From a virus, in IMG/VR virus record IMGVR_UViG_3300045116_000113, positions 1 to 33,069 of that record: a DNA stretch of 33,069 nucleotides; one strand, given 5' to 3'. Position numbers and translations under genes: made by a program. The notes beneath the pieces were generated by a model. The model did no database searches. It was not told the DNA's origin and saw only the letters and a list, made by a program, of their open reading frames with translations. This document shows, piece after piece, positions 1-33,069 of this stretch (positions are counted from its first letter, which is position 1; the number at the start of each line of letters is the position of its first letter).

Positions 1-38
1 TAGCGGCCCGGCCGGGGAGCCGGGCAGGAAGGGGGCGC

Positions 39-392
39 ATGGCGAGACGAGGCGGGCAGGCGGCGCGGCGGCGGGTAGCGGCGTGGGAGCACGTGACGTG
101 GGTGCGGTCGGACTCCCGGCCGGGCGAGCGCCACGAGATCAAGCGGCACGTGACGAGCGGCGCGCTGGGCTGCTCGTGCGAGGCGTATCGGTGGAGCCGG
201 GGCGTGAAGCGGTGTCACCACCTCGACGACTGGACGGGCGCGCAGGCGGCGGTTGTAGCCGTAGCGCGGGAGCACTACGCGCAGCATCCGGAAACGACGG
301 CGGATGTCGAGGTGCGTATCGAGGCGACGGTCTACATGCCGCGTCGTGGCATTTGCTTCGGCCGCATCCCGGTTGCGGCGGGAGGAGGCTGA
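39..392 (+). CDS. Small SWIM-type zinc-finger protein
   Basis: This 117-residue basic protein has a CxC...CHH cluster at about residues 46-62 (CSCEAY ... RCHHLDDW). That matches the SWIM zinc finger (CxC-Xn-CxH), a small DNA- or protein-binding module. The N-terminus is rich in Arg and Ala. A purine-rich ribosome binding site (aggaaggggg) precedes the ATG. It overlaps the next start by one base, so the two are probably co-translated. A second SWIM-like protein lies two genes downstream. The specific role is unknown; DNA binding is inferred from the finger only. Confidence 0.7.
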   Translation: MARRGGQAARRRVAAWEHVTWVRSDSRPGERHEIKRHVTSGALGCSCEAYRWSRGVKRCHHLDDWTGAQAAVVAVAREHYAQHPETTADVEVRIEATVYMPRRGICFGRIPVAAGGG

Positions 393-772
393 TGGTCGTC
401 GGGTTTACTGGGACGCGCCGAGGAGTTACTCCGGCGCAGGCGGCAGGGCTGATGGAGGCGCTGCGGTGGTTACGTGAACGCGGCGCGACAGACCTCCATC
501 ACGGGGCAGCAGTCGGGGCGGATCAGCACGCGGCGCACGTCGCCGCACTTCTGGGGTTTCGGCTCACGGCGCACCCGGCAACAGCCGGGCGCGAGCTGGC
601 GCGGAACCGCGAGATCGTCGCTGCGTGCGACGTCCTCGTGGCGACGCCAGCGACTGAACGCGAGGTGTTGCGTTCAGGTACGTGGGCCACGGTTCGGTAC
701 GCGCGGCAGGCCGGGAAGCCGGTGCTGTTGCTGCCGCCGAACGGAGGAGCGACGGTGAAGGCATGCGAGTGA
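392..772 (+). CDS. SLOG-like (YspA/DprA-type Rossmann) nucleotide-binding protein
   Basis: The start at 392 gives 126 residues beginning MVVGFTGTRRG. The order of elements is a first strand with GFTGTR, then LHHGAAVGADQHAAHVA, then HPA, RNREIVAACDVLVATP and GKPVLLLPP. This is the pattern of the SLOG superfamily (YspA/DUF2493 type), whose members bind nucleotides or nucleotide-derived signals; many occur in phages and conflict systems. A longer in-frame ORF runs upstream to 83, but it overlaps the SWIM gene and reads as shadow. The ATG directly follows ggaggaggct. The ligand cannot be deduced. Confidence 0.75.
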   Translation: MVVGFTGTRRGVTPAQAAGLMEALRWLRERGATDLHHGAAVGADQHAAHVAALLGFRLTAHPATAGRELARNREIVAACDVLVATPATEREVLRSGTWATVRYARQAGKPVLLLPPNGGATVKACE

Positions 773-1053
773 AGGTTCGGTCGCAGAGCGGGCGCGGCAC
801 CTACGACGTCACGTCACGTGGCGTTGCGGGCGCTGCGCCCGCTTTTTTTGCGTACGCATGTACGTGTCCGCGCTACGGGTTCTCGCAGGCGCCGAAGACG
901 TGCAAGCACTGCACGTGGCTACGAACGGCCGAGCAGCTAGTAGCGCGATGCCACAAGGCGCACGGCACGCCGGGCGGCGGCGTGTGCCTGACGTGCCTCG
1001 TCGAGATCGTTGGACGCGCGCTAACGCGGCGCGCGCCGAAGACGCGGCGGTGA
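763..1053 (+). CDS. Second small SWIM/zinc-finger protein
   Basis: The ATG at 763 lies inside the end of the SLOG-like gene (10-base overlap), behind acggaggag at 741-749. The 96-residue product carries CTCP ... CKHC at about residues 33-51, again the CxC...CxH arrangement of SWIM fingers, plus a CLTC pair near the C-terminus. It may be a distant paralogue of the protein at 39-392. The coding sequence contains a hairpin followed by seven T residues (826-849), so transcription could be attenuated inside the gene. Function is unknown. Confidence 0.65.
   Translation: MRVKVRSQSGRGTYDVTSRGVAGAAPAFFAYACTCPRYGFSQAPKTCKHCTWLRTAEQLVARCHKAHGTPGGGVCLTCLVEIVGRALTRRAPKTRR
826..849 (+). terminator. Intrinsic-terminator-like hairpin inside a CDS
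   Basis: GCGGGCG (826-832) and CGCCCGC (836-842) form a 7-bp perfect stem with a 3-base loop, followed by TTTTTTT (843-849). It is the only such hairpin plus T-run I saw in this GC-rich window. It lies within the SWIM gene 763-1053, where the T-run encodes Phe residues. It may end most upstream transcripts before the RNA region that starts near 1071. Confidence 0.6.
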
Positions 1054-1060
1054 GGTACGG

Positions 1061-1066
1061 TATAAT
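1061..1066 (+). promoter_or_regulatory. -10-like box (TATAAT) before the structured RNA
   Basis: A perfect TATAAT stands in strongly GC-rich DNA eight bases after the stop codon of the preceding gene. No TTGACA-like element is visible 16-18 bases upstream. The expected start, 6-8 bases downstream, coincides with the first paired bases of the folded region (1071 onward). The same TATAATA heptamer precedes the portal gene at 32484, and both are followed by CCCGCA. Confidence 0.6.
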
Positions 1067-1070
1067 AGTT

Positions 1071-1690
1071 CCCGCAAGCGACCGGCGGCGGCCCCAACCG
1101 CCCGCAAGTCAGTATCGCTACCGCGCCCACGGTAGACACAACCCGATACTGAGCCGGTCGCGGGCTTCCGGCTTTGGGGACCGGAAGTGACGCAGCGAGG
1201 TTGTGGCTTGATGATGTTAGTAGTTCCAACGTCGAACGTCGCCAACAAGTCGCTGAACCTCAATCCGCGTACGACCGTCTCGGATGCGACGGCCCAACCC
1301 GCATCCCATCGCCTCGGCCGCCCGGCTGCAACGCCACGGCGCGAGGTCGAGCCTGCGAGCTGTAGCGCAGTTGGCGCAGCACGCGACGTCGCCGGGCATA
1401 ACGTCCCGGTCCGTCTCGCGCGCTCGGGCGTAGCGGCGCCCGCCCGTCGCCATGACCACTACAGCCGGTCGCTCGTCGCTCCGCTCCGAGCTAACGCTCT
1501 GCGTGTTTACGCGGGGGTTGTTCCGGAGGGAAGCCACGGGACTACCGGGGGGTCAGGTTCTCCGGGTGGGTATTCTCGCCGAGCCTACAGCTAGCACGCT
1601 GAAGGGCAGAACGCCGGGAACCGCACTAGGGACACGGGAAGGTAGGGGAAGGGGGGTACTGCGTACGGAGGAGATCCGAGCGGGGTCTAA
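1071..1690 (+). ncRNA. Candidate large structured non-coding RNA
   Basis: This stretch of roughly 600 bases has no convincing gene but many perfect complementary segments. The 5' part forms a three-way junction. Its closing stem is 1071-1073/1162-1164 plus 1078-1086/1153-1161 (GCGACCGGC/GCCGGTCGC). Inside are hairpin 1087-1091/1098-1102 and arm 1109-1117/1144-1152 capped by 1118-1123/1130-1135. Hairpin 1165-1171/1181-1187 follows immediately. Further helices are 1282-1287/1301-1306, 1312-1320/1337-1346 with one bulge, 1392-1396/1405-1409 and 1425-1430/1441-1446. The size and phage setting resemble large ornate RNAs such as GOLLD or ROOL, but I cannot assign a family. The 3' end is unknown; the last 100 bases are purine-rich and lead into the next gene's ribosome binding site. 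A 135-codon ORF (1187-1594) crosses the region and is considered less likely. Confidence 0.5.
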
Positions 1691-1701
1691 GGGGGCGCGA
1701 G

Positions 1702-2409
1702 ATGGACAAGAAGCAGCGCGGCGAACCGAACCGCGTTGAGGCACCGGTCGTCGAGCAGGTGGGCGACACGTGGCGCGATTCGGTCGAGCGGCATCCGGCG
1801 TATGCGCAGATTTCAGCGGCGCGCATCGGCATCGGGGGGCCGGGCCTCCGGCTCTACGGGTCGGACTTTCAACACCGCAACTGTGTGCGCGTCGTGATCC
1901 AGCACAGCGAGCTGAGCCGGAGCACGTCGCACGACCGCCACTTTACGACGGGGCGGATCCCGATTGTCGAAGTGTTCTTGAGCGAGGCGCAGTGGGCTAC
2001 GTTCGTCTCGACGCTGAACGTTGGTGACGGGACGCCGTGCACGTTGCGCCTGACGGAGCAGGACGGCTACGCGCCGGAGATCGGCGCGCCGACGGTGACG
2101 CGCACGGCGCAGTTCGCGGCCGAGATCAAGCGGACGCTCTCTACGGCCGTCGAGCAATTGCGCGCGATGGCGGTGGCAGCCAAGACGGAGAAGCAGCGGC
2201 ACGCATTGGACGTGCTAGCCGGTGGGATCGAGGCCAACGCGGCGTGGATTGCCGGGCAGTTCGACAAGCACGCCGAAGAGACGGTCGAGAAGGCCAAGAT
2301 CGAGATTCATGCCTATGCGACGGGCGTGCTACAGCGGGCGGGCCTCGCCGCGCTAGCAGGCGGCGCGGCGCCGAAGCTGCTGGAAGGGGCGGACGATGGG
2401 CGCGAGTGA
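1702..2409 (+). CDS. Conserved phage protein of unknown function
   Basis: This 235-residue protein contains HPAYAQISAARI, LYGSDF, a block around VEVFLSEAQWATFVSTLNVG, and a long helical C-terminal half (about residues 130-225) that may be coiled coil. The segment SEAQWATFV...LNVGDGTPCTL looks familiar from uncharacterised phage proteins, but I know no function for them. The start follows aaggggg with 7-base spacing. It is the first gene after the structured RNA and probably shares its transcript. It overlaps the following zinc-ribbon gene by 14 bases. Confidence 0.65.
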   Translation: MDKKQRGEPNRVEAPVVEQVGDTWRDSVERHPAYAQISAARIGIGGPGLRLYGSDFQHRNCVRVVIQHSELSRSTSHDRHFTTGRIPIVEVFLSEAQWATFVSTLNVGDGTPCTLRLTEQDGYAPEIGAPTVTRTAQFAAEIKRTLSTAVEQLRAMAVAAKTEKQRHALDVLAGGIEANAAWIAGQFDKHAEETVEKAKIEIHAYATGVLQRAGLAALAGGAAPKLLEGADDGRE

Positions 2410-2668
2410 GTATGAAGCGCGGGCAGGCGTCCATCCGGAGCGCGAGTCACGCGAGTGGCGCGTCAAGTGTCAGACGCTAGAGCATCCGTCGTCTATCGTC
2501 TACTTCGCGGACTGCCCGTTCTGCGGCGTTGAGGTCAAGCTGTACCTGTGGAGCCTGTGCGGGAGCGGGAAGCGGTGCCCGACGTGCCGCGCGATGTTCA
2601 CGTCATTCGGGCAGGCGTGGCGCGCCCGCGTAGCGCAGGCGCCAGCCGAGGAGGGAAGCGGACGATGA
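2396..2668 (+). CDS. Small zinc-ribbon protein
   Basis: The 90-residue product has CPFC (about residues 40-43) and CPTC (about 60-63), a classical four-Cys zinc ribbon. The flanking sequence is WRVKCQTLEHP and YLWSLCGSGKR. Such ribbons are frequent in small phage proteins and usually bind nucleic acid or protein. The start overlaps the preceding gene by 14 bases and the stop overlaps the RtcB start (ATGA), so the three are translationally coupled. No specific function can be given. Confidence 0.65.
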   Translation: MGASEYEARAGVHPERESREWRVKCQTLEHPSSIVYFADCPFCGVEVKLYLWSLCGSGKRCPTCRAMFTSFGQAWRARVAQAPAEEGSGR

Positions 2669-3831
2669 ACCGGATCGACGTTGATGGAGGCGTGCCGATC
2701 TTGTCGTGGGCGACGGATCTGGAGCCGGGCGCGCTGGCGCAGGCGCAGAACCTCGCGCGGCTGCCGTTCGCGTTCCGGAACGTGTCGCTGATGCCGGACG
2801 CGCATCAGGGCTACGGCATGCCGATAGGCGGCGTGTTGGCGGCCGTAGGGGTAGTGGTGCCGAACGCCGTAGGCGTTGACATCGGGTGCGGCATGCTGGC
2901 GGCGCGGACGACGTTGCGCGCGGAGGAGTTGCCGCGCGAGCGACTCGCGGCCGTGCTAGGCGAGGTCCGGAAGCGTGTGCCGGTCGGGTTCGCGAAGCAC
3001 GCGGAGCCGTGCGAATGGCACGATGTGACGCGCCTCTTAGATGGACTCGACTGGGACAAGTTGCTGATCGTATCGGCCGGGTGGGATGCGGTGCCCGCTC
3101 AGCTCGGGACGCTCGGCGGCGGCAACCACTTCATCGAGATACAAGCCGACGATGCGGGCGCGGTGTGGGTGATGATCCACAGCGGTTCGCGGAACGTCGG
3201 CAAGCAGGTGGCCGACTACTACAACCGGCAGGCACAGGCGCTGAACGAGCGGTACTGGTCGCGCGTGCCGTCGGACTGGGATCTGGCGTTCATCCCGCTC
3301 GATGAGCAAGACGGGCAGACCTACATTCAGGAGATGAACTTCTGCGTGCGGTTCGCGCTCGCCAACCGGCAACGCATGGCGGCCGTTGTCTTGGCGGCGC
3401 TCGGCGTCGAGGCGGCCGAGGTGATCAACATCGCGCACAACTACGCCGCCGAGGAGGTGCACGACGGCAAGAAGGTGTGGGTGCACCGGAAGGGCGCGAC
3501 GCTGGCCGAAGACAGGCTGGCGGGGATCATTCCCGGCTCGCAGGGTAGCGCCAGCTACATCGTGCGCGGGCGCGGCGAGCGGCAGTCGTTCCGGTCGTGC
3601 TCACACGGGGCCGGGCGGCGCATGGGGCGGAAGCAGGCGCAGCGGACGTTGAGCCTTGCCGATGAACAGGCGCGACTCGATGCGCAAGGGATCCTCCATT
3701 CCGTCCGGCACGCTTCGGATCTGGACGAAGCCCCGAGCGCCTACAAGGACATCGATGCCGTGATGGCAAGTCAGCGCGACCTCGTTGAGACGGTCGTGCG
3801 GTTGCGCCCGCTGGCGGTGGTGAAGGGATAG
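2665..3831 (+). CDS. rtcB: RtcB-type RNA ligase
   Basis: RtcB joins RNA 2',3'-cyclic phosphate (or 3'-phosphate) ends to 5'-OH ends using Mn2+ and GTP, repairing or splicing tRNAs. The 388-residue protein, near the usual 400, shows the family signatures in order: DAHQGYGMPIGGV, DIGCGM (metal-binding Asp72 and Cys75), GGGNHFIE, HSGSRNVG, HNYA, HRKGAT, PGSQG and SCSHGAGR. His314 of SHGAGR is the residue expected to be guanylylated (His337 in E. coli as I recall). The start uses an ATGA overlap. No archease was seen. In a phage it probably repairs tRNAs cut by host nucleases; maturation of the RNA encoded upstream is a speculative alternative. Confidence 0.95.
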   Translation: MNRIDVDGGVPILSWATDLEPGALAQAQNLARLPFAFRNVSLMPDAHQGYGMPIGGVLAAVGVVVPNAVGVDIGCGMLAARTTLRAEELPRERLAAVLGEVRKRVPVGFAKHAEPCEWHDVTRLLDGLDWDKLLIVSAGWDAVPAQLGTLGGGNHFIEIQADDAGAVWVMIHSGSRNVGKQVADYYNRQAQALNERYWSRVPSDWDLAFIPLDEQDGQTYIQEMNFCVRFALANRQRMAAVVLAALGVEAAEVINIAHNYAAEEVHDGKKVWVHRKGATLAEDRLAGIIPGSQGSASYIVRGRGERQSFRSCSHGAGRRMGRKQAQRTLSLADEQARLDAQGILHSVRHASDLDEAPSAYKDIDAVMASQRDLVETVVRLRPLAVVKG

Positions 3832-3855
3832 CCGTTTACCGGGGCGGCTGGTGTA

Positions 3856-3865
3856 TAGTAAAATA
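3856..3865 (+). promoter_or_regulatory. TAGTAAAATA box, possible leaderless promoter
   Basis: TAGTAAAATA sits 8 bases before the ATG of the HTH gene at 3874. The identical decamer sits 5 bases before the GTG of the terminase small subunit (29076-29085). If TAAAAT is a -10 element, transcription would begin at or next to the start codon. The HTH gene has no Shine-Dalgarno sequence, which fits a leaderless mRNA. Confidence 0.5.
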
Positions 3866-3873
3866 GCTGCGCG

Positions 3874-4221
3874 ATGAAGACACCGAGTGAACGCCAGCGG
3901 CGCGATGCGTGGATGGTGCGGGAGTTCCGCGCCGGGCGCACGCTCGCCGACGTTGCGCGCGATGCGGGCGTGACGAAGATGCGCGCCTCGCAGATTATGC
4001 GGGCTGCTGGAGTGTCGCGTTACCAAGGGGGCACGTTCCGCCGCCGCCGGTTGTTCGGTGCGCGCCCGAACGTCGCACGCGGCGTGACGCTCACGGCGCT
4101 GGCCGACCGGCTGGCGACGGCCGCCGCCGCGCGGTCGGGCGTAGGCGTGTCGTGCGTGGTGGATTACGCGCTGCGACTTCACGCCGCGCAGATCACGGAG
4201 CAAGAGTTCGCGGATGACTAG
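3874..4221 (+). CDS. Small helix-turn-helix DNA-binding protein
   Basis: The 115-residue basic protein has a helix-turn-helix in its first half: EFRAGRTLADVARDAGVTKMRASQI, continuing into MRAAGVSRY (about residues 15-50). This is the style of a resolvase/Trp-repressor-like recognition domain. An Arg-rich linker (FRRRRLFGAR) and an Ala-rich helical tail follow. The first base of the product lies just behind a TAGTAAAATA box without a ribosome binding site, so it may be translated from a leaderless transcript. It lies beside inverted repeats that could be its target, making it a candidate phage transcription regulator. Confidence 0.65.
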   Translation: MKTPSERQRRDAWMVREFRAGRTLADVARDAGVTKMRASQIMRAAGVSRYQGGTFRRRRLFGARPNVARGVTLTALADRLATAAAARSGVGVSCVVDYALRLHAAQITEQEFADD

Positions 4222-4282
4222 GCCCGGCGTCCGGCGACAACCATCGGTCACGAAACGACGTAGGCAGACCGAGCCGGGCCTA
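4219..4282. repeat. 10-bp perfect inverted repeat in intergenic DNA
   Basis: TAGGCCCGGC (4219-4228) and GCCGGGCCTA (4273-4282) are perfect complements separated by 44 bases, starting at the stop codon of the HTH gene. No T-run follows. It could be a transcript-end hairpin, a 5' leader structure of the erf gene or a protein-binding site. The 4222-4349 gap otherwise holds only the palindrome at 4279-4292. Confidence 0.5.
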
Positions 4283-4292
4283 ACCGGTTAGG
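4279..4292. repeat. Palindrome CCTAACCGGTTAGG, copy 1 of 3
   Basis: This is a 14-bp perfect palindrome ending in AGGAG, about 60 bases before the erf start. The core TAACCGGTTAGG recurs at 25967-25978 and the full 16-mer CCTAACCGGTTAGGAG at 31623-31638. Three copies of a 12-mer in 33 kb is far above chance, and all are intergenic. It is a candidate operator. Confidence 0.55.
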
Positions 4293-4349
4293 AGCGCACG
4301 ACGCGCAGGTAGGCGGGCCGCCTCAGCGCCCGCAGACGGAGGGGCGTTC

Positions 4350-5201
4350 ATGGGTGAGGTTCTGATTGAACCGGATGCGCCGGTTGTAGCGGCTTTGCCG
4401 TCGCGCCCGGCGCACGCGCCGCTGGAGCTGATCACGATGAGCGGCGACAACGTCGGGGCGCTGTTCGGCGCGCTCGCGGCGGCGCAGGGGGAGTTCGGTA
4501 GCGTCGAGCGGACGCTGACGGCGAAGATCACCGGCAAGGCCACCTACACCTACGACTACGAGACGCTGGCCGACTTGCTGGAGGCCGTGCGTCCGGCGTT
4601 GTCGAAGAACGGGCTGGCGCTGATGCAGTTCCCGACGACGCGCAGCCGGGGCGTGGTCGTACGCACGCTGCTCGGCCACAGCAGCGGGCAGTGGATCGCG
4701 TCAGACCTCGGCGCAGAACCGGGCGGACTAGATCCGCAGGCCGTCGGGTCGGCGATCACGTATCTCCGGCGCTACGCACTGAAGTCCATCCTCGGCCTCG
4801 CGCCTGATGTAGATGACGGCGGTGCGGCAGCGGCCGGTGCGCCGAAGCCCGCGCAGCGACTCTCGCAGCAGGCCGACTCGCCGCAGGCGACGCCCGCTCA
4901 GGCGCAGGCTGCTCCTGCCCCGGCGCCGCCCGCGCCTAGCCCGGCATCGAATGGCGACGCGCTGCCGAATGTCGGCCTCGTCATGAACCTCGCCGAGCGT
5001 TCTGACGGCATGATTGTGCGTCTGTCGACGGGGTTCACGGCAGCCACGCGCAGCGCAGAGATCATGGCGTCGCTGAAACGGCACCAGACCTCGGGGCAGG
5101 TCGTGGAGCTGGTGACGAAGCCGAGCCGTGACCCGGCGAAGTACGCGCCGACCATTACCGAGATCATCCTCCAGTCGCGCGAACCGGGGCAGGACGGCTG
5201 A
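4350..5201 (+). CDS. erf: ERF-family single-strand annealing protein
   Basis: ERF proteins (as in phage P22) anneal complementary single strands during phage recombination, usually with a nuclease partner. The N-terminal part matches the family: ALFGALAAAQGEFGSVERTLT, then YTYDYETLADLLEAVRPALSKNGLALMQ, and VGSAITYLRRYALKSILGLAPDVDDGG (residues about 30-155). A Pro/Ala/Gln-rich linker (about 158-200) follows, then a separate C-terminal domain with KRHQTSGQVVELV. The start follows acggagggg. It overlaps the next gene by one base, and that gene encodes the expected exonuclease partner. Confidence 0.9.
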   Translation: MGEVLIEPDAPVVAALPSRPAHAPLELITMSGDNVGALFGALAAAQGEFGSVERTLTAKITGKATYTYDYETLADLLEAVRPALSKNGLALMQFPTTRSRGVVVRTLLGHSSGQWIASDLGAEPGGLDPQAVGSAITYLRRYALKSILGLAPDVDDGGAAAAGAPKPAQRLSQQADSPQATPAQAQAAPAPAPPAPSPASNGDALPNVGLVMNLAERSDGMIVRLSTGFTAATRSAEIMASLKRHQTSGQVVELVTKPSRDPAKYAPTITEIILQSREPGQDG

Positions 5202-5884
5202 TGGGCGTAACCCGTAAGTGGGACGTCGGCGATATCCGCTATGACGCGGAGCGTCACGAGTCGTGGACGCCGGACGGGAAGCCGGTGCCGCACGTGACGG
5301 GCATCCTGTCGGCCGTTGGGGTCGCGGCTGACTTCGAGGCGCTCGGGGAGACGTCGCCGCGCGTCGCCGCAGCTATCGTGGCGGCCGGGGCGCGCGGGTC
5401 AGCCGCGCACGCCGACTGCCACGCTTACGACGACAACGACTTGGACTGGGCTACGGTGGACCCGCGTGTGCGCCCCTACGTGGAGGCATGGGCGGAGTTC
5501 CGGGAGGTTAGTAACCTCCGGCCGATCATCGGCGGACGCGAGCGCCGCGTCTACCATCCAGACCTACACTACACCGGCATTCTGGACGGCATCTTCACGG
5601 CCGGGTGCATGGATGCGAACGTCTTGGTCGACATCAAGACGGCGGATCCCGAGTCGGCGGCAGCGCATCTTCAGACGATGGCCTATGCGATGGCGTGGGA
5701 GGCTGAGCATCCTGACCAGCCCATCGGCAAGCGCATAGCCGTCTGGCTCCGGCCCGGCCGGGTCGTGTCGTATACGGTCATCGACTACACCGCGCGCCCG
5801 GACCACTGGTTGGATCGGGCGCGGTGGGAAGCGTGCTTGACCGTCTATCGTGAGCAACACGGGCGCCGAGCGCGCATAGGCTGA
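5201..5884 (+). CDS. PD-(D/E)XK phage exonuclease
   Basis: The 227-residue protein belongs to the Cas4/RecB-like PD-(D/E)XK nucleases that resect DNA ends for annealing proteins. Visible motifs are RGSAAHADCHAYDD, ERRVYHPDLHYTGILDGIF with Asp129, VLVDIKTAD with Asp144 and Lys146, and QTMAYAMAWE, the QxxxY helix. No iron-sulfur cysteine cluster is obvious. Its start overlaps the stop of erf (TGATG), the classic phage exonuclease and annealing pair used in replication-linked recombination and concatemer formation. Confidence 0.85.
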   Translation: MGVTRKWDVGDIRYDAERHESWTPDGKPVPHVTGILSAVGVAADFEALGETSPRVAAAIVAAGARGSAAHADCHAYDDNDLDWATVDPRVRPYVEAWAEFREVSNLRPIIGGRERRVYHPDLHYTGILDGIFTAGCMDANVLVDIKTADPESAAAHLQTMAYAMAWEAEHPDQPIGKRIAVWLRPGRVVSYTVIDYTARPDHWLDRARWEACLTVYREQHGRRARIG

Positions 5885-5895
5885 TAGGAGGGGCG

Positions 5896-6753
5896 ATGGG
5901 TGATCAGATTGGGCTTGATATCGAACCAGAAGAAGCAGCCGTTGGAGTAGCGGGCGAGATGGCGCTGGCGCAGGTGCTCCCGCCGGACTTCCCGCTGCGG
6001 ACGCTGCTGACGTTCCTGCCGGACGTCCGGCTGAAGCACCGGCTGCTGGCGCACTCGGCGGAAGCGATGGCCGTGGCGGTAGAGAACGGTGGGGCCGAGG
6101 CGCTGCGGGCGGCCGAAGCCGCGCTCGTACCGGTGCGGGACGACATCAAGGAGATCGGCGAGTGCTTCGCCGAGCCGTGCGACCTCGCCAACCAGCTGCA
6201 CAAGCGGATGACCGGACTGCGCGGCGACTTCCTCGGCGCTGGAGAGCAGGCCGTCAAGGTCGTGGGCCAGCGCATCTACGCCGAGACGCAGCGGCTGAAG
6301 CGCCTCGTCGACGACGAGCGCCGCAAGCGGCAGGAGGAAGCCGACAGGCAGGCGCGAGAGACGGCGCGGAAGGCAGCCGAGGCAGCCACGGCGCAGGCGG
6401 CTCCGGCGCCTGTCGTCGAGGAACTGCTGCGGCGCGCGGAGACGGCCGTGGCGCCGCCTGTCGGCGGGCTGGATGAGCCGGTGCTCGGTACGCTATGGAC
6501 GTCGGCCAAGTGGAAGGCGCGGCTGGTCGGGACGCTGCCAGGTGGGGAAGCGCGGCCGAAGATTGCCATGCTGAGCGAGGCGCAGGCCAAGTCGCTGAAG
6601 CAGATGTTGCAGGCCATCGTTGACGGCCGCGCACCGCTCGGCCTGATCGACGTCGACTGGGGTATGGCCGATAAGCTGGCGAAGGCGAACATGGCCGTGG
6701 ACGGACTGGAGCGGTTCGATGAAGGCAGCACGCGCGCCAAGGCCCGCCGCTGA
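5896..6753 (+). CDS. Coiled-coil phage protein of the recombination cluster
   Basis: The 285-residue product has a long helical middle (about residues 45-175) ending in a charged, predicted coiled-coil stretch (LKRLVDDERRKRQEEADRQ). An Ala/Pro linker leads to a C-terminal domain with LWTSAKWKARLVGTLP and LIDVDWGMADKLAKANM. Similar uncharacterised proteins with a coiled coil and a C-terminal domain of this type often accompany phage annealing proteins. Function is unknown; association with DNA recombination is inferred from position. The start follows ataggaggggcg. Its 3' end overlaps the next gene by 35 bases. Confidence 0.7.
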   Translation: MGDQIGLDIEPEEAAVGVAGEMALAQVLPPDFPLRTLLTFLPDVRLKHRLLAHSAEAMAVAVENGGAEALRAAEAALVPVRDDIKEIGECFAEPCDLANQLHKRMTGLRGDFLGAGEQAVKVVGQRIYAETQRLKRLVDDERRKRQEEADRQARETARKAAEAATAQAAPAPVVEELLRRAETAVAPPVGGLDEPVLGTLWTSAKWKARLVGTLPGGEARPKIAMLSEAQAKSLKQMLQAIVDGRAPLGLIDVDWGMADKLAKANMAVDGLERFDEGSTRAKARR

Positions 6754-7192
6754 CGCTGAGGCCGGGCCGGACCCAGCTGTGCGTCGATGCATGGATGCGT
6801 ATTACGCCGCGTTCGTGCGGCGGTTTAATCCGCCAGAGCAGGCTGAGGTGTGGCTGGCCGGGCATCCGGGTCCGGAGTGGCGACGCGCGAGCCGGGCCGG
6901 GACGCTACCTGTGCCGAGGGAGCAGATGACGCTGCCGCTTATCAGCGGCGGCAAGGACGCCGCGCTCGTCAAGCGGATGGTCGTGGCATGGGGCGAGGTG
7001 AAGGTGCTCTGGCTGATTGCGGAGTTCTTCGGGCCGTCGCGGACGGACCCGCGCGTGGTGCGGAGCAACCACGACCTCGGGGCTATCTACTACTTGGCGC
7101 AATACCTGCTAACGCGCGCGCAGCGGACGCAGGACCAACGGACGGCAGACAACATCGACGCAGTAGCCCGCGCCTTGCGGCCGGGCGCATAG
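6719..7192 (+). CDS. Hypothetical phage protein in the replication region
   Basis: This 157-residue protein begins MKAARAPRPAAD. Its N-terminal 20 residues overlap the previous gene. The core reads YYAAFVRRFNPPEQ, GGKDAALVKRMVVAWGEVKVLWLIAEFFG and DLGAIYYLAQYLL, an alpha-helical domain. The GKD..L.K.....G pattern resembles small phage replication-associated proteins, but I cannot identify a family. It lies directly upstream of the sliding clamp gene, so a replication role is plausible. There is no clear ribosome binding site, which suggests translational coupling. Confidence 0.6.
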   Translation: MKAARAPRPAADAEAGPDPAVRRCMDAYYAAFVRRFNPPEQAEVWLAGHPGPEWRRASRAGTLPVPREQMTLPLISGGKDAALVKRMVVAWGEVKVLWLIAEFFGPSRTDPRVVRSNHDLGAIYYLAQYLLTRAQRTQDQRTADNIDAVARALRPGA

Positions 7193-7203
7193 GAGGATCG
7201 TGC

Positions 7204-8304
7204 ATGGACGTGATGGTGAACCGTGATGACCTGATTCGTGAACTAGAGGTCGTTGACCGCGCCGTGGCGCGCAAGGTGACGATCCCCGTGCTGGCGAACG
7301 TCTTGGTGGCGGCAGAGACCAACGGGACCGTGATGACCGCCGCGACGGACCTTGACCTCAGCATCCGCTCATGGTGGCGCGGGCGCGTCTCCATCGCCGG
7401 GACTAGGACGATTCCGGCGCGCAAGCTCGGAGACGTCGTCAAGACGCTGCCGACCGGTGCGGATGTGCGGCTCGCGTCACCGCTCGAATCGAGCGTGGAG
7501 ATTACGTCAGCAGGCGTCCGCGTGTCGCTACAGACACTTCCGGCGCAGGACTATCCGCTGCTCCCGGCAACGCCGGAAACGGCGCCATTCATCATGGCTC
7601 GGGACCGGTTGAAGGAGACGCTGCAGCGCGTTCGGTTCGTGATCCCACGTGGCGAGGCTGATAAGCGGTTCTATCTCGCCGGTGCGCTCCTTGAGGTCGC
7701 GGACGGCCGCGCGCGCGTCGTCGCGACCGACGGACACCGCCTCGCGCTCGTAGAGATGGCAGCGCAGGGGCAAGAGCAGCTGCGTGAGATCATCGCCGGG
7801 AGCGCGGTTGAGGCGCTGCCGTCGGTCATCGACTACGGTGACGGGAACGACGTCGCGGTACGTGTCGGAGAGAGCCACGTATTCTTCGATACGCCGCAGC
7901 GGACACTGATCGCGCGCCGCTCGTCTGGAGAGTTCCCGAAGTACGTCCGCATCATCCCGGCGGACCGTGAAGAGCGGCTTATCGTGTCGCGCGCTGACCT
8001 CGCGGACTGTGCCCGGCGCGTGCTCGTCGTTGGTGACCAGCAGAAGGCTATCTTCATCGCATCACACGCCCAGCTGGAGGTGTCGGCGGCCGGACAGGAT
8101 GGCGTGCTGATAGAGAAGCTGGCGGCGCAGTACGGCGGCGTAGAGATGAAGATCGCGCTCAACGCGTCGTACGTGGCGGAGTTCCTTGACGCGGCCGGGA
8201 CCGAGCAGGTATCATTCGAGACGGCTGGGCCGGATGCGCCGATGCAGTGGCGGGCGGTCGGTGATGAGTCATACCGCTACGTGTTGATGCCGATGCGGCT
8301 ATAG
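7204..8304 (+). CDS. dnaN: DNA polymerase III beta subunit (sliding clamp)
   Basis: DnaN is the ring that tethers replicative polymerase to DNA. The 366-residue length is that of a bacterial clamp. Diagnostic blocks are KVTIPVLANVLV near residue 27, TDLDLSIR near 52, QDYPLLP near 122, VVATDGHRLALVEM near 180, RRSSGEFPKYVRIIP, and the C-terminal YRYVLMPMRL in place of the usual VVMPMRL. The ATG at 7204 follows ataggaggatcgtgc. No polymerase was seen in this window, so the clamp probably works with a host or distantly encoded polymerase. A phage-encoded clamp is uncommon but known. Confidence 0.95.
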   Translation: MDVMVNRDDLIRELEVVDRAVARKVTIPVLANVLVAAETNGTVMTAATDLDLSIRSWWRGRVSIAGTRTIPARKLGDVVKTLPTGADVRLASPLESSVEITSAGVRVSLQTLPAQDYPLLPATPETAPFIMARDRLKETLQRVRFVIPRGEADKRFYLAGALLEVADGRARVVATDGHRLALVEMAAQGQEQLREIIAGSAVEALPSVIDYGDGNDVAVRVGESHVFFDTPQRTLIARRSSGEFPKYVRIIPADREERLIVSRADLADCARRVLVVGDQQKAIFIASHAQLEVSAAGQDGVLIEKLAAQYGGVEMKIALNASYVAEFLDAAGTEQVSFETAGPDAPMQWRAVGDESYRYVLMPMRL

Positions 8305-8313
8305 GAGGCAGTG

Positions 8314-8601
8314 ATGTACGATCCTGGACCGTGGCGGCGCGGGCAGAGGGATGACAACCGTGACGTCGTTGAGACGCACGATGGGAAGGTGATCGCGTTA
8401 GTCGTCGATGCTGATCGGAACGGGGCGCTGCTCGCGGCAGCGCCGGACTTGCTGTCGGCGCTGAATGAAGCGTGCGGCTACATCAAGGACACGCGCGACC
8501 AGATCGAGTCGTTCGGGAAGGCGGTCGAGTTGCCGCCGCCGGACGTGGAACCGGCCGCGCTGGAGCGGCTCATGCGTCGGGCCGAGGGGTTGCCCGGATG
8601 A
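8314..8601 (+). CDS. Small conserved phage protein (AAPDLL type)
   Basis: This 95-residue protein reads VDADRNGALLAAAPDLLSALNEACGYI in its middle. The N-x-x-L-L-A-A-A-P-D-L-L signature recurs in many short uncharacterised phage proteins. The ATG at 8314 is preferred over the GTG at 8311 because AGGAGG (8303-8308) then has a normal spacing of 5. It overlaps the next gene by ATGA. No function is known. Confidence 0.65.
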   Translation: MYDPGPWRRGQRDDNRDVVETHDGKVIALVVDADRNGALLAAAPDLLSALNEACGYIKDTRDQIESFGKAVELPPPDVEPAALERLMRRAEGLPG

Positions 8602-9263
8602 CGTACTACCGCGACGGCGCCGTGGACCCGCAGTTCGCGAAGCTGATGCTGACGCTGGCCGAGGCGCTCGGCGCGAAGCTGACCGAGTCGCGGATCCGCA
8701 TCTACGCGCGGTTGCTCGGAGACGTTCCGTATGAGCAGCTGCGCGTGGCGTTCACGCGGGCCGCGAACGAGGAAGAGTCTGGGTTCTTGCCGACGGTCGG
8801 GAAGCTGCGGCGTTATATATCGCCGAGCGAAGACGACGCCGTAGTGCTAGCGTGGACGGCGCTGGCCGGGGCTGCTGAGACCGTCGGCGCGTGGCAGAGC
8901 ATCGAGGTCGAAGACGGCGCGGCAGCTGAGGCGTTGCTCGCCGCGTTCGGTAGCTGGCAGGCATACTGCGAGACGGAGCACGGCCCGGCGCTCGCGCTCA
9001 AGCGGCAGGAGTTCTTCGCCGCCTATCGGCAGGCCGTGCGTACTGGGGCCGGGCGGCGGCCGTGGAAGCGGCTGCCCGGCGCGAGCGAGGCCAGCGGGCA
9101 GGCACACGCAGCGGGCGGAAGGCATACGTGGGCGGCACGGTTAACGGCGCACGGGTTAGTGGAGGCCGTGCGCGACACGCCGCGCTTGAGTGGAGGAGGA
9201 ACCGATGGACGGGCTGCGCTTCCCGAAGGGCGAGACACGCAAGGCAGAGAAGGCGCGGAATGA
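8598..9263 (+). CDS. Probable phage replication accessory protein
   Basis: The 221-residue product begins with DPQFAKLMLTLAEALGAKLTESRIRIYARLLGDVPYEQLRVAFTRA, then SGFLPTVGKLRRYI. This arrangement (a helical bundle followed by FLPTVGKLR) resembles phage and prophage proteins sometimes annotated as replication accessory or helicase-loader-like. Helical sequence with WQAYCETE follows, then a disordered Gly/Ala/His-rich tail. It lies downstream of the clamp gene. The C-terminal 59 bases overlap the HNH gene. A loader role for the DnaB at 16904 is inference only. Confidence 0.6.
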   Translation: MTYYRDGAVDPQFAKLMLTLAEALGAKLTESRIRIYARLLGDVPYEQLRVAFTRAANEEESGFLPTVGKLRRYISPSEDDAVVLAWTALAGAAETVGAWQSIEVEDGAAAEALLAAFGSWQAYCETEHGPALALKRQEFFAAYRQAVRTGAGRRPWKRLPGASEASGQAHAAGGRHTWAARLTAHGLVEAVRDTPRLSGGGTDGRAALPEGRDTQGREGAE

Positions 9264-9591
9264 TCGCGCCGAAGCGATGCAGAAGCGTGCCGTGCGCCGG
9301 ATGGTTGCGGGGCGCGACGGGTACTGTCGCCTTGCGCGCGTGGTTCGGCGTGACTTGGGTGATGAACGCGAGGTTGCGGCGCTGTGTGGCGGCCCGTCCG
9401 AGTGGGCGCACCTAGAAGACCGGCGACGGTCGCGGACGGTGGGCGAGGCGCCGGAAGCGCGACACACGACGGCAGGAACGGCGATGCTGTGCCGGGACCA
9501 CCACCAGCTCTATGACCGGCACCGTATTCAGATCACGATGCTCTCCCGGTACGGCGCTGACGGGCCGATGCGGTTTAGGGAGGGACGCTGA
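9205..9591 (+). CDS. HNH-like endonuclease or zinc-binding nuclease
   Basis: The ATG at 9205 follows GGAGGAGG, giving 128 residues. Candidate zinc and active-site elements are DGYCRLA, LCGGPSEWAHLEDRRRS and AMLCRDHHQLYDRH. The layout C...C...H...C..HH resembles HNH nucleases in which AHL...R is followed by LCxxHHxxYD. HNH enzymes of this size act in phage packaging or as homing or DNA-processing nucleases. It overlaps the preceding gene by 59 bases and the following gene by one. The classical second His-Asn pair is not exact, so activity is uncertain. Confidence 0.65.
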   Translation: MDGLRFPKGETRKAEKARNDRAEAMQKRAVRRMVAGRDGYCRLARVVRRDLGDEREVAALCGGPSEWAHLEDRRRSRTVGEAPEARHTTAGTAMLCRDHHQLYDRHRIQITMLSRYGADGPMRFREGR

Positions 9592-10262
9592 TGGCGAAGC
9601 GGAAGGTGCGCAACATCCGGCGCGCGGAACCGGAGACGGAGAAGCCGCCCGGAAAACTCCGGGCCGGAGCGACGGCGCTAGCCGTCGTCAGGGAACCGGG
9701 CATCGTCGTGCCGTTCGCGCCGGGGTTTCGACTCAGTGTGAACGGGCTGGTCGTAGACGGGACGCCGTCGCTGGAGGAGTCGGACGCGGCCGGGACGGTG
9801 CTCGTTGTCGCGGAGCGGTCTTCCGGATTCGCTATCGGTGACTTCGTGAACTACGTTGAGGCGCGGTTCGGTGAGGAGGCGTCGCAGATCATCGACGAGA
9901 GCCACGGCTGGTCGCTGCAGACGGTTAAGGTCTACGCATGGCTGGCGCGGGCCGTGACGCCGGACGTGCGGCGGATGGACCGGCTCGGCGTCCGCCACCA
10001 CATGCTCGTGGCTGAGAAGCCGCCAGGCATACAGCGTGAGTGGCTGAACCGCGCCGCCGATGCTGCTGACGGCCCGTGGACGGTGGCGCGGATGGGGGCG
10101 GAGATGAAAGCCGGAGGCGTTCTGGTAGAGACGGCGTGGTGGGTGATCGTGGCAACGGCCGGAGCCGACGAGCAGGCGAAGCTGATCGCGCGGATGCAAG
10201 CTGAGGGGTTGTCGGCCAAGCCCCTCGTGCGCCGGAAGCGGCGCGGGAAGGAGACGAGATGA
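9591..10262 (+). CDS. Putative DNA-binding phage protein (ParB/HTH-like helical core)
   Basis: The 223-residue protein has a basic N-terminus. A core follows that reads FAIGDFVNYVEARFGEEASQIID, TVKVYAWLARAVTPDVRRM, LGVRHHMLVAEKPPGIQREWLNRAAD and GPWTVARMGAEMKAGG. This order (W/F-x-x-GD..NY.E..YG, S..T..N..WVAR, S..HH..VA, WSV..LR) matches a helical HTH-type core seen in uncharacterised phage and plasmid proteins. The C-terminus is basic (KPLVRRKRRGKETR). It is likely nucleic-acid binding; the target is unknown. The stop overlaps the next start (ATGA). Confidence 0.6.
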   Translation: MAKRKVRNIRRAEPETEKPPGKLRAGATALAVVREPGIVVPFAPGFRLSVNGLVVDGTPSLEESDAAGTVLVVAERSSGFAIGDFVNYVEARFGEEASQIIDESHGWSLQTVKVYAWLARAVTPDVRRMDRLGVRHHMLVAEKPPGIQREWLNRAADAADGPWTVARMGAEMKAGGVLVETAWWVIVATAGADEQAKLIARMQAEGLSAKPLVRRKRRGKETR

Positions 10263-10726
10263 GTAAGCTAGCACAGTCGGTGCAGAAGGCGGTCGATGAG
10301 CTGGGGATCGATCCGAACATGGGCGTAACGGATGTAGGGGGTGCGGGGATGATGAAGACACCGGAGCAGAAGGCGAAGCATGCAGCGCGTGAGCGCGCGA
10401 GACGGGCGGCGGCGAAGCTGGTGGCGCGGCCGAAGAACGAGGCGAAGCCGCTCGGAGTGAAGTCGGCGGTGAAGGTGGTGGACGAAGCGGCGACGAAGCG
10501 AAGGCGCGGCGCGTATCCGACGGGCGCAGAGAAACCGAAGAACGTTCGGACCGGCCTCCGTGATCGGCCGAAGAATAAGAGGCTTGCTATTACCCGCGCC
10601 GGTGCGCGCGACGTGACGTTCAAGGCGCTGGCGGCGCTCGTGGCTGGAGGTAACCTGACCGAGAACGAGCGGTTCGAGGCCGACCGGATGATCGCGCGGC
10701 TGCGCGCGCGTGGAGTGGCTGGTTAA
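10259..10726 (+). CDS. Basic hypothetical protein
   Basis: This 155-residue protein is very rich in Lys, Arg and Ala and is probably largely disordered in the middle (ARERARRAAAKLV, ATKRRRGAYPTGAEKPKNVR). The C-terminal 50 residues look ordered: VTFKALAALVAGGNLTENERFEADRMIARL. The charge suggests nucleic-acid binding. The start uses an ATGA overlap with the preceding gene. No family was recognised. Confidence 0.55.
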   Translation: MSKLAQSVQKAVDELGIDPNMGVTDVGGAGMMKTPEQKAKHAARERARRAAAKLVARPKNEAKPLGVKSAVKVVDEAATKRRRGAYPTGAEKPKNVRTGLRDRPKNKRLAITRAGARDVTFKALAALVAGGNLTENERFEADRMIARLRARGVAG

Positions 10727-10742
10727 GACGTGGAGTCGGACG

Positions 10743-10952
10743 ATGGCGAATGACCACAAGCAACTTCGGAAGGCGTACCCGAAGGATCAGCTGTTGATGG
10801 ACGGCGTTTTCGACGATGAGACGCTACGGAAGATCCATGAAGCGCAGAGCGGCGACCACTTCGAGGCCGTTGACCTTGATATCGAAACGGAATATTGCTG
10901 CCCGTCATGCGGATATGAATGGAGCGGCAATCCGAAGCCGGGAAGGTCATGA
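10743..10952 (+). CDS. Small acidic protein with a CPSC knuckle
   Basis: This 69-residue protein ends with YCCPSCGYEWSGNPKPG, half of a zinc ribbon, which could bind metal as a dimer. The N-terminus is MANDHKQLRKAY. Its stop overlaps the start of the cytosine methyltransferase, so it may be translationally coupled to the modification cassette. The ribosome binding site is weak (gtggagtcgg). Function is unknown. Confidence 0.55.
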   Translation: MANDHKQLRKAYPKDQLLMDGVFDDETLRKIHEAQSGDHFEAVDLDIETEYCCPSCGYEWSGNPKPGRS

Positions 10953-12652
10953 CGATGGTGAAGAAGAAGCCGACCGCGCAACCGGTGTTCGCCTTCGACG
11001 TGGGATCCGATGTGGTTGATGCTGAACTGGCCGGACACGGCGTCCGGCCGGTCGCAGCCGTTGAGGTTAGCGACGTGAAGATACCTGAAGTCGAGATCCG
11101 GCGTGGCGTCGTCGACCAGTCTCAGTGGTTCGCTGGGACGAGGCCAAGCTCAGGCGCGCGGAGGAAGACGATTGATGCGTCCCAACCGGCGCCGACGGTA
11201 ATGGCGGGAGGCTTGGATTCAGTTAACACGGGGCAGTACCATGTCGCTGTTGATGACGATGAGGCCGTGTTAGATCCGGATAAGCCGCGCTACCGCATCC
11301 CGTTGATGACGGAGATCGCGGCGTGGGAGAAGAACGGCCTCGTCGTCGTGTCGACGTTTTCTGGCTGCGGTGGGTCGTGCCTCGGGTTCAAGATGGCTGG
11401 CTATCACGTGCTGTGGGCGAACGAGTTCATCCCGGCAGCGCAGGAGACGTACCGCGCGAACCACCCGGAGACGCACCTGTCGACCGAGGACATTCGGCAG
11501 GTCACGGGAGAGAAGATCCGCGCTGTCATTGGGAACGTTGAAGTGGATGTCTTCGAGGGTAGCCCGCCGTGCGCTTCGTTCAGCACGGCTGGGAAGACGT
11601 CGAAGGGCTGGGGCAAGGAACGTAAGTACTCGGATACCAAGCAGCGGACTGATGACCTGTTCGAGCAGTACGTGCGGCTCGTCGACGAGCTACGCCCACG
11701 GGCGTTCGTCGCGGAAAACGTCGCTGGCATGGTTAAGGGCGTGTCGAAGGGCTACTTCAAGCGGTACCTGATGATGTTCCGCGACCTACCCTATAACGTT
11801 GAGGCGCGCGTGCTTGACGCGCAGTGGCTCGGCGTCCCACAGCGACGGAAGCGGCTGATCTTCGTCGGCGTTCGGAAGGACGTTGGGCGTCCAGCGTGGC
11901 CGACGAAGCTGCCCTATCGCTATTCGGTCCGTGAAGCGATTCCTTGGATACGTGACGCTAGGTCGGGGGCGTACGGACCAGCTGATTATTCGACGATAGC
12001 AAACGCGAATCTTAGCGCTGACCGTCCGTGTCCGACCGTCATGACGAACGGTAGTAAGGAGCGACTCTATAGACATGAGGTCGTTGTTGACGGCCTGACT
12101 TGTCAGTCTAGTGGGGAGGATGGATCTACTACGTCTGGAAAGATGGTGGAGATCGGTATGGGGGCGTCTGAGGACTGCTGTGGGTGTGTCGAAAATGATG
12201 AGCGCGTGGTCGGCATCGAGCACCAGTCTGGTTACGACCGAAAACGCGGGAAGGTCCAAGACGTTGATGACCCGAGTGAGACTATCGTCTCAGGCCGCCC
12301 GGTCGTCGTGTTGGTGGAGCGGGAAAGCGCCCTCGGCAACGCCGTCGGGCGTGAGTGGGACAAGCTGGACGTCGGCGGGCAGAGTGATAAGTACCTGAAC
12401 CTGATCCGGCCTGATGCTGACCAGCCGTGCCCGACCGTGACGCAGCTCGGCGGGACGTCGGCCGCGTCGGTAACGCACCCCTATGAGCGGCGTAAGTTTT
12501 CCATCGCGGAGCTGCGCCGGATCTGCGGCTTCCCTGACGACTTCATCCTGACTGGCACGTACTCACAGCAGTGGGAACGCCTCGGACGCGCGGTGCCTCC
12601 ACCGATGATGCGTGCTATCGCCGAGGCGCTAGAAGGAGTGCTGAAGCCTTGA
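10949..12652 (+). CDS. C5-cytosine DNA methyltransferase, candidate carboxymethyltransferase
   Basis: The 567-residue enzyme has the C5-methyltransferase motifs in order: I STFSGCGGS near 135-143, IV EGSPPCASF with catalytic Cys208, VI AENVAGM with Glu256, VIII VPQRRKRLIFVGVR, and X LGRAVPPPMM near 545-554. Motif X is normally GNA/S; here Asn is replaced by Arg547. In the engineered CpG enzyme M.MpeI, changing this Asn to Lys or Arg is reported, as I recall, to allow use of carboxy-SAM. Genes for carboxy-SAM synthesis follow immediately. The protein is longer than usual, with about 130 residues before motif I and four PTV/TIV-type segments. The middle (about 11930-12260) is visibly less GC-rich, perhaps an exchanged target-recognition domain. 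The alternative is a normal 5-methylcytosine enzyme. Confidence 0.93.
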   Translation: MTMVKKKPTAQPVFAFDVGSDVVDAELAGHGVRPVAAVEVSDVKIPEVEIRRGVVDQSQWFAGTRPSSGARRKTIDASQPAPTVMAGGLDSVNTGQYHVAVDDDEAVLDPDKPRYRIPLMTEIAAWEKNGLVVVSTFSGCGGSCLGFKMAGYHVLWANEFIPAAQETYRANHPETHLSTEDIRQVTGEKIRAVIGNVEVDVFEGSPPCASFSTAGKTSKGWGKERKYSDTKQRTDDLFEQYVRLVDELRPRAFVAENVAGMVKGVSKGYFKRYLMMFRDLPYNVEARVLDAQWLGVPQRRKRLIFVGVRKDVGRPAWPTKLPYRYSVREAIPWIRDARSGAYGPADYSTIANANLSADRPCPTVMTNGSKERLYRHEVVVDGLTCQSSGEDGSTTSGKMVEIGMGASEDCCGCVENDERVVGIEHQSGYDRKRGKVQDVDDPSETIVSGRPVVVLVERESALGNAVGREWDKLDVGGQSDKYLNLIRPDADQPCPTVTQLGGTSAASVTHPYERRKFSIAELRRICGFPDDFILTGTYSQQWERLGRAVPPPMMRAIAEALEGVLKP

Positions 12653-12678
12653 ATGCTTCGAGGAGGTATATAAGGCCG

Positions 12679-13131
12679 TTGATTATCGGAGAGGCTCCCT
12701 CGCGTGTCGGCGATCCGCGTCGGCCGATTACGGGTCGCTGCGGGGAGAAGTTGGCGATGATTAGCTGTCTTTCTGGTAGGGCGTTCGCGCGGGTGTTCGC
12801 GCGGGCGAACGTCCTTGAGGTGTGGCCTGGGCCGAGTGGGAGGAAGGGCGCGGCGTTTCCACTGGCGCTCGCGCGCGCGCAGGCTGTGCGCCTACGTCGG
12901 AGGTTCTACCGAGGGCGTGTCGTGTTGCTACTTGGTCATCGTGTGGCTGCGGCGTTCGGCGTGCGCGCGTCCTACCTAACGCGCGTGGTCGTCGGTGGGG
13001 CGGACGTCTTCGTGCTGCCGCACCCGTCCGGCGTTAACCGGTGGTATAACGACGCCGCGAACGTGGCGCGGCTCGGGCGGCTCCTGCGTGGATTCGTGGC
13101 TCATGAGAAGGAGATAGGCGATGGTGAATGA
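12679..13131 (+). CDS. Uracil-DNA-glycosylase-superfamily protein
   Basis: The readable core begins LIIGEAPSRVGDP with PITGRCGEKLA, and near the C-terminus has FVLPHPSGVNRWYND. These correspond to the GEAPG motif and HPS motif of the UDG superfamily (family 4/5 style). The protein is short, 150 residues from TTG 12679 (AGGAGG 13 bases upstream); TTG 12649 is the alternative start. GEAP is followed by S rather than G, so the base recognised may differ from uracil. It lies between the cytosine methyltransferase and CmoA genes. It could police or process modified or deaminated cytosine, or it may have lost glycosylase activity. Confidence 0.7.
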   Translation: MIIGEAPSRVGDPRRPITGRCGEKLAMISCLSGRAFARVFARANVLEVWPGPSGRKGAAFPLALARAQAVRLRRRFYRGRVVLLLGHRVAAAFGVRASYLTRVVVGGADVFVLPHPSGVNRWYNDAANVARLGRLLRGFVAHEKEIGDGE

Positions 13132-13849
13132 GGGCGACGCGGTGGTGGATAGGACGATGCCGACGGGGCCGTGGAAGTTCGATCCGGAGGTGACGGCGGT
13201 CTTCGACGACATGCTTGAGCGGTCGATCCCGCAGTACGACGTTATGCGGAGGGCGATCTTTGATACCGGCCGCGCGTTCGTCACGTCGAAGACGGACGTG
13301 GTAGACCTCGGCTGCTCGCGCGGCGGCGCGCTGGCCGACTTCGTGAAGCACTTCGGAGCGCACAATCGGTTCATCGGTGTCGACGTGAGTGAGCCGATGC
13401 TGGCGGCGTCGCGGGAGCGGTTCAAGCACTACATTGATGCTGGCCTCGCGGATATCCTCAACCTGGACTTACGCGTGGCCTATCCTCCGGTGAAGGCGTC
13501 GTTGACGCTCGCAGTCTTCGCGCTCCAGTTCATTCCAATCGAGCATCGCCAGCGGGTCGTGCAGGAGATGTATGACCACACCGTGGACGGTGGCGCCGTC
13601 ATCGTCGCGGAGAAGGTGCTCGGCGCAACGGCGCGGATCGACCGGACACTCGTTGCGAACTATCACGCGATGAAGCAGGAGCACGGCTATTCGCAGGAGG
13701 CCATCGAGCGCAAGCGCCTGTCACTTGAGGGCGTGCTCGTCCCGGTGACGGCCGCGTGGAACGTTGAACTGCTGCACCAGGCAGGGTTCCGGCAGGTGGA
13801 CTGCTTCTGGGCGTGGATGAACTTCAGGGCGTTCGTGGCGATCCGCTAG
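13121..13849 (+). CDS. cmoA: CmoA, carboxy-S-adenosyl-L-methionine synthase
   Basis: CmoA converts SAM and prephenate to carboxy-SAM, releasing phenylpyruvate and CO2-derived water chemistry products. This 242-residue protein (E. coli CmoA is 247) aligns with it nearly end to end from memory: GPWKFDPEVTAVFDDMLERS, DLGCSRGGAL, LQFIPIEHRQ, GGAVIVAEK, HGYSQEAIERKRLSLEGVL and LHQAGF. Lys198-Arg199 fall at the same numbers as in E. coli, where Arg199 contacts the extra carboxylate as I recall. In bacteria the product is used by CmoB for tRNA cmo5U34; no CmoB is encoded here. The start follows aaggagatag and overlaps the UDG-like gene by 11 bases. A plain methyltransferase is the alternative but fits worse. 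Confidence 0.88.
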   Translation: MVNEGDAVVDRTMPTGPWKFDPEVTAVFDDMLERSIPQYDVMRRAIFDTGRAFVTSKTDVVDLGCSRGGALADFVKHFGAHNRFIGVDVSEPMLAASRERFKHYIDAGLADILNLDLRVAYPPVKASLTLAVFALQFIPIEHRQRVVQEMYDHTVDGGAVIVAEKVLGATARIDRTLVANYHAMKQEHGYSQEAIERKRLSLEGVLVPVTAAWNVELLHQAGFRQVDCFWAWMNFRAFVAIR

Positions 13850-13858
13850 GTGGCGATT

Positions 13859-14689
13859 ATGCCGAATCTCTACGCACTCGTAGATGGTCGGCCTAGAACA
13901 GTCGTCGACGTCGCTGGAGTTAAGGTCGGCGGCAACGACGTCGTCGTGATGGCGGGGCCGTGCGCGGTTGAAAGTGAGCGGATGATCTTCGACGTAGCGC
14001 AGGCTGTGGCGCGATCCGGCGCCTGCGTGCTGCGTGGAGGCGCCTTTAAGCCGCGAACGTCGCCGTATTCCTTCCAGGGGCTTGGTGTCGAGGCGCTGCG
14101 GCTCCTTCGCGCCGCAGCAGACGCGAACGGCTTAAAGGTCGTGTCTGAGATCATGGACGTGTCATACCTGCCGGACATGGAACGGTACGTGGACCTGCTC
14201 CAGATCGGCGCACGCAACATGCAGAACTTCTCGATGCTGCGTGAGATCGGCCGGAGGACGCGCCTGCCGGTGCTCTTGAAGCGTGGCATCTCGGCGACGG
14301 TTGATGAGTGGCTCGCGGCGTCTGAATACGTGCTCGCCGGTGGAAACGCCGCGGTGATTCTCTGCGAGCGCGGCGTGCGTGGATTTGAGCCGCGTGAGCG
14401 GAACATGCTCGACGTGACGGCGATCCCTGTCCTTCGTGAGCTGACGCATCTTCCAGTGATCGTCGACCCGAGCCACGCGACCGGCCGCAGGTCGCTCGTG
14501 TCGCCGGTCGCGGCCGCTGCTATCGCGGCTGGAGCGGACGGCCTGCTCGTCGAGGTGCATGATGATCCGACAGTGGCGCTGAGCGACGGTGAGCAGTCGT
14601 TGGATCCTGCGTGCTTTGAGGCGATGATGAATCGCGTGTGGTCTATCGGATCGGTCCTTGGGAGGTCCGTGCATGCGAAGCCTGCGTGA
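13859..14689 (+). CDS. DAHP synthase (AroF/AroG-like, class I beta)
   Basis: The enzyme condenses phosphoenolpyruvate and erythrose 4-phosphate to DAHP, the first step to chorismate. Family blocks are [68 protein letters not shown] and [20 protein letters not shown]. At 276 residues it is a bare catalytic barrel without the ferredoxin-like or fused chorismate mutase regulatory domain, so it may escape feedback control. A GTG at 13850 is an alternative start. It is followed directly by chorismate mutase, the two activities being fused in B. subtilis. Here it most likely boosts prephenate for CmoA. The related KDO8P synthase is less likely because of the neighbour. Confidence 0.9.
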
Positions 14690-14939
14690 ATGCCGGAGAG
14701 AAGTTGACGCCGTCGATGCAGCCATCGTCGTCCTCTTAGAAAAGCGCGCTACGCTCGCGAAGGAGGCGCTGGCTATTAGGAAGTCGCTCGGTAGGCCTGG
14801 CCGCGACCTGGCGCGAGAGCGTCAACTCCTCTCAGCTGTCGGGGGTATGTTCGCTGGCGTGCTCATGAAGTCCGCTCGTCGGCGTATCTATCGGACGGTT
14901 CTGGCGGAGATGCGAGCCGCGCAGCGCGTGGAAGACTAG
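14673..14939 (+). CDS. aroQ: AroQ-type chorismate mutase
   Basis: Chorismate mutase rearranges chorismate to prephenate. The 88-residue protein is a short all-helical AroQ domain: [44 protein letters not shown]. Aligned by eye with the E. coli domain, Arg5, Arg25, Arg36 (in place of Lys), Asp45, Arg48 and Glu49 occupy active-site positions. No prephenate dehydratase or dehydrogenase domain is attached, so prephenate would accumulate. It starts behind ggagg with 7-base spacing and overlaps the DAHP synthase stop. Prephenate is the co-substrate of the CmoA encoded two genes upstream. Confidence 0.85.
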
Positions 14940-14949
14940 GAGCGAGCTA

Positions 14950-15924
14950 GTGAGAATTAAGCCCTATCCGTCGTGGGTGCCGCCACCGAGAGAGGAACAC
15001 GTCCGCGTGGCAAGAGAGATCCTGCGCTTTATGAATGAGCCGGTGCAGTGCAAGCTGCTTAATGAAGCGTGCTGGAGCGCCTCGCCGTCGTGGCGCCGTC
15101 CCATCGAAGAGCGGTTTAAGCATTCTGAAGCCCTTGGTAAGAAGATGGGCGACGGCATTAGGTATACCAAGGAGAACCTGCGGCATGCCGCGCGAGACGG
15201 CATCGGCGGCCTATGCTACGGTGGGGCCGGGCTACCGTGCGTGGTGTTCCTCCACGAGTGGGTCGATCCGGAGTTGATCAACGTCGGGTGCCGGTACGAG
15301 ATTGTGGTGACGGACGAGATGCGGTCGTGCGCCATAGATGAGATGACGCGGCGATGGCACGCGCTGCACGCTCGCGTCCGGCCGCCGCGTCTCTTTGAGG
15401 CATACGTGTCGCAGTGGGCGGTGCGGCTGGACTTTATGGCGCGGTGGCCAAAGATCGTTATCGAGCCGTCGAATGAGCATCGTGCGGACCTTCCTGCAAT
15501 CGACGACCTCCGCTTCAATATCGGGAGCCGGATGTACTTCGTAGACGTGGCGACGCGGAACAAGAACGGCGCCTTCGGCGGCCTTGAGAAGTCCGTGGGT
15601 GGACAGTGCGCTAACTTCCACCTGCTCTGCGACTACGAGTATGACGGGTCGCTGCTTTCACGCGTCTTCGTCGTCGGGTGGTGCCTGCATCCTCAGTTCT
15701 CTCGTGGAGTGCCTGACGCGCTTCAGACGCAGAGCCTTGACCGGCTGATCGTGCAGCTGAACATGGAAGCGAGCGGCCTATCTATCGATATCCTGCGCCG
15801 TGCGGAGGCACTTGACCGAGAGAGGCGGATCCGGAAGATTTATGAGGCTGGTCACGACATCCCGCACTTTACGCCGCGACAACGCGTGAAGCATCCAGAT
15901 GCAATGGAGTTCCGGTTTGACTAG
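14950..15924 (+). CDS. Unknown protein in the modification cassette
   Basis: This 324-residue protein starts at GTG 14950 behind aggag (7-base spacing). I recognise no family. Notable segments are VFLHEWVDPELINVGCRYEIVV (middle), LRFNIGSRMYFVDVATRNKNGAFGG (about residues 190-215) and LLSRVFVVGWCLHPQF. The FVDVATRNK strand is reminiscent of a PD-(D/E)XK core but lacks the exact D/E-x-K. It sits between chorismate mutase and an MT-A70 methyltransferase and overlaps the latter. It could be a nuclease, a further base-modifying enzyme or an accessory protein. Codon use is less GC-biased than in the replication genes, as for its cassette neighbours. Confidence 0.7.
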   Translation: MRIKPYPSWVPPPREEHVRVAREILRFMNEPVQCKLLNEACWSASPSWRRPIEERFKHSEALGKKMGDGIRYTKENLRHAARDGIGGLCYGGAGLPCVVFLHEWVDPELINVGCRYEIVVTDEMRSCAIDEMTRRWHALHARVRPPRLFEAYVSQWAVRLDFMARWPKIVIEPSNEHRADLPAIDDLRFNIGSRMYFVDVATRNKNGAFGGLEKSVGGQCANFHLLCDYEYDGSLLSRVFVVGWCLHPQFSRGVPDALQTQSLDRLIVQLNMEASGLSIDILRRAEALDRERRIRKIYEAGHDIPHFTPRQRVKHPDAMEFRFD

Positions 15925-16477
15925 CCAGGATCGCTACGGTGTTATCGTCGCGGACCCGCCGTGGCACTACCGCCAGACTCCGCGCAGCTCTGCAGCGCGC
16001 CACTACCGGACGATGACGGTAGAGCAGCTAACGGCGTTGCCGGTATCCGCGCTCGTCGCGGAGCATGCGGTGTTGTTCCTATGGGCAACGTGGCCGAACC
16101 TTCCGGAAGCATTGAGTGTTGTAAGTGCATGGGGGTTTACCTACGTGTCAGGCTTCCCGTGGGTTAAGACGTCACGGGATCCGGAGATGACGTTGTTCGG
16201 TCTGAAGGCGCGCGTGGCGCTCGGTGTTGGATGGTGGGTACGCGGTGTTAGTGAGCCGATCCTGATCTGTCGTCGCGGCCGGGTAAGGATCCCGAAGAAT
16301 CCGTATGCGGGCTTGCTTGCGAAGCGGCTAGAGCATTCACGCAAGCCTGAGTCTATCTACGCGATGGCAGAGCGGTTTAACGGACCGTATCTGGAATTGT
16401 TCGCGCGGCGCCGCCGGGCCGGGTGGGATGCATTCGGGAATGAGGTTGAGGGTTCAGTTACGCTGGAGGGTGGATGA
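15899..16477 (+). CDS. MT-A70-family N6-adenine methyltransferase
   Basis: This is a SAM-dependent adenine-N6 methyltransferase. It has the catalytic ADPPWHY motif (Asp19-Pro-Pro-Trp), HYRTMTVEQLTALP, the SAM-site segment GVSEPILICRRG, and the C-terminal signature HSRKPESIYAMAERFNGPYLELFAR...GWDAFGNE typical of phage members. From ATG 15899 it is 192 residues; a TTG at 15917 with GGAG at 8-base spacing is an alternative start. It overlaps the unknown gene before it and the resolvase gene after it (ATGA). It probably methylates phage DNA adenines. Because carboxy-SAM is likely made in the same operon, use of that cofactor is a possibility without motif evidence. Confidence 0.9.
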   Translation: MQWSSGLTSQDRYGVIVADPPWHYRQTPRSSAARHYRTMTVEQLTALPVSALVAEHAVLFLWATWPNLPEALSVVSAWGFTYVSGFPWVKTSRDPEMTLFGLKARVALGVGWWVRGVSEPILICRRGRVRIPKNPYAGLLAKRLEHSRKPESIYAMAERFNGPYLELFARRRRAGWDAFGNEVEGSVTLEGG

Positions 16478-16914
16478 ACTACTACATGGGCGTAGATCCG
16501 GGAGCCGGAGGTGGGATTGCTGTGATCGGCGTGGACGGGTCCGTACGGCAAGCGATGCGGATGCCGGAGACGGAGCGCGACCTACTTGACGCGATGGCGG
16601 GTACGTTCGACGGGCCGGTGGTCGCGGCGGCGCTGGAGCGCGTCTGGTCGAGTCCGCAGATGGGCGTCGTGTCGGCCTTTTCGTTCGGGCGGAACTACGG
16701 CGCACTGCGCGTGGCGATGACGGCGTGCCGGATCCCGTTCGACGAGGTATTGCCGCAGCGGTGGCAGAAGGCGCTCGGATGCCTGTCGCGCGGCGACAAG
16801 AATGCGACGAAACGCCGGGCGCAGGATCTGTTCCCGAGCGCCCACGTGACGCACGCTATCGCTGATGCGCTGCTGTTGGCGGAGTACTGCCGGAGGATGC
16901 ACGTTGGTTGCTGA
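16474..16914 (+). CDS. RuvC-like Holliday junction resolvase
   Basis: The 146-residue protein begins MNYYMGVDPGAGGGIAVI, the first RuvC-type catalytic Asp strand. It continues with ALERVWSSPQMG (catalytic Glu), FSFGRNYGALRVA, VLPQRWQKALG, and ends with THAIADALLLAEY (final Asp). This is the RNase H fold of phage crossover-junction endonucleases, which cut four-way junctions during recombination and before packaging. It overlaps the methyltransferase by ATGA and the DnaB start by 11 bases. Confidence 0.85.
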   Translation: MNYYMGVDPGAGGGIAVIGVDGSVRQAMRMPETERDLLDAMAGTFDGPVVAAALERVWSSPQMGVVSAFSFGRNYGALRVAMTACRIPFDEVLPQRWQKALGCLSRGDKNATKRRAQDLFPSAHVTHAIADALLLAEYCRRMHVGC

Positions 16915-18214
16915 GGCGCTTTACGACCGCCCGTTGCCGCACGACTTGATGGCTGAGCGCGCCGTGCTCGGTGCTGTGCTACTCGATGCGCATGCGCTAG
17001 CGACGGTGGCAGCCGTAGTCCGGGCACGCGACTTCTTCCGGGATGCGCACCGGAGGATCTTCGGTGCGATGACGGTAGTGCAGGCGGCCGGAGCCAAGCC
17101 GGACTTCGTGACGTTGTGTGATGAGCTGCGGAAGCGGGGTGAACTCGACGACGTGGGTGGCCCGGCGTATATCGCCGCGCTTGTTGACGGGATGCCGCTT
17201 CAGAGTAACGTGGCGGCGCATGCTGAGATCGTGCGCGAGAAGGCACGGCTGCGCGGGCTGTTGTCGGCAGCTAACCGCCTTCTTGTGGTCGCTCACGGTG
17301 AGGAAGTTCCAGCTGCGCGGCTCGTCGAAGATGCCGTGCGTGAGCTGACCGGGTGCGTTGAAGTGTCGGGAGCGGGCATCATCGTGGAGCTGGAGGCTAT
17401 TAGGCAGTATGTCGCGTCGGTGACGGCCGATGAAGGCAAGCCGCTACTGACCGGGTACGCTGACCTCGATGCGCTGGTGGGCGGAGTCCGGCCGGGCGAA
17501 TTGGTTGTGGTCGCGGCGCGGCCGAGCGTCGGCAAGAGCAGCTTCGCGCTCGGCCTCGGGCGAGCCGTGGCGCAGGCCGGGCGCACGGTGCTGTTCTGTT
17601 CGCTGGAGATGAGCGTGCGGACGCTGGCGGCCCGGCTGCTGGCGTGGGAGTCGGGTGTCCCGGCGGCGAAGTTCGAGCGCAGCACAGCGAGTGAGGCGGA
17701 GTACGCGCGGATGATGGAGGCGGCCGGGCGCGAGGAGCGGTTGCCGCTCTACATCGAGGCATCGGCGCGGACGCTGACAGAAGTGGGGGCATGGGGGCGG
17801 CGGCTGCGGAAGGAGCGGGAACTGGCGTGCCTCATCGTCGACTACCTTCAGTTGCTGTTGCCGGAATCGCGCCATGAGAGCGGGGAGGCAGAGGTAGCGT
17901 CAGTCGTGCGGGCGCTGAAACTGCTAGCCGTGGATCTGGATATCCCGGTCGTGGCGCTGTCGCAGCTGAACCGCGCGCCTGAGCAGCGCCGCGACAAGCG
18001 GCCGCACGTGAGCGACCTTCGGGGTAGCGGCGCCATTGAGCAGGCATGCGACCTCGCCCTGCTGCTGTTCCGGGAGGAGATGTACCGGCCGAAGCCTGAG
18101 AACGCCGGGATCGCCGAGGTCATCGTGGCGAAGAACCGGAACGGCCCGGTCGGGACGGTGCGCCTCCAGTTCGAGAAGGCGTTGGCGAAGTTCAACAACT
18201 TGGAAGGAGCGTGA
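16904..18214 (+). CDS. dnaB: DnaB-family replicative helicase
   Basis: The 436-residue protein has the DnaB architecture. The N-terminal domain reads PHDLMAERAVLGAVLLD and DFFRDAHRRIF. A linker leads to the RecA-like domain with LTGYADLDALVGGVRPGEL, Walker A ARPSVGKSS (Lys211), FCSLEMS, Walker B LIVDYLQLL, ALSQLNRAPEQRRDKRP, DLRGSGAIEQACDLALLLFREE and KNRNGPVG. It unwinds DNA at the phage fork. The TTG start at 16904 is chosen because GGAGG lies 7 bases upstream and the protein then begins LVAEALYDRPLPHD; the ATG at 16865 would overlap the resolvase far more. The SSB gene follows. Confidence 0.95.
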   Translation: MVAEALYDRPLPHDLMAERAVLGAVLLDAHALATVAAVVRARDFFRDAHRRIFGAMTVVQAAGAKPDFVTLCDELRKRGELDDVGGPAYIAALVDGMPLQSNVAAHAEIVREKARLRGLLSAANRLLVVAHGEEVPAARLVEDAVRELTGCVEVSGAGIIVELEAIRQYVASVTADEGKPLLTGYADLDALVGGVRPGELVVVAARPSVGKSSFALGLGRAVAQAGRTVLFCSLEMSVRTLAARLLAWESGVPAAKFERSTASEAEYARMMEAAGREERLPLYIEASARTLTEVGAWGRRLRKERELACLIVDYLQLLLPESRHESGEAEVASVVRALKLLAVDLDIPVVALSQLNRAPEQRRDKRPHVSDLRGSGAIEQACDLALLLFREEMYRPKPENAGIAEVIVAKNRNGPVGTVRLQFEKALAKFNNLEGA

Positions 18215-18217
18215 GTG

Positions 18218-18640
18218 ATGGGAAGCGTGAACAGGTTGCTGATCGTCGGGAACGTTGGGAGGGATGCGGAGGTGCGCACCTCGCCTGAAGGACACAAGGT
18301 CGCGAACTTCTCAGTGGCGACGACGGAGACGTGGAAGGGTCGGGACGGGGCGAAGCAGGAACGCACGACGTGGTTCCGCGTGGCGCTCTGGGGCAAGCAG
18401 GCCGAGGCTATCGGCCAGTATCTCGTGAAGGGCAAGCAGGTATGCGTCGAGGGCAGCGTCTCCGTGCGCGAGTACGATAAGGACAATGAGAAGCGGTTCT
18501 CGCTCGACGTGCGGGCCGACCGCGTGACGTTGCTGGGTGGACCGCGCGCCGACGATGGCGGTGCGTCGCGTCGGGAGCGTAGTGCGGAGCCGGAACCGGC
18601 CGGACCTGAACCGGCTGGAGATGAGGATATTCCGTTCTGA
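18218..18640 (+). CDS. ssb: Single-stranded DNA-binding protein
   Basis: This 140-residue SSB has the OB-fold sequence NRLLIVGNVGRDAEVRTSPEG, VANFSVAT, TTWFRVALWGKQAEA, LVKGKQVCVEGSV and RFSLDVRADRV. A disordered Pro/Glu tail ends in the acidic tip DEDIPF, which recruits replication and repair partners. The ATG at 18218 lies 8 bases behind ggaaggag; GTG 18215 is less likely. It protects single strands made by the helicase and by the exonuclease with the annealing protein encoded at 4350-5884. Confidence 0.95.
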   Translation: MGSVNRLLIVGNVGRDAEVRTSPEGHKVANFSVATTETWKGRDGAKQERTTWFRVALWGKQAEAIGQYLVKGKQVCVEGSVSVREYDKDNEKRFSLDVRADRVTLLGGPRADDGGASRRERSAEPEPAGPEPAGDEDIPF

Positions 18641-18653
18641 AGGAGGCAGGGCA

Positions 18654-18893
18654 GTGAGTGAACGCTACACGGGCACGATCAAGCGGCTGCCGGTGGATGC
18701 CGATACGGGCAAGCGGCGCGGGTTCGGCTTCATCCGCGATGGGCGGTCAGGCGTGGAGTACTTCTTCCACGCTTCGTCCATGGAGATGACGTCGGTGCGG
18801 TTCGCCGATCTGACCGAGGGCCAGCGCGTGGAGTTCGACGTCGCGGAAGGTCCGAAGGGGCCGCGCGCTGTCAGCGTGCGGGTGGTCGGGTGA
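18654..18893 (+). CDS. Cold-shock-domain-like protein
   Basis: Starting at GTG 18654 (AGGAGG 7 bases upstream) the product has 79 residues. It contains GTIKRL, RGFGFIRDG (RNP1-like), EYFFHASSM (RNP2-like) and DLTEGQRVEFDVAEGPKGPRAVSVRVV, the normal order of a cold-shock domain. An insertion DADTGK after the first strand is slightly longer than in CspA. It should bind single-stranded RNA or DNA, acting as an RNA chaperone or replication accessory. It follows ssb by 13 bases and overlaps the next start. Confidence 0.85.
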   Translation: MSERYTGTIKRLPVDADTGKRRGFGFIRDGRSGVEYFFHASSMEMTSVRFADLTEGQRVEFDVAEGPKGPRAVSVRVVG

Positions 18894-19249
18894 AGGGATG
18901 GGCGCGCGACACGCTGTTCGCGCGGTTCGGGCATGGCTGTTTCGGCAAGCGGCCGTACCCGAGCCGCCACGTGGCCGAGGGCGTGCGCCGAGCGATGATA
19001 CGGCGGGGCGCGACCGAGACGCTGACGGCGTACCGGTGCCGGGCGTGCCACAAGTGGCACCTCGGGAACCAGCGCCCGCGCGCCGCCGGTCGTGCTCTAG
19101 CCGGTGCCGACGGTCCCGGCGGAAGGCGTGCCGATGCGTCTGCGGCGGAGGGCGGCACGGGACCGAGCAGCCAGGGGGCCAGTACCGGTTCGCCTGGGGC
19201 GCCGGGGGGCCGGAAAACAGCCCTGCCGGGGCGCCTAGCAGCCCCGTAG
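18890..19249 (+). CDS. Small zinc-binding phage protein with low-complexity tail
   Basis: A GTGA overlap places the start at 18890. The first 60 residues read KRPYPSRHVAEGVRRAMIRRG, then LTAYRCRACHKWHLGNQR: a CxxC...H knuckle with an adjacent KWHLG. This matches a small zinc protein often found in phage genomes with no known role. The last 55 residues are Gly/Ala/Pro-rich, and the coding sequence runs into the repeat at 19233-19259, so the true C-terminus may have been extended by non-coding DNA. Confidence 0.6.
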   Translation: MKGWARDTLFARFGHGCFGKRPYPSRHVAEGVRRAMIRRGATETLTAYRCRACHKWHLGNQRPRAAGRALAGADGPGGRRADASAAEGGTGPSSQGASTGSPGAPGGRKTALPGRLAAP

Positions 19250-19259
19250 GGCGTCGCAG
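19233..19259. repeat. GC-rich intergenic repeat, copy A
   Basis: The 27-base segment starts GCCTAGCAGCCCCGTAGG and ends GGCGTCGCAG. It matches 31524-31550 at 23 of 27 positions. Both copies lie at or just after the end of a gene block. A 3' end or processing element, or a protein-binding site, is possible. Function is unknown. Confidence 0.5.
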
Positions 19260-19263
19260 GCGG

Positions 19264-19323
19264 CCGGGCTAGGGGGTAGGTAGCCGGGCCGGTCCGGGCT
19301 GGTCCTACGGCCACCTAGCCCGG
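19264..19323. repeat. Nested inverted repeats in a 250-base intergenic gap
   Basis: CCGGGCTAGG (19264-19273) and CCTAGCCCGG (19314-19323) are perfect complements. Inside them GTAGG (19276-19280) pairs with CCTAC (19303-19307). The loop holds TAGCCGGGCC, which also occurs at 31527-31536. The gap 19250-19497 has no gene; beyond this element it is GC-rich sequence ending in the ribosome binding site of the next gene. It separates the replication block from the sugar cluster. Confidence 0.55.
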
Positions 19324-19497
19324 CTAGGGAACCGGGGGGCCGGGGGCGGCCGGGAGACGGAATCGGGGCGGGGCCGGGGGTGGCCGGGCAGGATAAGCCC
19401 AACCTGCCAGACTGCCGCCGCCGTTTGGGAGAGCAGCGGCCGGAAGTGCGCCGGGCGGCGCACGGCCCGGCTCCGCTCCGAGCTGCGAGGAGGAGTG

Positions 19498-20487
19498 ATG
19501 CGCGTTGCGGTCACGGGGGCATCGGGGTCGTTGGGGCGGCAGCTGATCCGTCGGTTGGCGCAGAGCGGGGCGGAACGGATCGTGGCCTTCAGCCGCGATG
19601 AGCAGCGCCGGGCGCAGCTGCTAGCCGACTTCGGATGGCATCCGGGCGTGCGCGTCTTTGCCGGAGACGTTCGCGACCGCGAGCGACTGCGGCACATCTT
19701 CGCCGGATGCGACACGGTCATTCATGCGGCGGCAAGGAAGGTCGTGTCGGCGCTTCCGGATGAGGCGCGCGAGATGCTGCTGACGAACGTCGAAGGCACG
19801 CTCAACGTCATCGACGCGGCGCAGGCTGCGCGCGCCGGGAAGCTGCTGTTCATCTCGTCGGACAAGGCCGTGGAACCGCACAATGTGTACGGCGTCTCGA
19901 AGGCGATGGCTGAGCACCTCATCATCAACGAGAATGCGCGCACGTACCCCAGCGGGCTTCGGATGGCCGTGTTGCGCTACGGGAACGTGCTCGCGTCGCG
20001 CGGGTCCGTTGTGCAGGTGTGGCGGGAGCGGCTAGCCCGTGGGTTGCGTCTCGGCGTCAGCGACGAGCGCATGACCCGCTTCTGGATGACGCTCGGGCAG
20101 TGCGTTGACTTCGTGCTGGGGGCGCTCGCGGACCTGCGCGGTGGCGAGGTCTTTGTGCCGTATGCGCTACCGGCGGCGCCCATCACGGTGCTGGCGCAGG
20201 CGCTCGGCGCCGAGTCGTGGGACGTGACCGGCATCCGGCCGGGCGGCGAGAAGTTACACGAGTCGCTGCTGTCGGCTGCGGAAGTGACACGCGCTCGGGT
20301 GCGTAATCTGTTCTGGGTCGTGCCGCCGTACCAGCACGATCACATGTGGGACAACGCGCCGTGGATCGGTAGCCCGGCGGCGCCAGACTTCTGCTACGCC
20401 AGCGGCCTCGGGCCGTTCCTAGACGCGGAGGGGATGCGGGCATTGCTAGCGCGCGTCGATGCGGAGGAGGTGGCGTGGAACGCATAG
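19498..20487 (+). CDS. UDP-GlcNAc 4,6-dehydratase-like (PseB/CapD-type) epimerase/dehydratase
   Basis: The 329-residue SDR-fold protein starts RVAVTGASGSLGRQLIRRL (NAD(P)-binding TGxxGxxG). It continues with FAGDVRDRERL, CDTVIHAAARKVV, NVEGTLNVIDAA, then FISSDKAVEPHNVYGVSKAMAE and VLRYGNVLASRGSVV. SSDKA...Y..SK and the GNV block are signatures of PseB-like inverting 4,6-dehydratases, the first step of pseudaminic-type sugars. The C-terminus has RPGGEKLHESLLS as in the family. The ATG follows gaggaggag. It opens a seven-gene overlapping sugar cluster. Confidence 0.85.
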   Translation: MRVAVTGASGSLGRQLIRRLAQSGAERIVAFSRDEQRRAQLLADFGWHPGVRVFAGDVRDRERLRHIFAGCDTVIHAAARKVVSALPDEAREMLLTNVEGTLNVIDAAQAARAGKLLFISSDKAVEPHNVYGVSKAMAEHLIINENARTYPSGLRMAVLRYGNVLASRGSVVQVWRERLARGLRLGVSDERMTRFWMTLGQCVDFVLGALADLRGGEVFVPYALPAAPITVLAQALGAESWDVTGIRPGGEKLHESLLSAAEVTRARVRNLFWVVPPYQHDHMWDNAPWIGSPAAPDFCYASGLGPFLDAEGMRALLARVDAEEVAWNA

Positions 20488-21218
20488 CAGCCGTCGTTCA
20501 GGCGCGCATGGGGTCGTCGCGGCTCCCCGGCAAGAGCTGCATGCCGATAGCCGGGGCGCCCATGTTGGAGCACGTGCTCCGGCGCGCGCTGGCCGTACCG
20601 GGCGTCGCGGCCGTCGTTCTGGCGACGTCGGTCAATGAGCGGGATGCGCCGTTGGCCGAGTTGGCGTGGCGCCTCGGGTGCGGTGTGATCCGGGGCAGCG
20701 AGCATGACGTGCTCGGCCGGTTCGCCGCCGCGCAGCAGGCGTTGCGCGTCGAGCGCGTGATGCGGATCACGGGCGACTGTCCCCTGCTATGCGTGGACGT
20801 CTGCGAGGCGACGTTGCGCGCCGCGTTGGAGTCGGGCTACGACTTCGTGACAAACGATACGGACCAGAGCGGCTACCCGGACGGGACCGACTGTGAGGTG
20901 ATCACGGCCTGGGCGCTGGCGCAGGCGGACCGCTATGCGACGACGGCCTCGGATCGCGAGCACGTGACGCGGTGGATTCGGCGGCATGTGCCGTCGCGCG
21001 TTGCGATGGCGCCGGAAGGATCGCGGTGTCCGTTGGCGTGGAAGTGGAGCGTGGATGACGGCGCGGATCTTGCTCGCGTTCGCCGCATCTTCGGCGCCTT
21101 ACGCGGGTCGGGCGGCTATACTTTAGGCAGCGCGGCGGACGCTTGCCGCCGCGTCGAACAGGAGGACAGCCATGCGTACACTGATCATCGCGGAGACGGG
21201 CTGCACGCACGAGCGTGA
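20475..21218 (+). CDS. SpsF-like cytidylyltransferase-family protein
   Basis: The protein (247 residues from GTG 20475, ribosome binding site ggaggagg) starts ERIAAVVQARMGSSRLPGKSC, the nucleotide-binding signature of SpsF/NeuA-like nucleotidyltransferases. RGSEHDVLGRF, RITGDCPLL, TNDTDQSGYPDGTDCEV and DREHVTRWIRRH follow. Relatives activate nonulosonic acids with CMP or act in spore-coat polysaccharide synthesis. It is placed before a NeuB-like synthase and overlaps it by 47 bases. The terminal 15 residues, read over the next gene, are probably not conserved. Confidence 0.85.
   Translation: MERIAAVVQARMGSSRLPGKSCMPIAGAPMLEHVLRRALAVPGVAAVVLATSVNERDAPLAELAWRLGCGVIRGSEHDVLGRFAAAQQALRVERVMRITGDCPLLCVDVCEATLRAALESGYDFVTNDTDQSGYPDGTDCEVITAWALAQADRYATTASDREHVTRWIRRHVPSRVAMAPEGSRCPLAWKWSVDDGADLARVRRIFGALRGSGGYTLGSAADACRRVEQEDSHAYTDHRGDGLHARA
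21117..21122 (+). promoter_or_regulatory. Possible internal -10-like box (TATACT)
   Basis: GGCTATACTTTAG is an AT-rich island near the end of the SpsF-like gene, about 50 bases before the NeuB-like start. It resembles GGCTATAATA before the portal gene. It could give internal transcription of the sugar cluster. The evidence is only sequence resemblance. Confidence 0.25.
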
Positions 21219-22014
21219 CCTGAATGCGTTGCGGGCGCTGGTGTCGCTCGTAGCGGACTGCGGGTGTGATGTCCTGAAGACGCAATGGACGAGCGACCCG
21301 GATGCGATGTGCGCCCGGCGCGACGCTCCAGACTATCGGCCGTACTACGAGTGGCTGCGGTTCCCGCTGCCGTGGCACGGGGAACTGGCCGCCCTCTGCG
21401 CTAGCCGGGGCTTGCGCTACGCGACGACGGTCTATCTGCCCGAGGACGTCGCGGCTGTAGACCCGTTCGTGTCGCTCTACAAGGTGGCGGCGTTCGAGGC
21501 CGGGGCCGACGATCTCCTTGCGGCTTACTGGGACGTGATGTCGCGCAACGATAAGCAGCTGTTCATCAGCGTGTCGATGGGCCGGGCGTGGGATCCGTCG
21601 GCGGCCGTGCCGCCGGAGTTCGCCGCGCGGGTCGGGGCGCTGCGCTGCGTGTCGGCCTATCCGACACCGGCTGACCAGCTCCAGTTGTCGACGATCCGGG
21701 CGCAGGGATTCGTCGGGCTGTCCGACCACACGGCGCCCGAGATGACGGATACCGGGGCGCTGGCCGTGGCTGCTGGGGCGACGGTCGTCGAGCGGCACGT
21801 CAGGTTGGAGTCTTGCCGCCAGACCAACCCGGACTTCGCCGTGGCGATGGGCGCGCACCAGTTTAGCGACTACGTGGCGCGCATCCGCCGGGCGGAGGCG
21901 GCGATGGGCGAACCGGAAGCTACGGAGGCGCAGCCGTCCGAAGTACCGATGATGCCGTTCCGGGCCGCCCCCAAGCGGGCGCGGGCGATGCGGCGTACGA
22001 CGGTGGAAGAATGA
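21172..22014 (+). CDS. NeuB/SpsE-like nonulosonic acid synthase, without SAF domain
   Basis: NeuB-family enzymes condense phosphoenolpyruvate with an N-acetyl-hexosamine to a nine-carbon sialic-type acid. The 280-residue product shows LIIAETGCTHERDLN at the N-terminus (an altered IAEIGxNHxGD motif), CDVLKTQ, RGLRYATTVY, YKVAAFE, LFISVSMG, RCVSAYPTPADQLQL, GFVGLSDHT and ATVVERHV. These mark the TIM-barrel catalytic domain. The C-terminal antifreeze-like SAF domain is absent and replaced by a short charged tail, so substrate handling may differ. The start follows aggaggacagcc. Confidence 0.85.
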   Translation: MRTLIIAETGCTHERDLNALRALVSLVADCGCDVLKTQWTSDPDAMCARRDAPDYRPYYEWLRFPLPWHGELAALCASRGLRYATTVYLPEDVAAVDPFVSLYKVAAFEAGADDLLAAYWDVMSRNDKQLFISVSMGRAWDPSAAVPPEFAARVGALRCVSAYPTPADQLQLSTIRAQGFVGLSDHTAPEMTDTGALAVAAGATVVERHVRLESCRQTNPDFAVAMGAHQFSDYVARIRRAEAAMGEPEATEAQPSEVPMMPFRAAPKRARAMRRTTVEE

Positions 22015-22862
22015 CGTCGAGGCGTTATTGCGACCGCAGCGACGTCCCTCGCGAGGAGTGGGACGGCTACGTGGCAGCGCACCGGGACGGCTGGGTATGG
22101 CAGCTGAGCGATTGGCTCGACTACCTAGCTGCCTGGGGGCGGCGAGACTTGAGCACGGCGACGGTTGAAGGCGGACGGATACTGGGCATCTGTCCGGAGT
22201 TTGCGCCGCCGTATGATGACGATCCGCTACCCGCGCCGCTCGGGGACGCGAAGCCGAGCGCCACGCTCCATCGGGGCCAGCCGCAGCGCGCCGTGACGCC
22301 GCTGGGTTTCCGGACGCACGTTGTAGACCTACGGCATACGGATGCTGAGCTGTGGCGCGGACTTCGGCGGTCCTATCACTCGCTCATCCACCGGGCGCAG
22401 CACCAGTACGTAACTGCCGACATCACGCCGTCGACGTTGTGTCGGCTCTTTGTTTCGCAACCCGAGTTGCCGCAGATTCCGGAGGCGGCATGGGCGTGCT
22501 TGTGTCGGCTGTGGGAAGCGCAGCGGCTCTGGATCCTCGGTGCGTGGACGCACGAGCGGAGGCTAGCCGGGGCTATCGCGATCTACCGGTGGAAGGGCTG
22601 GGCGTACTACGGACACGGGCGGTCCGTCGAGCCGAACGTGAACCACCTGCTGCACTGGGATGCGATGCGTCGGCTACGCGACGGAGGTTGGGCGCACTAC
22701 TACGAGGTCGGATGGGAGGCGCGGCCCGAGGACGACGCCAAGGCGCAGGCTATTGCCTTCCACAAGGCCGGGTTCGGCGGCGAGTCATGGTGGGTGCCGG
22801 TGTTCACAAACCGGATGGAGGAGGGGCGCGCTGATGTGGGAGCAATCGCAGCGGTGTCATGA
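22011..22862 (+). CDS. FemAB/GNAT-like acyl- or aminoacyltransferase
   Basis: The 283-residue protein has the layout of FemAB-like (BioF2/CelD-type) transferases. An N-terminal YVAAHRDGWVWQLSDWLDYLAAWG is followed by LRRSYHSLIHRAQHQYVT in the middle. Then come ILGAWTHERRLAGAIAIYRWKGWAYYGHGRS, NHLLHWDAMRRLRDGG and the C-terminal AIAFHKAGFGGESWWVPVF. Such enzymes transfer acyl or aminoacyl groups to amines on glycans or peptides. In this cluster it probably decorates an amino-sugar. It overlaps both neighbours. Confidence 0.8.
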   Translation: MTSRRYCDRSDVPREEWDGYVAAHRDGWVWQLSDWLDYLAAWGRRDLSTATVEGGRILGICPEFAPPYDDDPLPAPLGDAKPSATLHRGQPQRAVTPLGFRTHVVDLRHTDAELWRGLRRSYHSLIHRAQHQYVTADITPSTLCRLFVSQPELPQIPEAAWACLCRLWEAQRLWILGAWTHERRLAGAIAIYRWKGWAYYGHGRSVEPNVNHLLHWDAMRRLRDGGWAHYYEVGWEARPEDDAKAQAIAFHKAGFGGESWWVPVFTNRMEEGRADVGAIAAVS

Positions 22863-24093
22863 CCGGGCCGTGGTCATTCCGGGCCGGTCGCTCACGCGGT
22901 CCAAGGCGCCGGGGCGGTACTACCCGGTCGGCTCGGGGCCACTCTACGCCGTCGGCGGGCACGGCGCGATGATTGAGACGGTTGACGGCACGTCGATGAT
23001 CGACATGGTGTGCGCGCTCGGGGCGATCAGTCTCGGCTACGGCGCGCGGCCGATCCGGGCATCGCGCGAGGTGGCGCGCGGGTGGGTCTACTCGCTGCCG
23101 AGTCCGCTGGAGGCGGAGGCGGCTGAGCGGTTGCTGCGCGTGTGCGCGCCGTGGGCGTCACGCTGCCGGTTCGTCAAGACCGGTAGTGAGGCGCTACAGG
23201 CAGCCGTGATGATTGCGCGGGCGTGGACGCGGCGGCCCGCCGTCCTCGTGGCTGATAGCGCCTACCATGGCTGGCATGACTGGATGGCAGCCAGTTATAA
23301 CGGGCTGGGCCGCGTCAGCGGTTCGCAGATGTTCCGGTGGGGCGCCGATGACGTGTGGCCGAACGGCGTGCCGTGCGCCTATACGCAAGGGATCGCCGTC
23401 TACAAGTACGGCGACCTCGATGATCTCCTGGCGGCGGTGGCGCGGATCGGTGAGAAGAACGTGGCCGCCGTGCTGGTAGAACCGGCGCGCTGGCGCGCGA
23501 CGACGTTGGGGCAGATGGTGGACGTCCGCGCGTGGTGTAGCGAGCGCGGCGCACTCATGATCCTCGACGAGATGATCTACGGCGGCCGGTGGCGGAAGGG
23601 CGGCGGGGCAGAGTACTTCGGCGTCACGCCGGACCTCGCGTGTTTTGGGAAGGCCATCGCCAACGGAGCGCCCATCGCGTGCGTGGTCGGCAACGATCCG
23701 CTCGACGCGCACGGCCAGCAAGTATCCGGCACCTATAGCGGAGACGCAGCGTCACTCGCGGCCGTGGATGACACGCTGGCCGTCTACGAGAGCGAGCCGG
23801 TGATTGAGCGGCTCTGGGCCGTCGGCGAGCATCTGGCGCGCGGCTTGTGGAAGCTCGCGGATGCGTTCAACGATGACGCGGGTGAAGTGCGCGTTGAGTG
23901 CGAGGGCGCCTTCGTTCACCAGCGTATGCGGTTCACGGACCCGGACCTCGGGCGGCGGTTCTCGGCGCAGATGGCGGCACGCAGTGTGCTCTGGCATCCG
24001 GAGTGCGTGAACGTCTCGTATGCGCACACGAAGGAACACGTGGATGCCGTGCTGCGGTGCGCGCAGGAGGCGTTCGAGGAGATCAAGACATGA
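22834..24093 (+). CDS. Class III PLP aminotransferase (glutamate-1-semialdehyde aminomutase-like)
   Basis: The 419-residue PLP enzyme has MIDMVCALGAISLGYG, VKTGSEALQAAVMIARAWT, YHGWHDWMAASY, AAVLVEPARW, LMILDEMIYGGRW (Asp245, cofactor-binding) and CFGKAIANGAPIACVVG (Lys273, Schiff base). Then SGTYSGDAASLAAVDDTL. This is the glutamate-1-semialdehyde aminomutase-like branch often used in bacterial surface-sugar clusters to aminate keto-sugars. The ATG at 22834 lies behind ggaggagg, although the spacing is long; it overlaps the FemAB-like gene by 29 bases. A role in heme synthesis is unlikely in this context. Confidence 0.88.
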   Translation: MWEQSQRCHDRAVVIPGRSLTRSKAPGRYYPVGSGPLYAVGGHGAMIETVDGTSMIDMVCALGAISLGYGARPIRASREVARGWVYSLPSPLEAEAAERLLRVCAPWASRCRFVKTGSEALQAAVMIARAWTRRPAVLVADSAYHGWHDWMAASYNGLGRVSGSQMFRWGADDVWPNGVPCAYTQGIAVYKYGDLDDLLAAVARIGEKNVAAVLVEPARWRATTLGQMVDVRAWCSERGALMILDEMIYGGRWRKGGGAEYFGVTPDLACFGKAIANGAPIACVVGNDPLDAHGQQVSGTYSGDAASLAAVDDTLAVYESEPVIERLWAVGEHLARGLWKLADAFNDDAGEVRVECEGAFVHQRMRFTDPDLGRRFSAQMAARSVLWHPECVNVSYAHTKEHVDAVLRCAQEAFEEIKT

Positions 24094-24962
24094 GCCGCGT
24101 CAAGCAGCTCTGCTTCGGGACGGCCAAGGTCGGAATGCCGTGGTACGGCCTCGGCTCAGTGTCGCGCCCGAACGTTCGCGAGCGGATGAGCCTCGTACGC
24201 ATGGCCGTAGACGTCGGGATCCCGTGGCTCGATACCGGGTCCGCCTACGGCGACGCCGAGCACTACATCGAAGCCGGAGCCGTGAGCCTACGGGACGTGC
24301 GCGTGGTGACGAAGTTGGCGCCGCACTTCGCGGCGCAGGCGATGCGCTACGTCGAATGGCTCCATCCGGACGCCGCGCTGCTCCACAATCCATCGGAGGC
24401 GCAGCTGGCAGATGCGGGCTTCATGGAGGAGTGGAAGGACGTGTGCGCCAACGTACCGGCGCGGGCCGGGGCGTCGGTCTACGATCCGGTCGAGGTCGAT
24501 GCTGTGAGCCGGGCACGGCTCACGGTCGTGCAGGCGCCGTTCTCGCTACTGGATACACGGAGCCGTGTCGCCTTGAAGTGCGCATCGCTGGACGGGCTGA
24601 TGACGTTCGCCCGCTGCCCGTTCGCGCAGGGTATTCTGACGAACGGTGAGTATCGGGAAAGCGGCGACCCGGCAGACGATACGGCGGCCGACGTCGCCGC
24701 GCGGTTCTACGGGCGCATCTTGGAGCCGACGTGCCGCCACTACGGGGTTACGCCGGTTGAAGCGGCGCTGTGGTATGCGCTGGATGAGAGTGGCGCCGAC
24801 TACGTGGTGTTCGGGGCCGGGAGCCTCGCGCATCTGGAAGAAGTGGTTGCGGCGGCGGACCGAGTGCCGCTGGACGGGTGGGGGCCGTGCAAGGCCGAGT
24901 TGGAAGCGGGCGCGGCAGGCACTCCGACAGTTGCGTTCGGGTCACTGTGGAGGGCGCGATGA
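24090..24962 (+). CDS. Aldo/keto reductase-like oxidoreductase
   Basis: The 290-residue barrel enzyme starts VKQLCFGTAKVGMPWYGLG, followed by GIPWLDTGSAYGDAEHYI (catalytic Asp and Tyr of the AKR tetrad), VRVVTKLAPHF (Lys), LHPDAALLHNP (HN in the His position), VVQAPFSLLD and ARCPFAQGIL. AKR proteins of this kind accompany nonulosonate and spore-coat sugar genes together with NeuB/SpsE homologues. It overlaps the aminotransferase and GNAT genes by ATGA. The substrate is presumably a keto-sugar of the same pathway. Confidence 0.82.
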   Translation: MSRVKQLCFGTAKVGMPWYGLGSVSRPNVRERMSLVRMAVDVGIPWLDTGSAYGDAEHYIEAGAVSLRDVRVVTKLAPHFAAQAMRYVEWLHPDAALLHNPSEAQLADAGFMEEWKDVCANVPARAGASVYDPVEVDAVSRARLTVVQAPFSLLDTRSRVALKCASLDGLMTFARCPFAQGILTNGEYRESGDPADDTAADVAARFYGRILEPTCRHYGVTPVEAALWYALDESGADYVVFGAGSLAHLEEVVAAADRVPLDGWGPCKAELEAGAAGTPTVAFGSLWRAR

Positions 24963-25405
24963 TCACGTTGCGCCGGGCGTCCTATGACGAAGCAGAACTG
25001 ATCCGGGAGTGGCGGAACCATCCCGGCGCGCGGGCGATGTCGTTGTCGACGCGCGTCATCGGAGCGCGCGAGCACAGACGATGGTGGGAAGTCCATGGGT
25101 GCGATGTCTGGATCGTATCGGTCGGAGGCCCGGCCGGATACTGGCGCGCTGACGGGGTCGGAGACGAGGCGGCGGTGTCCGTCCTGCTCTGCCCGGCCCA
25201 GCAGGGCAAGGGGCTGGCGGCGCAGGTCATCCGCCTCGGGACGCGCAAGGCGCTGAGGTGTTACCGGCGCTGCCGCGCGGAGATCCGCATCGATAACTGC
25301 GCTAGCATGCGCGCCTTCCTTCGGGCGGGCTACCGTTGGGTGGGGGCGAGCCGTCGCGGGCGCTTCTGGATGGTGACGCTTGAAGCGAGGAGGAAGTCAT
25401 GTTGA
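24959..25405 (+). CDS. GNAT N-acetyltransferase (PseH-like)
   Basis: The 148-residue protein reads ITLRRASYDEAELIREWRNHPGAR, then AAVSVLLCPAQQGKGLAAQVIRLGTRKAL, the Q/RxxGxG/A acetyl-CoA loop. IDNCASMRAFLRAGYRWVG follows, the final GNAT strand-helix. The order and length fit PseH/RimJ-like acetyltransferases that acetylate amino-sugars in pseudaminic or related pathways. It is the last enzyme gene of the sugar cluster. Confidence 0.85.
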   Translation: MITLRRASYDEAELIREWRNHPGARAMSLSTRVIGAREHRRWWEVHGCDVWIVSVGGPAGYWRADGVGDEAAVSVLLCPAQQGKGLAAQVIRLGTRKALRCYRRCRAEIRIDNCASMRAFLRAGYRWVGASRRGRFWMVTLEARRKSC

Positions 25406-25758
25406 GACGGTTACTGAATGCCGTAGGGCAGCGGTTACAGCGGGCCGTTGATGCGCTGCGTGAAGGCAAGGATCCGACGGCAATCATGCCGGGTCATCGT
25501 CGGCGGTACGAAGCCGGGCCGTGCCATCCGTTGCCGGTTGAGATGGGCGGGATGCCGCCGCCGGGCTGGGTCACGGATCAGGGCTGCGACATGGTGCTGT
25601 TGGCGGCAGCCCATGCGTCGCGGCTCGTGTTCGACCAGCGCGGCGATGACTGGACCGTGAACTGGAAGCGGGCGCGCCGGATCCGGTCGCGCCAGCGCGT
25701 CGTGAGCGGCGAGCTGGTGCGGATGCCGAAGCTGATCGCGTCGGGCGACGAACGGTGA
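25399..25758 (+). CDS. Hypothetical protein after the sugar cluster
   Basis: The 119-residue protein begins MLRRLLNAVGQRLQRAVDALREGKD and includes HPLPVEMGGMPPPGW and VTDQGCDMVLLAAAHASRLVFDQRGDDWTVNWKRARRIRSRQR. It is basic overall. It overlaps the GNAT gene by 7 bases and has aggaggaag before its ATG. No family is recognised. Confidence 0.6.
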   Translation: MLRRLLNAVGQRLQRAVDALREGKDPTAIMPGHRRRYEAGPCHPLPVEMGGMPPPGWVTDQGCDMVLLAAAHASRLVFDQRGDDWTVNWKRARRIRSRQRVVSGELVRMPKLIASGDER

Positions 25759-25780
25759 CGACTGGAGCGGAGGCGTAGAC

Positions 25781-25969
25781 ATGGGGCGCAAGGTTGAGCG
25801 GGCAGTTCCGGCGCGCGCCGTCGTGCTGACGCCGGAACTCTCTGAGCGGGAGTTGACGAAGCGGCGCAACGCTACGTGGACGTGCGCGCAGTGCGGCATG
25901 CGGGTGACGGCGAAGCGGCCCGGCGACCTCCGCCGGATTGCGCGCGAGCATGCCGCAACGCACGTTTAA
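25781..25969 (+). CDS. Small C2H2-type zinc protein
   Basis: This 62-residue basic protein has WTCAQCGMRVTAKRPGDLRR followed by IAREHAATHV: C-x2-C ... H-x4-H, a classical C2H2 finger spacing at the C-terminus. The start follows ggagcggagg. The stop codon TAA is the first three bases of the TAACCGGTTAGG palindrome. It is likely DNA- or RNA-binding; the role is unknown. Confidence 0.65.
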   Translation: MGRKVERAVPARAVVLTPELSERELTKRRNATWTCAQCGMRVTAKRPGDLRRIAREHAATHV

Positions 25970-25978
25970 CCGGTTAGG
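25965..25978. repeat. Palindrome TAACCGGTTAGG, copy 2 of 3
   Basis: TTTAACCGGTTAGG contains the 10-bp palindrome TAACCGGTTA (25967-25976) and the shared 12-mer. It overlaps the stop of the zinc protein and lies just before a short ORF at 25981. Confidence 0.5.
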
Positions 25979-25980
25979 CC

Positions 25981-26076
25981 GTGGTAGAGCTGACGTTCGT
26001 CGCCGTGGGGTTTGCGGTTGGGGCAGCTTTCGGCATCGCTGTCGCCGTCGAGATCGGGAGGTGGGCAGGCAAGTAA
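25981..26076 (+). CDS. Possible 31-residue membrane peptide
   Basis: GTG 25981 opens a short ORF of 31 codons ending in TAA 26074-26076. It encodes one hydrophobic helix, LTFVAVGFAVGAAFGIAVAV, followed by EIGRWAGK. This is a single membrane span with a charged end. It fills an otherwise empty gap between two genes. The ribosome binding site is poor (ttaggcc). It could be a small membrane regulator or holin-like peptide, with low certainty. Confidence 0.4.
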   Translation: MVELTFVAVGFAVGAAFGIAVAVEIGRWAGK

Positions 26077-26091
26077 CGGAGGGAGGGGCGC

Positions 26092-26403
26092 ATGACAACG
26101 CAGCAGGTGTTCGTATTGGCCGTGGCGGTCGAGTTGCTGAGCCGCAGTCGGGCATTGAACGGCGTTGACGCCGGAGCCGTCGTCGGATATGCGGCGTGTG
26201 ACGCGCACCGACTGCCGCCCGGTGATCTCGTTGCCGCCGGAATCGGGGCGCGCAGCTACGTGGCGTGGAAGGCGCTGGGCGGCCCGGTGCCGCCGTGGAT
26301 GGAGGGTCCGCTGCCGGGGCGCGAGGAGCACCGCTTCGGGTGTTACGAGGCGTGCCCGTGTGATCCGGCCGTCGCGCATCCGGTCGATGATCCGACGGAG
26401 TAG
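26092..26403 (+). CDS. Hypothetical protein
   Basis: The 103-residue protein starts MTTQQVFVLAVAVELLSRSRAL and has a Cys-rich end (RFGCYEACPCDPAVAHP). The start follows ggagggg with 4-base spacing. The C-x3-CPC and downstream His might bind metal. No family was recognised. Confidence 0.6.
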   Translation: MTTQQVFVLAVAVELLSRSRALNGVDAGAVVGYAACDAHRLPPGDLVAAGIGARSYVAWKALGGPVPPWMEGPLPGREEHRFGCYEACPCDPAVAHPVDDPTE

Positions 26404-26434
26404 CGCGATGCTGAGCGAAGGAAGGAAGGCGGCG

Positions 26435-26791
26435 ATGTCTGAAGTTCTCGTTGAGGAGTCCCGGTGGGGGCAGCTGGAGCCGGATCACGTCCACTTCGAC
26501 CGCCGCACGATGACGGAGGTGGGCGACGGCCTCTGCGCGGCGGGCATCATGAAGACCACCGGCCCGAAGCCGGGGGACGCGCCCCGTCCGCATCGGCTGA
26601 TCAAGATGCAGGGTGAAGTCGTCACGGGGGCCGACTGGAACGAACTGGTCGAGGCGACCGTGGTGGCGCAGGCGGCGAACCCGGATGTCAACCTCACGGG
26701 CCTCGCGCTCGCGGCGGCGGTTGCCGCGCAGTCGAGCCGCCCGGTGTCTCGGCGACGGCTACTCATGTTCTGGCGGAAGGAGCAGCGATGA
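26435..26791 (+). CDS. Hypothetical protein
   Basis: The start at 26435 is preferred over 26408 because of gaaggaaggcggcg directly upstream. The 118-residue product includes HVHFDRRTMTEVGDGLCAAGI, PHRLIKMQGEVVTGADWNELVEATVVAQAA, and a basic C-terminus RRRLLMFWRKEQR. No family is recognised. It overlaps the following gene by ATGA. Confidence 0.55.
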   Translation: MSEVLVEESRWGQLEPDHVHFDRRTMTEVGDGLCAAGIMKTTGPKPGDAPRPHRLIKMQGEVVTGADWNELVEATVVAQAANPDVNLTGLALAAAVAAQSSRPVSRRRLLMFWRKEQR

Positions 26792-27042
26792 CGCCGCTCA
26801 TTCCGCCGGATCCGGCCCGCTGTCAAGCTGAGATCCGCGAGGGGTCGTTCATGACGCTCGGGCCTCGGGCCTTCGTGCGTTGCACGGCGACACCCACGGT
26901 GATCGTCACGGAGGCGGTCGCGGGCGAGGACGGGCAGCGAGGATCGATGTCGCTCTGCGATGCCTGCCTCGCCATGCTGAAGCAGCAAGGGCTGCGCGTG
27001 GAGGTCCGCAAGATCCGGGCGGCACGGAAGGGGGAGCGGTGA
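26788..27042 (+). CDS. Hypothetical protein with CDAC motif
   Basis: This 84-residue protein reads PPDPARCQAEIREG, FVRCTATPTVIVTEAV and MSLCDACLAMLKQQGLRVEVRKI. The four Cys residues (C, C, CxxC) suggest a small zinc fold like those found in short phage proteins. It begins a run of overlapping genes that all start Met/Val-Thr-Pro and use more CCC and CCT proline codons than the rest of the window. Confidence 0.6.
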   Translation: MTPLIPPDPARCQAEIREGSFMTLGPRAFVRCTATPTVIVTEAVAGEDGQRGSMSLCDACLAMLKQQGLRVEVRKIRAARKGER

Positions 27043-27242
27043 TGACCCCCGAGGACCGTGAACCCCTGCTGCCCTGCCCGTTCTGCGGGCAGAAGGCATG
27101 GGAGTACATTGCGGACAACTCGCTGGTGATCGCCTGCCCCGACTGCGGGGCGTCGGTATCGCGGGTATTGGCGGGTTCTCTCCGGTGGGGGCAAGAGGTC
27201 ATCGCCTGTCGGCAGGCGTGGAACAGGCGGGTGAACAAGTGA
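27042..27242 (+). CDS. Lar-like zinc-ribbon protein
   Basis: The 66-residue protein reads LLPCPFCGQKAWEY, then VIACPDCGASVSRV, and ends EVIACRQAWNRRVNK. CPFCG...C..CGA...A..AWN.R is the signature of Lar-like proteins; Lar of prophage Rac alleviates type I restriction, but most phage homologues are untested. The start overlaps the previous stop (TGATG). It could serve anti-restriction alongside the DNA modification enzymes. Confidence 0.8.
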   Translation: MTPEDREPLLPCPFCGQKAWEYIADNSLVIACPDCGASVSRVLAGSLRWGQEVIACRQAWNRRVNK

Positions 27243-27571
27243 CCCCAGAACAGGAACGCGCCGAGCGCGACGTCCGTGGGGCGATGGCAGAGGCGGTCGT
27301 GAACGACGCCGACGCGGTGGTATCCCCTGATAACCTGCGCGTGCTCCTCGCCGCGCTGGACGAGGTGCGGACTGAGCGGGGCCGGGCGGTGGCCCAACTC
27401 GCCGAGTGCTACCGCCTAACCGGAGCCGAACCTGACGAGGGCGACGATGATACGACGCTGGCCTCTCGCGCCCCCACGGAGGTGGCACGGCTTCGGCAGG
27501 AACTCCACGATGCGCGGACATGGAAGACCGGCCCAAGGAAGACTACGCGGGGCGCGGAGGAGACGCCATGA
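27239..27571 (+). CDS. Hypothetical helical protein
   Basis: The GTG at 27239 (GTGA overlap) gives 110 residues starting VTPEQERAERDVRGAMAEAV. It is predicted to be helical, with VLLAALDEVRTERGRAVAQLAECYRL and a C-terminal VARLRQELHDAR that may be coiled coil. It ends in a basic, disordered tail. No family was recognised. Confidence 0.5.
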   Translation: MTPEQERAERDVRGAMAEAVVNDADAVVSPDNLRVLLAALDEVRTERGRAVAQLAECYRLTGAEPDEGDDDTTLASRAPTEVARLRQELHDARTWKTGPRKTTRGAEETP

Positions 27572-27798
27572 CCCCTGACGAAGCCCTGCGGTTCGTGCGC
27601 GGCGAACTGAAGTCGTCCTGCTTTGACATGAACGTGGAGATGTGTTACTCCACGGCGGCGAACGTGTTGGCCAAGGAAGTCGAGCGGTCGCGGGAGAAGT
27701 GGGCGCGGCTGCGGGCGTGGTTGTTGCAGTCCGGTGATGCGTATTCGCTGGCGGCGGTCGGGAAGATGGACGCCCTCGACGCGGAGGAGAAACCATGA
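27568..27798 (+). CDS. Hypothetical protein, tandem paralogue A
   Basis: The 76-residue protein reads MTPDEALRFVRGEL, YSTAANVLAKEVERSREKWARLRAWLL and KMDALDAEEKP. It is a paralogue of the next gene: both start MTPDEAL, share REKW..LR.WL and end KMDALDAE, with a 24-base exact repeat at the ends. The start follows gcggaggagacgcc. Function is unknown; probably an all-helical small protein. Confidence 0.6.
   Translation: MTPDEALRFVRGELKSSCFDMNVEMCYSTAANVLAKEVERSREKWARLRAWLLQSGDAYSLAAVGKMDALDAEEKP
27763..27786. repeat. 24-base direct repeat, copy A (copy B 28017-28040)
   Basis: AAGATGGACGCCCTCGACGC followed by GGAG is identical at 27763-27786 and 28017-28040, in the 3' ends of two adjacent paralogous genes. 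This records a recent tandem duplication or conversion. Confidence 0.85.
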
Positions 27799-28058
27799 CC
27801 CCCGATGAAGCCCTAGCGTGCTACGCGACCATTACGGAGGAGTGCTACTCCGCTGAGACACTGATCGAGGCGGGGAAAGTGCTGGCCCTAGAGGTCAAGT
27901 GGCAGCGGGAGAAGTGGACCGTGCTGCGGACGTGGTTGCCAGTGGCGTCCGCTGGACTTCCCAGCCCGAGCCTCGGCACGGCGAATTGGGGACTGGCGTT
28001 CTCGGTGGTGAAGCAGAAGATGGACGCCCTCGACGCGGAGCCGAAGGAGACGCGATGA
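27795..28058 (+). CDS. Hypothetical protein, tandem paralogue B
   Basis: The 87-residue protein reads MTPDEALACYATITEECYSAETLIEAGKVLALEVKW (in parts matching paralogue A), then REKWTVLRTWLP and VVKQKMDALDAEPKE. Compared with paralogue A it has an insertion of about 10 residues before the C-terminal block. It overlaps the preceding gene and the following gene by ATGA. Confidence 0.6.
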   Translation: MTPDEALACYATITEECYSAETLIEAGKVLALEVKWQREKWTVLRTWLPVASAGLPSPSLGTANWGLAFSVVKQKMDALDAEPKETR

Positions 28059-28204
28059 GTGACCAACTGGGCGCGGCCATCGCGACAGGATGTTGGATCG
28101 TCTGGCTGGTCTTCTGGGCGGTCGTGCTGACCGCGATCATCGCCTATGCGGTGGCGACGGCGTGGGTGGACATGAAGCCCGAACGGAGGAGGCGCGATGA
28201 GTGA
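28055..28204 (+). CDS. Small single-span membrane protein
   Basis: The 49-residue protein has one long hydrophobic segment, TGCWIVWLVFWAVVLTAIIA, at about residues 11-33, and a basic C-terminus (MKPERRRRDE). That topology suggests the charged tail is cytoplasmic. It lies in a run of overlapping small genes. It may be a membrane regulator or lysis-related peptide; no evidence distinguishes these. Confidence 0.6.
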   Translation: MSDQLGAAIATGCWIVWLVFWAVVLTAIIAYAVATAWVDMKPERRRRDE

Positions 28205-28586
28205 CCACGACCACGTCGCCAAGGCACTCAAGCTCTTGGACCCTGACACGCTCGATGCCGAACACGCTGATGGCAGCGTAGTTATCGAGGCCGCGAGGGT
28301 GCTGCGGAGCGAAGTGTTGCGGTCGCAGGCGCAGCCCGTGGCCCTCGCGCCAGCCCCCACGACCGACTACGACCGCTACAAGGTCGACTACGCGCTGCTC
28401 CAGCTGGCCGGGGAGCACTTGGAGGAGACGGAGCAGATGGCGGAGAGCCACGAGCGTGTCCGCGCCGCTGCGAAGGCGTTGCTGACGACGCTGGATGAGT
28501 ACGACTTCCAGATCGTCTTTGGAACGACGGATGACCTGTTCCGTGCGATGCAGGCGCTGCGCGAGGCGCTGGATAAGGAGGCATGA
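28197..28586 (+). CDS. Hypothetical helical protein
   Basis: The 129-residue acidic protein reads VAKALKLLDPDTLDAEH, VIEAARVLRSEVLRSQ, YDRYKVDYALLQLAGEHLEETEQMA and VFGTTDDLFRAMQALREAL. It is all helical. The first half may be distantly related to the two preceding paralogues (AARVLRSEVLRSQ against NVLAKEVERSRE). The start follows cggaggaggcgcg. Confidence 0.55.
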   Translation: MSDHDHVAKALKLLDPDTLDAEHADGSVVIEAARVLRSEVLRSQAQPVALAPAPTTDYDRYKVDYALLQLAGEHLEETEQMAESHERVRAAAKALLTTLDEYDFQIVFGTTDDLFRAMQALREALDKEA

Positions 28587-28831
28587 TGTTCTCGGTCAGG
28601 CAGAAACGCGAGATCGCTGAAGCGGTGCAGCGGATTCTCCGAGACACGCAGCATCCTGAACTCCCCACGGGGGAGATTCGGTTCGCGTTGTATGTGATGG
28701 GCGCAGAGCCGTGGTCGTGGGCCTACATCCTCAACAACGGGGCGGTCCTTGTCCCGGCGACGAATGCGCACAACGAAGCGCAGGATCCGAGGGCGCAGGG
28801 CGGGGAGGAAGCATGCGTTATACCTGGGTAG
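28583..28831 (+). CDS. Small conserved phage protein
   Basis: The 82-residue protein reads VRQKREIAEAVQRILRDTQHPELPTGEI, FALYVMGAEPWSWAYILNNGAV and NAHNEAQDP. This combination (HPELP.GEI, W.WA.I..NGAV, NEAQD) is familiar from short uncharacterised phage proteins. The first Met uses the ATGA overlap with the previous gene; the second Met one codon later is equally possible. No function is known. Confidence 0.65.
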   Translation: MMFSVRQKREIAEAVQRILRDTQHPELPTGEIRFALYVMGAEPWSWAYILNNGAVLVPATNAHNEAQDPRAQGGEEACVIPG

Positions 28832-29040
28832 TCGTGGGAGCCGTATACGCGGCGGCGGTGGGGGTATTCCTGCTTACCCGCGACCTCGTCGCGTCGCCGC
28901 CGCCGACGGGCTGGGCCTGCCGAGGGGTTGCTATCGTCGCCGGGTACCAGATTATCACGTGCCGGTCACCGAAGGGCGCCTGCTACCTGACGTCATCGCA
29001 GGGTGGCTTCGTCGTGGCGCAGCCGGAAGACTGCCGATGA
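28813..29040 (+). CDS. Small membrane-anchored or secreted protein
   Basis: The 75-residue protein begins MRYTWVVVGAVYAAAVGVFLLT, a hydrophobic signal-anchor. A short extracytoplasmic domain follows with CRGVAIVAGYQIITCRSPKGACYL and a terminal Cys (four Cys in total, possible disulfides). It overlaps the previous gene by 19 bases. It could modify the cell envelope of the host. Unknown family. Confidence 0.6.
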   Translation: MRYTWVVVGAVYAAAVGVFLLTRDLVASPPPTGWACRGVAIVAGYQIITCRSPKGACYLTSSQGGFVVAQPEDCR

Positions 29041-29075
29041 CGCTGGGAGCCGTGCCCGTATCCTATAGGCGTCGG

Positions 29076-29085
29076 TAGTAAAATA
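29076..29085 (+). promoter_or_regulatory. TAGTAAAATA box before the terminase genes
   Basis: This decamer is identical to the one at 3856-3865 and lies 5 bases before the GTG of the terminase small subunit. No Shine-Dalgarno sequence precedes that GTG, so a leaderless packaging transcript is likely if this is a promoter. Confidence 0.5.
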
Positions 29086-29090
29086 CCCTC

Positions 29091-29846
29091 GTGGCCTACA
29101 CGCCCAAGCGCCCGCCGTGCCTGACGAGCGGTTCCGAGGAGCCGATCCCTGGCCGGTGCGGTGCGCGCGTCCGGAACAAGACCAAGTTCTGCAAGCAGCG
29201 CCCGGTGCCCGGCCGGACCCGGTGTCGGCTCCACGGGGGCATGACACGCTTCGGCCCGGACCACTGGAACTATAAGAACGGCAAGACGGTCCGCCCGCAA
29301 CACGCCTACCTCACGCCGCGCGTCTACGAGCAGTTCGAGCGGCACATGGCCGACGAGCGGCTGCTCGACCTCCGGCCGGACATCGCGCTGATGGAAGTGC
29401 TGAAGGGCGAGGCGGCCCGGTCGCTGGAGACGGGCGAATCGGCAGCGGCCTGGGCCGAGGCCGGGGCCATCCTCCGCACGGCCGTCGAGGTGCCTGGCGT
29501 CCGGGAGATGCGCGGGCTGGTGAGGACGGCCATCGGCGTCATGGCAGGCGGCGCGGCGCAGGCGATGGCGCGCGAGGAAGTCGGGCGGGTGTTGGAGCGG
29601 CGCGGGCGGTTGGTGGCGACGTACCGGCGGCTGCTCGTGGAGACGGGTGACCTGATCCCGGCGGCGCGCGTCGCGGTCGTGCTGGCGCAGTTGGCCGCGT
29701 TGACGCGGGAGTTCCTGAAGACCGATGATGAACGGCGAGAGTTCCACCGACGATTCGTGGGCCTCCTTGGTCCACACCTTCGCCCAGATGCTAGCCGTCC
29801 CGGAACCGGCGGCAACGGCAACGGCGGCCCGCCAGATCACGGCTGA
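29091..29846 (+). CDS. Putative terminase small subunit (zinc/HGG type)
   Basis: The 251-residue protein starts at GTG 29091. A Cys/His-rich head reads GRCGARVRNKTKFCKQRPVPGRTRCRLHGG in pieces: C...C...C...HGG. This head is typical of proteins encoded next to large terminases in many phages. A helical middle and a Gly/Asn-rich tail follow. It should recognise phage DNA for packaging. Position directly upstream of TerL supports the call. The 122-base overlap with TerL is unusually long. Confidence 0.65.
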   Translation: MAYTPKRPPCLTSGSEEPIPGRCGARVRNKTKFCKQRPVPGRTRCRLHGGMTRFGPDHWNYKNGKTVRPQHAYLTPRVYEQFERHMADERLLDLRPDIALMEVLKGEAARSLETGESAAAWAEAGAILRTAVEVPGVREMRGLVRTAIGVMAGGAAQAMAREEVGRVLERRGRLVATYRRLLVETGDLIPAARVAVVLAQLAALTREFLKTDDERREFHRRFVGLLGPHLRPDASRPGTGGNGNGGPPDHG

Positions 29847-31278
29847 GCGCGATCTCGCGGACTACCTCTGGGCGACGTTCGGCGTGCGCGTCCCGAGCGC
29901 GCGCGTCTGCCCGCATCACCGGGCGCCGTGGGAGGCGTTCTGCGCCGCCTACTTCGCGACGGCCCCGGTCATCGTCATCAAGGCTAGCCGGGGGTTCGGC
30001 GGCAAGACGTTCCTACTGGGCCTGCTGGCGACGGTCCTCGGGACGGTCCTGCGGGCCGACGTGACGGTGTTGGGTGGAAGCGGTGGCCAGTCGCAGCGGG
30101 TGTTGCGGGCGATGCGCCAGTTCTGGAACGCCCCGAACGCGCCGCGCGACGTGCTGCGGTCGGAGCCGGGCCGGATGCGCACCGAGTTCGCCTTCGGCAA
30201 TGAGGTCGAGGCGCTCACGGCTAGCCAGCGCAGCGTCCGGTCACCGCACCCACAGGCGTTGCTACTGGACGAGGTCGACGAGATGCCGCTCGACATCTTC
30301 GAGGCGGCCATGGGGCAGACGCTCTCGGCGCGCGGCATCGCAGCGCGGACCGTCATCAGTTCGACGCATCAGTATCCGGACGGGACTATGACGGCCGTCC
30401 TAAAGATGGCGCAGGAGAAGCACTGGCCGGTCTACGAGTTCTGCTACCGCGAGACGCTGGAGCCGCACGGCTGGCTGCTCGCCTCGGAGGTCGCGCGCAA
30501 GCGGACGGAGATGACCGAGGCGATGTGGCTGACGGAGGTCGAGCTACAGGAGCCGACGGCTGAAGGACTCGCCATCGTCCGCGAGGCCGTGGCCGGGATG
30601 TTCCGGGGGCCGGAGTCCGACGGCAAGCCCGGCGTCGAGGAGCGGTGGGAGGAGCCGGTTGGCGGCGCGACCTACGCGCACGGCAGCGACTGGGGCAAGC
30701 GGACGGACTACAGCGCCACGGCCACGCTGCGGACCGACGTGAAGCCGATGCGGTTCGTGGCGCTCTACCGGGATCGGCGGCGGCCGTACTACGTGATGGC
30801 CGAGACGTTGAACGAGCGCCAGCGCGACTACGGCGGCCCGGCCTCGCATGATGCGAACGGCGTGGGTGAGGCCGTCGGCGAGCACTTGACGGGCGACGAG
30901 GTCGAGCACTTCCGGACGTGGCAGGGACCGGCGCGCATCCGGCTGTTCTCGCGCTACATCAAGGCCGTCGAGAGCGGCAGCGTCCTCGCGCCTCGGAGCC
31001 GCCCGTGGGTGGACGCGCACCGGTATCTGACGAACGCGGACCTGTACGGGACCGGGCATCCGCCGGACGAGTTCGTAGCGTGCGCGCTGGCGTACCGGGC
31101 CGCGACGGGCGGCGGCGTGAGTGACCTGGCGATTGTGACGGGCAACGAGCCGAAGGTTGAGGACGCGGCGAAGACGCAACAGCGCGAAGCCGAGCGGAAG
31201 GCGGCAGCCGCCAAGGTGGTGACGGACCGGATCCGGACCGAGGGCGTTTACTGGCCGAGCGGCGGCGGGCGGAGGTAG
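29725..31278 (+). CDS. terL: Terminase large subunit
   Basis: This packaging motor has an ATPase domain with Walker A-like IKASRGFGGKT (Lys94) and Walker B LLLDEVDEM (Asp182-Glu183), with SSTHQYPDG as coupling motif. The C-terminal nuclease domain has HGSDWGKRTDYSAT, RPYYVMAETLN, SHDANGVGEAV and PPDEFVACALAY carrying the acidic residues. At 517 residues the length is typical. The ATG at 29725 overlaps the small subunit by 122 bases; ATG 29788 is a possible later start, but neither has a strong ribosome binding site. Confidence 0.93.
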   Translation: MMNGESSTDDSWASLVHTFAQMLAVPEPAATATAARQITAERDLADYLWATFGVRVPSARVCPHHRAPWEAFCAAYFATAPVIVIKASRGFGGKTFLLGLLATVLGTVLRADVTVLGGSGGQSQRVLRAMRQFWNAPNAPRDVLRSEPGRMRTEFAFGNEVEALTASQRSVRSPHPQALLLDEVDEMPLDIFEAAMGQTLSARGIAARTVISSTHQYPDGTMTAVLKMAQEKHWPVYEFCYRETLEPHGWLLASEVARKRTEMTEAMWLTEVELQEPTAEGLAIVREAVAGMFRGPESDGKPGVEERWEEPVGGATYAHGSDWGKRTDYSATATLRTDVKPMRFVALYRDRRRPYYVMAETLNERQRDYGGPASHDANGVGEAVGEHLTGDEVEHFRTWQGPARIRLFSRYIKAVESGSVLAPRSRPWVDAHRYLTNADLYGTGHPPDEFVACALAYRAATGGGVSDLAIVTGNEPKVEDAAKTQQREAERKAAAAKVVTDRIRTEGVYWPSGGGRR

Positions 31279-31280
31279 CG

Positions 31281-31505
31281 ATGCCGAATGATCAGGAGAT
31301 CGAGGCGTTCACCAACATGGTCCGCGTGGCTGAGGCGTATGCCGAGCGGTGCGGCGGGATGAGCGTCGCCGAGGCGCTGCGGGTCGTGATGCGCGTGCTC
31401 GACGTGATGCAACAGGTGTTCCCGTCGGGAGCGGGAGCCGACCCGCTCAGCGCCGTGCGGCGGGCCGTCCGCATCGGCGCCGACGGCCGGGCCGGGGACG
31501 ACTGA
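31281..31505 (+). CDS. Hypothetical small protein
   Basis: The 74-residue protein reads MPNDQEIEAFTNMVRVAEAYAERCGGMSVAEALRVVMRVLDVMQQVF and ends in a disordered, charged tail. It lies two bases after the TerL stop, with the ribosome binding site ggcggaggtag inside the TerL end. It is helical. No family is recognised. Confidence 0.6.
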   Translation: MPNDQEIEAFTNMVRVAEAYAERCGGMSVAEALRVVMRVLDVMQQVFPSGAGADPLSAVRRAVRIGADGRAGDD

Positions 31506-31523
31506 AAACGGGCGCGCCTGACG

Positions 31524-31550
31524 GCCTAGCCGGGCCGTAGGGCGGCGCAG
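31524..31550. repeat. GC-rich intergenic repeat, copy B
   Basis: GCCTAGCCGGGCCGTAGGGC and the following GGCGCAG match 19233-19259 at 23 of 27 positions. It lies 19 bases after a stop codon, in a 143-base gap (31506-31648) with no gene. The rest of the gap is G-rich and ends with the TAACCGGTTAGG palindrome. Confidence 0.5.
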
Positions 31551-31622
31551 ACGCCGGGGGGCGGGGTAGGGGTAGGGGGTGGCGGTCGGCCGTTCCTAGA
31601 GGCGCAGGGGAGGCCGGGCGTA

Positions 31623-31638
31623 CCTAACCGGTTAGGAG
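31623..31638. repeat. Palindrome CCTAACCGGTTAGGAG, copy 3 of 3
   Basis: The 16-mer is identical to 4279-4294. Here its AGGAG forms part of the ribosome binding region of the gene at 31649, so a protein bound at the palindrome could affect expression of that gene. Confidence 0.55.
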
Positions 31639-31648
31639 GAGGGGGGCG

Positions 31649-31873
31649 ATGGGCGGGGCCGGGCGCGCGACGGTGAAGGTCAGTTGGTGGTTCCGGTCGA
31701 TGGAGCTGGATCGGTCGCGTCCGGGGCACCCGGTCGGCGGCCGGGGCGAGCGGTGCCCGGAGCATGGCAAGCACGGCGTCGATGACGGCTACAACTCGTT
31801 TCTCTGCTCGACGTGCGGGGCGTGGCTCGGGCAGGTCCGGCCGGTCAGTGCGTACCGACCATCGGAGGTGTGA
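31649..31873 (+). CDS. Small zinc-binding protein
   Basis: The 74-residue protein reads WWFRSMELDRSRPGHPVGG, then RCPEHGKHGVDDGYNSFLCSTCGAWLGQ. The C-x2-H ... C-x2-C cluster suggests a zinc knuckle. Its start follows an extended aggaggagggggg after the palindrome, and its stop overlaps the next start (TGATG). Unknown role. Confidence 0.6.
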   Translation: MGGAGRATVKVSWWFRSMELDRSRPGHPVGGRGERCPEHGKHGVDDGYNSFLCSTCGAWLGQVRPVSAYRPSEV

Positions 31874-32277
31874 TGGCAGGCGACGACGTGGATCCAGACG
31901 GGACGGCGCGGCTCGCAGCGCGCCCGGCGGCGGCGCTCGCGTCCGGGGCGCGGCCGAGCGTGATGGCGTTCGCGGTGCTGATGGAGGCGAAGCTGCGCGC
32001 GAACGACCGCAAGCCGCACTGGGGCGACCAGCCGGTGGGCTATCTGGCAGAGCGGCTCGTCCAAGAGGCGCAGGAGCTGCTGGCGGCGCTGAAGCAGTGG
32101 CGCGCGGCCGTCGGCGCCTACGAGGAGACGGGGGCGGCGCCGGTAGCGAGGGCTGTGGATGCCGTGCGGCTGGAGTGCGCGGACGTGGCGAACTTCGCCA
32201 TGATGATTGCGGACAACGTCGGGGCACTCGGCGTGACGGGGGCGCGCGGGCAACGGGAGGATGAGCGTGGGCGATGA
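31873..32277 (+). CDS. MazG-like nucleotide pyrophosphohydrolase
   Basis: The 134-residue protein reads MAFAVLMEAKLRANDRKPHWGDQ, RLVQEAQELLAALKQW (ExxE helix) and VRLECADVANFAMMIADNVG (ExxD helix). These two acidic helices are the metal site of MazG-type all-alpha NTP pyrophosphatases. Phage members may hydrolyse modified or signalling nucleotides such as ppGpp, or clean the dNTP pool. Substrate cannot be read from sequence. Confidence 0.75.
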   Translation: MAGDDVDPDGTARLAARPAAALASGARPSVMAFAVLMEAKLRANDRKPHWGDQPVGYLAERLVQEAQELLAALKQWRAAVGAYEETGAAPVARAVDAVRLECADVANFAMMIADNVGALGVTGARGQREDERGR

Positions 32278-32473
32278 GGTAGTCGAGCCACGGGCGTTGA
32301 CGGTGGCGGAGGTGCGGGCGAAGCTCGCCGAGCTGCCGGGCGAACTGGCGGTGTGGGTCGAGGGGTGTGACTGCTCCGGGAAGGCGTCCGACGTGGAAGT
32401 GTGCACGACGCGGCGCCACGACGGGACGCGCGTGGTCGAGGAGCACTACGTGATGATTGAGCGGTGGCCGTAG
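32261..32473 (+). CDS. Small hypothetical phage protein
   Basis: The 70-residue protein reads LTVAEVRAKLAELPGELAVWVEGCDCSGKASDVEV and HYVMIERWP. The pattern (TV.EL...L...P....V.V.GCDC.G.A) appears in short uncharacterised phage proteins. It overlaps the MazG-like gene by 17 bases, with gggagg-like sequence before the start. No function is known. Confidence 0.6.
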   Translation: MSVGDEVVEPRALTVAEVRAKLAELPGELAVWVEGCDCSGKASDVEVCTTRRHDGTRVVEEHYVMIERWP

Positions 32474-32483
32474 GCGGACCGGC

Positions 32484-32489
32484 TATAAT
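32484..32489 (+). promoter_or_regulatory. -10-like box (TATAAT) before the portal gene
   Basis: TATAAT lies 11 bases after a stop codon and 63 bases before the portal ATG. The heptamer TATAATA also stands at 1061, and in both places CCCGCA and a GGCG-rich segment follow. No clear -35 element is visible. It would start the structural-gene transcript with a short leader containing aggag. Confidence 0.55.
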
Positions 32490-32552
32490 ACCCGCAGGAC
32501 CGCGCGGCGACGGCGACGGCCCGACCCGCCTCGGACAGAACAGGAGCACGAC

Positions 32553-33069
32553 ATGGCGTCCCTCGCATTCGGCACGCGGCTGCGCCTCGCGGCGAAAGCG
32601 CTGATCGGTCTCTACACCGAGCAGTCGGCGACGCAGGCGTACAGCCTGCTGGCGGGGCTGTATCCGGGGACGGCCGGGGCGCCGTCGCCGCGCGGCACCA
32701 AGCAGATCCTGGAAGGCTATAGCTCGCTGCCGTGGCTGCGGGCCGTGAGCGCGCGCATCGCGCAGTCGGTGGCGACGACGCAGTGGCAGCTCTACGCACC
32801 GACCAACCGGCAGCGCAACCGCATCGTCCAGCGGGCCGCCGGGCCGGAGCGCGTGGCGCTGATCAAGCAGCTGGCCGAAGGCGGCGAGCTGGAACCGCTC
32901 GCGGCGCATCCACTCCTCGACGCGCTCGCCAACAGCAACGAGTACTTGGTAGGACCGGCGCTGGTGCGAACGACGCAGATCCACCTCGACTTGGTAGGCG
33001 AGGCGTTCTGGGTCAAGGAGCGGAACGGGCTGGGGCTGCCCGTCGGGTTCTGGCCGGTGCCGCCGCACT
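32553..33069 (+). CDS. Portal protein, 5' part only
   Basis: The first 172 codons are present; the gene runs off the window. The sequence includes YSSLPWLRAVSARIAQSVATTQWQLY, HPLLDALANSNEYLVGPALV and TQIHLDLVGEAFWVKERN, then LPVGFWPVPP. This is the N-terminal part of HK97-like portal proteins, the dodecameric ring through which DNA enters the capsid. The ATG follows aggag with 8-base spacing, behind the TATAAT at 32484. The position after the terminase genes agrees. Confidence 0.88.
   Translation, partial: MASLAFGTRLRLAAKALIGLYTEQSATQAYSLLAGLYPGTAGAPSPRGTKQILEGYSSLPWLRAVSARIAQSVATTQWQLYAPTNRQRNRIVQRAAGPERVALIKQLAEGGELEPLAAHPLLDALANSNEYLVGPALVRTTQIHLDLVGEAFWVKERNGLGLPVGFWPVPPH

What the first reader, a model, noticed from the sequence alone, without database searches (positions are those of the whole stretch)
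1061..1690. Large structured RNA candidate with its own -10 box
A perfect TATAAT is followed within five bases by a series of adjacent perfect helices (three-way junction 1071-1164, hairpin 1165-1187, more to about 1446) over 600 bases without a clear gene. The fit between expected transcription start and first helix argues for an independent RNA. An RtcB ligase is encoded just downstream. It may belong to or resemble GOLLD/ROOL-type phage RNAs.
Basis: partly seen in the sequence, partly recalled or inferred. Interest (0 to 1): 0.75.

Follow-up and report, generated by a model that had tools for sequence, protein, structure and literature searches.

The report
Structured non-coding leader in orphan phage
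Between two genes of an otherwise densely packed, unclassified phage genome lies about 520 bases that do not code for protein, start just after a promoter-like box and fold unusually well as RNA; it matches no known RNA family and no relative was found, so it is a credible but unproven new regulatory or stand-alone RNA.

Summary
TATAAT (1061-1066) is exact. The three-way junction (1078-1161) and hairpin (1166-1186) are there as described. The 648-bp gap 1054-1701 has no codon signature in any frame.

The fold beats shuffles: z -5.2 for 1071-1164, z -3.3 for 1071-1592. The latter is the lowest of 42 windows of that size. The stretch 1188-1446 alone is ordinary (z 0.05), and 1600-1701 is not structured. 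The RNA-like part therefore ends near 1592.

GOLLD/ROOL membership is not supported: no Rfam match at any threshold used, no tRNA in the record, no homologue in phages, plasmids, the IMG/VR loci fetched or RtcB-flanking loci. With no homologue, covariation cannot be tested.

No terminator lies between 1071 and the gene at 1702, so a long structured 5' leader is at least as likely as an independent RNA. A new clue favours a leader. The only other TATAAT in the record (32484, before the portal gene) is followed by a similar start of transcript, including 16 of 17 bases of a hairpin motif at 1286-1302. That suggests a shared leader element of the phage's two promoters (antitermination- or regulator-like). 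This is inference.

The parts
1061..1066 (+). TATAAT, -10-like box; expected start of transcription about 1073-1074
   Evidence: Sequence; only two TATAAT in the record, both intergenic; no -35 recognised. Promoter activity inferred.
1071..1164 (+). 5' three-way junction: P1 1078-1086/1153-1161, P2 1087-1091/1098-1102, P3 1109-1117/1144-1152, P4 1118-1123/1130-1135
   Evidence: z -5.2, pair probabilities 0.98-1.00; also z -4.4 for 1071-1190.
1166..1186 (+). hairpin, loop CTTTGGGGA (1172-1180); loop bases 1174-1179 TTGGGG are complementary to the whole P2 loop CCCCAA (1092-1097): possible kissing loop
   Evidence: complementarity (p about 0.01 for this loop pair, 0.11 over all loops: suggestive only).
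1196..1262 (+). long interrupted hairpin 1197-1202/1256-1261, 1203-1210/1246-1253, 1212-1218/1235-1241
   Evidence: z -3.1, boundaries chosen after seeing the fold.
1282..1306 (+). hairpin GGATGCG-ACGGCCCAACC-CGCATCC holding motif GCGACGGCCCAACCCGC (1286-1302), repeated with one change in the portal-operon leader
1312..1346 (+). hairpin 1312-1320/1337-1346
   Evidence: z -2.3.
1358..1592 (+). 3' multibranch domain closed by 1358-1364/1586-1592 (AGCTGTA/TACAGCT), with hairpin 1385-1415 and the rod; probable 3' border of the structured part
   Evidence: z -3.7, closing helix p 0.97 when the sequence is cut at 1600 but not when extended to 1701.
1438..1571 (+). long irregular rod-like hairpin, 54 predicted pairs
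   Evidence: z -4.7, 0 of 200 shuffles as stable.
1593..1701 (+). unstructured G-rich stretch up to the next gene, with a G-quadruplex motif at 1629-1656
   Evidence: z -0.8 for 1600-1701; motif.
1702..2409 (+). first gene downstream, phrog_6452 family, unknown function
   Evidence: E 2.3e-39.
2665..3831 (+). RtcB RNA ligase gene
   Evidence: Pfam RtcB E 1.7e-110.
32484..32489 (+). second TATAAT, before the portal gene (32553 on)
   Evidence: portal PHROG E 9.3e-13.
32507..32530 (+). leader motif similar to 1078-1102 (score 28 against 14.8 +/- 2.6 in shuffles); 32513-32529 matches 1286-1302 in 16 of 17 bases

Best explanation
Positions ~1073-1592 are a structured, untranslated RNA at the start of the transcript that begins at the TATAAT box and runs into the rightward gene block (phrog_6452, RtcB, Erf recombinase, exonuclease, sliding clamp). 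It most likely works in cis as a leader. As the transcript emerges, its 5' three-way junction and hairpins, including a GG-CCC(C)RA-CC hairpin motif shared with the leader of the structural-gene promoter at 32484, bind a phage or host factor or RNA polymerase. This would set how far the long downstream unit is transcribed or how it is translated, in the manner of put- or nut-type antitermination leaders. Shown: non-coding, better folded than chance, placed at a -10 box, 5' part resembles the other TATAAT leader, no terminator before the next gene. Inferred: transcription, the binding partner, antitermination or other control.
For: No codon signature over 1054-1701 in a densely coding record. 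Fold of 1071-1592 lowest of 42 equal windows; domains z -5.2 and -4.7. GC skew near zero (-0.04, lowest region of the record), as expected of a mostly paired RNA and unlike the genes. Structure begins 4-17 bases after the -10 box. Leader similarity to the only other TATAAT site: 1055-1115 against 32476-32545 scores 30, shuffles 14.5 +/- 2.4, 0 of 1000; without the box 28 against 14.8 +/- 2.6, 0 of 1000. The 17-base motif recurs with one change at 32513; 60 shuffled genomes gave no copy with <=2 changes; GGC{3,4}RACC occurs three times in both strands, all in these two leaders. No terminator-like site between 1071 and 1702.
Against: No -35 element. No homologue, hence no covariation. Domain borders were chosen after seeing the fold, which inflates z. 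The shared motif was found by inspection and its predicted fold in the 32484 leader differs, so it could be a DNA or single-strand element. A 520-nt leader is long for put or nut sites, which are under about 100 nt (own knowledge).
Confidence: 0.42

Rival explanations
1. An independent, abundant large structured RNA of about 520 nt, working like GOLLD or ROOL (homo-oligomeric RNA made in infection) but of another family.
For: Size and multi-domain fold; own -10 box; possible 6-bp kissing loop 1092-1097 with 1174-1179, and GOLLD/ROOL assemble through kissing loops and sit in phages near tRNA islands (PMC12286853); RtcB-bearing relatives of this phage's ligase lie next to tRNA genes.
Against: No Rfam match, no tRNA in the record, no terminator or defined 3' end, no homologue anywhere searched; loop complementarity not significant over all loops (0.11).
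Confidence: 0.25
2. A DNA element: replication origin, recombination or packaging site, whose inverted repeats happen to fold as RNA.
For: Near-zero GC skew against positive skew elsewhere; the minus strand folds almost as well (z -2.1 for 1071-1592, -3.35 for 1358-1592); replication and recombination genes follow.
Against: No iteron-like direct repeats, no A+T-rich unwinding region, and the + strand folds better than the - strand for the 5' domain (-5.2 against -2.8).
Confidence: 0.15
3. Mostly decayed or spacer DNA in which a G+C of 0.67 gives good folding by chance, with perhaps a short functional promoter leader only.
For: z of about -5 arises about once per shuffled 33 kb, and coding parts of this genome reach -7; 1188-1446 is ordinary; no homologues.
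Against: Two strong domains in the single longest non-coding gap next to a -10 box; whole 522-nt window lowest of 42; gaps elsewhere in this phage are shorter.
Confidence: 0.13
4. An unusual protein gene, ORF 1187-1594 (135 aa), with a structured 5' leader.
For: Open for 135 codons with GTG start just after the hairpin.
Against: Codon score -0.06 and flat GC by codon position; no PHROG, Pfam or tblastn match; open frames of this length are common by chance at this G+C (many overlapping ones).
Confidence: 0.05

Closest known systems
ROOL RNA (Rfam RF03087)
   Same: Large multi-domain phage-encoded RNA of similar length (model 574 positions); loop-loop contacts conceivable
   Different: No covariance-model match; no tRNA island; no known conserved motif seen
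GOLLD RNA (Rfam RF02032)
   Same: Large structured phage RNA in an intergenic gap
   Different: No match; many GOLLD RNAs exceed 800 nt and lie near tRNAs (PMC12286853); here no tRNA
put/nut leader RNAs of lambdoid phages (HK022, lambda; own knowledge, no paper retrieved)
   Same: Structured RNA directly downstream of phage promoters, a similar element in two operon leaders
   Different: Known sites are under about 100 nt; no N- or Nun-like partner identified here; no sequence match tested
RtcB-tRNA cassettes of other phages
   Same: RtcB of 52-57% identity in IMG/VR contigs
   Different: Several of those contigs carry tRNA genes beside RtcB; this record has none

Membership tests
ROOL (RF03087) | match to the covariance model | tested here: not met
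   0 matches at gathering, none at E<=5 in 900-1900, none at E<=10 (the control genomes also gave none, so this last test has no positive control)
ROOL (RF03087) | occurs near tRNA islands | tested here: not met
   no tRNA in the record; the record is only 33 kb and possibly a fragment
GOLLD (RF02032) | match to the covariance model of the conserved 3' region | tested here: not met
GOLLD / ROOL | covarying secondary structure in homologues | not testable with these tools
   no homologue found in phages, plasmids, IMG/VR or genome loci
GOLLD / ROOL | homo-oligomeric cage formation | not testable with these tools
   needs biochemistry or cryo-EM
any Rfam family (ribozymes, introns, riboswitches, tmRNA) | match at curated cut-off | tested here: not met
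   permissive search gave two chance-level hits on the opposite strand
structured phage leader (put/nut-like) | located at the transcript start of phage operons, similar element in more than one leader | tested here: inconclusive
   similar sequence after both TATAAT sites; transcription not shown
structured phage leader (put/nut-like) | suppresses termination by RNA polymerase | not testable with these tools
   needs a reporter assay
protein-coding gene | codon-position signature | tested here: not met

The most novel reading that the evidence does not exclude
A new class of large, multi-domain phage RNA (about 520 nt, 5' three-way junction, kissing hairpin, long 3' rod) made from its own promoter and working in trans during infection, possibly as an RNA-only assembly or in tRNA/RNA-repair biology with the nearby RtcB.
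Probability: 0.17. Interest if true: 0.8.

Novelty: new variant of a known kind. Interest (0 to 1): 0.42.

Why it matters
Few large structured phage RNAs are known and their functions are open. An orphan phage with a 520-nt structured non-coding leader, and a hairpin motif repeated at its second promoter, would offer either a new antitermination-type leader or a new large RNA class. One transcript-mapping experiment would tell them apart.

Tried and rejected
Rfam scan, strict and permissive: nothing. ROOL and GOLLD by family: nothing. tRNA reading of GTAGCGCAGTTGGCGCAGC (1362-1380), which looks like a tRNA D-arm: rejected, ARAGORN finds only junk when forced and the Rfam tRNA model does not ring. 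Homologue hunts: blastn against phages and plasmids (only matches of about 30-50 bases at chance level); IMG/VR loci through phrog_6452, sliding clamp, Erf, RtcB, terminase and DnaB proteins (best relatives 45-57%, none from a close relative); a 14-mer of the junction (only chance hits); RtcB loci in 84,980 genomes; single-sequence covariance models of the 5' domain and the rod over the loci fetched and over 41 whole records (5' domain only): only E>0.3. ORF 1187-1594 as a gene: rejected. Hammerhead-like TTGATGATG near 1208: core not met, no Rfam hit. A scan of z over the whole window timed out twice and was replaced by samples and a local-fold z scan.

Full report
WHAT THE RECORD IS. The window is a whole IMG/VR virus record of 33,069 bases, G+C 0.675. 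All genes called with confidence run on the + strand: a DprA/SLOG-like protein (392-772), a gene of family phrog_6452 (1702-2409), RtcB (2665-3831), Erf (4350-5201), exonuclease (5201-5884), sliding clamp (6850-8304), DnaB (16865-18214), SSB (18215-18640), terminase (29725-31278) and the start of a portal gene at 32553. No close relative was found: phrog_6452 best 45%, RtcB best 53-57%, no relative returned for clamp, terminase or DnaB in viral contigs by the close-relative search.

THE OBSERVATION. TATAAT stands at 1061-1066; the only other copy in the record is at 32484, just before the portal gene. The three-way junction is exact: 1078-1086/1153-1161, 1087-1091/1098-1102, 1109-1117/1144-1152 and 1118-1123/1130-1135, all with pair probability 0.98 or more. 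The adjacent hairpin is 1166-1171/1181-1186. Against dinucleotide shuffles 1071-1190 has z -4.4 and 1071-1164 z -5.2. The next part, 1188-1446, is no better than shuffled alone (z 0.05). From 1600 on nothing is unusual, so the structured part is about 1073-1592.

IS IT MORE THAN CHANCE. The 522-nt stretch 1071-1592 gave z -3.3 with 80 shuffles and -4.2 with 20; 41 control windows of the same length had mean -0.25, sd 1.1 and a best value of -2.97. A local-fold scan is more sobering. z of about -5 occurs about once per shuffled 33 kb, and this genome has -7 inside or at the edge of genes (561-689 and 785-846). So the fold alone does not prove a functional RNA. Its coincidence with the longest non-coding gap and a -10 box is what counts. 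The domain borders were picked after seeing the fold, which flatters the z values.

NOT A GENE. Codon scores over 1054-1701 are negative or near zero in every frame, while true genes score 0.2-0.5. ORF 1187-1594 has GC by codon position .71/.63/.67 instead of about .7/.5/.8, and no PHROG, Pfam or tblastn match. GC skew is about zero, as for a mostly paired RNA, where the genes are G-rich.

KNOWN FAMILIES. No Rfam family matches, strict or permissive; ROOL and GOLLD searched by name give nothing at E<=10 (for ROOL the control genomes were empty too, so this is weak). There is no tRNA in the record. GOLLD and ROOL are described near tRNA islands of phages and assemble through kissing loops (PMC12286853). 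A 6-bp complementarity between the P2 loop (1092-1097) and the next hairpin loop (1174-1179) is of that flavour, but not significant over all loops (0.11).

HOMOLOGUES. None by blastn in phages or plasmids, none by nhmmer or single-sequence covariance models in the loci around RtcB, Erf and phrog_6452 relatives or in 41 whole virus records. Single-sequence models reach only fairly close relatives, so absence is not shown.

A LINK BETWEEN THE TWO PROMOTERS. The sequence around and after TATAAT 1061 resembles that at TATAAT 32484: local score 30 against 14.5 +/- 2.4 in shuffles, and 28 against 14.8 +/- 2.6 for the part after the box, 0 of 1000 shuffles in both. The hairpin motif 1286-1302 GCGACGGCCCAACCCGC recurs at 32513-32529 with one change, and a looser copy is P2 itself. 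The string GGC(3-4)RACC occurs three times in both strands, all in these two leaders. The motif was noticed by inspection, and in the 32484 leader the predicted fold differs, so it may act as sequence rather than as the same hairpin.

HOW IT MOST LIKELY WORKS. No terminator-like site lies between 1071 and 1702, and the first gene follows directly. The simplest reading is a long structured 5' leader of the rightward gene block, which with a shared element at the second promoter suggests control by a factor that recognises phage transcripts, such as antitermination (confidence 0.42). An independent large RNA (0.25), a DNA site (0.15), chance (0.13) and a protein gene (0.05) remain. Transcription itself is inferred; no -35 is recognisable.

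Noticed in passing
window 19185-19330 and 31491-31650: Two intergenic elements of the same record are related (73% over 81 nt, E 3e-8), with a hairpin that seems to keep pairing through changes and a GGGGTAGGGGTAGGGGG-type stretch. No exact match to their shared core in IMG/VR.
   Followed up: partly
window 1629-1656, 19327-19388, 31556-31579 and 31641-31663: G-quadruplex motifs occur only on the + strand and, apart from one at 18880, lie in or at the edge of the non-coding gaps.
   Followed up: no
window 785-849: Strongest hairpin of the record (z -7.5, 28-base arms, 79% complementary) followed by seven T: a textbook intrinsic terminator, yet it lies inside ORF 763-1053, whose Cys/His pattern looks like a SWIM zinc finger by eye (no Pfam hit).
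   Followed up: partly
window 561-689: Extremely stable fold (z -7.0 on +, -6.3 on -) inside the DprA/SLOG-like gene 392-772.
   Followed up: no
window 1478-1492 and 19470-19484: Identical 15-mer GCTCCGCTCCGAGCT in two non-coding gaps, the second about 10 bases before a start codon.
   Followed up: no
L172 5511-5950: Read by eye: a tRNA-like 5' half and 3' half (GTGGTTCAAATC...) about 370 bases apart, with an HNH-endonuclease-like ORF (5606-5920) between them, just upstream of RtcB.
   Followed up: no
L166, L168, L169, L170, L171, L203: Phage RtcB genes of 52-57% identity lie near tRNA genes, several within 10-100 bases of an RtcB end, consistent with tRNA repair.
   Followed up: partly
window 27553-28065: Diverged direct repeats (77-100% over 25-70 nt) in a run of small ORFs.
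   Followed up: no
window 13121-14689: A methyltransferase (PHROG: tRNA methyltransferase) next to a DAHP synthase gene, an unusual metabolic pair for a small phage.
   Followed up: no

Follow-up and report, generated by a model that had tools for sequence, protein, structure and literature searches.

The window analysed here is a 33-kb metagenomic fragment of viral DNA, 33,069 nucleotides at its full length. It contains a closely packed series of genes on the + strand in the order cmoX, UDG-superfamily, cmoA, DAHP synthase (DAHPS), chorismate mutase (CM) and an orphan gene:

10743..10952, +, small open reading frame ahead of cmoX, ending CCPSCGYEWSGNPK (by-eye comparison)
10919..12652, +, CmoX-type DNA cytosine C5-carboxymethyltransferase homologue, 577 aa (PF00145, 8e-57; match to 8YF3)
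11570..11572, +, codon of the predicted catalytic Cys218 in GSPPC (EGSPPC), aligned to SpCmoX Cys98
12587..12589, +, motif X Arg codon CGC, aligned to SpCmoX Arg350 and M.HhaI Asn304
12679..13131, +, UDG-superfamily protein P0006 with GEAPS...HPS motifs (PF03167, 1e-5; phrog_12275; probable TTG start at 12679)
13121..13849, +, CmoA homologue, predicted carboxy-SAM synthase, 242 aa (4GEK/1IM8; phrog_4752, 5e-71)
13850..14689, +, stand-alone type I-beta DAHP synthase (PF00793, 1e-74; start GTG 13850 or ATG 13859)
14673..14939, +, monofunctional AroQ-type chorismate mutase, 88 aa, ATG 14673 (PF01817, 3.5e-13)
14950..15924, +, orphan gene, 324 aa, between the chorismate mutase and MT-A70 genes

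Downstream of the orphan gene lie an MT-A70 methyltransferase (15899-16477), a RuvC-like resolvase and, by ORF reading, a DnaB-type helicase. The orphan gene (P0005, 14950-15924) gave zero matches in Pfam, NCBIfam, PHROG, phage and IMG/VR searches, and its single-sequence AF2 prediction is unusable (mean pLDDT 33). By eye, the CCPSCGYEWSGNPK tail of the small ORF resembles the zinc-ribbon tails of ParB-like proteins that precede cmoX in L033 and L107, and 10743..10952 is possibly a ParB remnant. A homologue of the UDG-superfamily protein is present in 12 of 164 CmoX/CmoA loci and in 0 of 80 sister loci; it recurs near cmoA/cmoX in L088, L089, L093, L105, L112, L122, L131 and others. As a speculation, it might repair deaminated 5cxmC. 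PaBG and TurkishDelight CmoY queries found no match to the CmoY ligase, an AMP-forming amide ligase resembling Asn synthetase, in the 33-kb fragment, which is possibly incomplete. The fragment also harbors a nonulosonate-type sugar pathway (19495-25405), with genes for a PseB-like dehydratase, a cytidylyltransferase, a NeuB/PseI-like synthase, a class III aminotransferase, an aldo-keto reductase and a GNAT protein.

CmoX of Synechococcus phage S-B43, published in December 2025, is a natural phage cytosine C5-carboxymethyltransferase which uses carboxy-SAM (Cx-SAM) made by CmoA (PMC12783734). M.HhaI has Asn-304 at the motif X place; in the SpCmoX crystal structure (8YF3) this residue is replaced by Arg350, which touches the carboxymethyl group of Cx-SAM. 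Wild-type SpCmoX uses Cx-SAM only, whereas the R350N variant uses neither SAM nor Cx-SAM. Its SPPC motif spans S95-C98, with Cys98 as the catalytic residue (PMC12783734).

The first-pass annotation had read an Arg in place of Asn in motif X of the window's C5-methyltransferase, and the codons bear this out: LGRAVP is encoded at 12581-12598 (ctc gga cgc gcg gtg cct, within ...QQWERLGRAVPPPMM...) and lies in the motif ERLGRAVPPPMM (ERLGRAVPP) of the 577-aa PF00145 protein at 10919-12652. Since the protein belongs clearly to PF00145 (8e-57), the string is a true motif X and not a chance occurrence. The ORF has alternative starts at ATG 10949 and ATG 10955, so that the Arg547 of that annotation, counted from ATG 10949, is residue 557 from ATG 10919 and 545 from ATG 10955. 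At the aligned place, M.HaeIII and DNMT1 have GNAVP.

By sequence, the top PDB match of the protein is SpCmoX 8YF3 (E 5e-59; second match 9e-25). An AF2 model likewise ranks 8YF3 first by fold (Z 37.3; second 32.4), with an rmsd of 2.1 over 305 residues at 35% identity. Arg557 falls on chain residue 350 of 8YF3, counted along the HMMER alignment. The SpCmoX cofactor contacts F25, E47, F48 and D69 correspond to F147, E169, F170 and D191 in the window, and all six cofactor and catalytic residues checked are conserved. The protein differs in an N-terminus longer by about 100-115 residues and in a long variable region ahead of motif IX. On a tree it nests within the Arg-type clade. Arg is invariant at motif X in a CmoX alignment of 52 rows, which were pre-filtered for G[RN] at that motif, and it occupies the motif X column in 120 of 127 C5-MTase ORFs from fetched CmoX/CmoA loci. 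The proposal that this Arg marks a carboxymethyltransferase thus gains support, since the residue aligns with the Cx-SAM-contacting Arg350 of SpCmoX (8YF3). The proposal was right, yet the type of enzyme is already known as the CmoX family. Judged by these homologies, the CmoX and CmoA of the window are very probably a DNA cytosine-carboxymethylation pair. Elsewhere in the family, an intein-like insertion interrupts CmoX right at the catalytic SPP/C junction in Yersinia phage fHe-Yen9-02 (L005:31540-33618), and Erwinia phage CmoX matches have the same split.

E. coli CmoA converts SAM and prephenate into Cx-SAM, and cells without aroC, which have no chorismate, lack significant cmo5U (PMC4482062). 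In the E. coli enzyme, Arg199 is the only residue touching the Cx-SAM carboxylate; Arg199 of the window CmoA (codon 13715-13717) aligns with it. TIGR00740 is the best-scoring family for the window protein at 160 bits, under its equivalog cut-off of 193 bits, a score which would be expected for the phage branch, yet is not proof. Other phage CmoAs are 28-48% identical. The window CmoA alone, used as a query in a close-relative scan of viral contigs, found no relatives, and alignments were required. Among CmoA-bearing phage contigs tested, 26 of 30, many of them fragments, have no C5-MTase anywhere in the record. Thirteen contigs of this kind (L096, L097, L098, L100, L102, L103, L123, L128, L129, L130, L142, L149 and L161) carry a conserved gene of 504-547 aa upstream of cmoA. 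In L129, for instance, this gene occupies 8291-9811 and CmoA 9992-10705; the upstream gene encodes a ParB domain at the N-terminal end and matches class I methyltransferases weakly. It may represent another kind of DNA transferase that uses Cx-SAM.

The DAHP synthase scores over the curated cut-offs of TIGR01361 (374 against 267.75 bits) and NF006421 (401 against 335). Its match covers profile positions 80-336 of 338, and since it begins only at position 80, the enzyme is without the N-terminal regulatory part of longer bacterial forms. The best PDB match, 1VS1, is likewise a stand-alone enzyme. C38, K67, R122, K144, R174, H209, E235 and D246 are invariant in an alignment. DAHP synthases without a regulatory domain are known to escape aromatic feedback. 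As a sole query, the window DAHP synthase found no relatives in the close-relative scan of viral contigs, so that alignments were again needed; PF00793 was found in 0 of 100 other CmoX/CmoA records searched. A bacterial donor was not found among the 80 relatives kept, which share 51-62% identity and are spread across phyla. DAHPS matches in INPHARED were set aside as likely bacterial contamination because they are unannotated, come mostly from 'UNVERIFIED' assemblies, and none is among the CmoA matches listed.

The chorismate mutase gene overlaps the 3' end of the DAHP synthase gene. Its product scores 50 bits against PF01817 (cut-off 27) and has no ACT or dehydratase domain. Aligned with the CM of E. 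coli PheA, it conserves R11, R28, D48 and E52; K39 is replaced by Arg, and activity is not assured because this Lys39 is catalytic in the E. coli enzyme. A PF01817 protein occurs in three of about 147 other CmoX/CmoA records, in differing gene orders: cmoX-cmoA-CM in L033, CM-cmoX-cmoA in L107 and CM-cmoX-cmoY-cmoA in L141. A fusion of CM to CmoA in L033 was considered and rejected, since inspection of the reading frames separates them into two genes. Identity among the four CM proteins is only 24-41%, and on the CmoX tree (a quick tree with moderate support) their presence requires four changes on separate branches. None of 50 control phage records from the sister family has a CM. The frequency of 3 in about 147 against 0 in 50 is not significant by itself; it is the adjacency that counts. 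With CM in about four of some 150 CmoX/CmoA records and DAHPS in one, the supply genes are optional.

These genes can be arranged into a single pathway. The DAHP synthase, without its regulatory domain, would feed the shikimate pathway of the host with phosphoenolpyruvate (PEP) and erythrose-4-phosphate, and host enzymes would produce chorismate. The monofunctional phage CM would convert chorismate to prephenate, from which, together with SAM, the phage CmoA would form Cx-SAM and phenylpyruvate. The CmoX-type enzyme would then attach the carboxymethyl group to cytosine C5 in the phage DNA; Arg557 of motif X would hold the carboxylate, and Cys218 would act as the nucleophile. The resulting 5cxmC, bare or modified further, would protect the DNA from restriction. 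The steps from CmoA onward are based on homology to biochemically shown enzymes, and those up to prephenate on domain identity and gene order. The region 10919-14939 can be regarded with good confidence as a phage DNA cytosine-carboxymethylation operon that has its own precursor supply.

DAHPS and CM directly follow cmoA, overlap each other and share its strand, and their role is likely the supply of prephenate: between them, the two enzymes would unlock the beginning and the end of the path to prephenate, leaving the intermediate steps to the host. This supply logic, which we infer, is attractive because phenylpyruvate, from which Phe is made, is released with each Cx-SAM formed. Phe is the classic feedback inhibitor of the DAHPS and CM steps. 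The demand for prephenate can be estimated from the 4274 GpC sites of the window, which correspond to about 8500 target cytosines in 33 kb if the GC specificity of SpCmoX is assumed. An occupancy of 75% has been reported for S-B43 (PMC12783734). On the same assumption of specificity, this level would consume about 6400 Cx-SAM, and hence prephenate, per fragment copy, and roughly 600,000 for 100 copies. A SAM pool of 180 uM, as in E. coli, amounts to about 100,000 molecules per femtolitre. Set against this pool, the demand for Cx-SAM means that extra prephenate would plausibly matter. It appears moderately likely that some phages have become independent of host prephenate in this way, with a deregulated DAHP synthase and a chorismate mutase rewiring the shikimate pathway toward Cx-SAM and DNA carboxymethylation, and with CM recruited independently several times.

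DAHPS and CM could instead be general auxiliary metabolic genes which raise the supply of aromatic amino acids for the synthesis of phage proteins, their position behind cmoA being incidental. Phage DAHPS is classed as an auxiliary metabolic gene in PHROG 5045, viral chorismate mutase has been interpreted as serving aromatic amino-acid synthesis (PMC10465536), and phenylpyruvate, the by-product of CmoA, likewise leads to Phe. This explanation is nonetheless unlikely, given that CM sits within the cluster of four CmoX/CmoA contigs in varying order and is absent from all 50 control records, and that Pfam scans recognised no further aromatic amino-acid gene in the window.

Far less probable is an ordinary SAM-using C5-methyltransferase that makes 5mC, its motif X Arg a product of neutral drift and cmoA serving, for example, tRNA cmo5U. 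The overall C5-MTase architecture would suit such an enzyme; against it stand the conservation of Arg across a diverse family, the exclusive use of Cx-SAM by SpCmoX with the same Arg, and the way in which Arg follows cmoA. To survey the latter, viral contigs were scanned with a CmoX alignment, using patterns that exclude motif X, and with a CmoA alignment, giving 158 loci. Arg being common without cmoA nearby, which the first-pass annotation had named as one observation that would speak against its reading, was not seen in this family: each of the 78 loci with Arg from the CmoX scan also has a CmoA homologue, and all 39 Arg-type records tested as whole records carry cmoA. In the nearest sister C5-MTase family, the motif X Asn gives way to Met (GMSVPP); a scan with this family (L169, L171, L177-L256) found no CmoA homologue in any of 80 Met-type loci. 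For 78/78 against 0/80, Fisher's test gives p 4e-47, a value that ignores shared ancestry and overstates the strength of the association because related contigs are not independent. The pattern of co-occurrence is nonetheless clean.

The exceptions are few. L011 is the lone member of the CmoX clade with Asn at motif X (GNSVPP), and no CmoA was found in its 39-kb record; its position within the Arg-type sequences on the tree suggests a natural reversal. Together with the Met-type family, L011 offers natural controls for a cofactor choice governed by one residue. Conversely, three C5-MTases beside CmoA lack an Arg in the aligned motif X column (for example YNRCSGVPS): L007:9497-10513, L135:7876-8925 and L138:5840-6865. 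Arg350 is therefore not the sole possible solution, and these enzymes possibly bind Cx-SAM in another mode.

A role of the DAHP-synthase-like enzyme as a KDO8P/NeuB-type aldolase for the nonulosonate cluster at 19495-25405, outside the shikimate pathway, is suggested by the shared superfamily and the NeuB/PseI homologue in the window, but is the least probable reading and was rejected on score margins (401 and 374 bits for DAHPS models against 102 for KDO8P synthase and 19 for NeuB), in addition to which a 16-residue segment is the DAHPS I-beta signature and the gene overlaps the chorismate mutase gene, while the sugar cluster lies about 5 kb off with its own NeuB.

The reading preferred here, a carboxymethylation operon with prephenate supply, would place central-metabolism genes of a phage in the service of DNA modification, and it suggests that some viral 'amino-acid' genes be re-read. 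If it is true, viral auxiliary metabolic genes annotated as chorismate mutase, asparagine synthase and 'DNMT1' might be parts of one DNA-modification pathway. In a rumen virome study, DNMT1, asparagine synthase and chorismate mutase appear as individual entries among the viral metabolic genes (PMC10465536); they could correspond, in that order, to the CmoX, CmoY and CM of a single pathway.

The closest known system is CmoA-CmoX(-CmoY) of S-B43 (PMC12783734; 8YF3), with which the window shares the C5-MTase fold, GSPPC, the motif X Arg, the checked Cx-SAM-contact residues and a nearby cmoA. The window adds DAHP synthase, chorismate mutase, a UDG-like protein and the orphan gene, its CmoX has a longer N-terminus and variable region than SpCmoX, and no CmoY ligase was seen in the fragment. 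The engineered carboxymethyltransferase M.MpeI N374K (cited in PMC12783734) similarly has a positive residue for the motif X Asn that pairs with the carboxylate; it is, however, a laboratory Lys variant with CG specificity, whereas the window has a natural Arg in another branch of C5-MTases. The E. coli CmoA-CmoB pathway to tRNA cmo5U (PMC4482062) shares the formation of Cx-SAM by CmoA from SAM and prephenate, and the dependence on chorismate (aroC); there the transferase is CmoB and the acceptor tRNA ho5U, while in the window a DNA C5-MTase homologue takes this place. Fusions of type I-beta DAHPS with AroQ CM (5J6F, 3NVT) and the stand-alone DAHPS 1VS1 represent the same enzyme families and, in the fusions, the same pairing. 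In contrast to the fusions, the window encodes separate, overlapping genes, with a DAHPS that has no regulatory domain, within a DNA-modification operon. The discoverers of CmoX named the availability of prephenate as an open question (PMC12783734), and the terms chorismate, mutase and DAHP are absent from the part of that paper's text available. What appears to be new here is the joining of prephenate-supply genes to the known CmoA-CmoX system: with both ends of the prephenate route encoded beside cmoA, the locus offers a testable genetic answer to that question.

Follow-up and report, generated by a model that had tools for sequence, protein, structure and literature searches.

A putative phage operon for DNA cytosine carboxymethylation that carries prephenate-making genes

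Gene content of the locus

The window, i.e., the whole stretch of 33,069 nts that was analysed, is identical to the IMG/VR record IMGVR_UViG_3300045116_000113 and is probably a fragment. Between positions 10919 and 14939, it carries a run of genes that lie on one strand (+) and abut or overlap, with an even GC content across the module. These genes encode a putative cytosine C5-carboxymethyltransferase homologous to CmoX (10919–12652, 577 aa), a protein resembling the uracil-DNA glycosylase (UDG) superfamily (12571–13131), a CmoA homologue and putative carboxy-SAM (Cx-SAM) synthase (13121–13849), a type I-beta DAHP synthase consisting of the bare barrel (13850–14689), and a monofunctional AroQ chorismate mutase (14673–14939, in an ORF opening with TTG at 14658 and with ATG at 14673). 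The DAHP synthase ORF abuts the CmoA stop codon and its end is overlapped by the chorismate mutase ORF.

The UDG-like protein, encoded between CmoX and CmoA, was recognized by PF03167 (E 1e-5), and its true start is probably located after the CmoX stop codon. The next gene in the operon (14950–15924, +) encodes a 324-aa protein matching no Pfam, NCBIfam or PHROG model, and it is uncertain whether it belongs to the system. Elsewhere, the window encodes an RtcB-type RNA ligase (2674–3831) and a sugar-nonulosonate-type cluster (19495–25405) comprising a PseB-like dehydratase, a CTP transferase, NeuB, a 283-aa protein, a class-III aminotransferase, an aldo/keto reductase and a GNAT protein.

The CmoA homologue

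The preliminary description presented the product of the ORF 13121–13849 (+) as a full-length CmoA homologue of the same length as the E. coli protein. Judged from its sequence, it is a real full-length CmoA homologue, with the correction that it counts 242 aa versus 247 in E. coli. The top NCBIfam model is TIGR00740 (CmoA; 160 bits, E 7e-47), which covers residues 16–241, i.e., nearly the full length. The next-ranked other methyltransferase family reaches 30 bits, generic methyltransferase families do not exceed this value, and hence none outscores CmoA. PHROG 4752 matches with 240 bits, and the nearest PDB relatives by sequence are the CmoA/YecO structures 1im8, 4gek and 4iwn (E 1e-31 to 1e-27). 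The score of 160 bits falls below the NCBI curated cut-off of 193 bits on TIGR00740, a value set for the bacterial equivalog. However, the biochemically proven CmoA of Synechococcus phage S-B43 scores 116 bits, lower than the homologue described here, and because an assayed enzyme also falls outside, this cut-off does not define the CmoA family.

The suggested structural comparison was made with an AlphaFold2 model based on 34 viral sequences (pLDDT 91). Its nearest structures are the CmoA proteins of E. coli (4gek) and H. influenzae (1im8), with a Z-score of 28.6, but CysG/BelI methyltransferases follow within 1 Z (27.7), which amounts to a tie. The fold alone was consequently rejected as a proof of CmoA identity, which is decided by sequence and context.

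The residues listed as contacting the cofactor in CmoA (PMC3663124), Y39, D62, G64, S66, D89, D117, F137, E164 and R199, are all found at equivalent columns, and the equivalents of N90 and N132 are both Val. As had been noticed, Lys198 and Arg199 have kept their E. coli numbering, and the role attributed to Arg199 as the carboxylate contact agrees with a published salt bridge (PMC3663124). In an alignment of 120 phage CmoA homologues, Lys198 is kept in all, while column 199 counts 65 Arg, 33 Glu and 12 Ala. The S-B43 enzyme itself has Glu in this column. Arg199 is therefore non-diagnostic and was rejected as a proof of Cx-SAM binding. Its variation next to an invariant Lys198 suggests that carboxylate binding may differ between groups of phage CmoA. 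By homology, the protein of the window would make Cx-SAM from SAM and prephenate.

A CmoX homologue encoded upstream of CmoA

The gene 10919–12652, directly upstream of the CmoA module, encodes a protein of the C5-methyltransferase family (PF00145, E 8e-57), with the catalytic Cys218 within an SPPC motif. The Asn of motif X is replaced by Arg557 (codon 12587–12589), which aligns with the column of HhaI Asn304 and SpCmoX Arg350. A motif X Arg is the hallmark of CmoX, the cytosine C5-carboxymethyltransferase of phages that was described in December 2025 (PDB 8YF3; PMC12783734). The chemistry of CmoA and CmoX was shown in that report with the proteins of phage S-B43, and 8yf3 is the structure of its CmoX with Cx-SAM. 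This structure is the best PDB match of the window protein by sequence and ranks first by fold with the predicted model (Z 36.0, versus 31.8 for the next entry), in which the core is well folded while the N-terminus (residues 1–117) and an insert (346–465) have low confidence.

The same residue was scored among the viral relatives of CmoX. A first count by alignment gave 86 proteins with Arg and a linked CmoA, 3 with Arg apparently without CmoA, and 6 with Asn without CmoA. In the three apparent exceptions, CmoA was detected by a better profile search. Among the scorable rows, with 4 further rows gapped at this column left unscored, a motif X Arg thus goes with a linked CmoA in 89/89 cases and an Asn with the lack of CmoA in 6/6. 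These features suggest that the protein is a CmoX homologue using Cx-SAM on DNA cytosine. General PF00145 and dcm models also match it, as would be expected if it were an ordinary SAM-dependent C5-methyltransferase with CmoA as unrelated cargo. Nevertheless, the Arg in place of the motif X Asn and a Cx-SAM enzyme as the nearest solved structure make this highly improbable, all the more as wild-type SpCmoX takes only Cx-SAM and its R350N variant takes neither donor (PMC12783734).

The preliminary description noted the absence of CmoB, and indeed none was found in the 33-kb record. It proposed that carboxy-SAM has another consumer or feeds the CmoB of the host. The first proposal holds, since a CmoX-type C5-methyltransferase, missed at the time, is encoded in the same operon; the second was dropped as not needed once CmoX had been found. 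The earlier reading is in this sense partly supported. Feeding host CmoB would tune tRNA wobble modification and the translation of phage codons, an idea to which the homology with bacterial CmoA and the RtcB RNA ligase gene lend some weight. It is very improbable given that a Cx-SAM-type DNA enzyme shares the operon with CmoA, that the CmoX Arg tracks CmoA perfectly among the relatives, that CmoB was not found in the record and that the window contains no tRNA genes. The orphan CmoA is instead explained by the known 5-carboxymethylcytosine system. As phage CmoA without CmoB, and its DNA partner, were already reported and explained (PMC12783734), the initial finding as given is accounted for.

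DAHP synthase and chorismate mutase

DAHP synthase is the first enzyme of the shikimate pathway. Chorismate mutase converts chorismate into prephenate, the co-substrate of CmoA. The DAHP synthase of the window scores 374 bits on TIGR01361, versus a cut-off of 268, and has retained the metal ligands C38, H209, E235 and D246. Its best PDB match is the Aeropyrum enzyme 1vs1 (276 aa), which is about the same length. As in 1vs1, the start lies only ~16 residues ahead of the barrel, which indicates an enzyme without a regulatory domain. The chorismate mutase scores 50 bits on PF01817 (CM_2), versus a gathering cut-off of 27, and the active-site equivalents R11, R28, R39 (Lys in E. coli), D48, R51 and E52 are kept. 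It does not reach the cut-offs of the NCBIfam subfamilies, and divergence is seen in its C-terminal part.

Distribution among related loci

Relatives of CmoA and CmoX were collected from scans giving the best 80 matches each, yielding 305 loci including the window (216 non-redundant; 2.67 Mb). A locus resembling Bacteroides DNA (L004) was excluded, and two broad alignments (A1 and A2) were set aside as too diverse. Among the matches listed, chorismate mutase is encoded in 13 of the 164 non-redundant loci with both CmoA and CmoX, a share of 8%, which is no population estimate because of the best-80 scans, and in none of the 52 loci where one of the two is missing. No other chorismate mutase was found in the 2.67 Mb collected. 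Most phages with CmoA and CmoX have no detectable chorismate mutase. The difference between the two groups of loci is modest (Fisher p about 0.025) and adjacency weighs more: the gene overlaps CmoX or CmoA, or is separated from one of them by no more than ~15 bases, in 12 of the 13 loci, the 13th being the window, where only DAHP synthase intervenes between CmoA and chorismate mutase. The domain was confirmed by Pfam in the loci checked. A control scan with DnaB helicase gave 8 loci, none with chorismate mutase, and is too small for a strong control. The UDG-like protein also has homologues in 13 of the 164 loci, among the matches listed.

The order of the genes varies. Chorismate mutase follows CmoX-CmoA in L056, precedes CmoX-CmoA in L089, L094, L097, L148 and L182, stands between ParB and CmoX-CmoA in L028, and precedes CmoX-ligase-CmoA in L151, L064, L233 and L265. 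In L170, the one other locus with both chorismate mutase and DAHP synthase, the order is CmoX-UDG-ligase-CmoA-chorismate mutase-DAHP synthase and differs from that of the window. On a CmoX tree (FastTree, 147 rows), at least 10 changes in the presence of chorismate mutase are required, in which gains are not separable from losses. The differing gene orders point to repeated recruitment.

In 2.9 million viral contigs, five relatives of the phage DAHP synthase were detected; one of them, L170, is a CmoA-CmoX locus. When CmoA or DAHP synthase was used as a single query protein, the viral scans gave no matches. Many DAHP synthase matches labelled as phage came from wastewater or faecal contigs without annotation, which are probably of bacterial origin, and were rejected. 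The only sequences in which DAHP synthase was found together with CmoA are the window, L170 and the cultured Aeromonas phage HJ05, where a DAHP synthase of type I-alpha is encoded three genes away from CmoA. No C5-methyltransferase (PF00145) was found in the whole 79-kb genome of HJ05. In this phage (L008, 1032–2621 and 2645–3382), the gene just upstream of CmoA encodes a ParB-like protein whose methyltransferase-like domain is weak and which could be a different user of Cx-SAM.

DAHP synthase is a common additional metabolic gene of T-even phages, many of which carry it with no known link to CmoA. Hence, it constitutes the weaker half of the argument and chorismate mutase the stronger. Together with a 9.3-kb viral contig in which chorismate mutase adjoins DAHP synthase (L171, 1398–2358) and in which neither CmoA nor a C5-methyltransferase was found, the T-even phages could suggest that the two enzymes serve a general supply of aromatic amino acids or a takeover of host metabolism, rather than CmoA. 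This is unlikely, however, considering that CmoX or CmoA is the immediate neighbour of chorismate mutase in 12 of the 13 loci, that its recruitment seems to have been repeated, and that no prephenate dehydratase or dehydrogenase domain was found in the chorismate mutase-bearing CmoA-CmoX loci.

Proposed function

Taken together, the genes from 10919 to 14939 very probably form an operon for the carboxymethylation of phage DNA that includes a supply of the precursor. DAHP synthase, in which the lack of a feedback domain would imply insensitivity to feedback, would direct more carbon into the shikimate pathway of the host. The chorismate made by the host would be converted into prephenate by the phage chorismate mutase, and CmoA would combine prephenate with SAM into Cx-SAM. 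CmoX, with Arg557 in place of Asn, would then transfer the carboxymethyl group onto C5 of cytosine in the phage DNA, giving 5-carboxymethylcytosine, which probably guards against host restriction and may be a handle for further modification. In short, the virus probably attaches carboxymethyl groups to its own DNA and provides the necessary ingredients itself.

The final base may differ from 5-carboxymethylcytosine if an enzyme encoded beyond the fragment, or of an unrecognized kind, acts on the carboxymethyl group in a further step, which may be an amidation of the carboxyl. A CmoY-type ligase is found in 66 of the 164 related loci, among the matches listed, and L010, the locus of the nearest CmoX relative, encodes one between CmoX and the UDG-like gene. 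The record is a 33-kb fragment. On the other hand, no Asn_synthase domain (PF00733) was found in the window, although this place is occupied by one in both L010 and L170. The CmoY-type AMP-forming ligase is not universal in the published CmoA-CmoX-CmoY set (PMC12783734). Such a further step is a serious possibility, somewhat short of an even chance; it is compatible with the carboxymethylation operon and extends it.

Directly downstream of the operon, a gene encodes an MT-A70-family DNA adenine methyltransferase (15899–16477, +; PF05063, E 6e-27). It is much less likely that this enzyme also uses Cx-SAM, leading to N6-carboxymethyladenine; a published search gave no candidates for N6-carboxymethyltransferases (PMC12783734).

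More generally, it is likely that carboxymethylating phages have repeatedly taken host-like prephenate-making genes into the CmoA-CmoX operon, i.e., chorismate mutase, in some cases accompanied by a DAHP synthase without regulatory domain, which would imply that prephenate supply is limiting and selectable. The report on CmoX called for an investigation of prephenate availability for phage CmoA, and its text mentions neither chorismate mutase nor DAHP synthase (PMC12783734). Among the open papers in PMC, none was found that joins chorismate mutase, phage and CmoA in the sense of prephenate supply. The new part is therefore the succession of CmoA, DAHP synthase and chorismate mutase, of which no description was found. 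The presence of prephenate-making genes in some phages suggests an answer to the question of prephenate availability and a connection between the aromatic metabolism of the host and the modification of phage DNA that lends itself to a direct test. These genes could also provide a practical enzyme set for cellular Cx-SAM production, as well as a genomic marker that helps to distinguish loci for DNA carboxymethyltransferases from those of ordinary methyltransferases.

Comparison with known systems

The operon is most similar to the CmoA-CmoX-CmoY system of phage S-B43, with which it shares a CmoA homologue, a CmoX in which both the Cys of SPPC and the Arg of motif X are present, and a phage operon; no CmoB was found in the 33-kb fragment. 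It differs by the addition of DAHP synthase and chorismate mutase, by having no CmoY in this fragment, and by a CmoX of 577 aa versus about 372, with a long N-terminal extension and a central insert. Streptomyces phage TurkishDelight (L007) has in common with the window ParB-like genes, a CmoX (54% identical) and CmoA, with the difference that it has a glutamine-amidotransferase-type ligase, while DAHP synthase and chorismate mutase were not found there. Compared with the CmoA-CmoB pair of E. coli, which forms cmo5U34 in tRNA, the Cx-SAM synthase with Lys198/Arg199 and most of the cofactor contacts are retained, whereas Asn90 and Asn132 are each replaced by Val, CmoB was not found in the record and the likely acceptor is cytosine in DNA. 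Finally, in the engineered M.MpeI N374K, a basic residue in place of the motif X Asn likewise allows Cx-SAM to be accepted (PMC12783734), while the enzyme of the window is natural, carries an Arg and is accompanied by its own putative Cx-SAM synthase.
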